NCBI RefSeq assembly: GCF_003207825.1
Contig: NZ_NKTY01000009.1
Coordinates: 1-64,000, forward strand
Source: Komagataeibacter saccharivorans
GTDB taxonomy: Bacteria; Pseudomonadota; Alphaproteobacteria; Acetobacterales; Acetobacteraceae
Reading direction: 5' to 3'
Length of the DNA stretch: 64,000 nucleotides
The notes beneath the pieces are model-generated. The model ran no database searches. It was given only the letters and a program-made list of their open reading frames with translations, and had not been told where the DNA came from. Within the stretch, counting starts at the first letter, position 1, and each line of letters begins with the position of its first letter. Below are positions 1 through 64,000 of the stretch, one piece after another. The position numbers were made by a program, and so were the translations under genes.

Positions 1-158
1 TTGCCTCCCGTGCGCACTGGCACGCAGAACGCACTCATCGGAACCCGCTCAACAGCTGCGACAATGAAATGCGCCATATCGTCAGCCGGAAGCCACGACG
101 TCAGATCAGGCGGCAGAAGATACGGCTGGGATCGGTCAAACGGGATGAAGCGGCTCAT
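1..158 (-). CDS. IS1182-family transposase, N-terminal fragment cut by the window edge
   Basis: Reading the minus strand from the ATG at 158 gives 52 codons with no stop before the edge. The protein begins MSRFIPFDRSQPYLLPPDL and continues with SWLPADDMAHFIV. This is the characteristic start of IS1182-family transposases, whose N-terminal DUF772-type domain precedes the DDE catalytic core. The core lies outside the window. The start codon sits about 50 bases inside the inferred element end, a normal arrangement. Whether the transposase is intact cannot be judged. I am confident of the family because of the Phe-Ile-Pro-Phe-Asp and Trp-Leu-Pro patterns. Confidence 0.8.
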   Translation of the reverse strand, partial: MSRFIPFDRSQPYLLPPDLTSWLPADDMAHFIVAAVERVPMSAFCVPVRTGG

Positions 159-211
159 CGCGACACTCTACAGCCTTACCCCTTCACAGGGTACCCCAAC
201 CCGACAGGCTG
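1..211 (-). mobile_element. IS1182-family insertion sequence, one end, running off the left edge
   Basis: This stretch holds the start of a transposase (158 down to 1) and about 50 bases of non-coding end sequence that interrupts an RND pump gene. The RND reading frame keeps its family pattern up to the Ile-Tyr encoded at 212-217, then switches to unrelated residues and stops at 176-178. The junction therefore lies near 211, give or take a few bases. The other end, the terminal repeat partner and the target duplication are outside the window. Confidence 0.75.
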
Positions 212-2419
212 ATAAATCGTGTTGGAAATCAGTTGCGGAGTCAGACTCGTCCGCCCCGATACGTCACGGTTGATCATGACATTGGTGGACAGTCCGCCCT
301 GCTGCACGTCGGATGAGACATCCCGCAGTTCCGCATGCTTCTGCAATGCCGCCTGCAGGCGGGGAATCCAGTGATACAGCGTCGCCGCATCATCGCTTTG
401 CAATGTGTACTGATAGGCCCCGTTGGCCTGCCGCCCGCCCGAGGGCAGCAGGCTGGGCAGCATGGCAATGAACTGCCCGCCCACAAGATCATGCGTGCGA
501 TGGGTCAGATCGGCCAGTGTCTGGCTGATGGTGGTCTTACGCTGCGCCTTGTCGATCAGGTCAATGAAGATATTGGCCTGGTTGCTGGAATTGCGGCCAC
601 CGACAAAGCCGGTCACGCCGGAGACCTGTCCGTTCTCCATAATATTCTTTTCCACCTGATCGACCTTCGCCAGCATCTCATCGAAGGAGGTGGCCTGATC
701 GGCGACAAGATGCGCCATCATCATGCCGGTATCTTCGGTCGGAAACAGACCTTTGGGCATGATTACGAACAGCAGTCCCATTACCCCGATGGTTACGGGC
801 AGTGACAGCAGCACCAGCCTGCGATGGCGCAGGGCCGCGCCCAGTGACCGGCCATAGGCGTTTTCCACGTAAGCAAACGCCCGTTCCATCCGCGCCGACA
901 AGTGTGACCAGAAGGCTGGCTGCCGGTCGGCCCGCACCGCGCCCGATGGCAGGATACGCGCGCACATCATGGGCGTAAGCGTAAGCGACAGCACCATGGA
1001 GACGAGCACCGTCACCGAAATGGTCACGGCGAACTCATGCAGCAGGCTGCCCATCAGCCCCCCCAGCATGAGAATGGGCAGGAACACAGCCACCAGTGAT
1101 ATGGACACCGACAGCACGGTAAAGGCCACTTCCTGCGCGCCCTGCAGCACGGCATCGGCGCGGCTCGCCCCCTGTTCCATATGGCGGCTGATATTCTCGA
1201 TCACCACAATGGCGTCATCCACCACGAAGCCCGTCGCAATGGTCAGAGCCATGAGCGAGAGACTGTCGAGCGAATAGTTCATGAGCTTCATCACGCCAAA
1301 GGTCGTGACCAGCGATGCGGGAATGACCAGGGCGGGCACGATGGTCGTGCGCGGTGAACGCAGGAACACCAGCACCACGCCAACCACCAGCAGGACCGAC
1401 AGGACCAGCGTGCTTTTGGTATCGGTCAGGGCCGCCTGAATGGTGGCGGAGCGGTCCATGCCGACATGCAGTTCCACATCAGCGGGCAGAGCGGCCTTCA
1501 GGGTCGGAAACTGCGCCCTGATCTGATTGATGGTCTGGACCACATTGGCCCCCGCACGGGGAAAGACAATGGCCAGAACGGCGGGCTTACGGTTGAAAAA
1601 TCCGCCATTTTCGACATTTTCCACCCCGTCAGTCACCTGTGCCACGTCCTCCAGCCGCACGGGACGCATGCTGCGATAGGCCACGATCAGACCCTTGAGA
1701 TCCTGCGCGCCATGAACCTGATCATTGGTCTGCAGGATCAGGCGCTGCCTGCCGCGATTGAGGAACCCCTTGGGCGTATTGGCATTGGCGGAGGACAGGG
1801 CAGCACGGATATCCTCGAACCCGATGCCGTATTTGAACAGGGCGAGGGGGTTGAGTTCCACCCGCACGGCAGGCAGCGCCGCCCCACCCAGCATGAGCTG
1901 CCCCACGCCACTGATCTGGGACAGATGCTGTTCAAGCACATTGGTCGCCACGTCATAGACCTGCGCGGGCGTTCTGGTGGCCGAAGTGAGCGCAAGAACC
2001 ATGACCGGCATGCCGGCGGTATTGGCTTCGACATAGGTCGGATTCTGCCGCAGGGTGGCGGGAAGGTCCGCGCGCGCGGCCACGATGGCCGCCTGCACGT
2101 CACGCGCGGCGCTGTTGATGTCGCGGGAGGTATCAAACTGCAGGGCAATGCTGACCTGCCCGGTCACGGATTGCGATGTCATCTCGCTCAGCCCGGCAAT
2201 CGTGCCCAGATGCCGCTCCAGCGGTTCGGCAATCGTGCTGGCAATCTGCTCAGGCGTGCCACCGGCCTGCTGGGCCTGCACCTGAATGACCGGCAGGTCG
2301 ACATTGGGCAGATCGGATACAGGCAGCAGCCAGTAGCCGATGGCACCGGCAATCATCATGCCGATCACGATAAGCGTGGTGCCGATCGGACGTTTTATGC
2401 ACAGGGCGACGATCGACAT
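176..2419 (-). pseudogene. RND multidrug efflux permease (MdtC-like), truncated by IS insertion
   Basis: The ATG at 2419 follows the stop of the upstream RND gene by one base. About 735 residues match an inner-membrane HAE-RND proton antiporter: N-terminal transmembrane helix, periplasmic porter subdomains, then the TM4 block with GFVVDDAIVVIENI, whose paired Asp residues carry protons. A complete family member is about 1,030 residues. This one ends after the ISNTIY motif in the second periplasmic half, followed by 11 residues read from the insertion element. The second half of the porter domain and TM8-12 are missing, so it should be non-functional. It was the last gene of a five-gene efflux operon. 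The intact RND next to it may still work as a homotrimer, which is inference. Confidence 0.9.
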
Positions 2420-2420
2420 G

Positions 2421-5400
2421 TCAGTGTGCCCCCCCGGAAGGCGCGGGCGGCGGGGACGTATGGCGGGCGCGAAAGGCGGCAAAGCGCAGGCGCACCCGCT
2501 CCATGAACAGGTAGATGACCGGCGTGGTAAACAGTGTCAGCAACTGGCTGACAGCCAGACCACCCACAATGGCGTAACCCAGCGGCCGCCGCAGTTCCGA
2601 TCCCGTTCCGGTGCCGATCACCATGGGAATGGCCCCCAGCATGGCGGCCAGCGTCGTCATCAGGATCGGGCGGAAACGCAGCCGGGCCGCCCGGGTTATG
2701 GACTGCATGGAATCCATGCCTTCCTGCCGTTCGGCCTCCAGCGCGAAATCGATCATCATGATGGCGTTCTTCTTCACGATGCCGATCAGCAGGACGATCC
2801 CGATCACCCCCATCACATCCAGCCCGGACCCCGATACCCACAGCACCAGCAGCGCGCCAATGGCGGCCGAGGGCAGGGTGGACAGGATGGTCAGCGGGTG
2901 GATGAAGCTTTCATACAGAACACCCAGCACGATATAGACCGCAACAAGGGCCGCCAGTATCAGCCAGGCCTCGTTGCTCATGCTGCCCGCAAACACGGCG
3001 GCCGTGCCCTGAAACGATGTCTGCATGGTGGCGGGCAGATGCAGCGATTTTTCCACCCGCTCGATCGCATCGGTCGCAGCACCGAGGGAATAGCCGGGTG
3101 CGACGTTGAACGAGATGGTCGATGCCGGAAACTGCGCCACATGGGTAATCAGCAGCGGCGCGGTGGATGCTGTCATACGTGTCACCGTACTCATCGGCAC
3201 AAGGCCGGATGACGGGTCACGGGTCGGGCCGGACGTGCTTGCGGCCCCGCTGCCGCTGGCGGCAAGATACAGCCTGTCCAGAGCCTCCGGCGTGTTCTGA
3301 AGCGACGGTTCGGCCTCAAGGATCACCCTGTACTGGTTGGACTGGGTATAGATGGTGGAAATCTGACGCTGGCCAAAGGAATCATACAGCAGATTGTCCA
3401 CCGTTTCCGGCGTGATCGAGAAGCGTGCGCCCGTGGCCCGGTCCAACGTCACACTGGCCGCCAGTCCCTGCGCCTGCAGATCGGAGGTGACATCGGCCAG
3501 TGCCGGTTCCCTGCGCAGGGCGTCAGTCAGGCGCGGCACCCATATGGCAAGGCGGTTCGTGTCGGAATCCGCCACCAGAAACTGGTACTGGGTGGCCGAT
3601 ACATTGGTGTTCAATGTCAGATCCTGCACCGGCTGCAGGTAAAGCTGCGTACCGGCTATGGCGGCTGTCTCGCGCTGGATACGCTGCGCCACCTTTGCCG
3701 CCGACAGGCTGCGTTTGTCATGTGGCGTCAGGTTGATTTCAAAACGCCCCCGGTTGAGCGTGGTGTTGTCCCCATCCACCCCGATATAGGAGGACAGGCT
3801 GACAACATCCGCATCCTTCGCAATCGCTGCCCCCAACTGCTGCTGCAGTTCACGCATCGCATCGAACGAGATGGAGGCATCCATCACGGACACACCCTGA
3901 ATCACCCCGGTATCCTGTTCAGGAAACAGCCCCTTGGGAATGACAGCCACAAGCAGGCCGGTCAGCGCCAGCGTCGCCACGAACAGGGCAAGTGTCGCCC
4001 GCTGGTGACGCAGCACGCGTGTCAGCCCCCGGTCATAGGCATCGATGACCGAGACGATCAGCCGGTCGGTCGTCTGTGCCCAGCGCGGCTTGGTTACGGC
4101 GTGGGCCCTGTCCTTGAGCAGACGGGCGCACATCATCGGGACCAGCGTGAGAGAGACCACGGCGGACAGGATGATGGTGACCGCCAGTGTCACTGCGAAT
4201 TCATAAAACAGCCGCCCGATCACATCGCCCATGAACAGAAGCGGGATCAGCACGGCGATGAGCGAGATGGTCAGCGAGACGATGGTAAAGCCGATCTCGC
4301 CGGCACCTTCCAGCGCCGCAGTCATCCGGTCACGTCCCATCTCGATATAGCGGGCGATGTTCTCGATCATGACAATCGCATCATCCACCACGAAACCTGT
4401 CGAAATGGTGAGCGACATGAGAGAGAGGTTGTCGAGCGAGAAGCCCATCATATCCATCACCGCCAGCGTGCCGATAATGGACAGCGGCACGGACAGCGCC
4501 GGAATGACGGTGGCCGATGGATCATGCAGGAACACGAAGATCACGCCCACAACCAGCGCCAGCGCAAGAGCCAGTTCGAACTCCACATCCGCCACGGATG
4601 CGCGGATGGTGGTGGTCCGGTCGGTCAGCGGCGTGATGGTGACGCCGCCGGGCATGTCCTGCTGCAGTGATGGCAGCGTGGCCTTGATGGCGTTGACGGT
4701 GTTGATGATGTTGGCCGAAGGCTGACGGCGGATGTTCAGGATGATGGCCGGGGTCTGGTTCGACCATCCGGCAAGCTGGGTGTCTTCCGCCCCTTCCACC
4801 ACCGTTGCGATATCACGCAGCCGGACCGGGCCCTGACTGGTATCCGACCAGCCGACAACCTGATTGAGCAGCTGGTCGGTGCTGGAAATCTGGCTGTCGA
4901 TATGGATGGTGCGGTTCAGCTTTTTGCCATTGAAGCTGCCGGTAGGTGAATTGACGTTCACGTTGCCGATCGTGGTGCGCAGCGTATCAAGATCAATGCC
5001 CAGCGAGGTGGCTTTGGGCACATTCACGCGGACGCGGTAAGCCTTCTTGTTGCCACCGGACAGGGAGACTTCACCCACGCCGGAAATCTCGCTGATTTTC
5101 TGCTGCAGGCGTGTCGTCACGTAATCCTGCACTTCAGGCAGGGACAGGGTGGTGGACGTGACCCCCAGGATCATGATGGGCGTATCAGCCGGATTGACCT
5201 TGGAATAGATGGGCGGCGCGGGCAGGGCGGTTGGCAGCAGGGAATTGGCGGCGTTGATGGCCTCCTGCACCTCCTGCTCGGCAACATCCAGCGACGTGGT
5301 CAGCCCGAAACGCAGCGTGATGACCGACGCCCCGGCCGAGGACTGGGATGTCATCTGGTCCAGCCCCGCCATTTCGCCCATCTGCCCTTCCAGTGGCGCG

Positions 5401-5591
5401 GTGACGGAGGTCATCATCACATCCGCGCTGGCGCCGGGGTAGAAGGTGCGGACTACAATGGTGGGATAATCCACTTCCGGCAGGGCCGAAATCGGCAGGA
5501 ACCGATAGCCGATCAGACCCGCCAGCATCAACGCGAACATGAGCAGCGTGGTGGCGACGGGCCGCTGTATGAAAAGACGGGAGAGATTCAT
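2421..5591 (-). CDS. RND multidrug efflux permease (MdtB/MuxB-like)
   Basis: This 1,056-residue protein has the full length of the HAE-RND family: a short cytoplasmic start, TM1, a large periplasmic porter/docking domain, TM2-7, a second periplasmic domain and TM8-12. The TM4 proton-relay block GFVVDDAIVMIENI, the motif ISNTL-like NLLYDSFGQRQIST in the second half and the PILMTT motif near residue 980 are all recognisable. It should export drugs or toxic organics together with the fusion protein encoded just upstream. Its ATG shares one base with the stop of that gene, which implies coupled translation. Two different RND genes behind one fusion protein is the mdtABC/muxABC arrangement, normally a heteromeric pump. 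Here the partner is broken. Confidence 0.93.
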   Translation of the reverse strand: MNLSRLFIQRPVATTLLMFALMLAGLIGYRFLPISALPEVDYPTIVVRTFYPGASADVMMTSVTAPLEGQMGEMAGLDQMTSQSSAGASVITLRFGLTTSLDVAEQEVQEAINAANSLLPTALPAPPIYSKVNPADTPIMILGVTSTTLSLPEVQDYVTTRLQQKISEISGVGEVSLSGGNKKAYRVRVNVPKATSLGIDLDTLRTTIGNVNVNSPTGSFNGKKLNRTIHIDSQISSTDQLLNQVVGWSDTSQGPVRLRDIATVVEGAEDTQLAGWSNQTPAIILNIRRQPSANIINTVNAIKATLPSLQQDMPGGVTITPLTDRTTTIRASVADVEFELALALALVVGVIFVFLHDPSATVIPALSVPLSIIGTLAVMDMMGFSLDNLSLMSLTISTGFVVDDAIVMIENIARYIEMGRDRMTAALEGAGEIGFTIVSLTISLIAVLIPLLFMGDVIGRLFYEFAVTLAVTIILSAVVSLTLVPMMCARLLKDRAHAVTKPRWAQTTDRLIVSVIDAYDRGLTRVLRHQRATLALFVATLALTGLLVAVIPKGLFPEQDTGVIQGVSVMDASISFDAMRELQQQLGAAIAKDADVVSLSSYIGVDGDNTTLNRGRFEINLTPHDKRSLSAAKVAQRIQRETAAIAGTQLYLQPVQDLTLNTNVSATQYQFLVADSDTNRLAIWVPRLTDALRREPALADVTSDLQAQGLAASVTLDRATGARFSITPETVDNLLYDSFGQRQISTIYTQSNQYRVILEAEPSLQNTPEALDRLYLAASGSGAASTSGPTRDPSSGLVPMSTVTRMTASTAPLLITHVAQFPASTISFNVAPGYSLGAATDAIERVEKSLHLPATMQTSFQGTAAVFAGSMSNEAWLILAALVAVYIVLGVLYESFIHPLTILSTLPSAAIGALLVLWVSGSGLDVMGVIGIVLLIGIVKKNAIMMIDFALEAERQEGMDSMQSITRAARLRFRPILMTTLAAMLGAIPMVIGTGTGSELRRPLGYAIVGGLAVSQLLTLFTTPVIYLFMERVRLRFAAFRARHTSPPPAPSGGAH

Positions 5592-6832
5592 TATCCCCCC
5601 TGCGTCGTGGTGGCGGGAATGGTGACTTTCGCCCCTGCGTGCAGGCGGTCGATGCCCGATGTCACCACCTGCTCATCCGCCTTCAGGCCGGATGTGACAA
5701 CGACCGTATCCCCCTGACTGACACCGGTTTTGACCAGACGCACGGCCACGGTGCTGTCAGGCTGCACCACATAAACAAATGAACCATTGGGACCGGACTG
5801 GATGGCGCTGGCTGGGGCAAGCAGCACATCATGCTCGGTATCAACCAGAAGGTGGGCATTGACGAACTGGTTGGGGAACAGGTCCTCATCCTTGTTAGGG
5901 AACAGGGCGCGCAGCCGGACCGTGCCGGTCGAGGTATCGATCTGGCTGTCCAGACTGCTGACCGCGCCATCGGTCAGCTTCGTGGTGTCCGTGCTGTCCC
6001 ATGCCTCGACCGGCAGCGACTTTGCAGTACGCAGCCGTTTCCAGACCATGCCAAGCTTGTCCTGCGGCAGGGTAAAGATAACTGAAATCGGCTGCATCTG
6101 CGTCAGGACCGCAAGGCCGCCGGACTGTGCCGCGGTCACATAATTGCCCCGGTCCACCGCACGGATGCCCACACGGCCACTGACCGGCGCTGTGATGTGG
6201 CAGTATTCAATGTCCAGCCTGTAGGTATCGACCAGCCCCTGATCGGCTTCCACCGTGCCTTCAAGCTGCTTGACCTTGTACTGCTGGTCCTGTGCCGTCT
6301 GGGTATCGATACTGTCGCGTCTGAGCAGCTTCTGGTACCGGACGTTATCCATCCGCGCTTCATCAAGCTGGGCCTGATCGGCTGCGAGCTGCCCGGAATA
6401 CTGCTTCAGTTCGGCCTCATAGGGGCGGGGGTCGATGACCGCCAGCAGGTCACCCTCATGCACTTCCTGCCCTTCGGTAAAGAGCACCTGTGTCAGATAG
6501 CCTTCCACGCGGTTCTGCACGGTCACATTGGTGACGGGAATGACCGTACCCAGTTCGCTCAGCACCACGGGCATGTCGCCTGATTTTATGATCGCAACAG
6601 AGACGGGAATACCTTCATCCACCGCTTTTGTAGCCGCCCGCATCGGATGGGAACCGATCATAAGCAGCGCCGCCAGCAGGGCCATGCCCGTCAGGTTACG
6701 GTATCCAGTCGGCATTCCCCGGTCCGTGCAACCGGAAACACCACTCCATGGAACCGTAGACGAAGTAAAATCATCAATACGCTGCATTCTTCTTATATCC
6801 GTCTCTGTATTGCCTGGTGGATGCAGGGGCAT
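5591..6832 (-). CDS. RND efflux membrane fusion protein (MdtA-like)
   Basis: The protein has 413 residues from the ATG at 6832, which overlaps the stop of the sensor kinase by one base (TGATG). An N-terminal stretch of about 45 residues precedes a hydrophobic segment (LTGMALLAALLMIG), so initiation at an internal Met is also possible. The body has the periplasmic adaptor layout: a lipoyl-like half (VEGYLTQVLFTEGQEV), an alpha-helical hairpin rich in Gln, Leu and Ala, the second lipoyl half (ITAPVSGRVGIRAVD), then beta-barrel and membrane-proximal domains ending near VTSGLKADEQVVTSG. It links the RND pump to an outer-membrane channel. No TolC-type gene lies in this operon, so the channel must come from elsewhere. 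Confidence 0.9.
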   Translation of the reverse strand: MPLHPPGNTETDIRRMQRIDDFTSSTVPWSGVSGCTDRGMPTGYRNLTGMALLAALLMIGSHPMRAATKAVDEGIPVSVAIIKSGDMPVVLSELGTVIPVTNVTVQNRVEGYLTQVLFTEGQEVHEGDLLAVIDPRPYEAELKQYSGQLAADQAQLDEARMDNVRYQKLLRRDSIDTQTAQDQQYKVKQLEGTVEADQGLVDTYRLDIEYCHITAPVSGRVGIRAVDRGNYVTAAQSGGLAVLTQMQPISVIFTLPQDKLGMVWKRLRTAKSLPVEAWDSTDTTKLTDGAVSSLDSQIDTSTGTVRLRALFPNKDEDLFPNQFVNAHLLVDTEHDVLLAPASAIQSGPNGSFVYVVQPDSTVAVRLVKTGVSQGDTVVVTSGLKADEQVVTSGIDRLHAGAKVTIPATTTQGG

Positions 6833-8208
6833 CAATGCACTGAATGTGTCCGGCTGCGCGCGTGCGTGAACCGCTGCGGGTCAAGGGGCAGGGCGATACA
6901 CACCCGCAATCCGTGTGGCTGATTGGACTGAAAGTTCAGGCTGCCGCGATGGCGCTGCACGATGTCATGGATGATCGACAGACCCAGCCCCAGCCCACCG
7001 TCCGAACTACGGGCCGGGTCCAGCCGCGCGAAGGGTAGCAGGACGACATCGTGCATTTCAGTGGGGATGCCCGGACCGTCATCCGCGACCTCGATAATGG
7101 CTTCATTGCCATTGCGTCTTGTATCAACCTGCACCGTGCTACCGAATTTGCAGGCATTGTCGATCAGGTTGTTGACCATGCGGGAGACTGCCACCGGCTG
7201 GCACAGACAGGTCAGGCCCAGGTCGCCCTGATAGATCACATTCCGGCCGGTCGCCTCGAATTCCGCGCAGACACTTTCCACCAATGCGCCGATATCAACC
7301 CGTTCCGCCGGTTCCGTGTCACCCTGACCCTTCAGGAAAGACAGTGCCCCGTTCAGCATCCGGTTCATGAGCCACAGATCATTACGCAGGGCCGCAGGCG
7401 AAGCATCCGTCCCCCCCATTTCAATCCGCATGGACAGGCGGGTAAGCGGCGTGCGCAGGTCGTGGCCAATCGCCATAAGCATGCGGGTGCGCTCCTCCGC
7501 TGCTGCCGCGATACGGGCCTGCATGCGGTTGAAGGCGCGGGCCACGCGGCGCAGTTCCACAGGCCCCTGTTCCGTCAGCGGTTCGGGCGTAATGTCATAG
7601 CCAAAGGTTTCCGCCTTATTCGCAAGTACCTTAAGCGGGCGGTTGATGCGCCACAGGCTCCACAACGACAGCGTGCCCATTATGACCAGCAGCGACAGGA
7701 ATGACACGATCAGCGGCAGCGTTGCACGCATGAGCTGGGGCAGGTGATGATTGATCCCGTTATGGGCGGTAATGAATATCCCCTCGCGCGGCATGTCGAT
7801 ATGGGTGGAGGTCATACCGCTGGAATCCGCGGCACAGGTGGATTCCTTGATGACGGCATTCCGGTTGTTCATCTGCGCCTTGAGGATACGGCGCAGCAGG
7901 ACCGAAAAATGTTCGGTCGGAATGGGCTCGCAGGGGAAGGGGCCGGTCGTCTGGAACGATACATCCGGCGTAGACATGCCACGCGCAATCACTGCGCGTA
8001 TTTCGGGCGGGCCTGCACGCAATGCGTCAATAGCGGTCTCAATGGCCAGCGCGTTTGGCCATGGTCCTTCGGGCAGGGGCGGCACGGTTGGCCGCAACAC
8101 GAATACCAGAAAGGCAACAACAAAAATGGTGACCATCATGCTGGAAATCACGATCGCAACCATCTGCCCGTAAACGGTGCGGGGCAGTAGGGAAAAGCGG
8201 GTTTTCAT
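6832..8208 (-). CDS. Sensor histidine kinase of an EnvZ/OmpR-type pair
   Basis: This 458-residue protein has TM1 at about residues 15-38, a periplasmic region of about 125 residues, TM2 at about 163-185 and a HAMP linker. The phosphoacceptor block AIGHDLRTPLTRLS places the autophosphorylated His at about 249. The N box NLIDNACKFG, G1 box DDGPGIP and GLGLGLSII follow. It shares a 4-base ATGA overlap with the response regulator upstream, so the two are a cognate pair. Because the pump genes follow with 1-base overlaps, the likely role is sensing a compound the pump exports. The signal is unknown. Confidence 0.92.
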   Translation of the reverse strand: MKTRFSLLPRTVYGQMVAIVISSMMVTIFVVAFLVFVLRPTVPPLPEGPWPNALAIETAIDALRAGPPEIRAVIARGMSTPDVSFQTTGPFPCEPIPTEHFSVLLRRILKAQMNNRNAVIKESTCAADSSGMTSTHIDMPREGIFITAHNGINHHLPQLMRATLPLIVSFLSLLVIMGTLSLWSLWRINRPLKVLANKAETFGYDITPEPLTEQGPVELRRVARAFNRMQARIAAAAEERTRMLMAIGHDLRTPLTRLSMRIEMGGTDASPAALRNDLWLMNRMLNGALSFLKGQGDTEPAERVDIGALVESVCAEFEATGRNVIYQGDLGLTCLCQPVAVSRMVNNLIDNACKFGSTVQVDTRRNGNEAIIEVADDGPGIPTEMHDVVLLPFARLDPARSSDGGLGLGLSIIHDIVQRHRGSLNFQSNQPHGLRVCIALPLDPQRFTHARSRTHSVH

Positions 8209-9041
8209 CGGTCGGCAGCTCCCTTGTGGGACGCTGCCGGGCCTGGGTCGAACACATAGCCGTCGCCACGTACCGTCCGCAGCATCTCAAGCTGGCGACC
8301 GCCATGGGCCAGCTTGCGCCGCAGGCGGCTGACAAGCAGGTCAATGGTGCGTTCTTCAACGGCCCCCGGCGTATTATAGAGCAGTTCAATAATCCGCTGC
8401 CTGCTCAGCAATTCCCGCGCATGGTTCCACAATAGCAGGAGAAGGTCGGTTTCAGCCCCGGTCAGGGTCATGCGTATGCCCTCCGTGCTGTAAAGGGCGC
8501 GTTTTTCCGGAACGAAAGTCCAGTTTCCAAAGCTGTAGCCATGCTTTGGTTCGTGCGTGACAGCGGCTGCGTTACCCGACGGGCGACGCAGGACTGCCCG
8601 GATGCGGGCCGCAAGCTCCCCAAGATCGAAAGGCTTGCTGACGTAATCGTCCGCCCCGAGATCAAGCCCCGCAATCCGGTCACGGACATCGGCCAGGGCC
8701 GTAACCATGATGATGGGGGCAACGCTCCGCTCGCGGATCAGGCGGCAGATGGCATGGCCACTTTCCTGCGGCAGCATGAGATCAAGCAGGACAATATCAG
8801 GCGTGCGCCCAGCGAGGATGGCCAGCACCTCCGCCGCCGTCATGGCGGACGCTACCGCATAACCCTGCTGTGACAGGAAACGTGTCAGCAGGTTGCGGAT
8901 ATCCATGTCATCTTCCACGACAAGGACGAAATTCCGCCCTTTTTCAGCCGGGGAAACACCTGTTCCCTGCCTGTATGGAAGATCATGGCCTGACTGCCCC
9001 GCTATCAATCCGATACTCCGCGCCATTACATTCGCATTCAT
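8205..9041 (-). CDS. OmpR-family response regulator controlling the efflux operon
   Basis: The receiver domain begins near residue 37 (NFVLVVEDDMD), with the phosphorylatable Asp at about 87 (DIVLLDLMLP) and the conserved Lys in YVSKPFDLGEL. A winged-helix DNA-binding domain follows, with a final block VSRLRRKL and GDGYVF. From the ATG at 9041 there is an unusual 36-residue tail before the receiver. A second ATG at 9026 is equally possible, and neither has a clear ribosome-binding site. It is the first gene of the kinase-fusion protein-RND-RND operon, so it probably activates its own operon. Confidence 0.9.
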   Translation of the reverse strand: MNANVMARSIGLIAGQSGHDLPYRQGTGVSPAEKGRNFVLVVEDDMDIRNLLTRFLSQQGYAVASAMTAAEVLAILAGRTPDIVLLDLMLPQESGHAICRLIRERSVAPIIMVTALADVRDRIAGLDLGADDYVSKPFDLGELAARIRAVLRRPSGNAAAVTHEPKHGYSFGNWTFVPEKRALYSTEGIRMTLTGAETDLLLLLWNHARELLSRQRIIELLYNTPGAVEERTIDLLVSRLRRKLAHGGRQLEMLRTVRGDGYVFDPGPAASHKGAADR

Positions 9042-9685
9042 TCGACGGGGCAAAGTATAATCATGCCGCCACTCCGGCCTAGCAGATAGAAGCGGGGAGG
9101 AATTTTTATTTCAAAAATGACAAAAAAAGCATGAGAATTAAAAGAAAGTTTATGTGATATTGTATGTAACGGATTAATTCATTTTGTATTTATTTTGTAC
9201 AATTCCACAGGCGCAGTGCCAGAAAAGGAAGGATGAATACTCTGCGTGTTTCAGCATCACCCGGTGGTCATACAGTTCACTTCCGAACTTTGCAGCGTCG
9301 CAGACATGACAGCGGGCAATGTCACTTCATGACGCAGACAACCACCGCATCAAGGCAATGGGCGGCCCGGCGCCGCATTAATGGAAGTCACAACTCATCT
9401 GCGATGAAAGCGATCCCTGTTTGATACCTTTGCGGCGAAACTCCCGCCAGTCACGACGCTTTATAGCGGCATAAAGCATGATTCATGGCGACCGAAAGGA
9501 CAGCCCATGTCACGCCTCCGCAGCTTTACCTGCCGCCGACTGCCCGAAAATACGGCAGGTCATGGAGGACAGGCATTGCATCACGGGCACAGCAGGCAAG
9601 AAGAACCCGGCAGCCATCCCGATGCACCAGATAAAGACAGTCACAGCGTAAGATAACGTCCATAATCCCAACAGCAGGTGTCGCC
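9042..9685. other. Intergenic region between the divergent efflux and NHEJ genes
   Basis: No convincing gene was found in these 644 bases. The stretch 9085-9210 is much more A+T-rich than its surroundings (runs of A and T, poor codon structure) and probably carries the promoter of the leftward efflux operon. The remainder towards the ku gene is ordinary GC content. A short leftward ORF near 9510-9701 encodes one hydrophobic segment but has no ribosome-binding site and overlaps the ku start. Confidence 0.5.
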
Positions 9686-10533
9686 ATGGTCGCACGGGCA
9701 AGCTGGAAAGGTATTCTTGCGATCGGGGAACTCACATGTCCGGTTGCCCTCTATGCGGCAGTCTCGGCTTCCGAACGGGTTACCCTGCATCTGATCAACC
9801 GTCGCACGGGCAATCGGGTGCATCGCCACTATATCGACAGCAAGGACGGCACTGAAGTGGACCGGGACGATCAGGTCAGGGGCTACGAGACGCAAGATGG
9901 CGAGATCATTCTGCTTGAGCCCGGGGAAATCGCCGCCGCCGTTCCGGACAGCGACAGAAGGCTGGCGCTTTCCGCCTTCGTGCGATGCAGCGAAGTTGAC
10001 GATGTCTATCTGGACCGGCCCTATTACCTCTGCCCGGCGGAACCGGCGGCAGGAGCGACCCTTGCACTGATCCACGACAGTCTTGCCCGCCAGAAGGTCG
10101 CGGCCCTGACCACCACAGTCCTGTTCCGTCGCGTGCGGACGTTGCTGATCCGGGCGCACGATGACAGGCTGATTGCAACAACGCTGAACTTTGATGATGA
10201 AGTCCGCCCGGCACAGGACGCTTTTCGCGATATTCCGGGCCGAGACTGTCGCGGGAAATGCTGGATCTGGCAGCCCATATTATTGAAACGAAAAAGGGGC
10301 ATTTCACACCGGCAGACTATACCGACCGTTATGAAGCCCTTCTTGCGGATCTGGTACGGGCAAAACTGGCCGGCAAAAAGCCGCGCCTCGCACGGCGTCC
10401 GGCAGCAGGCGGGGTCGTCAGCCTGCTGGACGCCCTGCGTGAAAGTGCCGGCACGCCAGAAAGTGGCACACCATCGCCCCACAGGGACCAAAACAGTCCC
10501 CGCCCATCCCGTACCCGGCGTAGGGCAGGCTGA
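9686..10533 (+). pseudogene. ku: Ku-type DNA end-binding protein, disrupted by a one-base frameshift
   Basis: Bacterial Ku binds double-strand ends and recruits LigD. The frame from the ATG at 9686 starts MVARASWKGILAIGEL and runs through the ring-forming core (HLINRRTGNRVHRHYID, YLCPAEP) to FRDIPGRD at about 10246. The family pattern then continues only in the next frame (LSREMLDLAAHIIETKKG, then DYTDRYEALLADLV) to the stop at 10531-10533. Restoring one base near 10246 would give a normal Ku of about 282 residues with a basic C-terminal tail. The uncorrected frame runs on with meaningless sequence to 10627. The phosphoesterase ORF starts two bases after the Ku stop, so they form one unit. 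This is either a real loss or a sequencing error. Confidence 0.88.
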
Positions 10534-10535
10534 CC

Positions 10536-11117
10536 GTGTCGCTCGATACCTATCGCCAGAAGCGCGACTTCCACAAAACGCAGGAACCAGCAGGCGAAGG
10601 GCAGCACTTCGTTGTCCAGAAGCATGATGCCCGAAGACTGCATTATGATTTTCGTCTTGAACTGGATGGCGTGCTGAAAAGCTGGGCTGTAACCAGAGGA
10701 CCAAGCCTTGTGCCGGGTGAAAAGCGTCTGGCCGTCCAGGTGGAAGACCACCCGCTGGATTATGGTGATTTTGAAGGCACCATCCCCGCAGGCCAGTACG
10801 GGGGCGGCACGGTGGCCATATGGGATCGGGGCACATGGACCCCGACAGGGGACGCAGGACAGGGTCTGGCCAAGGGGCATCTTGATTTTGAACTGCACGG
10901 GCAGAAGCTCACCGGGCACTGGCATCTGGTCCGGATGAAAGGCAGGCCACGCGACAGGCATGACAACTGGCTTCTGATCAAGGCCGATGATGAGGCCGCC
11001 CGTAGTGCGGATGATCCCGATATCCTCAAAGAACAGCCCCTGTCGGTCAAAAGCGGTCGGACCATCACCGAAATTGCGGAAAGCATGCCGCCTTTCCCAA
11101 AGATAGGTAAAGCATAA
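10536..11117 (+). CDS. ligD (PE part): LigD 3'-phosphoesterase domain as a separate protein
   Basis: This 193-residue protein from a GTG start matches the phosphoesterase domain that trims 3' ends during non-homologous end joining. Visible family features are KHDARRLHYDFRLELDG (residues about 29-45), WAVTRGPSLVPGEKRLA, and the DYGDFEGTIPAGQYGGGTV block, whose His and Asp residues bind the metal. It ends with VKSGRTITEIAES, the linker that normally leads into the ATP-dependent ligase domain. Here a stop comes 16 residues later, before any ligase motif. Free-standing PE proteins do exist, but the ligase tail still readable downstream shows this one arose by deletion within a PE-ligase-polymerase LigD. 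The protein may still be folded and active. Confidence 0.88.
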   Translation: MSLDTYRQKRDFHKTQEPAGEGQHFVVQKHDARRLHYDFRLELDGVLKSWAVTRGPSLVPGEKRLAVQVEDHPLDYGDFEGTIPAGQYGGGTVAIWDRGTWTPTGDAGQGLAKGHLDFELHGQKLTGHWHLVRMKGRPRDRHDNWLLIKADDEAARSADDPDILKEQPLSVKSGRTITEIAESMPPFPKIGKA

Positions 11118-11136
11118 AAAACGCCGGTTTCTTCAT

Positions 11137-11256
11137 CCAGGGCACCAGCCATTCCGTCAGGAAAGCAGCACGGGCTGGACCGCGGATAACCGGCTTCGCC
11201 ATGCTGCCTTTCGCGGTGTCCGGGACGACAGACCGGCTGAGGAGATCATTCGTGAG
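11137..11256 (+). pseudogene. Remnant of the LigD ligase domain C-terminus
   Basis: In the frame of the downstream polymerase ORF the bases read TGWTADNRLRHAAFRGVRDD followed by RPAEEIIREMPV. This is the end of the OB-fold of LigD ligases, whose usual form is LRHxSFxGLREDKPAxEVV. The KxDG nucleotidyl-transfer motif and the rest of the ligase, roughly 280 residues, are absent. The remnant is in a different frame from the phosphoesterase ORF. It has no start codon of its own and is best read as the scar of an internal deletion. Confidence 0.75.
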
Positions 11257-12183
11257 ATGCCAGTCATGGACACATCATCGGCCCAGCCCGAAAAACAACC
11301 CGCACGCACTGTCACCCTGACCCATCCCGACCGGGTTTACTGGCCCGATGCCGGTATTACCAAGGCAGGGCTGGCCGACTACTATACGGCGATATGGCCC
11401 CGTATCGCGCCGTTTATTATCGACCGGCCACTTGCGCTGCTGCGCTGCCCGGAGGGGATGGAAGGACCGCACTTTTTCCAGAAAAACGCATGGAAAGGCA
11501 TGAACACCCATATCGTGCCGCTGGATGACCCGATGGGAGATGCCGCGGGGCATCTGATCGGGATTCATGAGCTTGATGGCCTTATGGGGCTGGTGCAGGG
11601 GGCAACGCTGGAAATTCATCCCTGGGGGGCATCCTGCCGCGACTGGGACCATCCCGATACACTGGTCATGGACCTTGATCCGGGGGAAGGGGTTGAGTGG
11701 CAGGCCGTCATCACGGCTGCGCAGGAAGTGCGCGAACGGCTTGAAGCCAGTGGCCTGGCGGCATTCGTCAAGACGTCCGGGGGCAAAGGGCTGCATGTCG
11801 TAGCGCCTTTGCAACCCGCAGCCGACTGGGATATGGCAAAAACCTTCTCCCACACCATGGCGCAGGCGATGGCAGCCGACAGTCCGGACCGCTTTGTCGC
11901 GACTGTGTCCAAAGCGAAGCGCCATGGCAGAATCCTGATTGATTACCTGCGCAATCAACGGGGCGCGACCTCCGTATCCCCCTATTCAACGCGTGCCCGC
12001 ACCGGTGCCCCGGTCTCGATGCCTGTTGGGTGGGAAGAACTGGATACGATTACCGGTCCGGCGCAATTCACGGTAAACAACGCCATGGAACGGCTTGCCT
12101 CACTCCGCACGGACCCGTGGGAGGATTTTCCAGCGGCGCGTCAGCCGATCACGACAGCAATGCTTTCCCGGCCGGGTCATTAG
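11257..12183 (+). CDS. ligD (Pol part): LigD polymerase/primase domain as a separate protein
   Basis: This 308-residue protein matches the archaeo-eukaryotic primase-type polymerase of LigD, which adds nucleotides to broken ends. Visible are THPDRVYWPDAGITK at the start, the HPWG motif, the metal-binding block MDLDPGEGVEWQ, the nucleotide-binding block TSGGKGLHVVAPL, and ILIDYLRNQRGATSVSPYS with the RTGAPVSMPVGW tail. These are the complete domain's motifs. The frame is open upstream through the ligase remnant, and the ATG at 11257 is preceded by GAGGAG. Its last four bases overlap the end of the second ku gene on the other strand. No ligase gene is present in the window to complete the pathway. 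Confidence 0.9.
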   Translation: MPVMDTSSAQPEKQPARTVTLTHPDRVYWPDAGITKAGLADYYTAIWPRIAPFIIDRPLALLRCPEGMEGPHFFQKNAWKGMNTHIVPLDDPMGDAAGHLIGIHELDGLMGLVQGATLEIHPWGASCRDWDHPDTLVMDLDPGEGVEWQAVITAAQEVRERLEASGLAAFVKTSGGKGLHVVAPLQPAADWDMAKTFSHTMAQAMAADSPDRFVATVSKAKRHGRILIDYLRNQRGATSVSPYSTRARTGAPVSMPVGWEELDTITGPAQFTVNNAMERLASLRTDPWEDFPAARQPITTAMLSRPGH

Positions 12184-13001
12184 GAACCGTTCCTGTCAGA
12201 TGATTTGAGGCTTGCCCTGAGCGTATCCACGATGTTCACGATTTTTTCTTCCGCCGGTGGTTCGGACCGCCTGACTGGCCTGCTTCTGCGCGACCGTCTG
12301 CGGGCATCAATGATTCCCTTCAGGCGCGCCTGCACCGGATCATGGACCATGGCCGCATTCCAGGGACGGGTAAGCCCGGCCATGACCTTCCCAAGCTGCG
12401 CAACATCCTGCCTGTTCAGGGCGGGGATGTCCCCCGCCGGAAGGGAATCCGCCGGATCGCGCATGTCCACACCGTAACGGAGCGTCCATACCACAATCCC
12501 GTTATCCCTTGGCTCCAGCAATACGGCATGTTCCCGTCGATAAAGAACCAGTCGCGCAATACCGACCGTGCCGGTATGACGCATGGCATCACGGATGACG
12601 GTGAAGGCTTCGGTGCCGATTTCATCATCCGGCAGCAGATAATGCGGCGTATCGTACCAGACCCAGCCAATCGCCTCCCTATCCACAAAACATTCGATAT
12701 CAATGGTACGTGTGCTTTCCAGCGCAATGGCGTCGAGTTCGTCGTCCTCCAGCACAACATACTGGTCATCACCGCACGGATAACCCTTTACAAGATCACC
12801 ATCATCGACCGGCGTACTGGTTACGGCATCCACATACTGAACGAACACCCGGTTTCCCGTCTGCCGGTTCATCATATGGAAGCGGATACGCTCGGCTTCC
12901 GTTCTGGCCGGTATCATGGATACGGCACAGGTTACGAGGGAGAGCCTGAGATGCCCAGCCCAGAACGGCCTGCCTGCCATTGTCCAGTCCCTCCCGCTCA
13001 T
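12180..13001 (-). CDS. ku: Ku-type DNA end-binding protein, second copy, intact
   Basis: This 273-residue protein begins MAGRPFWAGHLRLSLVTC after seven extra residues and keeps the Ku core: MMNRQTGNRVFVQYVD, the GYPCGDDQYVVLEDDELD block, YLLPDD and the helix VAQLGKVMAGLTRPWN. It ends in a basic tail with RRRSRRSRPVRRS, typical of Ku proteins that contact LigD or DNA. It differs clearly from the first Ku, so it is not a recent duplicate. It converges with the polymerase ORF, with four bases shared at the stops. If the first copy is really frameshifted, this is the working Ku of the locus. Some alpha-proteobacteria carry several Ku proteins that act in pairs, so loss of one could still matter. 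Confidence 0.9.
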   Translation of the reverse strand: MSGRDWTMAGRPFWAGHLRLSLVTCAVSMIPARTEAERIRFHMMNRQTGNRVFVQYVDAVTSTPVDDGDLVKGYPCGDDQYVVLEDDELDAIALESTRTIDIECFVDREAIGWVWYDTPHYLLPDDEIGTEAFTVIRDAMRHTGTVGIARLVLYRREHAVLLEPRDNGIVVWTLRYGVDMRDPADSLPAGDIPALNRQDVAQLGKVMAGLTRPWNAAMVHDPVQARLKGIIDARRRSRRSRPVRRSEPPAEEKIVNIVDTLRASLKSSDRNGS

Positions 13002-13162
13002 GCCGCCTGATTCTGATGCCTGACCGGGTGACGCGTTGCATATCCCTGACCGGCATCCTGTTCGTGGGCAGGGCGCTCGCTCCCGCCCCGACGCCGCCGG
13101 GTTCTCAACCGCGCCAAGCGGGAACGCCGCCGCGTATCTGGTCGGCCGGGATAGGTATTCCG

Positions 13163-13468
13163 CTATTTCTCTTCGTTTTCCCGGCGCGTTTCAGCGGCTT
13201 TCCGGGCGGAAGCGGAGCGTTCCTCCGCCGGGCGATGGGCTGAGGCTGCCCCGCCGATCTTTCCGCCCCTGCGGGAGGGTTCGTGCGTTACGGTATGCCC
13301 CCTGCCTGAGCCACTTTTCTTGCCGCCGCCCGTCTCCTTGTTGACCGTAGCCCAGGCGCGGCGCTCGGCCTCATCCTCGTCGATACCGCGCTGCTCGTAG
13401 CTTTCCTCGATATGTTGGGCCTGTCGCTTCTGTTTGTCCGTATAAGCGGACTTGTCTCCACGTGGCAT
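13163..13468 (-). CDS. Small basic protein of the 'plasmid stabilization protein' type
   Basis: The protein has 101 residues from the ATG at 13468, starting MPRGDKSAYTDKQKRQAQHI. It has a first half rich in charged helix (EESYEQRGIDEDEAERRAW) and then a glycine/lysine-rich tail with GGGKKSGSG, RRGGKIGG and an Ala/Arg/Glu helix. Database proteins with this start are usually labelled plasmid stabilization protein without experimental support. The basic, low-complexity tail suggests nucleic-acid binding. It often sits near stress or DNA-repair genes, and here it follows the NHEJ island on the same strand as the second ku, 161 bases downstream of nothing else. Longer upstream starts in this frame lack the family pattern. 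Confidence 0.7.
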   Translation of the reverse strand: MPRGDKSAYTDKQKRQAQHIEESYEQRGIDEDEAERRAWATVNKETGGGKKSGSGRGHTVTHEPSRRGGKIGGAASAHRPAEERSASARKAAETRRENEEK

Positions 13469-13748
13469 GATCCATGCTCCCGTTTCCCGCGAGTGACAGG
13501 GGTGCCGTTTGGGGAGACGGAGAACCCCTTTGCAATGACAATGTCGGCTGACAGGAAAAGTTTTCGCAATGGCCGGCATGGTATGGGGAAGAAAACCATT
13601 TCGAGTGTAAGGGGCGGAAGGCAGGCTCCGGGCAGTCGTGTTTGTGTTACATTTCGCAAAAATGGTATCCCGCCGACCTGAAGCTCTTCTATCGCTATTG
13701 CGGGGCAGGAGGTGTAGAAACACCCTTTCATCCAGATGGAAGATCCAT

Positions 13749-13877
13749 ATGACGACCCTTCGCCGGAATATTCCCATTTCACCCGAAATGGATCAGTCCG
13801 CCCGCATATACCTTGCTACCAACCGGGGAGGCCGTTTCGATCGTGAAGAGGGGGTAAATCGAAGGATTTCACCATAA
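13749..13877 (+). CDS. Possible 42-residue leader ORF coupled to the radical SAM gene
   Basis: An ATG at 13749 with a good ribosome-binding site (GGAAG six to ten bases upstream) opens a 42-codon frame. Its TAA stop shares one base with the ATG of the radical SAM gene (TAATG). The peptide contains ISPEMDQSARIYLATNRGG and is polar, with no signal peptide. I recognise no family. The coupling and the ribosome-binding site favour real translation, perhaps as a leader or small partner, but chance cannot be excluded. Confidence 0.35.
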   Translation: MTTLRRNIPISPEMDQSARIYLATNRGGRFDREEGVNRRISP

Positions 13878-15478
13878 TGACCGACACCTGCAAGGTCTTG
13901 ATGATCTTCCCGCTTTTCAATGCAAATTCATTCTGGAATTACAAGGAAGCCTGCGATCTGTCTGGCGCGCGCTATCCTGCCGCACCGCTTGGCCTGATTA
14001 CAGTTGCGGCCCTGCTGCCCAAAAACTGGGAGGTCCGGCTGGTCAATCGCAATACCGAGCAACTGGACGATGACGATTTCGGCTGGGCCGATATCGTGAT
14101 GACCGGCGGCATGCTGCCGCAGCGCAACGATGCCCTTCATATCATTGAAATGTGCCGTGCCGCCAACAAGCCGGTGGTGGTTGGCGGTCCCGATGTCACA
14201 TCCAGCCCGGCGCTATACGCGGCCGCGAATTTTCAGGTTCTGGGCGAAGCCGAGGAAATCATGGTTGATTTCATCGCGGCCTGGCGCAGGGGAGAGCGCG
14301 AAGGTGTGTTTGAAGCCCCGATGGGCAAAACGGACGTTACAAAAAGCCCGCTGCCCCGCTTCGACCTGCTGAAACTGGACCAGTACCTGCATGTCGGCGT
14401 CCAGTTTTCGCGCGGGTGCCCGTTCAGTTGCGAATTCTGCGATATCATCGAACTGTATGGTCGGGTTCCGCGCACCAAGACGAATGCACAGGTCATGGCC
14501 GAACTCGATGCCCTGTACGCGCTTGGCTATCGCGGACATGTGGATTTTGTCGATGACAACCTGATTGGCAACAAGAAGGCGCTCAAGAAATTCCTGCCTG
14601 ACCTGAAACGCTGGCAGAACGAGAAGAACTTTCCCTTCGAGTTCTCGACCGAGGCATCGATCAACCTTGCCGACGATGCCGACCTGCTGCGCAGCCTGTC
14701 CGACACCAATTTCTTCGCCATCTTCGTCGGCATCGAAAGCCCGGATACGGACTCCCTCGTGCTTATGCAGAAAAAGCAGAACACGCGCCGCAGCCTGCAA
14801 CAAAGCATCGAGACGATCCACAAGGCGGGCATTTTCGTCAATGCAGGCTTCATCGTCGGCTTCGACAGCGAAAAGGGCAGCGTCGCCCAGGGTATGATCG
14901 ACTGTATCGAGGACACGTCCATACCGGTCTGCATGGTCGGCCTGCTTTACGCCCTGCCTACGACCCAGTTGACGCGCCGCCTGCTGGCGGAGGGACGTCT
15001 TTTTTCCGGCAGTGAACAGACGCAATCAGGCGACCAGTGTACGGCGGGCCTGAACTTCGAGACCAGGCGCCCGCGTCGCGACGTGCTGAATGACTACAGG
15101 ACGGTTCTCAAGGCGATCTATGATCCGGTTGCCTATTTCGGTCGTGTGCGCAGGCTTGGCCGCATGCTGAAGCGCGAGCGGACCCATAAAATGGTGAAGG
15201 GTGATCTGCGCAGCTTTGTCCGACTGCTGTTCCGGATCAACCGGGCCGGACCGGGCACCGCAGGGCAGTTCTGGCGCATGCTGCTGGACTGCGCCCTGCA
15301 CAACCCCAAGGCGCTGCCCTATGTGGTGATGACGAGCGCCCTTTACCTGCATCTTGGTCCATTTTCGCGACAGGTTATCAAGGAAATCGATCAGGAAATC
15401 GGGAATGTGGATTCAGGACGCTGGCAGGCCCCGCCGTCCCTCCAGCCCGTCCAGCCCCTGCAGCCAATCGAGGCGTAA
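13877..15478 (+). CDS. B12-binding-domain radical SAM protein with DUF4070-type C-terminus
   Basis: This 533-residue protein has an N-terminal cobalamin-binding-like Rossmann domain (about residues 5-140: ARYPAAPLGLITVAALLP, then VVVGGPDVTSSP). The canonical DxHxxG cobalamin ligand motif is not visible. The radical SAM core follows, with the iron-sulfur motif RGCPFSCEFCD (Cys about 181, 185, 188), the GIESPD turn and the NAGFIVGFDSE strand. The C-terminal region from about residue 370 resembles DUF4070. This architecture includes hopanoid methylases such as HpnP, and acetic acid bacteria make methylated hopanoids. A role in lipid or secondary-metabolite methylation is therefore possible, but the sequence alone does not fix the substrate. 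An AAGGA-like site lies 12 bases before the ATG. Confidence 0.85.
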   Translation: MTDTCKVLMIFPLFNANSFWNYKEACDLSGARYPAAPLGLITVAALLPKNWEVRLVNRNTEQLDDDDFGWADIVMTGGMLPQRNDALHIIEMCRAANKPVVVGGPDVTSSPALYAAANFQVLGEAEEIMVDFIAAWRRGEREGVFEAPMGKTDVTKSPLPRFDLLKLDQYLHVGVQFSRGCPFSCEFCDIIELYGRVPRTKTNAQVMAELDALYALGYRGHVDFVDDNLIGNKKALKKFLPDLKRWQNEKNFPFEFSTEASINLADDADLLRSLSDTNFFAIFVGIESPDTDSLVLMQKKQNTRRSLQQSIETIHKAGIFVNAGFIVGFDSEKGSVAQGMIDCIEDTSIPVCMVGLLYALPTTQLTRRLLAEGRLFSGSEQTQSGDQCTAGLNFETRRPRRDVLNDYRTVLKAIYDPVAYFGRVRRLGRMLKRERTHKMVKGDLRSFVRLLFRINRAGPGTAGQFWRMLLDCALHNPKALPYVVMTSALYLHLGPFSRQVIKEIDQEIGNVDSGRWQAPPSLQPVQPLQPIEA

Positions 15479-15510
15479 CTTTTGTACTGCATGAAATAAA
15501 GTGGCCCTTT

Positions 15511-15545
15511 GGAAAGGGGAGCTTCCCCCCGGATGCCCCCTTTCC
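15511..15545 (+). terminator. Hairpin after the radical SAM gene
   Basis: GGAAAGGGG at 15511-15519 pairs perfectly with CCCCTTTCC at 15537-15545 across a 17-base loop, 32 bases after the stop. No run of T follows, so it would be a weak or factor-assisted terminator, or an mRNA-stabilising hairpin. Confidence 0.35.
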
Positions 15546-15726
15546 GAAGAACGGATTATCCCTACGGTTTCCATATCTAAAATCGAGCCGAAGGGGGGCT
15601 GTATCCGAACGTTCTGCTGTGGCTTGCGGATAAATGCGCAAATGATCCTGCGTGCAAGCCCCCAGCGGGTATTACGCAAAACCGCCCCGACTACATGGCC
15701 ACAGCCGATGAAAAGGGCAGCCAGCC

Positions 15727-16221
15727 TCAGTTCAGATGTATCTTATCCACCGTGGGGATCGCGGGCTGTGATGGCCGGTTCACCAGACGGAAGGACAGCC
15801 GCGAAATCTGGCCTGACAGTTGCGCGCCTCTGGTCCGGGCATGAAGGTCGATATCGACCCCACGGGCATTTTCCATAACAATCCCGATCGTACCATGATG
15901 GACGGTAAGGGTTCCGCCAAGCGTCCAGTATGTACCGTTGAAATCCTGCACGCGTCCCAGATTGTGGACACACCCGCGCCCGAACAGGGAGATGCTGCCT
16001 ATGCTCGGCATTCCGCCACCACGCACCGTAAACGCGTAAACATGTTCACCGGCGGACAATGCGCCATGGCCCCACAGATATCCAACACCCGCACTGATCT
16101 GGCGCGCGGATATATCCATAACTGCATCGGTTGGCGCGCAGTGCGTCTGGGCCTGCGCCTTATCATAAAGGGGCAGCGCCCCCATGAGGAAACACAGGCC
16201 AATAGTCCGGGATAGATTCAT
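15727..16221 (-). CDS. Secreted envelope protein resembling EipA (DUF1134)
   Basis: The protein has 164 residues from the ATG at 16221, opening with a signal peptide (NLSRTIGLCFLMGALPLYDKAQAQ) that should be cleaved after AQA. The mature part follows the DUF1134/EipA pattern: ISAGVGYLWGHGALSAGEH, a short beta-rich core, GRVQDFNGTYWTLGG, and GIVMENARGVDIDL near the end. EipA proteins of Caulobacter and Brucella are small periplasmic proteins needed for envelope integrity. The match is by pattern only, and two Cys (in THCAPTD and GRGCVHN) could form a disulfide. It converges with the radical SAM gene and shares no operon. The alternative start ten codons upstream would spoil the signal peptide. 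Confidence 0.55.
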   Translation of the reverse strand: MNLSRTIGLCFLMGALPLYDKAQAQTHCAPTDAVMDISARQISAGVGYLWGHGALSAGEHVYAFTVRGGGMPSIGSISLFGRGCVHNLGRVQDFNGTYWTLGGTLTVHHGTIGIVMENARGVDIDLHARTRGAQLSGQISRLSFRLVNRPSQPAIPTVDKIHLN

Positions 16222-16957
16222 TGCATATGAGGCCCCGACAGGCGTCGTCACATCATACGACTTCTCCTGCCTGATATGGTCGAAACAAGGATCATTCCAT
16301 TACTGAACGATCCCGTATCGTTCCTTATGAGGCGGCAGTCATACTGTCAATATGAAATGAAATATCTTCCCGTTCCGCCATATCCGTCCCACAGGACGGG
16401 AGAGGGGGCCCGATGAATTCCTGTGAAAATACGGATGAATAGATACAGACCGGCAGGATAGTGATGGGCGCTGAAGGTCACATGAGACGTATCTCTCAAA
16501 ATCGTACGGACAACAGCCGAGGGACACAGGCTACCCGTTCACCATAACGGGGACTGGTCTATTTTTCCGACCCATCCGACATCGCCGGAAAAGTCTGCCG
16601 AGAAGAGCGGGCGGTTACATTTCTTACGGTATTCTTCACACAGAAGCATTCCGTCGTATGTTTGAGAAGGGAAGGCCGCCGTGATGCAATCGCTTATCCA
16701 TGCCCATCATAAAATATGGTTTCTGGATAGCAGAGCAACATACCGTAAAAGGAAAAGGGATGCCTGTATCGAAAATCCATGCGGTTGCCGCTACCACAAA
16801 AGCATGCACCCCTGACTACACACAGCATGGATTTCCCACACCAGCCGACCGACTGCATCAATCCGGGCCAGATAGAACGCCATGGCATGCAGGTACCCTG
16901 TCTATTGTAATTATTGAAGATAATCTCAATTAATGAACGTATGGGCCTACTATTCTC
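16222..16957. other. Gene-free stretch between the EipA-like gene and the ABC operon
   Basis: No supported gene was found in about 735 bases. Short ORFs on both strands lack ribosome-binding sites and recognisable patterns. The region next to 16222 should hold the promoter of the leftward EipA-like gene, and the right end lies downstream of the ABC operon. I see no transposase remnant or repeat. Confidence 0.5.
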
Positions 16958-17920
16958 TCAAGGAATCCTGGGCACTGCGGCCGCCACTTCAGTGGAGGTG
17001 GCCAGCAAACCAGCCGCATGAAAACTGTCAGCTATCCTCTGCTGCCCTGCGATCACTTCGGGGGTCATGGGTAGCAGGCCGTAATGCAGTTTCGCAACCG
17101 AACGGGCAACGACTTCCGAGGGCAGTCCTGTGCTGTGGGCCAGCAGGGCGATGACATCGTCCCTGTGGTTCGTCGCCCAGTCATCGCATTGTGCGATCGC
17201 CGCAAGAATGGCGCGCACCAGATCCGGACTCTCCTCGAAAAATCCCCGACGGGCGAGATAGAACTGGGTGCCGCCATTCACATCATCGCCGGTCGCAATG
17301 ACACGGGTATCGGCATTGGCCCCAGACAGATACGGGTCCCAGATTGCCCATGCGTCGACCTGTCCCGTCTCAAAAGCCGGTCGCGCTGCGGCAGGCAGAA
17401 GATAGGATACCGATATATCGTTCAGGCTCAGGCCATATTTGCGCAGGGAGGCAACCAGAAGCCAGTGGGCATCCGCCCCCCGGGTCACCGCAACACGCCT
17501 GCCCTTCAGATCAGCCACCGAGTGAATGGGGCTTGAGGAGGGAACAATGATGGCCTCGCTGGTGCCCGTCGGGGCTTCATGCCCGACATAGACCAGAGCG
17601 TCGGGCGAGGCCGCCTGCACGAAGACGGGCGGCAGGTCCCCCGTCTGCCCGAAATCCAGCGCGCCGGCCACCAGCGCCTGCAACAGCGGCGGCCCGGCAG
17701 GAAACAGCGCCCATTCCACCGACACCCCAAGGGGACGCAGCGCATCCTCAAGAAATCCCCTGTTTTTCAGCAGGACAAGCGTACCGTATTTCTGATAGCC
17801 AATCCGAACGGTCCGGGATGCGGCATGGGCGCGCCGTGTCATACCGGCCATGATCCCCTGCGCCACGAATGCGGCCAGAACGCGACGTCTCGAAAATAAC
17901 ACTTTCTGCCTTCCTTCCAT
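16958..17920 (-). CDS. ssuA: Sulfonate-type ABC transporter, substrate-binding protein (SsuA/TauA family)
   Basis: This 320-residue protein begins with a signal containing FSRRRVLAAFVAQGIMAG and a cleavage site after AHA. SRRR followed by a hydrophobic stretch resembles a Tat signal. The mature protein starts SRTVRIGYQKYGTLVLLKNRG, typical of the aliphatic-sulfonate/nitrate/taurine binding fold, followed by EWALFPAGPPLLQALVAGALDFGQTGD and GRRVAVTRGADAHWLL. The SsuA family binds alkanesulfonates. The local ligand could also be taurine or a sulfate ester. It is the last gene of the leftward ssuC-ssuB-ssuA unit, 18 bases after ssuB. No desulfonating monooxygenase (SsuD/SsuE) lies nearby, so the imported compound must be processed elsewhere. 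Confidence 0.88.
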   Translation of the reverse strand: MEGRQKVLFSRRRVLAAFVAQGIMAGMTRRAHAASRTVRIGYQKYGTLVLLKNRGFLEDALRPLGVSVEWALFPAGPPLLQALVAGALDFGQTGDLPPVFVQAASPDALVYVGHEAPTGTSEAIIVPSSSPIHSVADLKGRRVAVTRGADAHWLLVASLRKYGLSLNDISVSYLLPAAARPAFETGQVDAWAIWDPYLSGANADTRVIATGDDVNGGTQFYLARRGFFEESPDLVRAILAAIAQCDDWATNHRDDVIALLAHSTGLPSEVVARSVAKLHYGLLPMTPEVIAGQQRIADSFHAAGLLATSTEVAAAVPRIP

Positions 17921-17938
17921 TATTGCGCGTCTGACGTG

Positions 17939-18697
17939 TCAGTCATCGTGAACACCCAACGCATCCAGCAGCGTCTGGCGGAACTGTTCGAACTGCGGGT
18001 CGGTGTGCCGTCTTGGCCGGTCGAGGGGGATAGCCAGATCCGTCCTGATACGTCCCGATTCCAGAACCACCGCCCGGTCCGCCAGCAGCACGGCCTCATC
18101 CACATCATGAGTGACAAGGAGCACGGCGCAGCGATGGCGCTGCCATAGCCCGGCAACCAGACGCTGCATCCTGAGCCGGCTCAGCGCGTCCAGTGCCGCG
18201 AACGGCTCGTCCAGCATCAGCAGGTCCGGCTCCCGCACCAGCGCCCGTGCCAGCGCCGCGCGCTGGGCCTCGCCCCCCGACAGCGTAAGCGGCCAGGCTT
18301 CGCTACGGTGGGCCAGCCCCACTTCCTGCAAGACCGCTTCGGCACGCGCACGGACCGAATCGTCCTTTTTCTGTCCCAGCACCACGTTCTGCCATACACG
18401 TCGCCAGGGCAGGAGCCGGCTTTCCTGAAACACGACCGCCACATCATCGGGACGGTGGACTGAACCTTCCGTGACCGGGTCAAGTCCTGACAGCATACGC
18501 AGTAACGTTGATTTCCCCGATCCGCTCCGGCCCAGAAGCGCGACGAATTCGCCCGGCGCGATATGCAGGTCCAGCCCGTCGAGCACCGCCGGACCATTGG
18601 CGAAACGGCGGGTAAGGCCGGTGACCGTCACAGTAGCGTCGACAGCATTGACCATGGGTCCGGGTCGCGTCTGTGCGGGGGAGGAAAGGGTGCTCAT
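17939..18697 (-). CDS. ssuB: Sulfonate-type ABC transporter, ATPase (SsuB family)
   Basis: From the ATG at 18697, which overlaps the permease stop by four bases (ATGA), the protein has 252 residues. It shows the Walker A motif GRSGSGKST, a Q-loop in VVFQESRLLPWRRV, the signature LSGGEAQR, Walker B LLMLDEPF and the switch His in LLVTHDVDEA. The LLPW after the Q-loop is typical of SsuB/TauB-type ATPases. It powers uptake of an organosulfur compound with the permease and binding protein around it. The longer frame up to 18745 would run into the permease gene and is unlikely to be used. Confidence 0.9.
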   Translation of the reverse strand: MSTLSSPAQTRPGPMVNAVDATVTVTGLTRRFANGPAVLDGLDLHIAPGEFVALLGRSGSGKSTLLRMLSGLDPVTEGSVHRPDDVAVVFQESRLLPWRRVWQNVVLGQKKDDSVRARAEAVLQEVGLAHRSEAWPLTLSGGEAQRAALARALVREPDLLMLDEPFAALDALSRLRMQRLVAGLWQRHRCAVLLVTHDVDEAVLLADRAVVLESGRIRTDLAIPLDRPRRHTDPQFEQFRQTLLDALGVHDD

Positions 18698-19557
18698 GCG
18701 TTCTCTCCCCGTCGCGGCGAAAGCGGACGCCAGGCCAGCAGCCACGTTTCCAGCCCACGGACCAGATTATCCGACAGCAGGCCCAGCAGGCCGTACACCA
18801 TCAGCCCCACCAGGATGATGTCCGTGCGCAGAAAATCTTCCGCATCCATCATCATGTGCCCGATGCCACTTTCGGCGTTGATCTGTTCGGCCACGACAAG
18901 CATCAGCCACGCGACCCCTACGGCATAACGCACGCCGACCAGCAAATCGGGCAGGGCCGCGGGAAGAACGACATCACGAACCGTCTGCCCCCGCGAAAGC
19001 CCCAGCGTCTGCGCCATTTCCAGCAGTTTCGGATCAACCGTGCGGATGCCCTTATGAAAATTCAGATAGACGGGAAAGGTCGCGCCGAGCGCCACCAGAA
19101 GTACCTTTGGCGTCTCCCCGATCCCGAACCACAGGATGAACAGCGGCACCAGCGCCAGCACCGGCAGCGTACGCATAATCTGCAGCGGGGCATCGACAAT
19201 ATCCTCGCCGATACGCGACAGGCCGGAAATCAGGGCAAGGACCATACCCACCAGCAGCGCGATCGACAGTCCCGACACCGCGCGAAGCAGGGAGATGCCA
19301 AGATTGGCCTCCAGCGTACCATCGCGCATCAGCGACCATGCCGTCGTGACGATCTGGGCTGGCGAGGCGACGAGATGCGTCGAGAGAATACCCACCGAAC
19401 AGCTACCCTGCCACAACGCCACAAGCGCCAGCGGCGAAACGTAACGCACAATATCGCGCCATCGGGGCAGGCGGCCATGTCGGGACAGAAGGCCGGACAG
19501 CACATCCGTTGACAGACCATGCGTGTGGATACCAGTAGGCTGGGATGCCTTTAACAT
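18694..19557 (-). CDS. ssuC: Sulfonate-type ABC transporter, permease (SsuC family)
   Basis: This 287-residue protein has about six transmembrane segments. The BPD permease cytoplasmic loop is at LEMAQTLGLSRGQTVRDVVLP, followed by ALPDLLVGVRYAVGVAWL, the usual EAA-type coupling helix of SsuC/TauC permeases. It is the first gene of the unit and overlaps ssuB by four bases. Its promoter lies in the 284-base region shared with the divergent TonB receptor. That region contains a perfect palindrome (19589-19605) 32 bases before its ATG, a candidate operator. Confidence 0.9.
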   Translation of the reverse strand: MLKASQPTGIHTHGLSTDVLSGLLSRHGRLPRWRDIVRYVSPLALVALWQGSCSVGILSTHLVASPAQIVTTAWSLMRDGTLEANLGISLLRAVSGLSIALLVGMVLALISGLSRIGEDIVDAPLQIMRTLPVLALVPLFILWFGIGETPKVLLVALGATFPVYLNFHKGIRTVDPKLLEMAQTLGLSRGQTVRDVVLPAALPDLLVGVRYAVGVAWLMLVVAEQINAESGIGHMMMDAEDFLRTDIILVGLMVYGLLGLLSDNLVRGLETWLLAWRPLSPRRGENA

Positions 19558-19841
19558 ACGATCACCCGCTGTAGTTTTTAATCTATATCATCATTACCAA
19601 TGATGGAATTGTTCCACATCACTGATCGTAGTTCAATTGGTTTTCACATTTAATATGATTAAATTAATCGAGATCGCATCATTCCAACATTATCTCGGAT
19701 ACACACATGCCTTTCGCCGGGCAGATCAACCGATATTAAAACGATTCGTATTGTCATATTGACTCGTATCCGAACTTATGAACGATTATATGTAGTGGTA
19801 ATCATATATGCACATATGATTCGTTTATTTTGAGGGATGCA
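19558..19841. promoter_or_regulatory. Divergent promoter region of ssuCBA and the TonB receptor, with two palindromes
   Basis: The region is distinctly A+T-rich. CATCATT-ACC-AATGATG at 19589-19605 is a perfect 7-3-7 palindrome near the ssuC start. AATCATAT-ATGCAC-ATATGATT at 19800-19821 is a perfect 8-6-8 palindrome ending 20 bases before the receptor ATG. Both look like operator sites, but they differ from each other and no regulator gene is adjacent. Confidence 0.45.
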
Positions 19842-22349
19842 ATGCGCGCCATACCGGACGGACAGCAGAATTTACGATGGCCATCATCGGACAGGCGTCT
19901 GGTCGCGCATTGTTCCCTGGCCTTCTCGCTGCTGGTGACGACGGGCGTCATCAACCCCGGCCATGCCGCCGACAGCCCGAGCAATCCGCAGCGCGCCCCG
20001 AAAGCCGTAAAGTCCCATTCCCCGGCAACGCGCAGCACGAACGCCGTGATCGCTACGCATCCCGAGGAAATGAAGGTCACCGCCACGCGCTCCCTGTCGC
20101 GGCGTCAGATCCTTGCACGGCAGAACGACCCCGTGGCTGTGACGACCATCACCGAACACGATCTGCAATCCCACCAGATCACCAACATACAGCAGGCTGT
20201 AAAACTGCTGCCCGCGGTCTCGCTTCAGGTCACCAATCCCCGTAACACGGCCATCAACGTGCGCGGCCTTGGCAATTTCAGTTCCAGCGCGCAGGACGGG
20301 CTGGAAAACGGTACGGCTGTCTATATCGACGGCGTGTACCAGACACGGCCCGGCGCCGTACTGGGCGACATCAGCGATCTGGCGGGCATGGAGGTTCTCA
20401 AGGGCCCGCAGGCTACGCGTGGTGGGGTGGATAACGATGGCGGCGCGATCAACATCACCACGCTCGCGCCATCCTTTACGCGGGGCTACTCCGTCACCGG
20501 CGATTATGGCAGTTACAATACCGCCAATGTCCGGCTACGGGCCACCGGCCCGATCGGCAGCAGCGACAAGGTCGCCTATAGCCTGTCCGGATTTTCGATC
20601 AATCATGACGGTTATATAAAAAACGTCACGACAGGGCGGGATTATCAGGATTATCACGATATTGGCGTAAAGGGGCAGATACTGGCGGTTCCGACTGACA
20701 GGCTGACAATCCGCCTGATCGTCGATTATTCGCATCTTAAGGAAAGCTGCTGCGTCACACCTTTTTCCACGGCACTTACCCACTATGCCAACGGGGCGGC
20801 CGTGGTGGGAAATTACTGGCAACGCGCTGCCTTTGCGGGGGCTGAGACGCTGCCCGCCCATGGCGTCCGTGACATGCTGGTGGCCCTGCCATCCACCGGC
20901 AGTCAGGCCGTGGATCAGGAAACGTACGGTGTCTCGCTGGATGTTACCTATCGGCTGCCGCATGGATGGAAACTGGAAAATACCGCGGCATGGCATTCAT
21001 GGCTGTGGTACCCGCATAACGGATTTTCCGGTGGTCTTGGCACCATACCGGGGTTGCGGACGCTGACCGCTGGCAACAATCAGGTATATGAACAGCACGC
21101 CACGGAAGAACTGAAGATATCGTCCCCCGAAGGACGCCGTTTCCACATATCCGCCGGTGCTTTCTACATGTATGAGGAAGTGCCGGATTATACGCGCTGG
21201 CAGATTTCTGCGCAGGGTGCAAAGTATTATGGCTACGGCCTGTCGCCTGCCGTGTACAATTCCGCCTATAATGGTGCGCTGTTCAGATCATCGGATAATC
21301 CGATCACCAACGACCTTGCGGGCTATGTGCGCGCGAAATACGACATTACATCGAAACTCTCCATTGAAGGGGGATTCCGGTATTCCTTTGTCACCAAGTC
21401 AGGCAGCTATACATCAACCATCGTCAACTCATCCAACCCGTCACTTGCTGCGGGGGTGCTGGGGGCGGCGACGTCCTATCACGCATTCCATCGGGAAAGC
21501 GAACCCAGCGGCACGCTAAGCCTTGTGTACCGTCCAACCGGCAACAATCTGGTCTATGCCACCTACAGTCGCGGATTGAGGAATGGCGGGATCAATCTGG
21601 TCAGCCTGAACATCGCGCAGGGCGCCAATCCGGACGTGAAACCGGAACTCGACGACATGTTCGAGGTCGGAAGCAAGAATGCGTTTTTCAACAAACGGCT
21701 CGTGGTCAATTTCGACGCATTCTGGAACAACGTGCATGATTACATCACCAGTGCCGCATATTATACTTCGGCTGGCACCACGATTTCATATCTGACAAAC
21801 GCCAAACACGTTGTTTCGCGCGGGCTGGAACTTGAAACACGCGGCACCATCCTCCCCGGGCTGGAGGGCCGCCTGTCCGCATCCTATACCGATGCCTTCT
21901 TCGCATCATTCAATAACGCGTCCCATCCGCTGGAATCTTCCAACGTGTCAGGACTGTACAGTCTGACGGGAAACCAGATTCCGCTGAATTCCCGATGGAA
22001 CCTGTCCGCCGGTCTGGAATATACTACGCATCTCAGAAACATCGGCAATGTATCCGGTCGGTTCTGGCGACAGCTCGTGTTCTTTGTGGGTGCGGATTAT
22101 ACCTATCGCAGCAGTTATTATGCCGACGCATCCGAATCTTCCTATACGCGCATAAGACCGTACGGGCTGCTGGATGGTCATATCGGCATACGGCCTGAAT
22201 CGGGCAAATGGGACCTCAGTTTCTGGGGACATAACATGCTGGACAAGCGGTATTTCATTACCATGACACCCCTTGCCGCCGGAGCCGTGTTTTACGGGCA
22301 ACTCGGCGACCCGGCGATGTTCGGTGGTGAATTCAGCTATCGTCTGTAG
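19842..22349 (+). CDS. TonB-dependent outer-membrane receptor beside the sulfonate importer
   Basis: From the ATG at 19842, six bases after GAGG, the protein has 835 residues. It has an N-terminal export signal around SLAFSLLVTTGVINPGHAA, a TonB-box region near EEMKVTATRS, and a plug domain (VTTITEHDLQSHQITNIQQA, VRGLGN, IDGVYQTRPG, VLKGPQATRGG). The beta-barrel ends with the outer-membrane signature FSYRL. The family imports scarce nutrients using TonB energy. The divergent ABC genes suggest an organosulfur ligand, by analogy with SftP, a TonB receptor linked to sulfate-ester uptake in Pseudomonas putida. That is inference. No Fur-like box was seen upstream, which argues against a siderophore. 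Confidence 0.9.
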   Translation: MRAIPDGQQNLRWPSSDRRLVAHCSLAFSLLVTTGVINPGHAADSPSNPQRAPKAVKSHSPATRSTNAVIATHPEEMKVTATRSLSRRQILARQNDPVAVTTITEHDLQSHQITNIQQAVKLLPAVSLQVTNPRNTAINVRGLGNFSSSAQDGLENGTAVYIDGVYQTRPGAVLGDISDLAGMEVLKGPQATRGGVDNDGGAINITTLAPSFTRGYSVTGDYGSYNTANVRLRATGPIGSSDKVAYSLSGFSINHDGYIKNVTTGRDYQDYHDIGVKGQILAVPTDRLTIRLIVDYSHLKESCCVTPFSTALTHYANGAAVVGNYWQRAAFAGAETLPAHGVRDMLVALPSTGSQAVDQETYGVSLDVTYRLPHGWKLENTAAWHSWLWYPHNGFSGGLGTIPGLRTLTAGNNQVYEQHATEELKISSPEGRRFHISAGAFYMYEEVPDYTRWQISAQGAKYYGYGLSPAVYNSAYNGALFRSSDNPITNDLAGYVRAKYDITSKLSIEGGFRYSFVTKSGSYTSTIVNSSNPSLAAGVLGAATSYHAFHRESEPSGTLSLVYRPTGNNLVYATYSRGLRNGGINLVSLNIAQGANPDVKPELDDMFEVGSKNAFFNKRLVVNFDAFWNNVHDYITSAAYYTSAGTTISYLTNAKHVVSRGLELETRGTILPGLEGRLSASYTDAFFASFNNASHPLESSNVSGLYSLTGNQIPLNSRWNLSAGLEYTTHLRNIGNVSGRFWRQLVFFVGADYTYRSSYYADASESSYTRIRPYGLLDGHIGIRPESGKWDLSFWGHNMLDKRYFITMTPLAAGAVFYGQLGDPAMFGGEFSYRL

Positions 22350-22378
22350 TGTCGGGGAAATCGTTCACGACGTTCATT

Positions 22379-22414
22379 ACCGGCGGGAAGCCATGACGTG
22401 ACTGCCCCGCCGGT
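22379..22414. terminator. GC-rich hairpin between convergent TonB receptor and aldehyde dehydrogenase genes
   Basis: ACCGGCGGG at 22379-22387 pairs perfectly with CCCGCCGGT at 22406-22414 across an 18-base loop. It lies 30 bases after the receptor stop and 56 bases beyond the end of the dehydrogenase, so it could serve both strands. There is no T run. Confidence 0.45.
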
Positions 22415-22469
22415 CCAGCAACCGTGATCCCCCATCACAGGGAATTCTGTCTTCAGAGTGCGTTTTTTC

Positions 22470-23891
22470 TCACCGTAGAATAAAATTCGTGATGGCATCG
22501 GTCAGTTTGCCAAAGGGAGGCTTAAGAAGCGTGGCGGCATTAAAACGACCCTGCCGGTAAATGCCCCGGGAATGGGTGAGGGTCATGAAGCCTTCTTTCC
22601 CATGATACGCGCCGATCCCGCTATCCCCCACACCACCAAACGGCAGGTCGTCCTGCGCATAATGCAGCAACGTACCGTTAATGGTCACACTCCCCGATAC
22701 CGTGCGCTTCAGCACCCTGTCCCGGTCAGCGCGTTTTCTACCGAAGTAATACAAAGCCAGAGGTCGGGGGCGGGCGTTAATGAAGGCGATCGCTTCATCG
22801 AGTGTCCGATATGTCAGTACAGGCAGGACAGGCCCGAAGATTTCCTGCTGCATGACCGCCATTTCTGCTGTGACGCCCAGCAGCAGAACCGGGGCAAGGA
22901 CATGACTGGATGCTGAGTCGCTGCCCATCCGGATGACGCGCGCGCCCTGTTCCTCGGCATCGCGGACCAGAGCAGTCAGCCGCTCGTAATGATGCTGGTT
23001 CAGGATGGCGGTGTAATCGGGTGAACCAGCGTAACCGCCCGGATGAAGCTTTTCCACAGCGGCCTGATACGCCGTGGCGAAAGCGTGTTGATCCGCTTCG
23101 TGAACCAGCACGTAATCCGGTGCGATACAGGTCTGTCCCGCATTGGTCAGTTTGCCGAATGCCACCCGATCCGCCACAAGCGGTATGGTAAAACCGGGCT
23201 CAATCACTACCGGTGACTTCCCGCCGAGTTCAAGCGTCACCGGGGTCAGGTTGTTTGCGGCCGCAGCGGCGACCTTCTTTCCCACCGCCGTGCTGCCGGT
23301 AAACAGGATATGGTCAAAGGGCAGGGCGGAGAACGCGGCACCCAGTTCGGCATCCCCCGTTACGACGGACACCTGTTCCGACGCAAAGGCAGCCTGCACG
23401 ATCTGTCCGATCACAGCCGATGTGGCGGGTGTGAGTTCCGATGGCTTGACCATGGCGCGGTTGCCAGCAGCAATCGCGGTGGCCAATGGTACAAGAGCAA
23501 GGGATAGCGGATAATTCCATGGCGCGATAATGCCCACCACGCCAACGGGCTGATGGATCACCCACGAACGACCCGACCGGAAATAGGCGGAAACGTGGCG
23601 GCGTTCCGGTTTCATCCACTGTCCCAGATGACAGATCATATAATTGATCGACTGCACCAGCGGAATCAGCTCCACAATTGCGCTTTCGCGTTCTGATCGC
23701 TGGCCAAAATCCGTTTTCAGGGCGTGCGTGATGTCCGTCCGCCGCTTCAGGATTTCAGATTTCAGGCGGCGCAGATCGGCCCGGCGCTGCTTCAGGACGG
23801 GCGGTCCGTCATTGACGAACGCAGCCCGCTGACGGTCGAGGATACGGCGCAGGTCATCGGGGGTAACATTTTCTGAAACAGTATTGGACAT
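22470..23891 (-). CDS. Aldehyde dehydrogenase, coniferyl-aldehyde dehydrogenase type
   Basis: From the ATG at 23891, five bases after GGAGG, the protein has 473 residues. Class-3-like ALDH motifs are present: PWNYPLSLALVPL, FTGSTAVGKKV, the general base in LELGGKSP (Glu about 221), the catalytic Cys in NAGQTCIAPDY (about 255) and EIFGPVLPV. It oxidises aromatic or long-chain aldehydes to acids with NAD(P). The coniferyl label comes from overall resemblance to CalB-type proteins, and the natural substrate is not fixed. The C-terminal residues ITNFILR suggest a membrane-apposed amphipathic end. Its promoter carries one arm of the inverted repeat shared with the divergent TetR gene, so it is probably repressed by that regulator and induced by an aldehyde. 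Confidence 0.88.
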   Translation of the reverse strand: MSNTVSENVTPDDLRRILDRQRAAFVNDGPPVLKQRRADLRRLKSEILKRRTDITHALKTDFGQRSERESAIVELIPLVQSINYMICHLGQWMKPERRHVSAYFRSGRSWVIHQPVGVVGIIAPWNYPLSLALVPLATAIAAGNRAMVKPSELTPATSAVIGQIVQAAFASEQVSVVTGDAELGAAFSALPFDHILFTGSTAVGKKVAAAAANNLTPVTLELGGKSPVVIEPGFTIPLVADRVAFGKLTNAGQTCIAPDYVLVHEADQHAFATAYQAAVEKLHPGGYAGSPDYTAILNQHHYERLTALVRDAEEQGARVIRMGSDSASSHVLAPVLLLGVTAEMAVMQQEIFGPVLPVLTYRTLDEAIAFINARPRPLALYYFGRKRADRDRVLKRTVSGSVTINGTLLHYAQDDLPFGGVGDSGIGAYHGKEGFMTLTHSRGIYRQGRFNAATLLKPPFGKLTDAITNFILR

Positions 23892-23899
23892 TGCGACCT

Positions 23900-23982
23900 C
23901 CATGTTTACAGGAGAAACTTATGCAGGCAGGATATGGAGTAGAATGATCCGGTGTCAACGAAAGTTTCTTCTGTAAACATGG
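23900..23982. promoter_or_regulatory. Paired TetR operator arms between ALDH and tetR genes
   Basis: Bases 23900-23920 and 23962-23982 are inverted copies of one 21-base sequence with a single mismatch (20 of 21). The core is ATGTTTACAG followed by AGAAACTT. The arms are 41 bases apart. One lies against the dehydrogenase start and the other ends nine bases before the regulator ATG, so a repressor bound at both would silence both genes. Confidence 0.7.
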
Positions 23983-23991
23983 CTATCGCGA

Positions 23992-24648
23992 ATGAGTGAA
24001 ACGACAGACCGTCCCTATCATCATGGCGACCTGCGCCGCGCCCTGATCGACACGGCCCTTGGCATACTGGCCACGGATCAGAACTGGACCTTTACCCTGC
24101 GCGAGGTCGCCCGCCGCACCGGTGTCAGTCACGCTGCCCCCTACAAGCATTTCCGCGATCGCGAGGACCTGCTGCGGGAACTGGCGCGGATCGGTTTTAT
24201 CCGGCTGGGACAGGGCATGACGGAAGCCGTGGGGGCAAAGGGTCTTTCCGTGCGTGAAAAATTCATTGTCGGAGCAGGGGCCTGTATTGATTTCGCACTC
24301 CACAATCCCGGCCTTTACCGCCTGATGTTCAGCGCAGATGCGGACAAGACGGCGGACACGCACCTGCATGACGCAGCCATGGACACTTTCGGGATCCTTT
24401 TACGCCTTCTGGAGGAGGGGCAACAGAACGGCTGTTTCCGCCCGGCTGCCATCAGCGCACTGGCGGCGGCAAGCTGGGCGCAGGTACACGGACTGGCCAT
24501 GCTGGCCATTAATGGCCAGCTTCTTGAAGAAAAGGTAGGAATGGAGCCAGTCCGTGCGGCGCTGGACGTGCTGCTGGATGGCTTATGTCAGCGGGATGGT
24601 CATACAGGATCAGTTTATGATCCGGAACCATATCCAAAAGTAATATAA
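23992..24648 (+). CDS. TetR-family repressor
   Basis: This 218-residue protein has an N-terminal helix-turn-helix domain (YHHGDLRRALIDTALGILA, then FTLREVARRTGVSHAAPYKHF, residues about 6-58). Its C-terminal ligand domain contains ASWAQVHGLAMLAINGQL, a WHG-type pattern. It is divergent from the aldehyde dehydrogenase, with two matching operator arms between them. The simplest reading is an autoregulated repressor relieved by an aldehyde or aromatic substrate. The ATG at 23992 gives the usual family start (HHGDLR near residue 8), and no better start exists. Confidence 0.9.
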   Translation: MSETTDRPYHHGDLRRALIDTALGILATDQNWTFTLREVARRTGVSHAAPYKHFRDREDLLRELARIGFIRLGQGMTEAVGAKGLSVREKFIVGAGACIDFALHNPGLYRLMFSADADKTADTHLHDAAMDTFGILLRLLEEGQQNGCFRPAAISALAAASWAQVHGLAMLAINGQLLEEKVGMEPVRAALDVLLDGLCQRDGHTGSVYDPEPYPKVI

Positions 24649-25102
24649 TGAAATTGATACCGGCATCTTTTGACGCCAAATTTTGACTACATCATAAGGC
24701 ATTTCAAACAGTTCTGCATGCACACGTTCCAACGTGTCCTTCTGCATCCGTCGCAGCATGGACAGGGTCAATGCCCACTGGCGACCGGCAAACCGACGCA
24801 TGCCACATGCAGGACGATCGACCAGTTCCCGGAGTGCCGAACCGTCCGGTGAGCGTATTTCCCACAAAGAATACCGGAACTCCGCCGGTTGGCTTTCCCA
24901 TACAGGGAATAAGGCCAGATCAGGCAAAGCAGCCTACCATAGAACCAGGCGAACACCACGTTGGAACAATCCGGCATCGTCGTAAGAGCGTGACATCCGC
25001 GCCCACTGTCTGTTGCTCAGACCCCAGAGCCTCAGCCGGAAAGAATCATCAGAACGCGGCCGGAAAACCCTTCGGGATGTTTGTCCCATAAAAGACATAT
25101 TT
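24649..25102. other. Gene-free stretch between tetR and the siderophore receptor
   Basis: No gene is supported in about 450 bases. Overlapping short ORFs on both strands have no ribosome-binding sites, no family pattern and mutually contradictory codon use. It may be decayed sequence, but I could not match it to a transposase. Confidence 0.4.
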
Positions 25103-25121
25103 GATATTGCAATTCACTATC
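25103..25121. promoter_or_regulatory. Fur-box-like sequence before the siderophore receptor
   Basis: GATATTGCAATTCACTATC matches the classical 19-base Fur box GATAATGATAATCATTATC at 14 of 19 positions and keeps the outer symmetry. It lies 47 bases before the receptor ATG, where iron-dependent repression would block transcription. Confidence 0.5.
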
Positions 25122-25167
25122 ATTTACTAAATAAGCGGTCGGGAACGTCATATCGTGAGCTTTGATA

Positions 25168-27435
25168 ATGAGTCTTCGTGCGCTTTGCCTCAGCACCATC
25201 TGCGCCTCCAGCCTGCTGGCGGGTCTTGCCAACCCGGTGATTTCCCTCGCTGCAACAGACGAGTCCAGCCCCGTGCCACAGAAGGTGAAACCGTCTTCCG
25301 CACTGCGCACGCAGCCTGCCCATACTCCGGTGAAAAACGCGGACCAGACGGCTGAAAACACACCGGATGCCACGCCCGGCCAGCATGAGGACATTGTCGT
25401 CACGGCCGCGCGCAAGAACCGAATGTATGTAAGCAGCGGCGGTGATCTGGGCGCGCTGGGCAACAAGAAGGGACTGGATGTGCCCTTCAACATCCGCAGC
25501 TACAATTCCAGCCTGATCCTGAACCAGCAGTCACAGACGCTGGGCGATGTCCTGCTGAACGATCCCACCGTGCGTACCACAATGGGGTATGGCAATTACG
25601 CCCAGCTTTTCCAGATCCGCGGGTTCACCCTGTATGGGGATGATGTGGCGATTGATGGCCTGTATGGCGTGACGCCGCGCCAGCTTGTGTCTCCACAGCT
25701 TTATGACTCAGTGCAGGTGCTCAATGGCGCCAGCGCCTTCCTCAATGGCGCGGCCCCCGGTGGCTCGGCCATTGGTGGTAATGTCAACCTGATCCCCAAA
25801 CGGGCGGGGGCGACGGATATCACCCGCATCACCGGCGATTATACCAGCAGCGGGCAGGGCGGTGGTGCGTTTGACATAAGCCGCCGGTTTGGAAAGGACC
25901 ATGCCTTTGGATTCCGCTTCAACGCCGCCGGCATGGATGGGGAAACGGCAATCAAGGACGAGCGGCATGACGATGTCGCCCTTGGTGCGGCCTTCGACTG
26001 GCATAATGACGATACGCGCATCGACATGAACATGAACTACCAGAAACAGCAGGTTTTTGGTGGACGCAGCGCGATCATCGTTTCCAGTCTGGCGACGGAC
26101 ATGCCTGCGCCAAAAGCAACGTCCCCTTCGGAAAACTGGGGCCAGCGCTGGGCCTATACCGATCTGAGCTATCTGTTTGGCACGCTGAACATTGAACATG
26201 ATTTTGGCAGCCACATAACGGCATATGGCAAATTCGGCGCCCAGAGCGGCAATGAAATGGGCAATTACGCGACCACCACGCTTACCAACTCCCGCACCGG
26301 TGACGGCACGGTGGGCGCCATGGCGGATGCGTATAATGTCATGAACGAAGCAACCCAGGCTGGCGTGCGCGCGCACGTCAACACTGGCCCCATCAAGCAC
26401 GAAATCAATGCGGGCGGGTCCGCGATATGGGAAGAATCGGACGCGGCCTATTCCATGAGCCTCGTCTCCAACGCAGGTAACATCTATCACCCCACGCAGT
26501 TCACGCCGTCGGAAACTTATAGCGGGGGCAGCCTGAACAATCCCGGTCGTGTGGCATGGAACAAGCTGTATAGTTTCTTCCTGTCCGATACGATGACGTT
26601 CTGGCATGATCGCATCGCGCTGACAGGCGGCTTCCGTTATCAGGATATCCTGTCGGATTCATATGCCTATGGCACGGGAACCCTGAGTACGCATTACGAT
26701 GCTGCTGCGTTCTCACCGGTCATCGGGCTTGTCATCCATCCGGTCAAACACGCTGCCCTGTATTTCAACCGTATTCAGGGCCTGTCGGCAGGGCAGACCG
26801 TGGGGGCAACCTACGTCAATGCCGGACAGGTTTTCGCCCCGTACCAGAGCACCCAGTACGAAGTCGGTGCCAAGTATGACGTGGGACGGTTTGCGGCTGG
26901 CGTGGCCTTTTTCCAGACCTCCATGCCGCAGGGCATGACCGAAGCCTACGGCAATACCGGTCAGGAAATTTACACCCAGGATGGCAAGCAGCGTAATCGG
27001 GGCATGGAACTGACCTTCAATGGTGAAATCCTGCGTGGCCTGCGCTTTAACGGTGGCCTGACCCTGATTGACGCCAAGCAGATGCATACGACGGGCGGCA
27101 CGTATGATGGCAAGACCGTGATCGGCGTGCCGAACTACACCATCAATGGCAACCTTGAATACGATGTCCCCTTCGTAAAGGGGCTGACACTGGTTGGCCG
27201 CGTGATCAGCACGGGCAAGCAGCAGTTCAACAACGCCAATACGACGCATCTGCCCGCATGGTCCCGTTTCGATCTGGGCGCACGATACACTTTCCTGGCG
27301 GCCAAAAAGCCGCTCACTGCACGCTTTGAAGTCGACAATATAGGCAACCAGCGTTACTGGGCCTCCGTTTACCAGAGCGATCTGGTTATGGGAGACCCCG
27401 AGACGTTCAAATTCTCGATCAGCGCCGATCTCTGA
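25168..27435 (+). CDS. TonB-dependent siderophore receptor
   Basis: This 755-residue protein from the ATG at 25168 has a signal peptide (LCLSTICASSLLAGLANPVISLAA), a TonB box in EDIVVTAARKN, and a plug with NIRSYNSSLILNQQSQTLGD, FQIRGFTLYGDD, DGLYGVTPRQ and NGAAPGGSAIGGNVNLIPKR. The barrel ends in GDPETFKFSISADL. Starting VPFNIRSYNS and the GAAPGG pattern place it in the ferrichrome/hydroxamate-type siderophore receptor family (FhuE/FpvA-like). Such receptors bring ferric siderophores through the outer membrane. No siderophore synthesis or inner-membrane transport genes are next to it, so it may serve a xenosiderophore. The Fur-like box upstream supports iron control. Confidence 0.9.
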   Translation: MSLRALCLSTICASSLLAGLANPVISLAATDESSPVPQKVKPSSALRTQPAHTPVKNADQTAENTPDATPGQHEDIVVTAARKNRMYVSSGGDLGALGNKKGLDVPFNIRSYNSSLILNQQSQTLGDVLLNDPTVRTTMGYGNYAQLFQIRGFTLYGDDVAIDGLYGVTPRQLVSPQLYDSVQVLNGASAFLNGAAPGGSAIGGNVNLIPKRAGATDITRITGDYTSSGQGGGAFDISRRFGKDHAFGFRFNAAGMDGETAIKDERHDDVALGAAFDWHNDDTRIDMNMNYQKQQVFGGRSAIIVSSLATDMPAPKATSPSENWGQRWAYTDLSYLFGTLNIEHDFGSHITAYGKFGAQSGNEMGNYATTTLTNSRTGDGTVGAMADAYNVMNEATQAGVRAHVNTGPIKHEINAGGSAIWEESDAAYSMSLVSNAGNIYHPTQFTPSETYSGGSLNNPGRVAWNKLYSFFLSDTMTFWHDRIALTGGFRYQDILSDSYAYGTGTLSTHYDAAAFSPVIGLVIHPVKHAALYFNRIQGLSAGQTVGATYVNAGQVFAPYQSTQYEVGAKYDVGRFAAGVAFFQTSMPQGMTEAYGNTGQEIYTQDGKQRNRGMELTFNGEILRGLRFNGGLTLIDAKQMHTTGGTYDGKTVIGVPNYTINGNLEYDVPFVKGLTLVGRVISTGKQQFNNANTTHLPAWSRFDLGARYTFLAAKKPLTARFEVDNIGNQRYWASVYQSDLVMGDPETFKFSISADL

Positions 27436-27465
27436 TCTTCATTACGGATCATACAAACTGCGATG

Positions 27466-27494
27466 CCTGCCTTCCTGATATTCAGGAAGGCAGG
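27466..27494. terminator. Strong hairpin after the siderophore receptor
   Basis: A 13-base perfect inverted repeat (arms 27466-27478 and 27482-27494, CCTGCCTTCCTGA and its complement) with a three-base loop sits 30 bases after the stop. It is followed by A-rich then T-containing sequence. It also lies past the end of the convergent gene and may stop both transcripts. Confidence 0.65.
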
Positions 27495-27634
27495 ATGACA
27501 GTCGAATAAAACAGGGTACAAACCTTTTTTGTCTGCCATAAGGGGAGATGTTCAGCCCCTACTGCGAACGGTCTGTCGCTCGACCTGGTGCCTTATCGGG
27601 ATCGCACACTCTTGCCGTCGGCTTCAGCTATATA

Positions 27635-29545
27635 TCACCATGCAATTTTATCCTCATTGGTGACTTCGGGGGGACAGGCTGGCGCAATACGGGTGACGAA
27701 ATCATTCCCTTCCCTGGTAAAGCCACACTTCTCCAGATAATTTTCACAATAAAAGTTGCGCCCGGTTGCTATGAAGCCCCCCGTTACGGTCGGGTATTTT
27801 TCCAGGATATGCTGTGCCAGCACCTGCATGGACGCGTATTCCGAGCACAGGCCGAATACACGACATGACAGGATGGACTGGATGATCCTGTTCTTCTGAA
27901 CAAGATGCAACCCGATCAGGCCGTTATCCGTCTGCCTGTCCCGCAGGAACACGCAGAATATATATCCATCCTGCGCAAACAATTTCTTTATGGCATCCAG
28001 CGACCAGCGCTGTCCGGTGGTATTGAACTGGTTGGTCTTGTTCAGAAGCTCAAATGCCCGTGCAAAGTTCCGGTCATTGTCCGAACGCACCACGGTGTAC
28101 CGCTGCTGGATATGAAGGGAACGGAGCCATTCCTCGCGGCTCATTTTCTGCCGCGTCTGGTCGCGACTGATCTTGGCCCGCAGCGTCTGGGTACGTTGCC
28201 GGGATTCCGTACTGATCCGGGGTACCTGCGTGCTGGGAGAAAGCAGGATCGCACGCCGCCAGTCCATATGCTCCTCGCTCAGGAACCGCAGTTCGGGAAT
28301 CACGCAGCGGACTTCATCAATCTCACGCGGATTGTCATCCACAAACAGGACGTTGGCAGGCAAAAGATTTACCTCGTCCAGTATTTCCAGAATATTTTCT
28401 GATTTGGGCTGAAAATTGATCTTTACCGATACAAAATCTTCCAGCTTCAGGCGTCCACGCCACACGCGATCGAACTCGGCGCGGGCCAGTTCGGGATCAT
28501 TCTTGCTGCAGATGGCCAGCAGCCCCCCTCTGGCCTTATACACAAGCAAGGCTTCGGCAAGACCCATGGGCCAGTAATCCGTACGTTCATAAGGCGTGCG
28601 GTCGCCATCTGCCAGCACACCACGCCACATGGTATCATCAAGATCCATGATAATAAGCTTGATCGGGGCTGCCGCGTTTATAATGGCAAGATTATTACGG
28701 ATGACGTTAAAGACGCAGTGGCCGTAAACATCGGGTTGGCCGTCCACATCATATATATGGGAAACAGGCGTACTGTTGCGGATACGCCTGCCATCATCCT
28801 CGAAGGTGGTATCGAATATATTCGATGCATGCGAAAGTTCGCGCGCGTAGTCATCCTGTATCCGGAAACGACCCATCGAATTGAGAACGTCGTTCACGTC
28901 CAGAAGGAAAGTATTAGGATAGGTCCGAATAATCCGTTCCATTTCAGCATTAAGCCGTGTCACGAAATACTGTGGATTGGACAGATCAAAACGGGGGAAA
29001 AGTGACCCCATGAAATTCTGCCTCGGCTCCCAGAATGACAGGAAGAATGTCGGCTTTCCGTCAAGAAGGTCGGAAATGGATGTGACGAATTCTGAAATAT
29101 AGTCAATACAGTATTTCAGATAATTTTCATGGTCTTCTTCGGTCTTGAGGCGAGGCCAGAACACCTCATTTTCAAAACCGTCAAAGGGTAGGGCTCCGGC
29201 GGCCATAACCGAACGGAGCGGCAAGCCGATGACGTTCACCTCTGCTTTTTCATGATTTACTTCTGACAGGGGCGGGGAAAAATGAATCTGCCGACTTTCA
29301 TCCACACCCATCGTCACATGGATGACATCATGCCCGTGATTTGTTGCGTAATTGATGATGGGCAAAAGTGCGCAGGGACCAAAAAACGCAACATGGAGCT
29401 TTTGCTCCGTTTCAGGTTCCAGTCTGTGGAAGGGAAACCCCTTCAGTCCATTCGATGATACACGATCAAGTTTGTAATGCTGATATTTAACTTCGTTTGG
29501 AAGGTTAATTATTTTTTTTATTTTTCTGGACAGCTTTTTGATCAT
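27635..29545 (-). CDS. FkbH-like HAD-IIIC protein, stand-alone
   Basis: This 636-residue protein has an N-terminal region of about 280 residues like the SGNH-type segment of FkbH proteins. The HAD phosphatase-type domain starts at PIKLIIMDLDDTMWRGVLAD (DxDxT nucleophile motif), with a later LFVDDNPREIDEVR acidic loop. A GNAT-like C-terminal domain follows from about residue 480 (NFARAFELLNKTNQFNTTG). In polyketide pathways FkbH loads a glyceryl unit from 1,3-bisphosphoglycerate onto an acyl carrier protein. No carrier protein, ketosynthase or methyltransferase lies nearby, so the acceptor is unknown. A role in a surface glycan or lipid is conceivable. It converges with the siderophore receptor and stands alone. 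Confidence 0.85.
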   Translation of the reverse strand: MIKKLSRKIKKIINLPNEVKYQHYKLDRVSSNGLKGFPFHRLEPETEQKLHVAFFGPCALLPIINYATNHGHDVIHVTMGVDESRQIHFSPPLSEVNHEKAEVNVIGLPLRSVMAAGALPFDGFENEVFWPRLKTEEDHENYLKYCIDYISEFVTSISDLLDGKPTFFLSFWEPRQNFMGSLFPRFDLSNPQYFVTRLNAEMERIIRTYPNTFLLDVNDVLNSMGRFRIQDDYARELSHASNIFDTTFEDDGRRIRNSTPVSHIYDVDGQPDVYGHCVFNVIRNNLAIINAAAPIKLIIMDLDDTMWRGVLADGDRTPYERTDYWPMGLAEALLVYKARGGLLAICSKNDPELARAEFDRVWRGRLKLEDFVSVKINFQPKSENILEILDEVNLLPANVLFVDDNPREIDEVRCVIPELRFLSEEHMDWRRAILLSPSTQVPRISTESRQRTQTLRAKISRDQTRQKMSREEWLRSLHIQQRYTVVRSDNDRNFARAFELLNKTNQFNTTGQRWSLDAIKKLFAQDGYIFCVFLRDRQTDNGLIGLHLVQKNRIIQSILSCRVFGLCSEYASMQVLAQHILEKYPTVTGGFIATGRNFYCENYLEKCGFTREGNDFVTRIAPACPPEVTNEDKIAW

Positions 29546-30104
29546 TGAATCGCTCTGATGTTATAACTGAACCACCTTACAAAAGTTACATTAAATAACA
29601 CAATGGCACAAATTATAACAAAGCTCTTCGCTTCATGATCCTGTGACCAGGAATCAACCAGACAGGAGAAAAAGGCGTCAGGATTCCATGGAACTGAATG
29701 ATTACGGACAGGTGTTACGAACCATAAAAGCTGTCCTGCGTTCCCGTTACGGTCAGATCACAAGACGGTGTAATGTCCTGTCATGGCTGACTGGCGCATG
29801 AATGTGGGATGATACCTGCATGCAAACCGTATCCCTCTGACATAGCAGGCGAAGAATGGTCTCTGACTGTCCCTGATATGCGGGAATGCAAAATGGCGGC
29901 ATCATGCATTGCATGAATTACTTAATGGGTTGCGTTATATGATCAGCAACAGGATTGCGTGGCGCACGATGCCGAACGACCTCCCGCTGTGACTGGCAGT
30001 CTGTCAGCAAGCCTGTCTCTGTATAGAGGCTGGCTGATTCGAAGCGCTGTGCCTAATCTACGTACGCGCTTCACTGCGTATTAAGTCTGGTCATAGGGCT
30101 GAAC
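29546..30104. other. Gene-free stretch upstream of the FkbH-like gene
   Basis: No gene is supported in about 560 bases. The A+T-rich 80 bases next to 29546 probably hold the promoter of the leftward FkbH-like gene. The right part adjoins an IS5-type remnant and may be further decayed insertion sequence, but no reading frame could be recognised there. Confidence 0.45.
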
Positions 30105-30290
30105 CAGCAGCCTTTTGCGTTCGACACAGGAAAACAGGTCCCGCATCGGATAGATGGGGGGCAAGCGCAAACGGGGATCAAAGCTACATATGCCGCTGAA
30201 CCCGCCGGGTCACCTGCTGGCCCCGCATGTATCCCTGTCGATCAGGATGATCGCGCCTAAACCGGGCGTTTCGCTGCCCTTCAGGATCTG
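30105..30290 (+). pseudogene. IS5/IS1031-type transposase remnant
   Basis: The plus strand reads LLRSTQENRSRIG, a stop, then GGKRKRGSKLHM, and GHLLAPHV in one frame. It continues as VDQDDRA, a stop, and TGRFAALQDL in the next frame. Intact IS5-family transposases have LRSTPESG..GYDG, KRKRGSKLHMAVDTLGHLLALHV and DDRA in the same order. Two stops and one frameshift show it is dead. The remnant overlaps the last bases of the NCS1 transporter gene on the other strand. Confidence 0.65.
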
Positions 30291-31789
30291 ATGGACGAAA
30301 ACACCGAACGGGCATCACGTCCCGAATGCATCAGGATGAGGTAAGATAATCCCCCTGTCAGGCAGCCTATAAACCACGCAAATCCGGACAGGGTTGATAA
30401 CGCCGGCACAAATACACTCGCGCTGCCCGCCATCACCGCGATAAGCAGGGCAAGGACCGCCGCCAGATTGACCCCGTTGCGGTACCAGTAGCGACCCTGC
30501 GGACTGGTTGTATAAAGTGCTGCTATGTCGACCTGACGACGGCGTATAATATAATAGTCAACCACAAGAATACCGAACAACGGCCCAATAAATGTCGCCA
30601 GCACATCCAGCGTCAGATGCATGACCCGCGGACTTCCGTACAGCTTCCAGGGCATGATGAGAATGGAGCCCACGGCAGCGATCATGCCGCCTCTGCGCAG
30701 GCTGATGGATCGTGGCGCAAGATTGGAGAAATCGAATGAAGCCGAAACAAAATTGGCTACGATATTGATCCCTGCCGTAGCAATGATGAAGGTCAACATG
30801 CCGAATATGACAGCGGTCAGGCTATCTATATGCGCCACTGTTTCCACCGGATCGATCATGACATGCCCAAAAGCAGGAGCAGTCAGGGCGATGGTACAGA
30901 TCGTCAGTGCTGAAAACCCGATAAAATTGAACGGCAACCCCCAGAAATTACCGCGCCTGATATCCGATGCACTCCGCCCGTACCGCGCGAAATCACCAAA
31001 ATTAAGCATGGGTCCCGAGAAATAGGAAACCACCAGCGCCACCGCATTTATACTGGCCCATGCCAGTGCTCCCCCATGCAGTGGGCCGCCAGCACCCGTA
31101 ATCTGGAATGAAAAATGGCTCCATCCCACGCGCTGGAGAAGATACAGGTCCAGCGCAATCATGATGGCATAGACGGCAGGCCCCGCCAGTTCGATAAACC
31201 GGCGGATCGTCTCGATCCCCCGCCAGAAAATGGCGGCCTGCACCAGCCATAGCAGACCAAATGCCCCCCATCCCACGGTGGAAAGCCCCAGCATACCATG
31301 CATCCGGACTTCCGCCCACGGTGTCAGGGCGGGCGAAAGCCGCAGGGCGAGCACCACCAGCGCATTGGATGCCAGCCATGTCTGTATCCCGTACCAGCAC
31401 ACAGCTATCACACCACGTATAAGTGCAGGGATATTGGCACCCAGCACGCCGAAGGACATGCGACATATAACCGGAAACGGCGTACCCGTGCGCTGGCTGG
31501 GCACCGCCACAAGATTACACAACACGTTTACGATCAGCACACCAGCAAGCAGGGATGCAAAAACCAGCCCCGACGGCAGGCCGAGCGTAAAGAGGTTGCC
31601 CGCTGTCACATAGCCGCCGACACTATGCACATCCGACATCCAGAAAGACAGGTAATCGTACCAGTTCCAGTCCTGCCTGGCAGCAGGTAGCAGGTCACGG
31701 TTACGCAGCCTGCTGTCCTGTTCTCTCGCCTGCGTGATCAGGACAGGTGGCACCGCTTCCGGTCGTGTCTGCATGTTCATCCGCATCAT
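30281..31789 (-). CDS. NCS1-family nucleobase/hydantoin/allantoin:cation symporter
   Basis: This 502-residue protein has about 12 transmembrane segments. It shows the NCS1 start LRNRDLLPAARQDWNWYDYLSFWMSDVHSVGGY and AGNLFTLGL, then the loop VPSQRTGTPFPVICRMSFGVLGAN, YFSGPMLNFGDFARYGRS, and NIVANFVSASFDFSNLAP. The family imports uracil, cytosine, allantoin or hydantoins across the inner membrane with Na+ or H+. DWNWYD and the Phe-Ser-rich loop resemble the PucI/Mhp1 branch more than the cytosine branch. It follows the TonB receptor by 79 bases on the same strand and lies in the racemase-receptor-transporter unit. That would give one route across both membranes. The C-terminal end abuts the IS5 remnant, so the last residues may have been altered. 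Confidence 0.88.
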   Translation of the reverse strand: MMRMNMQTRPEAVPPVLITQAREQDSRLRNRDLLPAARQDWNWYDYLSFWMSDVHSVGGYVTAGNLFTLGLPSGLVFASLLAGVLIVNVLCNLVAVPSQRTGTPFPVICRMSFGVLGANIPALIRGVIAVCWYGIQTWLASNALVVLALRLSPALTPWAEVRMHGMLGLSTVGWGAFGLLWLVQAAIFWRGIETIRRFIELAGPAVYAIMIALDLYLLQRVGWSHFSFQITGAGGPLHGGALAWASINAVALVVSYFSGPMLNFGDFARYGRSASDIRRGNFWGLPFNFIGFSALTICTIALTAPAFGHVMIDPVETVAHIDSLTAVIFGMLTFIIATAGINIVANFVSASFDFSNLAPRSISLRRGGMIAAVGSILIMPWKLYGSPRVMHLTLDVLATFIGPLFGILVVDYYIIRRRQVDIAALYTTSPQGRYWYRNGVNLAAVLALLIAVMAGSASVFVPALSTLSGFAWFIGCLTGGLSYLILMHSGRDARSVFSSIRS

Positions 31790-31868
31790 CCCCGCAGGCT
31801 ACTATGCTTGGGTCTTCCCGCCATGTGAAGGTCATGCCGGCCTGTGGACCCTGTTCCCAGCTTCCTGC

Positions 31869-34361
31869 TCAGAATCCGGCCCGGAAAGTCACAACCGCCG
31901 AGAAGCGACCCAGCGTATTATACGTGGGCGCCGTGCCCTGAATCCTGCCAATGGTCGTATTGGTCAGGCTGACGCTGTTGATGGCGGAATAGGCATGGGT
32001 ATCGATCATGTTGTTGACCCACAGCATGATTTCCGGGCTTTTGAGAAAGCTCAGACCACGCCCGACAAGACTGTTGCGGGGAAGCCGCGCACCAACTGTT
32101 GCATTCATGGTGTAAAGGGAGGGCAGGGCTTCCTGATTCATGAAGGTCGAATACTGCTTGGAGAAATAGTTCAGCCCATAATTCCAGAAGAAAATGCCAT
32201 TATCCCAGTCTATCCCAAGCGAGGCCGCCCATGTGGGCGTATTGACCGCCATCTTGCCCTTGGTGGGCAGGCCCTGAATATTGTTGTCGATTGTCGAATG
32301 CAGGTACTGCATGGACGCATAGGGACGGAAATGATGAATGGGCCGCGTGCCGATTTCCGCATCGAAACCATTGGTGGTCTGGTTACCCGCATCAATGACC
32401 TGTCCGATCGCCTCGTTACCCAGGAACATGGACGTAGAAACCTGATGATGTGACAGGTTATAATGGAAATATGTAAAGGACCCGATGATGTATTTACCGG
32501 TATAGCGCATACCCACTTCTTCGGTAATGTTGTATTCATCATGGATATGGGTCTGGCCCTGATTGGCAATCTGGCCGGTATTGGGGTTGATGGTGGTGAT
32601 CATGGCGCTGTCAGGCGGCGCCTTGGCGCCGGTCGAGACCCCACCGAAAATCTGCACATACTTGTTCAACTGGAAATGGCCACCAAGCGTTGGCAGCGGC
32701 ATGACTTCGTTGGCGCTGACCTTGCGCTGCAGGCCCGGAATATTGTCGGTCCCGTCACGGTGGATCATGGTGACACGCATGCCACCATCAAGCACCAGAC
32801 GACCGTCGAGCAGCGAAACCGTATCACCGGCATAGATCCCGTTAACAGTCGAAATATCGCTGTAATTCTGGGAATAGAATACCTGGCCATTTGCCAGCCG
32901 TAGCGACTGGCCCGCCCGGCCCCATGATGTCGCCGGGTTGCCCGCACTGCTTACGCCGGTATAGCCCACAAGATTGGTCGAATTATCATAATCAAACCAG
33001 TAACCAAGATAGATATGGTGCTGACCGACCTTATAACTCAGCTTCGCGTTCACACCGCCGCGCATTTCGTTCAGGCTGCTGTACTGCTCGGTTACGCCAT
33101 AGGACTGGCCCGGCAACTGTCCGGGGATGGAAATGGACTGCGGGCTACTGCCATATCCATTGTAAACCTGATCGTTCAGTTCAAAGCCTGAACCATAAAC
33201 TTTCTGGTTGGCCGCCACATAAGGGGTTACATCCAGTCCCAGCCGCCCGAAATTGAAGTGGGAAGGGGCTGCGATATTGAAGGTCTTGGAATGAAGCCAG
33301 TTCAGCTTCCAGTAATCGGTGCCGCCAGCAGCGTTATTGATGTTGTATGAGCCAGCCAGCTCGTTTTTAAGACCCTTCTGACGCCAGCTCGCCATGGTCA
33401 TGTCCCAGTATGGCTCGTTCCCGATGATGCCGCGCGTAAAACCACCCACCAGCGAGACGCGGTTCCCGTTGTCCCATTCCTTGAGGATCTTGAAATCGAT
33501 ATGCTTGAAGTCTTCCTGACCGGGACCATGGTAAAATGTGTCATGCTGGTTGGAGAACGAGATATAGGAGCGGATACCCGTTTTACCCCATTCACCCGTA
33601 TCCACGCGCAGGAACTGGCGGGTATAATCCCGGTTTCCCACGCCCACATCCCCCAGTCCGCCAAATTTTCTGGAGGGATCACGGGTCTTGAACTCGAACA
33701 TGCCGCCAGAACCATTGATGGCGGGCGTGTCCAGGTTGGATGAACCGGGCTGCACGGAAACGCTGCCAATATTCTCGCTATCCGTAACCCATGCCACATC
33801 GAGGTTGTAGCCGCCGATACTGCTCAACGGCATGCCTTCCCATACATTGGCGATCTGGTCCTGCGTCAGGCCACGCATGCTGAGGGCAGATTTTTCATGG
33901 CCCGCAGGGTCCGTATTCGCCACCACTATGCCCGGCAGCAGCTTGACGGCATTATAGGCATTCTGCGCCGGAGACTGCTTCATGATGTAATCGGGCGTGA
34001 CAGTGCTGCGGGCCTTGGGTGCGGTCTGCTTCTGGATCAGGCCGCCGCCGGGTGCGCGTCCGGTCACGCCATCGGCTGAATGGACCACATTCGCACCCAC
34101 CCGGATCTGTTCCGCACTGCCCGTGGCCCGGATGCCGTCCTGCGGGGTGGTGGCTTTGTGCTGCGCGGCTGCGGGCTGGGCGTTCGCGGTATGCTTCGAT
34201 ACCGTACGGGCGAAGGCTGCCCCGTGTGACGCGCTCAGTCCCAGCGCAGTTGTAAGCGCCAGAAAAAACCGATGTCCGGGAAACTGCACTGAAAAACGGA
34301 GCAGCGGCGCGGGTTGTCTGGAAGAATACGATCCGGTCTGGCTTTTTCCGTCAGGGCACAT
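31869..34361 (-). CDS. TonB-dependent receptor in the racemase/NCS1 locus
   Basis: This 830-residue protein has a basic N-terminus followed by the export segment RFFLALTTALGLSASHGAAFA, and a plug with SPAQNAYNAVKLLPGIVVANTDP, SMRGLTQDQIANVWEGMPLSS and PAINGSGGMFEF. The long barrel ends LGRFSAVVTFRAGF. It belongs to the broad CirA/FecA-like receptors but lacks siderophore-receptor motifs. Its gene sits between a hydantoin-racemase-family gene and an NCS1 transporter gene. It has its own copy of the motif found before the racemase gene, 117 bases upstream of its ATG. The likely cargo is a small nitrogen compound taken on by the NCS1 carrier, which would be unusual because such compounds normally cross porins. 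Confidence 0.88.
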   Translation of the reverse strand: MCPDGKSQTGSYSSRQPAPLLRFSVQFPGHRFFLALTTALGLSASHGAAFARTVSKHTANAQPAAAQHKATTPQDGIRATGSAEQIRVGANVVHSADGVTGRAPGGGLIQKQTAPKARSTVTPDYIMKQSPAQNAYNAVKLLPGIVVANTDPAGHEKSALSMRGLTQDQIANVWEGMPLSSIGGYNLDVAWVTDSENIGSVSVQPGSSNLDTPAINGSGGMFEFKTRDPSRKFGGLGDVGVGNRDYTRQFLRVDTGEWGKTGIRSYISFSNQHDTFYHGPGQEDFKHIDFKILKEWDNGNRVSLVGGFTRGIIGNEPYWDMTMASWRQKGLKNELAGSYNINNAAGGTDYWKLNWLHSKTFNIAAPSHFNFGRLGLDVTPYVAANQKVYGSGFELNDQVYNGYGSSPQSISIPGQLPGQSYGVTEQYSSLNEMRGGVNAKLSYKVGQHHIYLGYWFDYDNSTNLVGYTGVSSAGNPATSWGRAGQSLRLANGQVFYSQNYSDISTVNGIYAGDTVSLLDGRLVLDGGMRVTMIHRDGTDNIPGLQRKVSANEVMPLPTLGGHFQLNKYVQIFGGVSTGAKAPPDSAMITTINPNTGQIANQGQTHIHDEYNITEEVGMRYTGKYIIGSFTYFHYNLSHHQVSTSMFLGNEAIGQVIDAGNQTTNGFDAEIGTRPIHHFRPYASMQYLHSTIDNNIQGLPTKGKMAVNTPTWAASLGIDWDNGIFFWNYGLNYFSKQYSTFMNQEALPSLYTMNATVGARLPRNSLVGRGLSFLKSPEIMLWVNNMIDTHAYSAINSVSLTNTTIGRIQGTAPTYNTLGRFSAVVTFRAGF

Positions 34362-34477
34362 TGCCGGTGTCCTTATGCTTTACCACCGCACGACAGGGCG
34401 GGATTGCGACATGAAATGATACTTGAAAGAAATGTTCGTCGTTTCGGATACAAAATAATACACACGGAAAATGTGTG

Positions 34478-34497
34478 TCAACGGATATTGTTTACAA
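34478..34497. promoter_or_regulatory. Candidate GntR operator before the TonB receptor
   Basis: TCAAC, four variable bases, then ATTGTTTACAA. Fifteen of the sixteen fixed positions plus spacing are repeated at 35341-35360 with no difference in the fixed parts. The core TTGTTTACAA is nearly palindromic. The site lies in the gap between the racemase and receptor genes, showing that the receptor has its own regulated promoter. Confidence 0.6.
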
Positions 34498-34506
34498 AAC
34501 GAGATT

Positions 34507-35277
34507 TCAATTCAGATCGACGCCAGCATCGGTTCCCGATGCCAGATAACGCTGCAGTTCGGGCGACAGACCCACCGTTTTCATACCATCCCGATGGGAA
34601 ACGGATCGTGCCGGGCGCGATAACAGGTCCCGTATTTCCAGCAGACTCTCATGCAGGGAACACATGACAGGAACGGCGACATAGGGCGCGACGCGTTTAG
34701 AGAAACCAGCCAGTCCCGCACCACCAAGCAGCACACGTGCTGCACCATCCTGACGCACGGCCTCATTACAGATATGCGCAATCTGGCGACAGACGGCATC
34801 CCCCCCGGTCGCCAGAACGTTGCCCGCTTCGGGCAGGATACGCACGGAAGCCAGCCGCGCGCTCAGTCCCATGGACTGCACCAGACTGATCAGCATGGGT
34901 TTCCATTCCTTCCCCCCGGTCACGATAGAAAAGCGCCCCGGCAGTCGTGCCGCCCGCCTGATGGCAGCCTGCGCCATGCCCGCAACAGGCACGGGACAGA
35001 TGCTGGACAGCGCCTCCCGACCCGGATCACCAAAACAGGCCACCAGAACCCCATCAAATGGCCCACGCGCGCGCGCCAGCGCATCCAGCACCGCATGGCC
35101 TGCAATGGTGAGAGAAACGGGATTGGTAATGTAGCGTGCCCCAAACCGGGCGGTTACCGCTTCAATAGCCACCGTATCGGCGAACAGGAATCGGGCATGG
35201 GCCATCATGCGCTGCGTCATGTCTGTATCGGTATTGGGATTGATAAGCAGCAGGCGCGGCAAGGGCAGGGCATCCAA
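34507..35277 (-). CDS. Asp/Glu/hydantoin racemase family protein with a missing second Cys
   Basis: This 256-residue protein from a TTG start at 35277 has an in-frame stop directly before it, so no longer start exists. It begins PRLLLINPNTDTDMTQRM, the family hallmark. The first catalytic Cys is in VLVACFGDPG (about residue 81). The second, normally in LGCAGM, is replaced: VLLGGAGLAG has Gly at about 186. Hydantoin and allantoin racemases use two Cys for two-base chemistry, so this protein may not racemise. It could act as a one-base decarboxylase-like or other enzyme, or merely bind. It is the first gene of the leftward unit with the receptor and NCS1 genes and is divergent from a GntR regulator. 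Confidence 0.8.
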   Translation of the reverse strand: MDALPLPRLLLINPNTDTDMTQRMMAHARFLFADTVAIEAVTARFGARYITNPVSLTIAGHAVLDALARARGPFDGVLVACFGDPGREALSSICPVPVAGMAQAAIRRAARLPGRFSIVTGGKEWKPMLISLVQSMGLSARLASVRILPEAGNVLATGGDAVCRQIAHICNEAVRQDGAARVLLGGAGLAGFSKRVAPYVAVPVMCSLHESLLEIRDLLSRPARSVSHRDGMKTVGLSPELQRYLASGTDAGVDLN

Positions 35278-35340
35278 TCATCAGATTACGGGTCACAGCA
35301 GCGACCTCCGCCATTCAGTATGATTTGGAAACGTGTTTCG

Positions 35341-35360
35341 TCAACCCGGATTGTTTACAA
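35341..35360. promoter_or_regulatory. Candidate GntR operator between the racemase and gntR genes
   Basis: TCAAC, four bases, ATTGTTTACAA, identical in all fixed positions to 34478-34497. It is 64 bases before the racemase start and about 80 before the regulator start, suitable for control of both divergent genes. Confidence 0.6.
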
Positions 35361-35438
35361 TATGAATACCCTTGACGGAATCATCAGACTGCCCCAACAG
35401 AAATGCGTTTCAGCCAAAAGGGGAGGGGGACGCAGGCC

Positions 35439-36116
35439 ATGGGATCATCTGCCAGGGAAGAAGCGCGCATTGCTGATGCCTTGTGCAAGGCGGTCCTTGA
35501 ACGCAGGCTTGCACCCGGCAGCAAGCTGCCCGAGGAAGAGCTTGCACAGATTTTCCGCTCCAACCGGGCCAAGATCCGGCGTGTGCTGCTATCGCTATCG
35601 CGTTCCCATATCGTCACGCTGGAACCCGGTCGTGGCGCATTCGTCAGCCGTCCCTCCCCACAGGAAGCGCGAGACGTGCTGGCCAGCCGCCGCCTGATCG
35701 AAGTCAGCCTGCTGGCACAGCCCTACCGCAAGCTGTCCGCACAGGGTGCAGCACGCCTGCGCCACATCATGGCGCAGGAAGCGGAGGCGCATGAGAAGCA
35801 CGACGCAATTGCCATGATCTATCTTTCAGGTCAGTTTCACCTGACGCTGATTGAGGAGTTGGGCAACAGGGTGCTGAAAAGCATTACCGATGAACTGATC
35901 CTGCGTATGTCGCTTATCATTACCATGTATGAGCGCCAGAACACGACCTGCTGCCTGTCCTCCGATCATCATGACCTGCTGGAACTGCTACTGGCCGACA
36001 ACCATACGGAGGCATCCGCCCTTATGGCACGGCATCTGGAAGGGATTGAAAGCTGCCTTGATTTCAACCGCGAACCAGCGACCACCACTATCCTCAGCCA
36101 GATACTCAAGTGTTAA
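35439..36116 (+). CDS. GntR-family regulator with FCD domain
   Basis: The protein has 225 residues from the ATG at 35439, nine bases after GGGAGGGGGA. An ATG at 35403 in the same frame lacks such a site. A winged helix (ADALCKAVLERRLAPGSKLP, ELAQIFRSNRAKIRRVLLSL, LEPGRGAFVS) is followed by an all-helical FCD ligand domain with SGQFHLTLIEELGN and SDHHDLLELLLADN, whose His residues usually bind a metal that contacts a carboxylate ligand. FadR-type regulators of this kind sense small organic acids. It is divergent from the racemase gene and should bind the repeated motif in this locus, probably as a repressor lifted by the imported compound or its product. Confidence 0.88.
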   Translation: MGSSAREEARIADALCKAVLERRLAPGSKLPEEELAQIFRSNRAKIRRVLLSLSRSHIVTLEPGRGAFVSRPSPQEARDVLASRRLIEVSLLAQPYRKLSAQGAARLRHIMAQEAEAHEKHDAIAMIYLSGQFHLTLIEELGNRVLKSITDELILRMSLIITMYERQNTTCCLSSDHHDLLELLLADNHTEASALMARHLEGIESCLDFNREPATTTILSQILKC

Positions 36117-36267
36117 GTTTCGCTGTGAACTGAACGGTATTTTCTGAAATCAACACCGCTCGCCTGTAGTTCACGGCCCTTACGCAAGCCAGAGGGAACG
36201 GCTCCGGCCGCGTCTCCGCTGACTTACGTATTGCGCATCAAAAGGCGTCGTGACCTGAAGGGACTGG

Positions 36268-36873
36268 TCAGGTGGCCGTCACCGTTGCCGCCGTATTATT
36301 TTTCCGTGCCGGGATATAGCTTCTTACGCGGGCATAACTTTCACGCACGCCCTGTACGCAACGTTCCGGGTCAAGACCCGCATGATCGATCGCCTTGCGG
36401 AATGCAGTCCATGAAGGACCACGCCCCATCGGGTCCGCCGCCATATGCCGGGCACCAAAACTGTCGTCAAAGCCCATTTTTTCAACAAGCCGGGTCAGAA
36501 AATTAGCGCCGAGCTTTGATCCTTCCGCGACATACAGCCATCCAATCGCGGTGGAAGGGTCCATCATGCCCACAGGCACGCCAGGGGCAGGTATGGCGAT
36601 GTCCAGATCGTTCATATCGGCCGAAACCTGCTGGAACCTGTTTCTGGTGGCCAGATCCGGCACGATGCGCGCAAGGTCATCGCTGTTGTACAGGAGATCG
36701 AGGTCACGATGGAACAGGTACTGCATCAACACAAAGTCCCGATAGCCTGCGGCATCCGTAAACATGCCCCGTGACATGACGGTGTGATTGAGATCATTGT
36801 GGATCTGGTGAGTGGCTTCCCGCAGGTAGCCGGACAGGGGGACGTGAATGTTCCCGTCGTTTAACAGAGTCAT
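36268..36873 (-). CDS. hemO: Haem oxygenase, biliverdin-producing (HemO/PigA/BphO type)
   Basis: This 201-residue protein has the normal length for the bacterial family. The proximal haem ligand is probably His25 in LREATHQIHNDL. The distal helix shows the glycine-rich YVAEGSKLGANFL (about residues 113-126) that lets the haem bend. It opens haem to release iron, carbon monoxide and biliverdin in the cytoplasm. It is divergent from the haem receptor operon, across a 186-base region with two related Fur-like boxes. No phytochrome gene is adjacent, so an iron-supply role is more likely than chromophore synthesis. Confidence 0.88.
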   Translation of the reverse strand: MTLLNDGNIHVPLSGYLREATHQIHNDLNHTVMSRGMFTDAAGYRDFVLMQYLFHRDLDLLYNSDDLARIVPDLATRNRFQQVSADMNDLDIAIPAPGVPVGMMDPSTAIGWLYVAEGSKLGANFLTRLVEKMGFDDSFGARHMAADPMGRGPSWTAFRKAIDHAGLDPERCVQGVRESYARVRSYIPARKNNTAATVTAT

Positions 36874-36970
36874 GTTTTCTTCCTGTTACAATTTTATACT
36901 TAGAGTCCAACGGACTGATTCTTGCGTTTCACATGCGCAGACCGCTGGAATCCAACATTTCCTCCATTAG

Positions 36971-37052
36971 TGCAACTAAGAATCAGGCGCAACAAAATCC
37001 TTGCCGCCTCGTGATCGCACGCATATCGTTGTGCTAATGATTCTCAGTAGCA
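36971..37052. promoter_or_regulatory. Two related iron-type operators between hemO and the haem receptor
   Basis: The site 37032-37052 is a 9-3-9 palindrome (TGCTAATGA, TTC, TCAGTAGCA, one mismatch) that matches the extended Fur box at 17 of 21 positions. The reverse complement of this site matches 36971-36991 at 16 of 21 positions, sharing AGAATCA. The right site ends just before the receptor ATG. Either Fur or the alpha-proteobacterial Irr could be the reader. Confidence 0.6.
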
Positions 37053-37059
37053 ATGGTGA

Positions 37060-39384
37060 ATGATGATAAAGCTCTTCTTCCGACGAGGGCAGGCACGCCG
37101 CCGTCACATGCTTGCAACCACGGCTCTGGCCTGTGCGTGGATGACCCCCGCCTTTGCCGCATCACAGGCAACAGATACGACAACATCCCCAAAAACGGCA
37201 GTAAAACAGTCCTCTCCACCAGCGCAGGTTTCCCTTTCACCCGCCGCGCCGATCCGGCTTTCCCCCGTAAAAGTGCAGGGCGGTACGGACATCATCGACC
37301 TGATGAAATTTGATCCCGACAAGGATCATAGCGAAGTGGGCAAACCGGCGGTCCTGACCACCACAACCACCTACAAAACCTTCCGCGACAGGCAGATCGA
37401 CAGTCTGGAGGATTATTCACGGCGCGTGGATGCCTCTGTAAACTATAGTAACGGAAACTCCAGCATCAATATTCGTGGTCTGGACCAGAATCGGATACTG
37501 ACCACAATTGATGGCGTGCGTATGCCATGGGCAAATGACGGTGCCTACGCAGGCAGCTTCAATACCGCACAGGGGGGCGTAAGTGATTTCGATTTCAATT
37601 CACTCGGGGCCATTGACGTGGTCAAAAGTGCTGATTCCAGTTTCTTCGGCACGGGTGCGCTAGGCGGGGTGATTGCCCTGCGGACGCTGGACCCTGAAGA
37701 CATCCTCAAGCCCGGTAAAAACTTCGGGGGCCTGACGAAGATGACCTATAATGGCGCAAGCGAAGCCGCATTGCTCAATCAGGCTTTCGCTGCGCGTTAC
37801 GGGAATACCGTGTTCCTGCTTCAGGGAGGCTACCAGAACGGCAGCGAAACGGGCAACCGTGGCGATACGGGTGGTTATGGCCGGACCCGGACCATGAAAG
37901 ATCCGGCGTCCTATCAGGTGGGCAACTTTCTGGGCAAGGTCCGGCATTATTTCGCTGGCGGCCATCGGATCGGCCTGACGGGCGAATGGTATGACCGCAA
38001 TTATAACGAGGAGACCAAAACCTCCGAAACCACAGCGACCGATCGCTATTATACCCGCAGCGAAAACCAGCGTTCGCGTGTTTCAGCCAATTATGATTAT
38101 CAGGCTGACAGTCCGACCGCACTGTTCAGCGAGGCCCATTTTCTGGCCTACTGGCAAAGCATCAAGACCGATACCGATATCACGAACCGGGATTCAGCCA
38201 ATGCTTCCACATATACCCACGAACATCTGAGCCTGCCCGTGCAGTCCTATGGTGTTACCGGGTCAGCCACAAACAACATCTTCACCGGCCCGCTGCACCA
38301 TAAGATTACTTATGGCGGCGAAGTCTTCCTGACCGATACCTACCAGACCCAGACCGGCCAGCAGGCGGTCTCCAGTCCGTACCTGCATGACAACTTCTCG
38401 GACATGCCCAAGGTACACGGGACGGACATGGGGGCAATCGTTCAGGACCGTATCGGCATCGGGCGCAATGAATGGTTCCATATCACGCCGGGCTTCCGCT
38501 TCGATTACTTCCAGCGTGATCCGCATAATACCACGTCCTACATGGCAAATGCAGGATATAGCGGCCTGCCTCATGGTGCCCATGGCTCACACTTCTCGCC
38601 CAAGGTGCTGGTGGAAGCGCGGGTGGCCCACAACCTGACATTATATGGACAGTATTCCGAAGCCTACCGCGCCCCATCAGCGACGGAGGAATACCTGAAT
38701 TACAGCACCCCGCCGTACTATCAGGTAACAGGGAATCCCAACCTCAAACCCGAAAGCAGCCGGGGATGGGAAGTTGGCATGAAATACGGCAATTCCGAAC
38801 GCGGGGCCAATATCTCGTTTTATGACAATCACTACCATAACTTCATCGATATGGAGGGGGTCAGTGGCTGTTCGGGGTACTACCTGTGTTATGGCTATAC
38901 CAATCTGGCGCATGTCCGCATTTATGGTGTGGAAGCGAGCGTCAACTGGGCGTTTGACCGGCACTGGCATACATGGGGTTCGTTTGCCTATGCCGACGGG
39001 CGCGATACGGACATGAACTTCCACCTCAGTTCGGTCGCACCTTTCCGTGGCATCATCGGCTTCGGCTACAAGACGGATAACTGGGGCACCGACCTGTCGG
39101 GCACATTCGCCACTTCACGCGATGACGCCAAATACCTGACCACCACGGGATCGCTACAGAACCAGTGGAAAACGCCCGGCTACGTCATTTTTGACCTGAC
39201 AGGCTGGTACAGCCCCACATTCTACCGTCCGCTGCGCATACAGGCGGGCATGTACAACATCTTTGACAAGGCTTACTACAACGCAGCCTCGCTTCCCTAT
39301 GGCCAGTCATCCAGTTCACTTTCGGAGCGGTATTACACGCAGCCTGGCCGCTCCTTCAAGGTAACCGCGAGGATCGAGTTCTGA
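37060..39384 (+). CDS. hmuR: TonB-dependent haem/haemoglobin receptor (HmuR/HutA family)
   Basis: This 774-residue protein has a signal peptide ending near AFAASQA and a TonB-box region around LSPVKVQGGTD. Its plug matches haem receptors: SLEDYSRRVDASVNYSNGNS, INIRGLDQNRILTTIDGVRM, and SFFGTGALGGVIALRTLDPED. Late in the barrel are YRAPSATEEYLN, the FRAP-box position, and GNPNLKPESSRGWEVGMKY, the NPNL box. Haem receptors usually carry an essential His between these boxes. Here that stretch has only Tyr-rich sequence, so haem binding must differ or use Tyr. It heads the receptor-hmuT-hmuU-hmuV operon. Confidence 0.9.
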   Translation: MMIKLFFRRGQARRRHMLATTALACAWMTPAFAASQATDTTTSPKTAVKQSSPPAQVSLSPAAPIRLSPVKVQGGTDIIDLMKFDPDKDHSEVGKPAVLTTTTTYKTFRDRQIDSLEDYSRRVDASVNYSNGNSSINIRGLDQNRILTTIDGVRMPWANDGAYAGSFNTAQGGVSDFDFNSLGAIDVVKSADSSFFGTGALGGVIALRTLDPEDILKPGKNFGGLTKMTYNGASEAALLNQAFAARYGNTVFLLQGGYQNGSETGNRGDTGGYGRTRTMKDPASYQVGNFLGKVRHYFAGGHRIGLTGEWYDRNYNEETKTSETTATDRYYTRSENQRSRVSANYDYQADSPTALFSEAHFLAYWQSIKTDTDITNRDSANASTYTHEHLSLPVQSYGVTGSATNNIFTGPLHHKITYGGEVFLTDTYQTQTGQQAVSSPYLHDNFSDMPKVHGTDMGAIVQDRIGIGRNEWFHITPGFRFDYFQRDPHNTTSYMANAGYSGLPHGAHGSHFSPKVLVEARVAHNLTLYGQYSEAYRAPSATEEYLNYSTPPYYQVTGNPNLKPESSRGWEVGMKYGNSERGANISFYDNHYHNFIDMEGVSGCSGYYLCYGYTNLAHVRIYGVEASVNWAFDRHWHTWGSFAYADGRDTDMNFHLSSVAPFRGIIGFGYKTDNWGTDLSGTFATSRDDAKYLTTTGSLQNQWKTPGYVIFDLTGWYSPTFYRPLRIQAGMYNIFDKAYYNAASLPYGQSSSSLSERYYTQPGRSFKVTARIEF

Positions 39385-40313
39385 TGACATATAAACCTGC
39401 AGGCCACGGTCGGGTGGAAATGGGACGCCGACTATTTGCCTGCCTGCTGGCTGGCGGCGTGCTGACCATGCCACGCATCAGCCGGAGCGCCGGAGATGAC
39501 CTGTTCACCGACTGTCGGGGGCGACAGGTAAAAACTGGCCCTGCAACGCGCATAGCCAGTATTGGCGGCACCATTACCGAAACGCTGTATGCGCTGGGTG
39601 CGGATGCACGTATCATCGCGGTCGATATTACCTCCACATGGCCCGCACAGGCATTGCGCGAGAAGAAATCCGTGGGCTACATGCGCGCCCTGTCCGCCGA
39701 AGGCATTCTTTCGCTTCAGCCTGACCTGATCCTGGCCATGAACGATTGTGGACCACCACAGGTTCTGGAGCAGTTGATGGCATCAGATGTGCCGGTCGTG
39801 TTTGTTGACGCCACACCATCGGAAAATGCCATTCTGGCACGCACGCGCTTTCTGGCGAAACTGATACATGCGCAAATGGCTGGCGACCGGATCTGCGCGG
39901 ACATATCGCGGCATTTCGATATGCTGTCACAATGGCGCGCGGCCCACCCTGAAACAAAGCGGGTGCTGTTCGTCATGCGCATGAGCAATAACCGCCTGAT
40001 GGTAGCAGGTACGGGCACGGCCGCGGATGCCGTGATCCGTCTGGCCGGTGGCACCAACCCCGCAACATTTGAAGGCTACAGGATACTGGATCAGGAAGCC
40101 CTGATCGGCCTGCGACCGGATGCGGTACTGACCATGGAACAGGACGCCCCGCAGGTCCGCGCCGCCCTGCTTGCCAATGCGGGATTCCGGTTGACGCCTG
40201 CAGGCAGTAGCCAGACGATCATCGCCATGGAAGGCGAACGCCTGCTGGGTTTTGGCCCCCGTACGCCCGATGCGGCACTGGAACTGGCCCGCCACCTGAG
40301 CACGCCCGCATGA
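39384..40313 (+). CDS. hmuT: Haem ABC transporter, periplasmic haem-binding protein
   Basis: This 309-residue protein's ATG shares one base with the receptor stop (TGATG). A signal with RRLFACLLAGGVLTMP precedes the class III binding-protein fold: RIASIGGTITETLYALGADARIIAVD, YMRALSAEGILSLQPDLIL and a long connecting helix. The HmuT family binds haem in the periplasm with a Tyr, and Tyr100-region GYMRALS fits the usual position. The last bases overlap the permease start by four. Confidence 0.9.
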   Translation: MTYKPAGHGRVEMGRRLFACLLAGGVLTMPRISRSAGDDLFTDCRGRQVKTGPATRIASIGGTITETLYALGADARIIAVDITSTWPAQALREKKSVGYMRALSAEGILSLQPDLILAMNDCGPPQVLEQLMASDVPVVFVDATPSENAILARTRFLAKLIHAQMAGDRICADISRHFDMLSQWRAAHPETKRVLFVMRMSNNRLMVAGTGTAADAVIRLAGGTNPATFEGYRILDQEALIGLRPDAVLTMEQDAPQVRAALLANAGFRLTPAGSSQTIIAMEGERLLGFGPRTPDAALELARHLSTPA

Positions 40314-41332
40314 CGAGGGAAATATCCCGCACGGTCTGGCTTTTCAGCCTACTGTCGGTCCTGCTGTTGCTGACCATGCTTGTGGCCCTTGATACGGGGG
40401 CCACGACGGTTCACCTGCGCGACCTGTGGCATCCGGCTGGAACACAGGATCAGGCGACACGGCTGGTGCTGCGCGACATCCGGGGACCGCGCATCGTCAT
40501 GGCCTGCCTGACCGGCGCGGCGCTGGCGGTTGCCGGCACGATCATGCAGGGACTGTTTCGCAACCCGCTGGCCGATCCGGGACTGGCCGGGGTTTCGTCC
40601 GCTGCGGCGCTGGCGACGGCCTGCGTCATTATCCTTGGCAGTTCGTGGCAGTGGGCGACGTGGCTTGGCATGTGGACAATCCCGTGTGCGGGCATCGTGG
40701 GCAGTTTTGCTGGCATGGGACTGCTCTATCTTTTCGCTACGCGCGGTGGGGTCACATCGATCACCGCAATGCTGCTGGCGGGCGTGGCGTTTGGGGCTTT
40801 TTCCGGTGCGCTGACGGGTATCCTGATCTTCCGGGCAAATGATGCAGCCCTGCGTGATCTGACTTTCTGGACAATGGGCAGCTTTTCCGGGGCCACATGG
40901 CGCAGTGTCAGCCTGCTGGTGCCGTTTGTGCTGATTGCGGGCGCACTTGCCACCTGTCTTGCCGCCCCACTGAACGCCATGCTGCTCAACGAACACAACG
41001 CGTTGCTGATTGGCTACCCGGTAGAACGGATCAAAAGCCTGTCCATTCTGGCGGTCGCCTGCGCCACGGGGCCGACCGTATCCCTGGTGGGAGCCATCGG
41101 TTTTGTGGGGGTGGTCGTGCCGCATCTGGTACGACTGGCCGCAGGTCCTGACCATCGGATTGTCCTGCCCGCCAGTGCAATGCTGGGGGCAATATTGCTG
41201 ACGGGAGCAGACACCATGGCCCGCACGCTGGCCAGCCCTGCGGAGATCCCGGTTGGCGTCGTGACGGCACTGCTCGGCACGCCGGCTTTTGTCTGGCTGC
41301 TGGCACGTAGCCACCGTACGGATGTTTCGTGA
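40310..41332 (+). CDS. hmuU: Haem ABC transporter, permease (FecCD family)
   Basis: This 340-residue protein has about ten transmembrane segments in the FecCD/BtuC fold: RGPRIVMACLTGAALAVAG near the start, MQGLFRNPLADPGLAGVSSA, LDLTFW-type RDLTFWTMGSFSG, and GAIGFVGVVVPHLVRL near residue 260. It moves haem from HmuT into the cytoplasm. The ATG overlaps the hmuT stop by four bases, and its own stop overlaps the hmuV ATG by one. Confidence 0.92.
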   Translation: MTREISRTVWLFSLLSVLLLLTMLVALDTGATTVHLRDLWHPAGTQDQATRLVLRDIRGPRIVMACLTGAALAVAGTIMQGLFRNPLADPGLAGVSSAAALATACVIILGSSWQWATWLGMWTIPCAGIVGSFAGMGLLYLFATRGGVTSITAMLLAGVAFGAFSGALTGILIFRANDAALRDLTFWTMGSFSGATWRSVSLLVPFVLIAGALATCLAAPLNAMLLNEHNALLIGYPVERIKSLSILAVACATGPTVSLVGAIGFVGVVVPHLVRLAAGPDHRIVLPASAMLGAILLTGADTMARTLASPAEIPVGVVTALLGTPAFVWLLARSHRTDVS

Positions 41333-42162
41333 TGACACTGGAATTGCGCAACGTAACATGGCGGCGGGGTGAGCGTGAAATCCTGCGCGACGTCACCCTG
41401 TCTTTCGGCAGGGGGCTGGTCACGGCAATCATTGGCCCTAACGGTGCGGGCAAGAGTTCGCTGCTGCGTCTCGCCAGTGGACTGTCCAGGCCGACCGGTG
41501 GAGACGTGCTGCTGGATGGCCAGCCGGTCGCTGCCATGTCGCCACGGCATCTGGCCACCCGCCGCGCCATGCTGACACAGGAAAATGAAACTGCAGGCCA
41601 GTTTCTGGTACGCCAGATGGTCGTGATGGGGGCAGGGATGTCTGCCCGCGGGATGGCCATCGACCGGCAGGTGGCACTGGCTGATATGCTACTGCAGCAG
41701 GTAGGGCTGGCACAGTTGGCCGGGCGGCAGATGATGACCCTGTCCGGCGGGGAACGCCAGCGTGCAAATCTTGCCCGTGTCCTCATGCAACTGGAAGTTG
41801 CCCGGGCGAAGGACTTACCTGCGGGTTTTCTCCTGCTCGACGAACCGATTTCAGCGCAGGACCCCGCCCATCAGGCGCTTGTCCTGCAACTGGCATGCCA
41901 GCATGCCGCCCGGGGCGGTGGCGTCGCTGTTGTCCTGCATGATCTCAACTGGGCCGCCGCCTGCGCAGACCGACTGGTTGTGGTTCATCAGGGCAGGGTC
42001 CATGCGTATGATACCGTCGAAGCTGTAATGACACAGGATCTGGCCTGCTCCATTTTCGGTCTCAAGGATGGCTGCATCCATCTTCATGCAAAAACGGGCC
42101 GCCCCTTCATCCTTCCCCATGATAATATTGGTAGGAAAGCCAATATCCGTGCATCGTCATAA
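41332..42162 (+). CDS. hmuV: Haem ABC transporter, ATPase
   Basis: From the ATG at 41332 the protein has 276 residues. It shows Walker A GPNGAGKSSLL, the signature LSGGERQRANLARVL, Walker B FLLLDEPI, and the switch His in VVLHDLNWAA. ALARKDLP-like AKDLPAGFLLLDEP, with a longer spacer between signature and Walker B, is a known HmuV feature. It energises the HmuTU importer. Last gene of the operon, followed by a small hairpin at 42164-42195. Confidence 0.92.
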   Translation: MTLELRNVTWRRGEREILRDVTLSFGRGLVTAIIGPNGAGKSSLLRLASGLSRPTGGDVLLDGQPVAAMSPRHLATRRAMLTQENETAGQFLVRQMVVMGAGMSARGMAIDRQVALADMLLQQVGLAQLAGRQMMTLSGGERQRANLARVLMQLEVARAKDLPAGFLLLDEPISAQDPAHQALVLQLACQHAARGGGVAVVLHDLNWAAACADRLVVVHQGRVHAYDTVEAVMTQDLACSIFGLKDGCIHLHAKTGRPFILPHDNIGRKANIRASS

Positions 42163-42163
42163 C

Positions 42164-42195
42164 CTACCTGCACGATCAGGCGCACAGGCAGGTAG
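42164..42195. terminator. Hairpin after hmuV
   Basis: CTACCTGC at 42164-42171 pairs with GCAGGTAG at 42188-42195 across a 16-base loop, starting one base after the stop codon. There is no T run, so its terminator activity is uncertain. Confidence 0.35.
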
Positions 42196-42273
42196 ATCAA
42201 GGAGAACGACTTTATCCGACTGCCACCGCGATCCGCGCCGCCCTCCATACCCGCTCACTTCCGAAACGCGCCT

Positions 42274-43968
42274 TTACGGCGCGGTAGCGAGTGTTTTTGC
42301 GGGCAGCAGCGCTTCCTCCACCAGTGGCCATGGGACGATCCCCGCTGACGCGATGCCTGCAAACGTGGTGCGGACATCAAACGGGCGGCCTGCGGCCTCC
42401 GCATCATGTGCCTGACGCGATATCAACTGGTCCAGCATCAGTTTTCCGGTCACATAGCTGGTGCCATAGCCGGGCTGGCGCAGATAAAGAAGCTGCTCGA
42501 AACCAACCAGCGCATTGTTGGGATCAGAATAGCCGCGTGGCGTCCATGTCGCATGGAACCGTCCCGCCGTGGCGAGGTCCATCTGGTTCGCCTGCACATA
42601 CAGCGATGCCAGACCGCGCGCGGCACGGTTGGCCAACATGATCCAGACCAGTTCACGCCCGCGCCGTTCATGGTCATACAGCCCCGCCTGCATCACGATT
42701 TCCTCGAACGCGGTAGCAAACCCTTCGGACCGGGCGGCATAGATGTTGAACAGCGGCGCGCCACGACGGATCGGGTCGGGATTGGGGTCATCCTTGATCC
42801 GCGCCAGTTCCGTCCAGTGAATGTCATGGGAATAGAGCGGCCACGGGTCCAGCGCCGTAACTTTCAGAAAGAAGTTGCGCTCATCCGGCGGGGTGTAATC
42901 CAGCGTCTGCGCCGCCATCGCCGCGCGGTAATAGGGCTGATCCGGCACCAGACCTGATTTGATGATGAAATCAGTGAACTGCTGCATCTTCGTCGTGGCG
43001 TATTTACGATAGGCCACGGCATCATCAACAGGCTTCAACTGCGGCAGGTCGCGGTTATGCAGTTCCTCCAGCCGCAGGGAGGCCTGCGCGCGCTCCAGTT
43101 CGCGCCGCAACAGACTGACCTGCTCATCCCAGGTGTAGGGAACAAGCTGGACGTTCTTCATGTACCAGTCATAATTCACCTTGCCCACGCCCGATGGGCC
43201 GGTCTTGTGCGGGGCTTCGGCTTCGATCCAGTCCGCGAAGTCCCGTGTTGCGATCAGCGCTTTTTGCGCGGCATCACGCACCTGTGGCCCTGCACCTTCC
43301 AAAGTGGCCGCCTTCTGTCCCTCCAGCGTGCGCATCTTCAGGGAACCGTCGAGCAATGCGGACAGCACTTTTTCCTGACGGCGGAATTCTCGATCGCCAT
43401 ATTTCCACAGATCGGCGGTATTGCTTTTCGCCAGCCACCCGCGCGCACGCTGTAACAGCACCGGCACACCCGACAGACGCGTCGCAAGATCCTGTGCCGC
43501 CTGCGGTGACAGCGGATAGCTGTAGCGGAACAGGTCGATCGTATCCGCCGACGGACCTTCATGCGCAGGCACGTCACTTTCCTCGGCAAAGATGGTGGCG
43601 AAATAACCGGGATCACGCGCCCATGGACGACGCACCCGCAGGTCGAAATCCAGCCCGTTCATTTCCGCAGCGATCAGGCGCGCGTCGATATCATCCTCGG
43701 TAGTCCAGCCCGTTCGATCCAGCGCGGCAAGACGCTTCTGCATCCGCTTCAGGCCGTCCTTTTTATGTGACAGCGCCTTCACATCATAGTCTGGCGCGCC
43801 ATCGCGCTGTTCTGGCGCGGCAAACGTGCGCCAGTCGGAAAACAGTGTCTGCAACTGCGGACTGGCGGCCTGCGCCGAGGTGGCCATGACATTGCATTGC
43901 GGCAACAGAACCATGGCACCGGCACATAGCAGGACCGTCGTGCGGTGCTTTAGAATTTCTTGCAGCAT
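42274..43968 (-). CDS. Exported DUF885-family protein with degenerate metal motif
   Basis: From the ATG at 43968 the protein has 564 residues. It opens with an export signal (TTVLLCAGAMVLLPQCNVMATSAQA). LLPQC could be a poor lipobox. The body follows DUF885, a helical family thought to contain zinc peptidases: ARSEGFATAFEEIVMQ matches the EGWAxxxE block and PGYGTSYVTGKLMLDQL the PGxxxxYxxG block. The HExxxxHH block normally just before is reduced to SHDIHWTELARI, so the metal site may be changed or lost. It is divergent from an exported S9 peptidase, 276 bases away. Peptide processing in the periplasm is plausible, but activity is doubtful. Confidence 0.75.
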   Translation of the reverse strand: MLQEILKHRTTVLLCAGAMVLLPQCNVMATSAQAASPQLQTLFSDWRTFAAPEQRDGAPDYDVKALSHKKDGLKRMQKRLAALDRTGWTTEDDIDARLIAAEMNGLDFDLRVRRPWARDPGYFATIFAEESDVPAHEGPSADTIDLFRYSYPLSPQAAQDLATRLSGVPVLLQRARGWLAKSNTADLWKYGDREFRRQEKVLSALLDGSLKMRTLEGQKAATLEGAGPQVRDAAQKALIATRDFADWIEAEAPHKTGPSGVGKVNYDWYMKNVQLVPYTWDEQVSLLRRELERAQASLRLEELHNRDLPQLKPVDDAVAYRKYATTKMQQFTDFIIKSGLVPDQPYYRAAMAAQTLDYTPPDERNFFLKVTALDPWPLYSHDIHWTELARIKDDPNPDPIRRGAPLFNIYAARSEGFATAFEEIVMQAGLYDHERRGRELVWIMLANRAARGLASLYVQANQMDLATAGRFHATWTPRGYSDPNNALVGFEQLLYLRQPGYGTSYVTGKLMLDQLISRQAHDAEAAGRPFDVRTTFAGIASAGIVPWPLVEEALLPAKTLATAP

Positions 43969-44244
43969 TCGTGTTCCCGATCTCTGCGGTATTTCCCCTC
44001 CACCGTGACGCATCGCCCGCGGCAGCTTTGTTTCACGTTGCCCGCACCACACGCGGACTGTCAATTCTGCCCCGGCCTATACCAGATGTCTGGTGTGTCT
44101 TTTCGAAACCACAACATCCTGGACCCACTCCAGATGGGGCATAGCGTGAAAAGTACGATACCCGACAAGAAAGAAACGATATTGCCATCCGGGCCAGCGG
44201 GCCGTTAGATGAATCATGATGGAAACGAAATGTCATGAAACGGG

Positions 44245-46497
44245 ATGGGGAGCGTGAAGGCCTCATGCCGGTTGTCCGCAGGGCTGCTGCTACTGGCATC
44301 GGTTGCGGCAACAACGCCCGTCCTGTCCGCCACGCCTGCGACATCTGTCGCTGCGGCACGGTCATCGGGTAATCAATCACCGGCACCGCTGACGATTGCA
44401 GGACTGTATGCGGATCACAGCATAATCGGCACCTCACCTGAACATTACGCATGGTCCGCTGACGGCGCACGACTGGCTTTTGCATGGAATGATCACGCAA
44501 CCACGTTTCGTGATATCTGGGTCTACGATACTGCATCGGACATAAAACGGCAGGTAACGCATCTGGACGATGCGAAAGACGGCCATAATACGGCGAAAAC
44601 GCCCGCGCCTGATCCGGGCGTGACACAGCTTGCATGGTTGCCGGACGGACGCATCGCCTTTGTAACCGATGGCATGTTACGGGTTACGGACATGCAGGGC
44701 CATGTAAGCGTGCTGGAAGCGGCACACCATGGGGTCAGACTGCTGTCGACCTCACCGGACGGGCGGTGGCTGGCCTTCGTATCCGATGGATCACTGTGGC
44801 TGCGTGACATGAAGGCACGGATGCCCGCGAACATCATGGTTACGGGATCTGCTGATTTCGGTGTGGACCGGATGGAATGGAGTCCCACATCCGACCGCAT
44901 AGCTTTCGTCATGGCTGACAACCGCGCCGTCCATAAGGTGGAGATCGATTATACCCTTGATGGGCAGAACCACCACGACCACGTGACCCGCGCCTTTCCC
45001 GGCGATTCCAATACCGGGTTCCCTGTTGGCGTCGTCGATGTTGCGGGTGGACCACCGCGCTGGATGGCACGCGACAACGAGCAGGACCCGGTATGGAATT
45101 TCGGCCTGTCGCCGGACGGTCGATCCCTGTTTGTGAATGCCAGCGACCTGACGGTCAAGCATCATGCCCTTGATGTCTATGACGTATCCACCGGACATCG
45201 GCAAAGGTTCTACCAATTTGCCGACCCCACCCAGATCCGTCCCGACTGGCAGGCCGCATGGGCGCCACGGGGCAGGGGACTGGTACTGCTGACAAACCGG
45301 TACGGGTATAACCAGCTTTACCACATCCCCACCGCAGGGGCGCGACCGCATCCGATCACGGGCAGGGCCGGGAAACAGGGAACATGGGAAATCGAATCCT
45401 TCGTACCCGATCCGATACATGGGCGGCTGTATTTTACTTCTAACGAAGCAGGGTATGCACAGCGCCAGGTCTATCGCATCGGTCTGGATGGCGGGATGCC
45501 TGAACGCATCACCCAGATACATGGCACCCACGAACCCGTCTTCTCACCCCGGTTCGACCATATGGCCGACCGGTTCAGCAACGATACCACGCCGCCGGAC
45601 CTGTATGTCACGGCGCTGGACGCCAATACGCCGCCTTCCATCCGTGTGACACATTCGCCGCTGCCATCGTTTGATACACGAACATGGGCGGACGTGCGCT
45701 ACATGGACTACAGAAGCCATGTTGATAACGCACTGCTGACGATGCGTGTCATGCTGCCCCCGGATTATGATTCCAGCCGCCGCTATCCCCTGATCGTCGG
45801 TTCGGTCTATTCCGACGCGGTGCGCGACCAGTGGGGTGGACGGACCGCCCATCCGACATGGGGACTGGATCAGTATCTGGTGTCGCGTGGGTATATCGTG
45901 ATCAATCCGGGCATACGGGGCAGCTTTGGCCGAGGAAAGGCATGGAACCGGCCAATGCTGGGTAAATACGGCGTGCTTGACATTGATGACCTGCAGGACG
46001 GAGCGCAGTTCATGATCAATCAGGGCTATGCCGATCCGGCGCGTATCGGCATCTGGGGATCAAGCTATGGCGGGTTGATGACGTTGATGTCGCTGTTCAC
46101 CAAACCCGGTTTCTATGCCGCAGGGGTAGCGGGCGCACCGGCCAGCAACGTGGCCCATGCCTATCCCGAACAGGAATGGATCATGGGCCCACCATCGGGC
46201 CGGGATTTCCCCGCCCGTTACCAGCGGCAGTCGGCGCTCTACCACACGGATGGCCTGCGTGACCCGCTGATGATCATCCACGGCACGCGGGACGAGGTCG
46301 TTCTGTATGCCGATACCATGGCCATGGCACAGCGCATGATCGCACAGGACCGAATGTTCGAACTGGTCACGCTACCCGGTGCAAACCATCCATGGGATAC
46401 GGAAAATCTGCCACAGACACGCTTTGCCTATACCAGACTGGTGCGGTTTTTAGACCTTTATCTGCATCCGGCGGCAGCCGTCAGCCCGGCACAGTAG
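44245..46497 (+). CDS. Exported S9 peptidase (dipeptidyl-peptidase IV type)
   Basis: This 750-residue protein has a signal peptide (SAGLLLLASVAATTPVLSA) and an N-terminal beta-propeller of WD-like repeats (YAWSADGARLAFAWND, TSPDGRWLAFVSDG). The C-terminal alpha/beta-hydrolase domain carries the triad Ser607 in GSSYGG, Asp683 in GTRDEV and His715 in GANHPW. S9B/S9C enzymes remove dipeptides, often after proline, or clip acylated residues. The conserved Asp-Trp/Glu-Glu pattern of true DPP IV is not obvious, so the exact specificity is open. It is divergent from the DUF885 gene, and both proteins should be in the periplasm or outside. Confidence 0.88.
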   Translation: MGSVKASCRLSAGLLLLASVAATTPVLSATPATSVAAARSSGNQSPAPLTIAGLYADHSIIGTSPEHYAWSADGARLAFAWNDHATTFRDIWVYDTASDIKRQVTHLDDAKDGHNTAKTPAPDPGVTQLAWLPDGRIAFVTDGMLRVTDMQGHVSVLEAAHHGVRLLSTSPDGRWLAFVSDGSLWLRDMKARMPANIMVTGSADFGVDRMEWSPTSDRIAFVMADNRAVHKVEIDYTLDGQNHHDHVTRAFPGDSNTGFPVGVVDVAGGPPRWMARDNEQDPVWNFGLSPDGRSLFVNASDLTVKHHALDVYDVSTGHRQRFYQFADPTQIRPDWQAAWAPRGRGLVLLTNRYGYNQLYHIPTAGARPHPITGRAGKQGTWEIESFVPDPIHGRLYFTSNEAGYAQRQVYRIGLDGGMPERITQIHGTHEPVFSPRFDHMADRFSNDTTPPDLYVTALDANTPPSIRVTHSPLPSFDTRTWADVRYMDYRSHVDNALLTMRVMLPPDYDSSRRYPLIVGSVYSDAVRDQWGGRTAHPTWGLDQYLVSRGYIVINPGIRGSFGRGKAWNRPMLGKYGVLDIDDLQDGAQFMINQGYADPARIGIWGSSYGGLMTLMSLFTKPGFYAAGVAGAPASNVAHAYPEQEWIMGPPSGRDFPARYQRQSALYHTDGLRDPLMIIHGTRDEVVLYADTMAMAQRMIAQDRMFELVTLPGANHPWDTENLPQTRFAYTRLVRFLDLYLHPAAAVSPAQ

Positions 46498-46638
46498 ATG
46501 AAACAGATCACGATTTCAGCGATCTGCCTGCGCTTTTACATCAGGCAGACTTCACTGTAATTGATCTGCATGTCATGGAATGCCTCCATATTACCGTATG
46601 CGCTGATGAAGGCATTCCACTGCATTTACAGGTCCCGG

Positions 46639-47817
46639 TCAGGAAATGACGGGCATTTCCCGTGGCGCACGAATGGTCAGGAGATGTGCGCCATCTTCCG
46701 TAATCACCACGTCTTCCTCGTGAACGATCATCTTACCCGGGGCGTATTCCATGCCCGGTTCGATTGTCAGGACCATGCCCGGCTGGATGATGGTTTCCTC
46801 GCCTTCCCGGAAGGACGGGGGCTCCGTCAACTGCATCCCCAGCCCATGCCCCAGTCGGCCCACATTATTACCGATTGATCCGGCATCCTGTAGCGCGGTG
46901 GCCATTATTTTCCATACGGATTCCATCGTCGCACCGGGCCGGGCGGCCTGAATTCCCAACTCCGTCGCCTGCCAGACGGCCTCATTGGCGCGGCGCGCGG
47001 CATCATCAATGCTGCCCACGGCATAGACACGATCGAAATCACAGAAATACCCGTCATAGGTTGCACCGGTATCGATGAACAGGACATCGCCCTGCGTCAG
47101 CACGCGGTCCTGTGGACCACAGACGATCTGCGCAACACCACCGGGACCGGAAATCGCAGGCATGAAGGGCACGCTGTCAGCACCCCGCGCACACATATCG
47201 GCCCGCAGGCGCTTGACGGCCGTCCGCTCGGTATCGCCAATGGAAATCAGGTCTGGCAATCCGATATAGGCGTCACTCGCCACCTCACAGATAAAGCGGA
47301 TATGATCGATTTCCGCCTCCGTCTTTATCATGCGGGCCTGCCATAGAGCCGGTGTCCCGTCCACAATCTTCATTTCGGGCATGCGGGTGCCCAGGTCCAG
47401 AAAATCCGAAACCGGCATGCGCAGCGCCATCTCGCGCCCCATTTCCGCCCCGACGCGCCCGAAACGGCGCGGAACGGCAGACAGCGTGTCTGCCAAAAGG
47501 GAAACACCATCATCTTCCGGGCATGGCGCGGGCCATGTACGGATGTCATTCACCCAGGTTCGCGCCATCTCCGGTGCGCCAATTTCCGGTATTACGGCAA
47601 TAATGGCCCCTTCACGCGGGACAACCACAAACCACGGGCGGGTTGGACTTTCCCAGAACTGGGAATCAAAACCCGTAAAATAGCGAATATTCGATGGTGA
47701 CGTGACAAATACCGCGTCCAGTTCTTCTGCCCGCAGGATGGACTGCATCCTGTGTACACGCAAGGCGAACTCATCGGCGCAGAACCCTCTGCGGGGGGGA
47801 TTACGAAGTATTGTCAT
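46639..47817 (-). CDS. M24-family hydrolase (Xaa-Pro peptidase/creatinase/ectoine-hydrolase type)
   Basis: This 392-residue protein has an N-terminal creatinase-like domain (RMQSILRAEELDAVFVTSPSNIRYFTGF) and a C-terminal pita-bread domain. All five metal ligands are present: two Asp in FIDTGATYDGYFCDFDR, His in RLGHGLGM, Glu in IEPGM and Glu in HEEDVV. Members split X-Pro peptides, creatine or ectoine. There is no signal peptide, so it acts in the cytoplasm. It lies 184 bases downstream of the Lrp-type regulator on the same strand, next to diaminopropionate lyase and carbamoylase-family genes. A small amidino or N-acyl amino acid is therefore a better guess than proline peptides. Confidence 0.83.
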   Translation of the reverse strand: MTILRNPPRRGFCADEFALRVHRMQSILRAEELDAVFVTSPSNIRYFTGFDSQFWESPTRPWFVVVPREGAIIAVIPEIGAPEMARTWVNDIRTWPAPCPEDDGVSLLADTLSAVPRRFGRVGAEMGREMALRMPVSDFLDLGTRMPEMKIVDGTPALWQARMIKTEAEIDHIRFICEVASDAYIGLPDLISIGDTERTAVKRLRADMCARGADSVPFMPAISGPGGVAQIVCGPQDRVLTQGDVLFIDTGATYDGYFCDFDRVYAVGSIDDAARRANEAVWQATELGIQAARPGATMESVWKIMATALQDAGSIGNNVGRLGHGLGMQLTEPPSFREGEETIIQPGMVLTIEPGMEYAPGKMIVHEEDVVITEDGAHLLTIRAPREMPVIS

Positions 47818-48001
47818 CTATCTTCACCCTGGCATGGATATATAAATTTCATGTACGGATATGATATTCTGCCTGATGCGGCGGACATGTCCCGCCTTTA
47901 TAAATATTGCAGAACAGACAAGAAAAGCGCTCTATTTTTGATGGAGATATGAAACTTTATTTCGGTATCAACCCAAAAATACGTAATTATCGTCAGGTCT
48001 G

Positions 48002-48490
48002 TCAGGCATCGGGGCGCGATACGGCCATGCCGGTCTTGACCCGGTCCATGACCACGGTCGTACGAAACCGCTTCACATTGTTATTCCCGAAAAAAAGAGT
48101 TTTGGTCAGTTCTTCATATTCAGCCATGGTCGAAACGAGCATGACGAGGAAAAAATCGGCATTGCCAGTTATATAATAGCATTGCTGGACCTGTGGGCAT
48201 GTTGCAAAGCTCTGCTTGGCTGCCGCAATCAGTTCGACGGTCTCGGTTATGACTTCTACTTCCACCAGAACCGTTATGGTGCGTCCGACTGAAACCGGAT
48301 TGATTACCGATACATTCGCTTCGATCACGCCACATTCCTCCAGTCGCCTGATCCGGCGCTGCACCGATGGGGCGGACAGGTTGACCGCTTCGCCTATGAC
48401 ACGTTGCGGCGTCGTATTGTCGCGCTGCAGTATATCGAGAATGGCAAGGTCAAACTGGTCAAGATCGGACCGACCTGTAGATGAAGACAT
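48002..48490 (-). CDS. Lrp/AsnC-family regulator
   Basis: From the ATG at 48490 the protein has 162 residues, the normal family size. The open frame upstream of this ATG has no family pattern. A helix-turn-helix domain (LDQFDLAILDILQRDNTTPQ, SAPSVQRRIRRLEECGVI) is followed by the RAM ligand domain (VLVEVEVITETVELI, CYYITGNADFFLVMLV). It is divergent from the diaminopropionate lyase gene and upstream of the M24 gene, so it probably controls both, with an amino acid as effector. Three palindromic elements lie in the 110-base divergent region. Confidence 0.9.
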   Translation of the reverse strand: MSSSTGRSDLDQFDLAILDILQRDNTTPQRVIGEAVNLSAPSVQRRIRRLEECGVIEANVSVINPVSVGRTITVLVEVEVITETVELIAAAKQSFATCPQVQQCYYITGNADFFLVMLVSTMAEYEELTKTLFFGNNNVKRFRTTVVMDRVKTGMAVSRPDA

Positions 48491-48506
48491 AAAACAGCGT
48501 CCTTCA

Positions 48507-48574
48507 TGCAAAAAATGTGCAAAATACACTGTATAATACAGCAGATATTTCAGTGACGTTGCAATATATTTGCA
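48507..48574. promoter_or_regulatory. Palindromes between the lrp-type gene and dpaL
   Basis: Three symmetric elements occur: TGCA-N7-TGCA at 48507-48521, CTGTAT-A-ATACAG at 48529-48541 (perfect) and TGCAA-TATAT-TTGCA at 48560-48574 (perfect). Lrp/AsnC proteins bind such A+T-rich palindromes in arrays. The last one is 26 bases before the dpaL ATG. Confidence 0.5.
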
Positions 48575-48600
48575 CGCATCATGACAGGGATCGTGTAAAA

Positions 48601-49806
48601 ATGTTTCTTGAAAACAACAGTACGCTCCATAAGCAACCTCTGCCTGTATCTGATGCGGCGCTGCTGGGTAAAGAGGCAGCGCAGGACGTGGAACGCTTCC
48701 TGACCTACCGGGAAAACAGCGCGCCCACACCACTCTACAACCTGCCAGAGATGGCGGAGGCGCTGAAAGTGGGTGTCATTCACGTAAAGGATGAGGGGCA
48801 GAGACTGGGACTGGGCAGCTTCAAGGCGCTTGGCGGTGGCTACGCGGTCACCCGGCTCGTGCTGGAAAAAGCAGCCCAGCAGGAAGGGCGGAAGGTGGAT
48901 GTATCCGAACTGCATAGCCCGATGGTACGTGCGGTAGCCATGGGAATGACATTCGCCTGCGCCACAGACGGAAACCACGGGCGCGCGGTCGCACAGGGCG
49001 CGCAGGCAGTCGGGGCGAAAGCGGTCATTTTTGTTCATAAAGGTGTCAGTCACGACCGCATTGCGGCCATTGCCCGCTTTGGCGCGGAAATCGTACATGT
49101 GGATGGAACCTACGATCACTCTGTGACAGTGGCGGCGCAGACGGCGGCCGAGAAGGGCTGGATCACGATATCGGATACGTCATGGCCGGGTTACGAATAT
49201 ATTCCCGGTCTGGTCATGCAGGGTTACATGAACCTCGTGCGTGAGGCGCTGCGTCAGATGCCCGCTCCGCCTACGCATGTATTCGTACAGGCCGGGGTAG
49301 GGGGAATTGCAGCCGCCGTTGCTGGCCATCTGGCGGTTGTCATGGGTGCGGCGCGTCCGGTTTTCACGGTAGTGGAACCGGCCCGCGCCGCGTGTCTTTA
49401 TCAATCAGCACTGAAAGGCGAACCCGTGACGGTTCCGGCCACGCAGCCCACCATCATGGCCATGCTTGAATGTTATAGTCCCTCTCTCGCCGCGTGGCGC
49501 ATCCTGTCCCATACGGCGGATGCCTTCATGACGGTCGATGAGGATGATGCTGTAAATGTCATGAAGCGCCTTGCTTATCCCCAGGGGCGTGATCCGGCTA
49601 TCGTGGCAGGGGAAAGCGGAGGCGTCGGGCTTGCGGGGCTTATCCGTGCAGCGACCTCGCCCGAAATACGTACTGTACTTGGGCTTGATGCTGCATCGCG
49701 TATTTTTGTCATCAATACCGAAGGCGCTACGGACCCCGTGCGATATGGCGAAATTGTGGGATGCCACCCCGATCAGATCCGTCCTGCCGCAAGCGTCCGG
49801 GCCTGA
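48601..49806 (+). CDS. dpaL: Diaminopropionate ammonia-lyase
   Basis: From the ATG at 48601 the protein has 401 residues. It is a fold type II PLP enzyme: the PLP Lys is about residue 75 in DEGQRLGLGSFKALGGGYA, followed by CATDGNHGRAVAQGAQAVGA and HVDGTYDHSV, and the phosphate-binding glycine loop GVGGIAAAVAG. The pattern matches E. coli YgeX/DpaL, which converts 2,3-diaminopropionate (either enantiomer) to pyruvate and two ammonia. The M20 hydrolase gene starts five bases after its stop, echoing the E. coli ygeX-ygeY pair. Pyruvate and ammonia release fits nitrogen scavenging under Lrp control. Confidence 0.9.
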   Translation: MFLENNSTLHKQPLPVSDAALLGKEAAQDVERFLTYRENSAPTPLYNLPEMAEALKVGVIHVKDEGQRLGLGSFKALGGGYAVTRLVLEKAAQQEGRKVDVSELHSPMVRAVAMGMTFACATDGNHGRAVAQGAQAVGAKAVIFVHKGVSHDRIAAIARFGAEIVHVDGTYDHSVTVAAQTAAEKGWITISDTSWPGYEYIPGLVMQGYMNLVREALRQMPAPPTHVFVQAGVGGIAAAVAGHLAVVMGAARPVFTVVEPARAACLYQSALKGEPVTVPATQPTIMAMLECYSPSLAAWRILSHTADAFMTVDEDDAVNVMKRLAYPQGRDPAIVAGESGGVGLAGLIRAATSPEIRTVLGLDAASRIFVINTEGATDPVRYGEIVGCHPDQIRPAASVRA

Positions 49807-49811
49807 AAATC

Positions 49812-51068
49812 ATGAAGCCGTTATCAGTCAACAGCACCCGTCTTCTGGCCCGCATTCAGGAACTGGGCAGTATTGGCAGAGACGCGGATGGCAGATTGAC
49901 GCGCCTCGCCCTGTCCGATGCTGACAGACAGGCCCGTGATCACCTTGTTGCGTGGATCAGGGCTGCGGGTCTGGAAGTGGCGATAGACCGGATTGGCAAT
50001 ATTTTTGGCATATGGGGTGGGAACAAATATGGTAGCCAGCAACCGGTCCTGCTGGGTTCGCATATTGATACCGTCATGGATGCAGGCATTTATGATGGGT
50101 GTTACGGCGTTCTCGCCGGGCTGGAGGTTATCCAGACACTTCGCGAAGCAGGCTTCGTTCCCGATCGGCCCATCGCCGTGGCCGCGTTTACGAATGAGGA
50201 AGGGGTCCGCTTTGCACCGGACATGATGGGATCGCTGGTTTACGCAGGGGAACTGGAATTGGAAACGGCGCTTGCCACACGCAGCACCGATGGTGCGGTG
50301 CTGGGGCAGGAGCTTGCCCGTATTGGTTATGCTGGCGATCATGCTGTCGGTTTCATGCGTCCCCATGCGTATGTAGAGCTTCATATCGAGCAGGGGCCTG
50401 TGCTGGAATATTCCGGCATCCCCATCGGCGCGGTGGAGGATCTGCAGGGCATTTCATGGCAGCGCATCACGATAGAAGGGCAGGCCAACCATGCGGGTAC
50501 AACCCCCATGGCCCTACGGCACGACGCCGGATACACTGCAGCACGGATCATGACCTTCGTGCATGACCGCGCCATGGCTTCAGAACCGTCTGGTGTTGCC
50601 ACTGTGGGCAGCGTTGCTTTTGAACCCAACGCCATAAATGTCATCCCCGCCCGGGCAACCCTGACAGTCGATCTGCGCAATCCCGATGAAACGGGACTGC
50701 AGGAGGAGGAAAATGCGTTGGCCGCATTCCTGTCTGATCTGGAGACCTCGGGAGATGTAAAAATCCACGTCGAAATACTTGCCCGCTCCCGACCCGTTAC
50801 ATTTGATGCCCGTATTATTGACCTGATCGAAGAGGCGACATTGAAACGCGGCCTGACCGCCCGGCGCATGACTTCCGGTGCAGGGCATGATGCACAGATG
50901 ATCGCCAGCATGGCACCAACTGCGATGATTTTCGTTCCCAGCCACAAGGGCATTAGCCATAACCCGGCCGAATTTACATCGAACGAAGGGCTGATTGCAG
51001 GGGCGAACGTGCTGCTTGATGTGACTCAGCATCTTGCAGACGCGTCATCATACCGAAAGAGCGAATGA
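49812..51068 (+). CDS. M20-family hydrolase, N-carbamoyl-amino-acid hydrolase/allantoate amidohydrolase type
   Basis: From the ATG at 49812 the protein has 418 residues. The binuclear metal site of the carbamoylase/ureidopropionase subfamily is complete: His84 in LLGSHIDTV, Asp95 in GIYDGCYGVLAG, Glu129-130 in FTNEEGVRF, the His of VELHIEQGPVLE and the C-terminal His of GISHNPAEF. GQANHAGTTPM in the lid domain is also typical. These enzymes cut N-carbamoyl groups or ureides, releasing ammonia and carbon dioxide. Adjacent dpaL suggests it makes 2,3-diaminopropionate from a substituted precursor. A carbamoyl derivative would suit the family, but this is inference. The upstream 17 codons overlap dpaL and are unlikely to be used. 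Confidence 0.87.
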   Translation: MKPLSVNSTRLLARIQELGSIGRDADGRLTRLALSDADRQARDHLVAWIRAAGLEVAIDRIGNIFGIWGGNKYGSQQPVLLGSHIDTVMDAGIYDGCYGVLAGLEVIQTLREAGFVPDRPIAVAAFTNEEGVRFAPDMMGSLVYAGELELETALATRSTDGAVLGQELARIGYAGDHAVGFMRPHAYVELHIEQGPVLEYSGIPIGAVEDLQGISWQRITIEGQANHAGTTPMALRHDAGYTAARIMTFVHDRAMASEPSGVATVGSVAFEPNAINVIPARATLTVDLRNPDETGLQEEENALAAFLSDLETSGDVKIHVEILARSRPVTFDARIIDLIEEATLKRGLTARRMTSGAGHDAQMIASMAPTAMIFVPSHKGISHNPAEFTSNEGLIAGANVLLDVTQHLADASSYRKSE

Positions 51069-51149
51069 AATACATAAAGGGGGAGACGACTATCACAGCA
51101 TTAAGTTAGAGGCGGGCTTAGGTAATCAAATGATGTATTGATATGTCAT

Positions 51150-51570
51150 ATGAAAGCACGTCGCCGCAGCCGTCTGGCACTTTCCACCCCAAGACACTTT
51201 CTGGAGCATTTCGTTGCAGGTACGCCCGCGCGCAGTGCTACGGAGATTATCGGTGTCAATCGCAATACCGCGACCCTATCCTGTAGTAAGAGTCGGCAAA
51301 TTATCGTCGGGCACAATGCCCTGGAAGGGTCTCTCGAAGGGAAGGTCGAAGTCGATGAAAGCTATTTCGGCGGACATCGCAAAGACAAAAGAGGCCGGGG
51401 TGTTGCCTGAAAAGTCGCCGTTTTCCAACTCCTCCAGCGTGCCGACGCGCCCATACCGTGATGATCCCTGATGCGGGAAGCAGGACGCCCATGCGGTCAT
51501 TCGAAAGAAAATACGTTCTGGTTCAATCGTTTATTCAAACGCATGGCACGTCTGCCCCACTGGGCCTGCA
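51150..51570 (+). pseudogene. IS1595-type transposase remnant
   Basis: From the ATG at 51150 the frame reads HFLEHFVAGTPARSATEIIG, VNRNTATL, and then VEVDESYFGGHRKDKRGRG before a stop at 51408. This is the IS1595 (ISXO2-like) transposase start, including the catalytic Asp-Glu region. Further family pieces follow in other frames: KVAVFQLLQRAD, HTVMIPDAGSRTPM, then VIRKKIRSGSIVYSNAWHV. At least three frameshifts or stops separate the pieces, so the element is dead. It lies between the M20 gene and the TolC-type gene. Confidence 0.75.
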
Positions 51571-51867
51571 TCCCCACCCCAGCCGGGAAGCAGAGGCGCA
51601 ATCCGCCGCCATTACGCTACATTCAACTCGCACCGCCTGAATGTCGGTTGGTCCTAAAGCGGCTGCCTTTCGTGGAGAGCGACTAAAGATGAATCCATGA
51701 CCTGAGCACGGTTTACGACCGTATCCATCCGGCGCACTCCTCTCGCCCTTTCTGCTCCACGGAACGCTGCCGTTCTGATACCCGAGGCGGACAGGCCCAG
51801 CAAAGGCAGCGCCTGTCGGTAAATGAGCGTTTTTTTTCATCTCAGGGACCGTGCTCCGTCCCCACGC
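51571..51867. other. Gene-free stretch after the IS1595 remnant
   Basis: No gene is supported. It probably contains the decayed right part of the insertion element and the end of the leftward efflux operon. A run of eight T at 51828-51835 is present on the plus strand, but no matching hairpin was found before it. Confidence 0.4.
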
Positions 51868-53490
51868 TCAGGGGGCATATTCAGCCGGGGCCTGATCAAG
51901 TGACCCGGTAGAAAATGCCAGGCTGGCCGCCGCGATCAGGGCGGCGTAATAGGCATCGGAATGACTGAGGGTCGCATCCAGAAGGCCGTTCTGGGCCATG
52001 GATGTCTGTATGATAGACCCCACACCATTGCGATAGGCAGCATACGCTGCATCGAACGCTGTCCGTGTCGCAGCCTCCAGCCTGCCGGATGCGCTGTAGG
52101 CGCTCAGGCTGGTATGCAGGGCGTTTTCTGCCGCCACGATCTGCTTGACGGATGCATCCACCGTTTTCTGTAATGTGGCGCTGGCGCTATCCGCCCGGTC
52201 CTGTGCCTGCCTGAGCTGGGCCGCCCGCATGCCGCCATCAAAGATCGGTACGCTGATCCCGCCCAGAATCACGCTGCTGAGCGCATTGGAAGACAGGTTG
52301 AGGGTGGGCGGACTATCACTGCCGACCCCCGGCACGGAAGACAGCGCCAGCCGACCGGTGGTATAGGCAACATTGCCAGTCACGAAGATCTTGGGCAGGA
52401 ATTCGCTCCTGGCTGCGGTAACCTCACTTTGGGTAGCTTTTACGCTGGCGTAAGCCGCCAGTACATCCGCCCGGCGTGCAACCGCCTGCTGGACAAAGGC
52501 ATCACTCAGTCGGGTATCATCCAGCGTAAGGGGCCGGTCCGATACATTCTCGGTCTGCAGGCGGGTGCGGGGGGAAATGCCCATCGCATTGACCAGTTCC
52601 AGATAGGTATTTTCCACATCGCCCTGCGCCTGCACAAGACGGAGTTCGGTCTGGGCCGTGGCCTGGCGGGCCTGTGTCGCATCCACGATCGTGCCCTGCC
52701 CATGTTTCAGCCGCGCCTGTGCGGCATCCTCCACCCGCCGGGCATTTTCCAGCGCCTGTTCCAGCCAGCGCACGCGGGAAGCCGCCGCCGCGTGGGCATA
52801 GAAGGCGATGGTAACACCATAAATGATTTTCTGGTGGGCGGCGGTAAACAGGATATTGGCCCCGATCTGTCCCTGCCGCATCGCGGCCAGCACGGCTTCA
52901 CGTTTGCCAAAATCAAACAGAAGCCATTCCAGTCCTACCGTCTGGATTTCACCCGCACCTGAACCGGCGTTGCGAACGCCACCGACAAGATTGTTGAAAC
53001 TGGTCACCCCGCCATTGAAAGCATCGCCCGCCGCGCCGCCATTGCTGATGGAAGGGTTGTCACCATTGTTGCGGGTGTGATTGTAGCCACCCACCACAGT
53101 TGCCGTCAGCCGGGGCAGGTAGGTGCTTCTGGTAATGCCCACAGCCAGAGCCGCATCGCGCGCCGTATCCCACGCCCGACGCGTATCGGGGTTGGCCGAC
53201 TGGGCAATGTCAATCAGTTCCGCCAGCCCGTAGGCATGCCCGGCCTGTGCGGTAATGGCCGTATCAGGGGGGCGCACCTGAATCTGGCTGTTGGAGGGCA
53301 GGGTGAAACCCGGTGGCATCAGCAGCCCATGTCGGGCCGCACGACCGGGCTGGATTTCGCCGCTGGCGGTCTGACCGGGCTGCCATGGGCTGTCCGGACT
53401 GGCCGGGGCACTGGCCAGTTCATGCGTGGCGCACCCGCACAGGACAACAATCGCGCAGCCGGCCAGTATGGAAAAAGCATGACGGTTCAT
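51868..53490 (-). CDS. Outer-membrane efflux lipoprotein (TolC/NodT-like)
   Basis: This 540-residue protein begins MNRHAFSILAGCAIVVLCGC, a lipoprotein signal with the lipidated Cys at 20 in LCGC. The mature part has the two-fold repeated helical-hairpin structure of outer-membrane efflux channels: YGLAELIDIAQSANPDTRRAW, VGLEWLLFDFGKREAVLAA, then GGISVPIFDGGMRAAQLRQAQ and a second set of long helices. It forms the exit duct for the FUSC/fusion-protein pair encoded just upstream. Its ATG overlaps the FUSC stop by four bases. Being last in the operon, it gives this system its own channel, unlike the first efflux operon in the window. Confidence 0.9.
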   Translation of the reverse strand: MNRHAFSILAGCAIVVLCGCATHELASAPASPDSPWQPGQTASGEIQPGRAARHGLLMPPGFTLPSNSQIQVRPPDTAITAQAGHAYGLAELIDIAQSANPDTRRAWDTARDAALAVGITRSTYLPRLTATVVGGYNHTRNNGDNPSISNGGAAGDAFNGGVTSFNNLVGGVRNAGSGAGEIQTVGLEWLLFDFGKREAVLAAMRQGQIGANILFTAAHQKIIYGVTIAFYAHAAAASRVRWLEQALENARRVEDAAQARLKHGQGTIVDATQARQATAQTELRLVQAQGDVENTYLELVNAMGISPRTRLQTENVSDRPLTLDDTRLSDAFVQQAVARRADVLAAYASVKATQSEVTAARSEFLPKIFVTGNVAYTTGRLALSSVPGVGSDSPPTLNLSSNALSSVILGGISVPIFDGGMRAAQLRQAQDRADSASATLQKTVDASVKQIVAAENALHTSLSAYSASGRLEAATRTAFDAAYAAYRNGVGSIIQTSMAQNGLLDATLSHSDAYYAALIAAASLAFSTGSLDQAPAEYAP

Positions 53491-55310
53491 CGGGCGCTGT
53501 GTTCCAGTTGTTCGATCCGTGCGGCCGTATCAGACGGGGCGTGGCCCAGCAGCATGGTGCCCAGGCATCCGGCCTGCGCCAGCGTGTCGCGCCATGTTAT
53601 AAGCTGGGTATTGCGCTGGTCCGCATCGTCGCCCGGGGGCACTGGTTCGGCCCACGTATATTCTACCGCCAGCTCCGCAGTTTCCATCGCGCCCTGTACC
53701 CGGGCAAACAGGGCTTCGCGATGCTGGAGAACAGGCGCATCCGCCTGCCGGCGCAGAAGGCCGAACAGGGCTGCAAGTTTCTCCGGTATCGCATCACGCG
53801 CACTGGCGGGCCAGAAACTGGTGAAGATGGCGTACGTGATGAAATTGCCGATCATGATGCCTACAATACGGTCCCGCGCCGTCGCCATATCACTGGTTGG
53901 TCCATAGCCCTTGAGATCGGTCAGGTAGAAGGCAAGACCAATCTGGAAACCGGCATAGGCGATCCGTGCATCACCTGTCTTGATCCATGCTCCGAGCAGG
54001 GAAACGACAAAGACAAGAACCAGAAAGCCCGTAATGCCATCCAGGTGCGGCATGACGAAAATGATGCCCAAGATCCCGATCATACCCCCGATCAGCGCCC
54101 CGGTGATGCGCAGCGTCAGTTTGGAGATCATTTCGCCCATAGTGGGGAGCGCCACGATGAAACAGGTGATGACGCAGGTATGGATGCCCGGCCAGTCCAG
54201 CATCTTGAACAAAAGATAGCTGCTCATGACCGCAGCCGTGCCCTTGACCGCGAAGCGGACATGAGTGGGGCTGGTGAATGCATCAGGGGCAAAGAAACCT
54301 GCAGGACCGCCCGTTTTTTCCGGTTGCGCTCCCGCAGGCGTTGTAAATGTCGGCAACAGGGCCGCAAGGTCATGCAGGATGGCGCTGTCCCCGATGGGAG
54401 CGGGAAGGGGGATATCGACAGGATAGTCGCCTTCTTCGAACATGGCCGCCATATCGCCCAGTGTTGCGACCAGTTCGGGCGGTGCTGTGGCCTGCGCGCG
54501 TGCTGCATCAATCGACAGCGCCAGCATCGCGACACTGGCATTGGCGGCCTGCTGCAGGCAGGCAAGATCATGGGGGGACCAGACCTTTTCCAGTCCCGCC
54601 ATTTTCACATTGCCCATCATTTCGGCAGACCCGGCGCGTAGCAGACCCGTGGCATGGTCGATCAGCCTGTCATCAGGGTTTCGCAGCAGGCTAATGGACA
54701 GGTTGAGACGCGCTGCAATGCCGTCGGTCAGAAGCGTTTTGGGCGAAGGACAGATCAGCAGCCCGAGCACAATCATCACCGCGCCGGGCACGGCGAGGAA
54801 CAGATCGGTATACAGCACGGCACGGGTCACGATTTCACCCACCGGTACCTGATCAATGGCGATCAGCGCATACACGACGGTCAGGCCGAGCACGTAGGCG
54901 ACTGGCCTGAGCCTGCTTGCCGAGCCGAGAAAGAAAAAGCCGAACGACAGCAGCGCAATGATGATGACCAGTCCCATCGGGTGGTCCAGCGTCAGACGGA
55001 CCAGCCCGAACACGAAAGCCAGCAGGAACACGACGAAGATGTTGAGGCCCACTGCCGCCAGCACATTCGTCACCCGGTCTTTCTGCCACAGCGCCATGGT
55101 CACCAGAGCAGGCACGGCCAGATCGGGCACCTGCCATATTTCCCCCACCAGCACGGTGGTGGTACACCCCGCCGCCATACGCAGGGCATAACCCAGCCGA
55201 CCGGGTGCCGGATTACAGACCAGCGCCCACAGGCGCGACAGGGACAAACCATGGGGCATGCCCGTGCGCGCCCCCTGTGCGGTAGGGACGTTAGTGGCAG
55301 GCGGCGCCAT
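53487..55310 (-). CDS. FUSC-family inner-membrane efflux protein (AaeB-like)
   Basis: From the ATG at 55310 the protein has 607 residues. It has two blocks of about six transmembrane segments (about residues 35-170 and 360-500), each followed by a cytoplasmic part. Typical pieces are ALRMAAGCTTTVLVGEIWQV, TNVLAAVGLNIFVVFLLAFV and LLFKMLDWPGIHTCVITCFI. The family (AaeB, YccS) exports aromatic carboxylic acids. The start overlaps the fusion-protein gene by 20 bases. Another Met at 55259 is possible. An acid-tolerant organism growing on plant material would benefit from aromatic acid efflux, which is inference from the family. Confidence 0.87.
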   Translation of the reverse strand: MAPPATNVPTAQGARTGMPHGLSLSRLWALVCNPAPGRLGYALRMAAGCTTTVLVGEIWQVPDLAVPALVTMALWQKDRVTNVLAAVGLNIFVVFLLAFVFGLVRLTLDHPMGLVIIIALLSFGFFFLGSASRLRPVAYVLGLTVVYALIAIDQVPVGEIVTRAVLYTDLFLAVPGAVMIVLGLLICPSPKTLLTDGIAARLNLSISLLRNPDDRLIDHATGLLRAGSAEMMGNVKMAGLEKVWSPHDLACLQQAANASVAMLALSIDAARAQATAPPELVATLGDMAAMFEEGDYPVDIPLPAPIGDSAILHDLAALLPTFTTPAGAQPEKTGGPAGFFAPDAFTSPTHVRFAVKGTAAVMSSYLLFKMLDWPGIHTCVITCFIVALPTMGEMISKLTLRITGALIGGMIGILGIIFVMPHLDGITGFLVLVFVVSLLGAWIKTGDARIAYAGFQIGLAFYLTDLKGYGPTSDMATARDRIVGIMIGNFITYAIFTSFWPASARDAIPEKLAALFGLLRRQADAPVLQHREALFARVQGAMETAELAVEYTWAEPVPPGDDADQRNTQLITWRDTLAQAGCLGTMLLGHAPSDTAARIEQLEHSAR

Positions 55311-56343
55311 AACGGATCTCGACGGTAGCGGTGGCGCCCATGCGCAGCAGGGCAGGGCGGATGTCATCGAGCCGGATCCGGACCGGAAAACGCTGGGCGA
55401 CGTGAACCCAGTCCATCTGCCGTGGCACGAGGGGCAGCGTGCGTGCAAGGCCGGTCGTATCGGCGGACATGACGCCCCACCCAATGCTTTCCACATGGCC
55501 CCGCAGGGGGGTGTGGCGGTCGATCATGGAATAGACCGTAACACAGTCACCGGGATGCACGGGGGCAAGGTCGACTTCCCGGATGGTGGCGGTCACGTAC
55601 CATGCCTCATCCACAATCAACGTAAACAGCACCTGTGACGGGGCCAGCACTTCGCCCGGCTTTACACTAAGGCTGGTCACGTACCCATCCGCAGGCGCGG
55701 TGACAACTGTCTGGCGCAGTTCGTAACGGGCATGATCCAGCATCGCCTGGCTTGCGGCCTGTGCGGCCTGTGCGCTTTTCAGATCACCCACGGCCATATC
55801 CGCCGCTTCCGACTGCTGTCGCGCCTGTGCCAGCGAGACTTCGGCATCACGCAGGGCAACGCGGGCCTGGTCGTATTCCTGCCATGGAATATAGGACTTA
55901 CCGGCCAGCGGCTGCAGGCGCTCGGTCGTACGGGCTGCAAGATCGCGGTTGGTCCGGGCGCGGGTCACCTGGTCACGCGCGGCGGCGGCGGTTGCCGTTT
56001 TAACGCCAACCAGACGCTTCTGGTTCTCCACCTCCGCGCTGGCAAGGTCCAGATTGGCCTGTGCCTGCTGCACGCCCAGCATGTAAGGCTCGGGATCGAG
56101 ACGGTACAGCACATCGCCCTTATGAACATGCTGGTTGACCTGAACCGGAAGGTCTGCCAGCCGTCCACCAACCGTTGAGGCGATATGAACCAGTTCGGCA
56201 TCAATGCTTGCGCTATCGGACCCGGGATAGGCATTTTCCCGGTGAGCCACATAAAAACCCAGCACGACGGCAGCACCGATGCAGCCTGCGGCAATGAGCA
56301 TGCCAAGCGGCTTCCTGCCTGAAATACGGACGCGCTGCATCAT
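55291..56343 (-). CDS. HlyD-type membrane fusion protein (AaeA/EmrA-like)
   Basis: From the ATG at 56343, overlapping the DUF1656 stop by four bases, the protein has 350 residues. One N-terminal membrane anchor (PLGMLIAAGCIGAAVVLGFYVA) precedes a lipoyl half (ASTVGGRLADLPVQVNQHVH), a long coiled-coil hairpin rich in Ala, Gln and Arg, the second lipoyl half (TVVTAPADGYVTSLSVKPGE) and a beta-barrel. It bridges the FUSC protein to the TolC-type channel. The reading frame upstream of 56343 lies inside the DUF1656 gene and shows no pattern. Confidence 0.9.
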   Translation of the reverse strand: MMQRVRISGRKPLGMLIAAGCIGAAVVLGFYVAHRENAYPGSDSASIDAELVHIASTVGGRLADLPVQVNQHVHKGDVLYRLDPEPYMLGVQQAQANLDLASAEVENQKRLVGVKTATAAAARDQVTRARTNRDLAARTTERLQPLAGKSYIPWQEYDQARVALRDAEVSLAQARQQSEAADMAVGDLKSAQAAQAASQAMLDHARYELRQTVVTAPADGYVTSLSVKPGEVLAPSQVLFTLIVDEAWYVTATIREVDLAPVHPGDCVTVYSMIDRHTPLRGHVESIGWGVMSADTTGLARTLPLVPRQMDWVHVAQRFPVRIRLDDIRPALLRMGATATVEIRYGAACH

Positions 56344-56615
56344 CCGGGTCCGAAGGCCACCAGCCAGACCGCCAGCGCGGCAAGGATACCCAGTGCAACA
56401 TAGGTAAAAAGCCGGAAGCTGAGGATGGCATCCACCCCGGTCAGCACAAATACCACCCGCAGGCCCAGCGACACCGCAACCCCGGTCAGCCCGCACACCA
56501 TCCATGCCGGGAAATAGGCGCCCACCACTGGAAAAGAGGGCGCCCCCCGGAATGCACATCCCCCAAGCAACAGGGGAAAAAATGGCAAGGTCGTTAGTGG
56601 ACGCACTGATATCAT
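56340..56615 (-). CDS. DUF1656 small membrane protein (AaeX-like)
   Basis: This 91-residue protein has two clear hydrophobic segments (about residues 35-60 and 70-88). PAWMVCGLTGVAVSLGLRVV and FRLFTYVALGILAAL give the DUF1656 pattern, found at the head of AaeX-AaeA-AaeB operons. Family members are often about 70 residues, so a later start is possible. The function is unknown. It overlaps the fusion-protein gene by four bases and starts the operon. Confidence 0.8.
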   Translation of the reverse strand: MISVRPLTTLPFFPLLLGGCAFRGAPSFPVVGAYFPAWMVCGLTGVAVSLGLRVVFVLTGVDAILSFRLFTYVALGILAALAVWLVAFGPG

Positions 56616-56972
56616 GACAGGGGAAAAATCTTCCTCAATCGTGTCGGAAATTCCCTGTTATCATATTTTCTATTAAAAAATAGTCACAAAAATATTTCTA
56701 TTCCAGATTATTTAAATATAAACAAATTGTTAATTCAGTCCATTGAATGGATTGACCAGCGTCATTTTGTTAAGAACGATTTTCCAAAAACCATCCGCAA
56801 AGCAGTGCTGAAACATTCTGTCGCCAACCATACAGCGCACCGTATCGCAACGCGTTATGACTGCAACGCCCAGATATGCTGTCCTGCCAGATACCTTGCG
56901 GTAATCATAATTTTTAAATACAATAAATATTTAAATAATCAATAATACCAATTTCAAAATAAAACACATTTT
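56616..56972. other. A+T-rich intergenic region upstream of the FUSC operon
   Basis: The 357 bases are mostly A+T-rich, far more than the genes, with no supported ORF. The left half should contain the promoter of the leftward DUF1656-HlyD-FUSC-TolC operon. The right half follows the end of the VIT1/CCC1-type gene. The composition suggests a silenced or acquired stretch, but no repeat or remnant is recognisable. Confidence 0.5.
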
Positions 56973-57680
56973 TTAATTATTAAATACGTTTCCAATAACT
57001 GATGTAAAAACCATAGCCATCACGCCCCAGAATATCACCCGCAACGCTGGACGCCAGGGTGGCGTACCTCCAGCCAGAGCGCCGACAGTCCCCAGAATTG
57101 CAAGACAGATCAGCGAAACAATAGAGACACTCCATGATACCAGCCTGAGCGGTGATACCACGACCGTAAGCACCGGCAGTATGGCACCAAGCGCAAAGGC
57201 ACATGCGGATGCCAGGGCAGCCTGTATCGGACGCGCCGCCGTTGCCTCGGAAATACCCAGTTCGTCACGGGCATGGGCACCCAGCGCATCATGTTTCATC
57301 AAGGCGACGGCGACCCGATGCGCCAGAAGATCATCAAGTCCACGCTGACGATATATGCCAGCCAGTTCGCTGACTTCAGAATCCCAGCTACTACCGAGTT
57401 CCCTTTTTTCACGGGTCAGATCCGCCTTTTCCGAATCTGCCTGGGAACTGACAGACACATATTCCCCCGCGGCCATGGACATGGCACCAGCTATCAGACT
57501 GGATATGCCAGACAGTAGTATTCCAGCCTGCGATGTATGGGCACTTGCAACGCCAATAATAAGGCTGGAAGTAGACAGTATTCCATCATTTGCCCCAAGA
57601 ACGGAAGCCCGCAGCCAGCCCAGACGGGCTGTTGCATGTACCTCTCCCGAACCAGATATGCCCTTATCAATTACGCCCAT
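56973..57680 (-). CDS. VIT1/CCC1-family transporter (iron/manganese type)
   Basis: From the ATG at 57680 the protein has 235 residues. RLGWLRASVLGANDGILSTSSLIIGVA is the hallmark of the family's first helix. Next come GAMSMAAGEYVSVSSQAD (second helix, with metal-binding Met/Glu), a cytoplasmic helical stretch with Glu/Asp residues, and three more helices (FALGAILPVLTVVV onward). The family moves Fe(II) or Mn(II) into vacuoles or out of bacterial cells. It stands alone on the minus strand, upstream of the efflux operon, with a decayed cytochrome b561 gene next to it. Starts further upstream give a Cys-rich extension unlike the family. Confidence 0.88.
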   Translation of the reverse strand: MGVIDKGISGSGEVHATARLGWLRASVLGANDGILSTSSLIIGVASAHTSQAGILLSGISSLIAGAMSMAAGEYVSVSSQADSEKADLTREKRELGSSWDSEVSELAGIYRQRGLDDLLAHRVAVALMKHDALGAHARDELGISEATAARPIQAALASACAFALGAILPVLTVVVSPLRLVSWSVSIVSLICLAILGTVGALAGGTPPWRPALRVIFWGVMAMVFTSVIGNVFNN

Positions 57681-57736
57681 TGGATATATTCCCGGTAATG
57701 AACATGCGCTGCAGAACATTGTCGTGCAGGATGAAG

Positions 57737-58057
57737 TCATGAAAACACGCCGCCAACGCGTGGCCGGTGGCCAAGGCCGATTTCCATCATGGTCAGCCCA
57801 TACAGGCTGTATTCCACGCTGCGGGCCAAGCGGACATCTGCCGCCCCCACCCGATCCGCCACGTGATGCGGAGGGGCAGGAGCGGCACCATTCCCGCCGT
57901 CAGGTGGCTGACCACAAGCTGTGTGATGCAGTGGATTATGGAACAGGCCCCATATATTTGTGCTTATGAACTGCCGCATGATGATTGCCGCACGGCTCCA
58001 GTGAAAAAGGACTGTCGGTGCGTCATAGCGTATGCGTGCGGAGAATGTTTCCTGCAT
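57737..58057 (-). pseudogene. Cytochrome b561 remnant with frameshifts
   Basis: The minus strand reads ARIRYDAPTVLFHWSRAAII and FISTNIWGLFHNP in one frame, then QLVVSHLTAGMVPLLPLRIT and WRIGWGRQM in another, then ARSVEYSLYGLTMMEIGLG in the first frame again. The parts line up with consecutive helices of the small bacterial b561 family, which pass electrons from quinol. Two frameshifts and early loss of the C-terminal half mean it is inactive. It begins 51 bases after the sensor kinase stop on the same strand and was probably the last gene of the metal-efflux operon. Confidence 0.7.
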
Positions 58058-58108
58058 CATGCCAGTCCTCATATCAGTTCTACATGACGCGAAACTGAAC
58101 GCGCGGTC

Positions 58109-59458
58109 TCAGGCCAAGCCGGAAGCTGGGATCACATCCGGGTCGGGGAAAGTAATGCGGGCACCAAACCCCCTGCCTGATTCCGGCAGTGGGGAACGCA
58201 GGCACACGGTCGCATCCATCTGCCGGGCAATATTGCTGGCAATCGTCAGGCCAAGACCGCTACCGCGCGTGCCAGTCCCGCCACGCACGAACGGGCTGGT
58301 CAGCCGCGCCAGCATGTCCGCCGCCAGGGCCGGACAATCGTTGATGATGTCAATGCTACCATCTGGCAGGACGGTCACATGCACCGGAATGTCACCCACC
58401 CCGTGCAGCAGCGCGTTTTCCAGCAGGTTACGTAGCATGATGCCAGTCGCATCCATGTCACCATGCACGAATATGTGGCTGATCCCGTTTACGGTCAGGA
58501 TGATTCCACACCCGTCACGCGGGTTCTGGTCCAGATCGTCCGCCAGCACACGCAGCACGGTCAGGAGATCGAAGCGGTTACGGCGGAAGGCAACACCTGA
58601 CGAGGCACGTGAGAACTGCAGCAGTTTTTCCACCGTCCGTCCCAGTCGGCGCGTCCGGTCGGCAATGATATCCACCCTCCGGCCGGCCTCCGTTTGCGGC
58701 GATACCATGCGGCCCAGCATCTGCACCTGCGCCAGCAGGGCGCCAAGCGGGTTGCGCAGTTCATGCGCGGCGCTCGCGGCAAAGGCCCGCTCGGTGGAGA
58801 GCGCCGTTTCCAGACGGGCCAGAAGGGTATTGACGGCGTGCTGGATGGAGACGAGTTCCACGGGCAGGTCAAGCGAGGGGATGGGCCGCAGGTTGCCGCT
58901 GCCACGCGATTGCATTTCATCATGCAGGCGGTCAAGCGGGCGCAGGGCACGGCGCACGATCACGCGCACCAGCAGCCAGATGACAGGCAGGAAAACCAGT
59001 ATCGGCACAATGGCGATCGCCGTTGCGCGCCACGTCGCCCCCCGACGGTGCAATGTCGGCTCCCCCACCAGCACACGATAGGCCGTGTCGGTCGGGGCTG
59101 CGATATAGACCCGGAAACGGGTGGTATCGACAAACCCGGTATGGATATCGGGCACAAAGGGCTGAACCGGTGCATTCTGTGAACGCAACACCACGTGTCC
59201 GGACTGATCGACCACCTGATAGGCAAGTGTGCGCGGTCCCACACCGGGCACCCAGGCAACAGTATCCCGTGATCCATGAGGCTGAGTAGCGATGGTGGCC
59301 TGCAGCCGTTCGGAGACCTCCTGCAGGGAATTGTCCAGCCGTTCCGTTATTTCGTAGCGGGTAAAGCCTGCAACGGCGAGGCTGAGAGCCAGCAGGCTGA
59401 GCGTCACCACGCTCAGGACACTGCTGACAATGCGGGTGGCAAGGCTCCAGCTCCTCAT
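58109..59458 (-). CDS. Sensor histidine kinase of the metal-efflux operon (QseC/CusS-like)
   Basis: This 449-residue protein has TM1 at about residues 14-33, a periplasmic domain of about 105 residues, TM2 at about 147-166, a HAMP-like linker, and a phosphoacceptor His at about 232 in AASAAHELRNPLGAL. The N box LRNLLENALLHG follows. The G1 box is poorly conserved (INDCPALAADM), but GSGLGLTIASNIA is good. The ATG overlaps the response-regulator stop by four bases. Gene order RND-regulator-kinase implies it senses the metal that the pump removes. The weak G1 box is unusual and may indicate altered ATP binding. Confidence 0.88.
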   Translation of the reverse strand: MRSWSLATRIVSSVLSVVTLSLLALSLAVAGFTRYEITERLDNSLQEVSERLQATIATQPHGSRDTVAWVPGVGPRTLAYQVVDQSGHVVLRSQNAPVQPFVPDIHTGFVDTTRFRVYIAAPTDTAYRVLVGEPTLHRRGATWRATAIAIVPILVFLPVIWLLVRVIVRRALRPLDRLHDEMQSRGSGNLRPIPSLDLPVELVSIQHAVNTLLARLETALSTERAFAASAAHELRNPLGALLAQVQMLGRMVSPQTEAGRRVDIIADRTRRLGRTVEKLLQFSRASSGVAFRRNRFDLLTVLRVLADDLDQNPRDGCGIILTVNGISHIFVHGDMDATGIMLRNLLENALLHGVGDIPVHVTVLPDGSIDIINDCPALAADMLARLTSPFVRGGTGTRGSGLGLTIASNIARQMDATVCLRSPLPESGRGFGARITFPDPDVIPASGLA

Positions 59459-60126
59459 ACTGCTTCACCAGCAGTCAGGCAGTATCCACGGCCACGGACA
59501 GTCCTGATCACCGTGTTGCCCACCTTTTTGCGCAGGCGACTGACGAAAACCTCGACAGTGTTGCTGTCCACATCCTGATCCAGCGCATACAGGGCCGTGT
59601 CGATCTGCTGGCGGGAATAGATCCGCCCCGGACTGCGCGACAGCAGTTCCATAATGGCCCATTCCCGTGCGGTCAGGTCCAGCACCCGCCCGTTGCGCGA
59701 TACCGAGCGGTTTTCCCGGTCGATCGTAATCTCGCCAATGCGATAATGGACCGGCCTGCGCGGTGCGGCATAGCGCCGCGCCACGGCAGCGATACGGGCC
59801 ACGAGTTCGTTCAGGTCGTAAGGCTTGACAATATAATCATCCGCCCCTTCCGACAGGCCGGCAATGCGGTCGCTGATCTGGTCTTCCGCCGTGGTGATGA
59901 GGACGGCGATATTAGATGACGTCCGGCGGATGTCCCGCAGCAGGCTGCGCCCGCTGCCATCCGGCAGGCCAAGATCGAGCAGCATGAAATCATAATCCAC
60001 GATGGCCATGGCCGCGCGCGCGTCCTCCAACGTCATGAACCAGTCCACTGCATGCCCGTCCAGACGCACGCGCTCCTGCACAGCCACCCCAAGGTCATGT
60101 TCATCTTCCACGATAAGGATACGCAT
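59455..60126 (-). CDS. OmpR-family response regulator of the metal-efflux operon
   Basis: This 223-residue protein has a receiver with Asp51 in DFMLLDLGLPDG, Thr in LITTAEDQ and Lys in YIVKPYDLNEL. A winged helix follows (REWAIMELLSRSPGRIYSRQQI, VFVSRLRKKVG, VRGRGYCL). It resembles QseB/CusR/PmrA-type regulators. The ATG overlaps the RND stop by one base, and its own stop overlaps the kinase ATG by four, so the whole set is translated as one unit. Confidence 0.92.
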   Translation of the reverse strand: MRILIVEDEHDLGVAVQERVRLDGHAVDWFMTLEDARAAMAIVDYDFMLLDLGLPDGSGRSLLRDIRRTSSNIAVLITTAEDQISDRIAGLSEGADDYIVKPYDLNELVARIAAVARRYAAPRRPVHYRIGEITIDRENRSVSRNGRVLDLTAREWAIMELLSRSPGRIYSRQQIDTALYALDQDVDSNTVEVFVSRLRKKVGNTVIRTVRGRGYCLTAGEAV

Positions 60127-63100
60127 CAGTCCTGAACCTTCTCTCGCATGACCCGGGCGTAAAGCGATGGCAGCACCAGGAGTGTAAGCAATGTGGACGT
60201 AACCAGCCCGCCGATCACCACGCTGGCCAGCGGGCGTTCGACTTCCGCCCCGGCGCTGTCCGACAACGCCATGGGGAAAAAGCCAAGGCTGGCGACAAGG
60301 GCCGTAGCCATAACGGGACGAAAACGGGATCCGGCGGCGGCAAAGGCCGCCTGTGCTACCGCCATGCCGCCCGCGCGCAGGGCTGCGATTTCGCTGACCA
60401 GCACCACCCCGTTTAGGATCGCCACGCCAAACAGTGCAATAAAGCCGATGCCTGCAGAAATGCTGAATGGCAGGCCGCGCAGTGTCAGCGCCACGATGCC
60501 GCCGGTCGCCGCCACCGGCAGGTTGATGAATACCAGAAGCGCCGGCCGAACCGCGCCAAACGCCACCACCAGCAGGGCAAAGATCAGGCCAAGGGCAATG
60601 GGCAGGACGATCTCCAGCCGCAGCACCGCTGATTGCAGGTTACGGAACTGGCCATCCCACTGCATGGTATAGCCTGCGGGCAGTTTTACGTCCCGCATCA
60701 CGCGGGCCTGTGCTTCGGCCACGTAGGACGCAAGATCGCGCCCGCGCACATTGGCCTGCACCACCATGCGCCGACGCACCCGGTCCCGGCTTATACGCGG
60801 CGGGCCATCGACTTCATGCACATGCGCCACCTGTGAGAGCATAACACTGCCGTGCCCGTCCATGCGCTGGACCTGCAGCGCACCAATTGCGGCAGCCGAG
60901 GTCACGCGCTTCGGGTCAAGGCGCACCTGCGTGCTAATGATGGCATTGTCCACCATCACCGGCCTTGTACCGATATGTCCGCCGACTGCCTCTACCGTAT
61001 CCAGAATATCCTGCACCGCCACGTTACGGCTGGCAGCCTGCGTACGGTCGATATCGGCCACGATCAGCGGCACGGTGCCATCGCCCGCCGCCGCCACGTC
61101 CGCCGCGCCCTTCACGCCGGACATTACGGCCACCACCCGGTCGCCCAGTTCGGCCAGCGTTGTCAGGTCATCTCCGAAGATCGAGACGGCAATCTGGGTG
61201 CGCACACCAGAGAGCAGGTCGTCCATGCGCATCTGCACCGGCTGGCTCCATGAATACAGTGCATCGGGCAGTTCGTGCCGCAGGGTGTCGTCCATCGCGG
61301 CCACAAGCCCGGCCTGCGTGCGGGCGGTTTTCCATGTGGAGGGTGGGTTGAGAAAGACGAAGCTGTCGGTCTCGTTTACCCCCATCGGATCGGTCGGGAT
61401 GGCGGATGTGCCGGTATTGCTGATCACCGTCCTGACCTCGGGGAAGCGGCGCAGGATCTGCTCCTGCTTCGTGACCGACGCCAGCACGGTGTCGAGCGCG
61501 GCCGAGGGCAGCCGCGTGGTGGTGACCGCAAGTGCCCCTTCATCAAGCTGGGGTATGAATTCACCCCCCAGTCGTGTGGCAAGAACAGCCGATACGACCA
61601 GCACCGCGATCGTGCCGCCAAACAGGATGCCCGGATGCGTCTCGCCCCATGTCACCATGCGCGTATAGGGGCGGCGCAGCCATGCTATCAGCCGTGTATC
61701 GCCCGCAGGCTGCACCCGCCCCAGCGTCAGGCTGGCCAGCACGGGAATGCAGATGAAACAGTACGCAAGCGAGGCCAGCAGCGCCATGATGACCGTCTGC
61801 GCCATGGGGCGGAACATGTGCCCCTCGATCCCCTGCAGGGTCAGGATGGGCAGGTAAACCATGATGATGACCAGTATGGCGAACCCGACCGGACGCATGA
61901 CCTGCTGTACGGACGAGACCACGAGGGGCATGAACTCCACATCCGGCTCCTCCTCCCGTCGGGAGAGGACATGCTCGATCACCACCAGCGAACCATCGAC
62001 GATCATGCCGAAGTCGATCGCGCCAAGGCTGAGCAGGTTGGCCGAAATCCCGAACTGTCGCATCCCCGCCATGGCGCAGACAAGGGCCACCGGAATGACC
62101 GAGGCAATGACAAGGGCCGCCTGCCAGCTCCCGATTACCACCACCAGCACGCCCACCACCAGCACCGCGCCCATCAACAGGTTGTCGCGCACGGTAGCGA
62201 TGGTCTGCCCGGTCAGGGTGGCGCGGGTGTAGTAGGGTTCCAGCATTACGCCTGCGGGCAGTGCCTGCCTGATACCTGGCAGGGCACGGTCAATCGCGGC
62301 AAGGGTGGCGTTGGAACTGGCCCCACTTTCCATCATCACCACGCCGATCACGATTTCGCCCTGTCCATCGCGCGTGACTGCCCCCAGCCGGGTACGTGCG
62401 CCCGTGGTGATGCGCCCGAGGTCGCGCAGGCGTATGACCGAGCCGTCCGCATTCGTCCGCACGGCGATGTTGCCAAAATCCGCCAGACTGCCCACCAGCC
62501 CACGCCCGACCACGCTCTGCTGTTCGGCATGATGCGTGATCCAGCCACCACCGGACGCGGCATTATTCTCATCCATCGCGCGATAGACCTCACCGACTGA
62601 AAGATTGGCCCCGATCAGCCGTGCCGGATCGAGCGTGACTTCATAGGTTTCCTCGGCCCCGCCATTGACGTTGACATCCACCACGCCGGGAACAAGGCGC
62701 ATCTGCGGCACCACGGTCCAGTTCATGATGCGGTTGAGTTCCATGAGCGAGCGCCCTGCGCCGCGGATCTGGAACTGCATGATCTCACCCATGCCGGTGG
62801 CCAGCGGCCCCATGCTGATGGTAATTCCGGGCACGGATATGTTCGAACGCGCCTGCTGCATGCGCTCGTTTACGCGGATACGGTCAAGGTTGATGTCGGT
62901 GTCATCGGCAAACTGCACATACACCACCGACACCCCGCCACGGGAGACGGAGCGCAGGTCGGTCATGCCGGGAATGCCGGTCATGCTGGCCTCGACGGGA
63001 AAGGTGATGAGTTTCTCCACTTCCTCCGTCGCAAGGCCGGGCGCGACGACCGAGACAAGCACCTGGCGGGGCGAGATATCGGGCACCGCCTCCACCGGCA

Positions 63101-63200
63101 GGCCCAGCACCGTCATGATGCCAGCCGCCAGCAGCACGAAAAGTCCGCCCAGAACCAGCATACGCGCACGTAGCAGGGCTTCAAGATACCTGCGCGCCAT
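60126..63200 (-). CDS. Heavy-metal RND efflux pump (CzcA/CnrA-like)
   Basis: From the ATG at 63200, overlapping the fusion-protein stop by one base, the protein has 1,024 residues, the full length of the HME-RND family. Starts ARRYLEALLRARMLVLGGLF, then the porter motifs TDLRSVSRGGVSVVYVQFAD and TGMGEIMQF. TM4 carries AIDFGMIVDGSLVVIEHVLS. The DFGxxVDG form is that of divalent-cation pumps (Co, Zn, Cd, Ni), whereas Cu/Ag pumps have AxGAMVDAA, so a divalent cation is favoured. The distal metal site (Met triad) of CusA was not found. It pumps metal from periplasm and cytoplasm outward with the fusion protein and an outer channel. No CzcC-type gene is visible in the window. Confidence 0.92.
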   Translation of the reverse strand: MARRYLEALLRARMLVLGGLFVLLAAGIMTVLGLPVEAVPDISPRQVLVSVVAPGLATEEVEKLITFPVEASMTGIPGMTDLRSVSRGGVSVVYVQFADDTDINLDRIRVNERMQQARSNISVPGITISMGPLATGMGEIMQFQIRGAGRSLMELNRIMNWTVVPQMRLVPGVVDVNVNGGAEETYEVTLDPARLIGANLSVGEVYRAMDENNAASGGGWITHHAEQQSVVGRGLVGSLADFGNIAVRTNADGSVIRLRDLGRITTGARTRLGAVTRDGQGEIVIGVVMMESGASSNATLAAIDRALPGIRQALPAGVMLEPYYTRATLTGQTIATVRDNLLMGAVLVVGVLVVVIGSWQAALVIASVIPVALVCAMAGMRQFGISANLLSLGAIDFGMIVDGSLVVIEHVLSRREEEPDVEFMPLVVSSVQQVMRPVGFAILVIIMVYLPILTLQGIEGHMFRPMAQTVIMALLASLAYCFICIPVLASLTLGRVQPAGDTRLIAWLRRPYTRMVTWGETHPGILFGGTIAVLVVSAVLATRLGGEFIPQLDEGALAVTTTRLPSAALDTVLASVTKQEQILRRFPEVRTVISNTGTSAIPTDPMGVNETDSFVFLNPPSTWKTARTQAGLVAAMDDTLRHELPDALYSWSQPVQMRMDDLLSGVRTQIAVSIFGDDLTTLAELGDRVVAVMSGVKGAADVAAAGDGTVPLIVADIDRTQAASRNVAVQDILDTVEAVGGHIGTRPVMVDNAIISTQVRLDPKRVTSAAAIGALQVQRMDGHGSVMLSQVAHVHEVDGPPRISRDRVRRRMVVQANVRGRDLASYVAEAQARVMRDVKLPAGYTMQWDGQFRNLQSAVLRLEIVLPIALGLIFALLVVAFGAVRPALLVFINLPVAATGGIVALTLRGLPFSISAGIGFIALFGVAILNGVVLVSEIAALRAGGMAVAQAAFAAAGSRFRPVMATALVASLGFFPMALSDSAGAEVERPLASVVIGGLVTSTLLTLLVLPSLYARVMREKVQD

Positions 63201-64000
63201 CACTCGGCATCCATCCCGGCAAGGCCGATGACCGAACGCAGGGCGAAACTGCCGTGCCCTACGACCGGCTCGCCCCCTTTCAGGCCGGAGCGGATGACTG
63301 CCCGTGTTCCGTCATCCAGCGCCACATCGACCACGACGGGCCGGTAATCGGTTTCGCTCACCCGCACGAACACGATGCTATGCCCGTCAATCTGCTGGCA
63401 GGCTTCGGACGGCACGACAATGCCCGCAACGCTGTCGCGCTGTGCCAGTGTTGCATCCAGCACCATGCCGGGCATCAGTGCGCCGGCAGGGTTGGGCACA
63501 GTGCTTATGACCCGGACCAGCCCGGTCAGCGGACTGGCCATGCCATCCACCGTATTGATACGCGACGTGAACGGGCCATCTGCCGCCTGCGTCACCTGCA
63601 GCCCGCCCGGCGCAATCCGCGCCGCCTGATCGGGCGGGATATCGGAGACAAGCCATATGCCGGACAGGTCCGCCACGGTCGCCACGTCCATGGTCGGGTC
63701 CATGTCGCCCGCCACCGACGTATTGATTGCCTGCACCATGCCATCAACAGGGGAAATCAGGGTCGAGGTCTCGTCTTCCGTGCCCTGGCTGTCCTGTTCC
63801 GATGATGAATTGAACTCTTCCGCGAAACGGTGGCCCAGCGTGTCCACGTCCGCCTGTCGCGCGCGCATTGTGGCATCAGCCTGCGCCAGTGCATCCTGCC
63901 TGCGGCGCAGTTCGGCCATCGACAGACTTTCGCCCGCCAGTGCCTTTGCCCGTTGCACGGCGCCCGCCGCATCGCTCCGGGCCGCGATGGCAGCGGTGAG
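63200..64000 (-). CDS. Heavy-metal efflux fusion protein (CzcB/CusB-like), start beyond the right edge
   Basis: The frame is open to the edge, so about 266 C-terminal residues are seen. They comprise the end of a helical hairpin (MAELRRRQDALAQADATMRA), the lipoyl half TLISPVDGMVQAINTSVAGD with the DLSGIWLVSDIPPDQAARI beta-barrel strand typical of HME fusion proteins, and a membrane-proximal end with VVVDVALDDGTRAVIRSGLKGGEPVV. There is no extra metal-binding C-terminal extension. It works with the RND pump downstream. N-terminal anchor and any periplasmic metal site lie outside the window. Confidence 0.88.
   Translation of the reverse strand, partial: LTAAIAARSDAAGAVQRAKALAGESLSMAELRRRQDALAQADATMRARQADVDTLGHRFAEEFNSSSEQDSQGTEDETSTLISPVDGMVQAINTSVAGDMDPTMDVATVADLSGIWLVSDIPPDQAARIAPGGLQVTQAADGPFTSRINTVDGMASPLTGLVRVISTVPNPAGALMPGMVLDATLAQRDSVAGIVVPSEACQQIDGHSIVFVRVSETDYRPVVVDVALDDGTRAVIRSGLKGGEPVVGHGSFALRSVIGLAGMDAE

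What the first reader, a model, noticed from the sequence alone, without database searches (positions are those of the whole stretch)
10536..12183. LigD with the ligase domain cut out, leaving phosphoesterase and polymerase as two proteins
The phosphoesterase ORF stops just after the linker that normally enters the ligase domain, while the OB-fold tail of that domain can still be read right before the polymerase ORF. About 280 residues are missing. Either the locus is decaying, or end processing is kept while another ligase seals the break.
Basis: partly seen in the sequence, partly recalled or inferred. Interest (0 to 1): 0.6.

Follow-up and report, generated by a model that had tools for sequence, protein, structure and literature searches.

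The report
DNA-repair cassette eroding to its polymerase
In this vinegar-type bacterium a DNA-break repair gene set has lost its sealing (ligase) part, and its relatives show the polymerase part kept alone and protected by selection after the rest is gone, which suggests that the polymerase has a repair job of its own.

Summary
Window 10536-12183 is a LigD gene whose ligase domain (residues 192-482 of an intact 818-aa homologue) is missing. A complete phosphoesterase (PE) ORF, a short OB-fold relic and a complete polymerase (Pol) ORF remain, between Ku1 (frameshifted) and Ku2 (intact, opposite strand). No ATP-dependent ligase was found in the genome. Intact Ku1(+)-LigD(+)-Ku2(-) cassettes in a sister genus and across alphaproteobacteria show that the ligase was lost here. 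The wider picture is more interesting than the split. Five other Komagataeibacter species and two species of a neighbouring genus keep only Pol; in six of these seven it follows the DUF1264 gene whose relic lies before Ku1 in the window. A second lineage (G239, G240) shows the same reduction separately. Codon models give omega 0.13-0.16 on these ligase-free Pol branches and strongly reject 1. Best reading: an NHEJ cassette caught in mid-erosion, from which Pol is retained as a stand-alone Prim-Pol, most likely for ribonucleotide gap filling in excision repair. That function is inferred, not shown. Against it: 12 of 19 Komagataeibacter have no such Pol at all. In other genera of the family, PE plus Pol are kept without a ligase domain.

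The parts
9436..9539 (+). relic of the 5' end of a DUF1264 gene, which in relatives stands directly before the stand-alone Pol
   Evidence: blastn 77% over 105 nt to L014 (E 1.5e-15), 74-76% to three other relatives; Pfam DUF1264 on the intact relative; full protein not found in this genome, though that search had no positive control
9686..10246 (+). Ku1, N-terminal part (Ku beta-barrel) in its original frame
   Evidence: PF02735 E 6e-36; frame change near 10246
10234..10533 (+). Ku1, C-terminal part in a shifted frame
   Evidence: TIGR02772 positions 186-258 of 259
10536..11117 (+). LigD 3'-phosphoesterase domain as its own ORF (GTG start)
   Evidence: PF13298 1-107 of 107; best solved match 3n9b, E 4.5e-62
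11097..11172 (+). deletion scar where about 291 residues of ligase domain are missing
   Evidence: no alignment to intact LigD protein or DNA here
11176..11256 (+). relic of the OB-fold tail of the ligase domain, in frame with Pol
   Evidence: matches G060 LigD from residue 483
11257..12183 (+). LigD primase-polymerase domain as its own ORF (ATG in the old linker)
   Evidence: PF21686 1-254 of 254; best solved match 2fao, E 1.9e-62; omega 0.127 on its branch
12180..13001 (-). Ku2, full length
   Evidence: PF02735 E 1.7e-40; TIGR02772 1-259 of 259
13163..13468 (-). small basic protein gene that marks the far edge of the cassette in g43 and g73 relatives
   Evidence: 83-89% identity in G060, G236, G241, G242, G239, G240, G090; no Pfam match

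Best explanation
The locus is a former NHEJ cassette (Ku1, LigD, Ku2) in the middle of erosion. SHOWN by comparison: the ancestor had a three-domain LigD between two Ku genes; here the ligase domain is gone and Ku1 is out of frame; sister species have lost Ku1, PE, ligase and Ku2 but keep the Pol ORF. SHOWN statistically: Pol without ligase evolves under strong purifying selection, in two lineages that do not form one clade. INFERRED: end joining by this cassette no longer works (no ATP-dependent ligase found, one Ku broken). INFERRED: the stand-alone Pol is a template-dependent Prim-Pol that fills short gaps, probably with ribonucleotides as Prim-PolC does, and general excision-repair enzymes (probably PolA, RNase HII and the NAD-dependent LigA) finish the product. 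I put about 0.85 on erosion with selective retention of Pol and about 0.4 on the excision-repair mechanism; the figure below is for the statement as a whole.
For: Ligase domain absent, PE and Pol complete. No PF01068 in the genome. Intact cassettes in outgroups, same layout. Genus of 19: Pol in 7, Ku in 1, PF01068 in 1. A Ku1+LigD+Ku2 query finds only Pol in the five Komagataeibacter and two g73 orphan genomes and in G240, and only Pol plus an OB scrap in G239. DUF1264 gene before Pol in 6 of 7 Komagataeibacter/g73 orphans, its relic before Ku1 here. Window plus seven orphans form a clade (96/93); G239 and G240 fall among fused g43 LigDs (99/97); all ten as one clade rejected, p-AU 0.009. Omega 0.163 (Komagataeibacter/g73 orphans), 0.143 (g43 orphans), 0.127 (window), 0.115 (background); omega = 1 rejected with 2dlnL 335.7, 40.5, 43.8. 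104-107 of 108 columns invariant in 19 fused homologues are kept in each of the nine orphans, 106 in the window. The OB relic beside Pol is out of frame in G239 while Pol is open. Prim-PolC fills short gaps with rNTPs (PMC5663958, passages).
Against: 12 of 19 Komagataeibacter and 2 of 4 g73 genomes have no such Pol, so it is dispensable. The Komagataeibacter/g73 orphans are slightly relaxed against the background (2dlnL 8.57). Known gap-filling Prim-PolC works with the ATP-dependent LigC; no PF01068 ligase is found in these genomes, so a partner is missing. No expression or activity data. The window branch could be constrained simply because its losses are recent. The p-AU test named its group after the tree was seen.
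Confidence: 0.62

Rival explanations
1. Simple decay: the whole cassette is a pseudogene in progress, and PE, Pol and Ku2 are open only because the loss is recent.
For: Ligase domain gone and Ku1 out of frame; Ku1 branch omega 0.193 against 0.094 in the background (2dlnL 4.22); DUF1264 neighbour reduced to a relic; 12 of 19 genus members have no Pol.
Against: Stand-alone Pols are open in the 7 orphan species of Komagataeibacter/g73 and in 2 of g43, with omega 0.14-0.16 and 1 strongly rejected. It remains possible for PE and Ku2 of the window alone.
Confidence: 0.22
2. A working ligase-free end-processing system: PE, Pol and Ku2 still trim and fill broken ends, and a general ligase such as LigA seals them.
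For: PE, Pol and Ku2 are full length with low omega on the window branch (0.083, 0.118, 0.161). Ligase-free PE plus Pol is kept in other genera of the family: two adjacent ORFs in G119 and G175, one ORF in G042, G129, G105, G044 and the second locus of G021; near-branch omega 0.091 (PE) and 0.141 (Pol).
Against: Ku1 is broken. Of the ligase-free PE-Pol genomes in other genera only G021 has Ku, and all of them have some PF01068 ligase, unlike this genome. The closest relatives dropped PE and Ku.
Confidence: 0.12
3. Assembly or sequencing error produced the missing ligase domain and the frameshift.
For: Draft genome in 107 contigs; no reads available; the Ku1 defect is one small frame change.
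Against: No ligase match anywhere in the genome; no N and no long repeat at the junction. In nine other assemblies the orphan Pol also begins in the OB tail or the OB/Pol linker (query positions 759-790, against 758 here).
Confidence: 0.04

Closest known systems
LigD of bacterial NHEJ (PE-ligase-Pol) with Ku genes on both sides, as in g43/g49 and many alphaproteobacteria
   Same: Same gene order Ku1(+), PE, Pol, Ku2(-), 74-79% protein identity to the G060 cassette for PE, Pol and Ku1
   Different: Ligase domain missing, PE and Pol in separate ORFs, Ku1 out of frame, no other PF01068 ligase in the genome
Prim-PolC (LigC-associated stand-alone Prim-Pol of mycobacteria; PMC5663958, passages)
   Same: Stand-alone LigD-type polymerase outside a LigD protein; proposed gap-filling role
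   Different: Prim-PolC is encoded near LigC ligases and works with them; here no PF01068 ligase was found, and the sequence falls inside the LigD-Pol tree of alphaproteobacteria
Stand-alone PolK and PolR of Streptomyces (PMC5124664, passages)
   Same: LigD-type Pol as a separate gene; PolK beside a ku gene
   Different: There they are partners of LigC or LigD in the same genome; here they derive in place from a three-domain LigD that lost its ligase
[quoted passage not shown]
   Same: The state is covered by that scheme, filed as 'NHEJ-' or, if Ku is present, 'Ku only'
   Different: In the passages read such genomes are not examined for selection, locus history or repeated origin
Ligase-free PE plus Pol of G119/G175 (two ORFs) and G042/G129/G105/G044/G021 (one ORF), same family
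   Same: PE and Pol kept without a ligase domain at the locus, under constraint in the four genomes tested
   Different: Different Pol clades; no Ku beside them; a PF01068 ligase elsewhere in each genome

Membership tests
LigD (three-domain NHEJ ligase) | 3'-phosphoesterase domain | tested here: met
   PF13298 1-107 of 107
LigD (three-domain NHEJ ligase) | ATP-dependent ligase domain | tested here: not met
   PF01068 absent from the genome; residues 192-482 missing
LigD (three-domain NHEJ ligase) | primase-polymerase domain | tested here: met
   PF21686 1-254 of 254; 106 of 108 invariant columns kept
LigD (three-domain NHEJ ligase) | domains in one protein | tested here: not met
   PE and Pol lie in different frames, with a stop between them
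Ku-dependent bacterial NHEJ | intact Ku | tested here: inconclusive
   Ku2 full length, Ku1 out of frame near 10246; whether Ku2 works alone is unknown
Ku-dependent bacterial NHEJ | a ligase able to seal ends with Ku | tested here: inconclusive
   no PF01068; LigA not searched for
Prim-PolC gap-filling system | genomic association with a LigC-type ATP ligase | tested here: not met
   no PF01068 in the genome
Prim-PolC gap-filling system | C-terminal loop 3; preference for short gaps over overhangs | not tested
   loop 3 is described in PMC5663958 (passages); no structure was modelled here and activity needs an assay
Stand-alone LigD-type polymerase under selection | purifying selection on Pol without ligase | tested here: met
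   omega 0.127-0.163, omega = 1 rejected in all three foreground classes; simulation check

The most novel reading that the evidence does not exclude
In acetic acid bacteria and their kin NHEJ does not simply disappear: its LigD is repeatedly pared down to the polymerase (in other genera to PE plus polymerase), and the remnant is kept by selection as a repair enzyme that needs neither Ku nor, in the Komagataeibacter group, any ATP-dependent ligase. The window is a surviving intermediate on that path. The polymerase domain would then have a cellular job that is separable from end joining and outlives it.
Probability: 0.48. Interest if true: 0.68.

Novelty: new variant of a known kind. Interest (0 to 1): 0.52.

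Why it matters
What the polymerase domain of LigD does outside end joining is hard to study, because it is normally fused to the ligase and served by Ku. Here evolution has removed Ku, PE and ligase and kept the polymerase, in two lineages of bacteria that (general knowledge, no call) can be cultured and are not pathogens. A single gene deletion could test a Ku-independent role. It also suggests that surveys which file PE/POL-without-LIG genomes as lacking NHEJ can hide a maintained repair enzyme.

Tried and rejected
Rejected or left open: (1) Ligase moved elsewhere in the genome: no match. (2) Ligase never present at this locus: refuted by intact outgroups. (3) One single loss for all ten ligase-free Pols of this group: p-AU 0.009 against (group named after the tree was seen). 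(4) Whether the window and the seven orphans share one first ligase deletion: not resolved. The break points differ, the window's place as sister of six orphans has support 99/88 in one tree and 92/79 in another, and a clade of the seven orphans without the window is not rejected (p-AU 0.135). (5) A repeat or IS at the deletion: nothing found. (6) The G012 ligase as partner of its Pol: it lies on a 40 kb contig whose surroundings look phage-like to me (judged by eye). (7) Rfam and tRNA scans of the window: 0 and 0.

Limits. The codon model is my own script, checked with one simulated set per value: one omega per branch class, no site variation, gapped columns dropped. In one search I gave it 25 of 32 rows; left out were the three second-copy Pols, Paracoccus, Brucella, Bosea and G245. 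One search, with 17 rows, gave the same picture (orphans 0.166, window 0.134, background 0.119). Counts rest on one genome per species, and the 220 family genomes are drawn from a larger group. The sets were typed from the printed lists. The 17 'Pol without Ku' genomes include G169, whose Pol match is partial (56 of 254 positions), and G149, where tblastn shows a Ku fragment beside LigD. The search for DUF1264 in the own genome had no positive control. g1 = Komagataeibacter follows from equal contig lengths of L110/L111 and G002/G010. g43 is probably Gluconacetobacter, but that name comes from no call. Structure prediction and fold search were not used.

Literature: LigD with Komagataeibacter (0 papers), with Acetobacteraceae (4, none on this by title), with Gluconacetobacter (1, unrelated by title), ligase-domain-loss phrases (1, the Prim-PolC paper); wider LigD searches were seen as listings. 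Only the held open library was searched. PMC7719229, PMC5124664, PMC8656161 and PMC5663958 were seen as passages, no paper in full.

Full report
Observation. Window 10536-12183 holds the two ends of a LigD gene. Against an intact 818-aa LigD (G060) the window aligns over residues 2-191 and 483-807 and lacks 192-482. Both ORFs cover their Pfam domains from end to end and match solved PE and Pol structures. The OB tail is readable at 11176-11256, in frame with Pol but before its first listed start codon. The window has no N and no long repeat at the scar.

Surroundings. The gene lies between two Ku genes. Ku2 (12180-13001, minus) is full length. Ku1 (9686-10533) is split over two frames near 10246. 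A small basic protein gene (13163-13468, minus) marks the far edge in relatives too. Just before Ku1 lies a 104-base relic of the start of a DUF1264 gene. The full DUF1264 protein was not found in this genome, by a search without a positive control.

Genome content. The genome has no PF01068 match and no LigD or Ku piece outside this locus. In 220 genomes of the family, Pol is found in 80, PF01068 in 154, Ku in 63 and PE in 72. All 63 Ku genomes have Pol. The window's genome is the only Ku genome (1 of 63) and the only PE genome (1 of 72) without PF01068. Pol without PF01068 occurs in 3 of 80 (G000, G090, G158). Pol without Ku occurs in 17 of 80; one of these (G169) is a partial Pol match, and another (G149) shows a Ku fragment by tblastn.

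What the ancestor looked like. G060, G140, G230 and G066 and G236, G241, G242 carry Ku1(+)-LigD(+)-Ku2(-) with a ligase domain. In G060, G236, G241 and G242 the same small gene stands beyond Ku2. The layout is widespread: of 80 loci kept from genome contigs (of 89 found), 64 have PE-LIG-POL in one frame by a strict test, and 43 of these 64 show Ku1(+) before and Ku2(-) after. So the ligase domain was lost here.

What the sisters look like. In the genus (Komagataeibacter, 19 genomes) Pol is found in 7, Ku in 1 (the window's) and PF01068 in 1. Five of the seven, besides the window, have Pol at 76-79% identity as a stand-alone ORF. The seventh, G012, has a Pol of another lineage (44%), and its PF01068 hit lies on a 40 kb contig that looks phage-like. 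Two of four g73 genomes also have a lone Pol. In these seven orphan genomes a Ku1+LigD+Ku2 query matches Pol only, while the positive control G236 rings for all parts. In six of the seven a DUF1264 gene stands before Pol; in G014 none was seen in the 9.8 kb held. In the window the relic of that gene stands before Ku1. So most orphan Pols are what is left of the same cassette, in place.

Two separate reductions. G239 and G240 of g43 keep Pol and the small gene at the locus. The Ku1+LigD+Ku2 query finds no Ku, PE or ligase in their genomes beyond an OB scrap. Their Pols fall among fused g43 LigDs (99/97), whereas the window plus the seven orphans form another clade (96/93). Holding all ten together is rejected (p-AU 0.009; group chosen after seeing the tree). 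In G239 the OB relic beside Pol is out of frame while Pol is open; in G240 it is still in frame.

Selection. With a branch-class codon model on 25 Pols and 270 codons, omega is 0.115 in the background, 0.127 on the window branch, 0.163 on Komagataeibacter/g73 orphans and 0.143 on g43 orphans. Omega = 1 is rejected with 2dlnL 43.8, 335.7 and 40.5. Only the Komagataeibacter/g73 class differs from the background (2dlnL 8.57, slight relaxation). One simulation per value gave 0.90-1.33 for a true 1 and 0.10-0.17 for a true 0.15. Of 108 columns invariant in 19 fused homologues, the window keeps 106, the seven orphans 104-107 each and the two g43 orphans 107 each. For the other window genes the branch is long and includes time before any loss: PE 0.083, Ku2 0.161, Ku1 0.193; the last exceeds its background of 0.094 (2dlnL 4.22). 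So constraint without the ligase is shown for Pol in relatives, not for PE or Ku2 here.

Precedents in the family. PE plus Pol without a ligase domain at the locus occurs as two ORFs in G119 and G175 and as one ORF in G042, G129, G105, G044 and a second locus of G021. Near-branch omega in G042, G129, G119 and G175 is 0.091 for PE and 0.141 for Pol, with 1 rejected (2dlnL 83.8 and 94.3). Of these genomes only G021 has Ku, and all have some PF01068 ligase. A further lone Pol (55-56% identity) stands in G140, G237 and G243, genomes that also have a LigD-length Pol frame.

Mechanism. Shown: erosion of an NHEJ cassette and retention of a constrained Pol. Inferred: loss of end joining, because no ATP ligase was found and one Ku is broken. 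Most likely job of the remaining Pol, by analogy with Prim-PolC (PMC5663958, passages), is filling short 5'-phosphorylated gaps with ribonucleotides in excision repair, finished by general enzymes. LigA, RNase HII and PolA were not searched for here, and this step has no direct evidence from this genome. The lack of the gene in 12 of 19 Komagataeibacter shows that it is not essential.

Known or new. Stand-alone LigD-type polymerases are known, and a survey files PE/POL-without-LIG genomes as 'NHEJ-' or 'Ku only'. I found no description of a repeated in-place reduction of a Ku-LigD-Ku cassette to a selected Pol in the held library. I rate it a new variant of a known kind.

Noticed in passing
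L094 (G119) 5895-7369; L095 (G175) 6916-8399: PE and Pol as two adjacent ORFs with no ligase domain and no Ku at the locus, under constraint: the same split as in the window, in another genus.
   Followed up: partly
L087 (G042), L093 (G129), L096 (G105), L097 (G021), L098 (G044): PE-Pol in one ORF (506-611 aa frames) without a ligase domain; only G021 of these genomes has Ku.
   Followed up: partly
L105 (G140), L213 (G237), L214 (G243): A further stand-alone Pol (frames 301-335 aa, 55-56% identity) in g43 genomes that also have a LigD-length Pol frame; it departs from the fused homologues at 16 of 108 invariant columns.
   Followed up: partly
L104 (G012:C4) 8540-9490: The only PF01068 hit among 19 Komagataeibacter genomes; it lies on a 40 kb contig and its surroundings look phage-like by eye.
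   Followed up: partly
L208 (G239) and L209 (G240), just upstream of Pol: A DUF1269 gene and a small coiled-looking protein without Pfam match stand where Ku1-PE-ligase used to be.
   Followed up: no
window 13163-13468, minus strand: Small basic protein of 101 aa, conserved at the edge of the cassette in g43 and g73, no Pfam match.
   Followed up: partly
window 2421-5591, 19830-22349, 25162-27435, 31869-34361: An AcrB-type pump and three TonB-dependent receptors in the same window.
   Followed up: no
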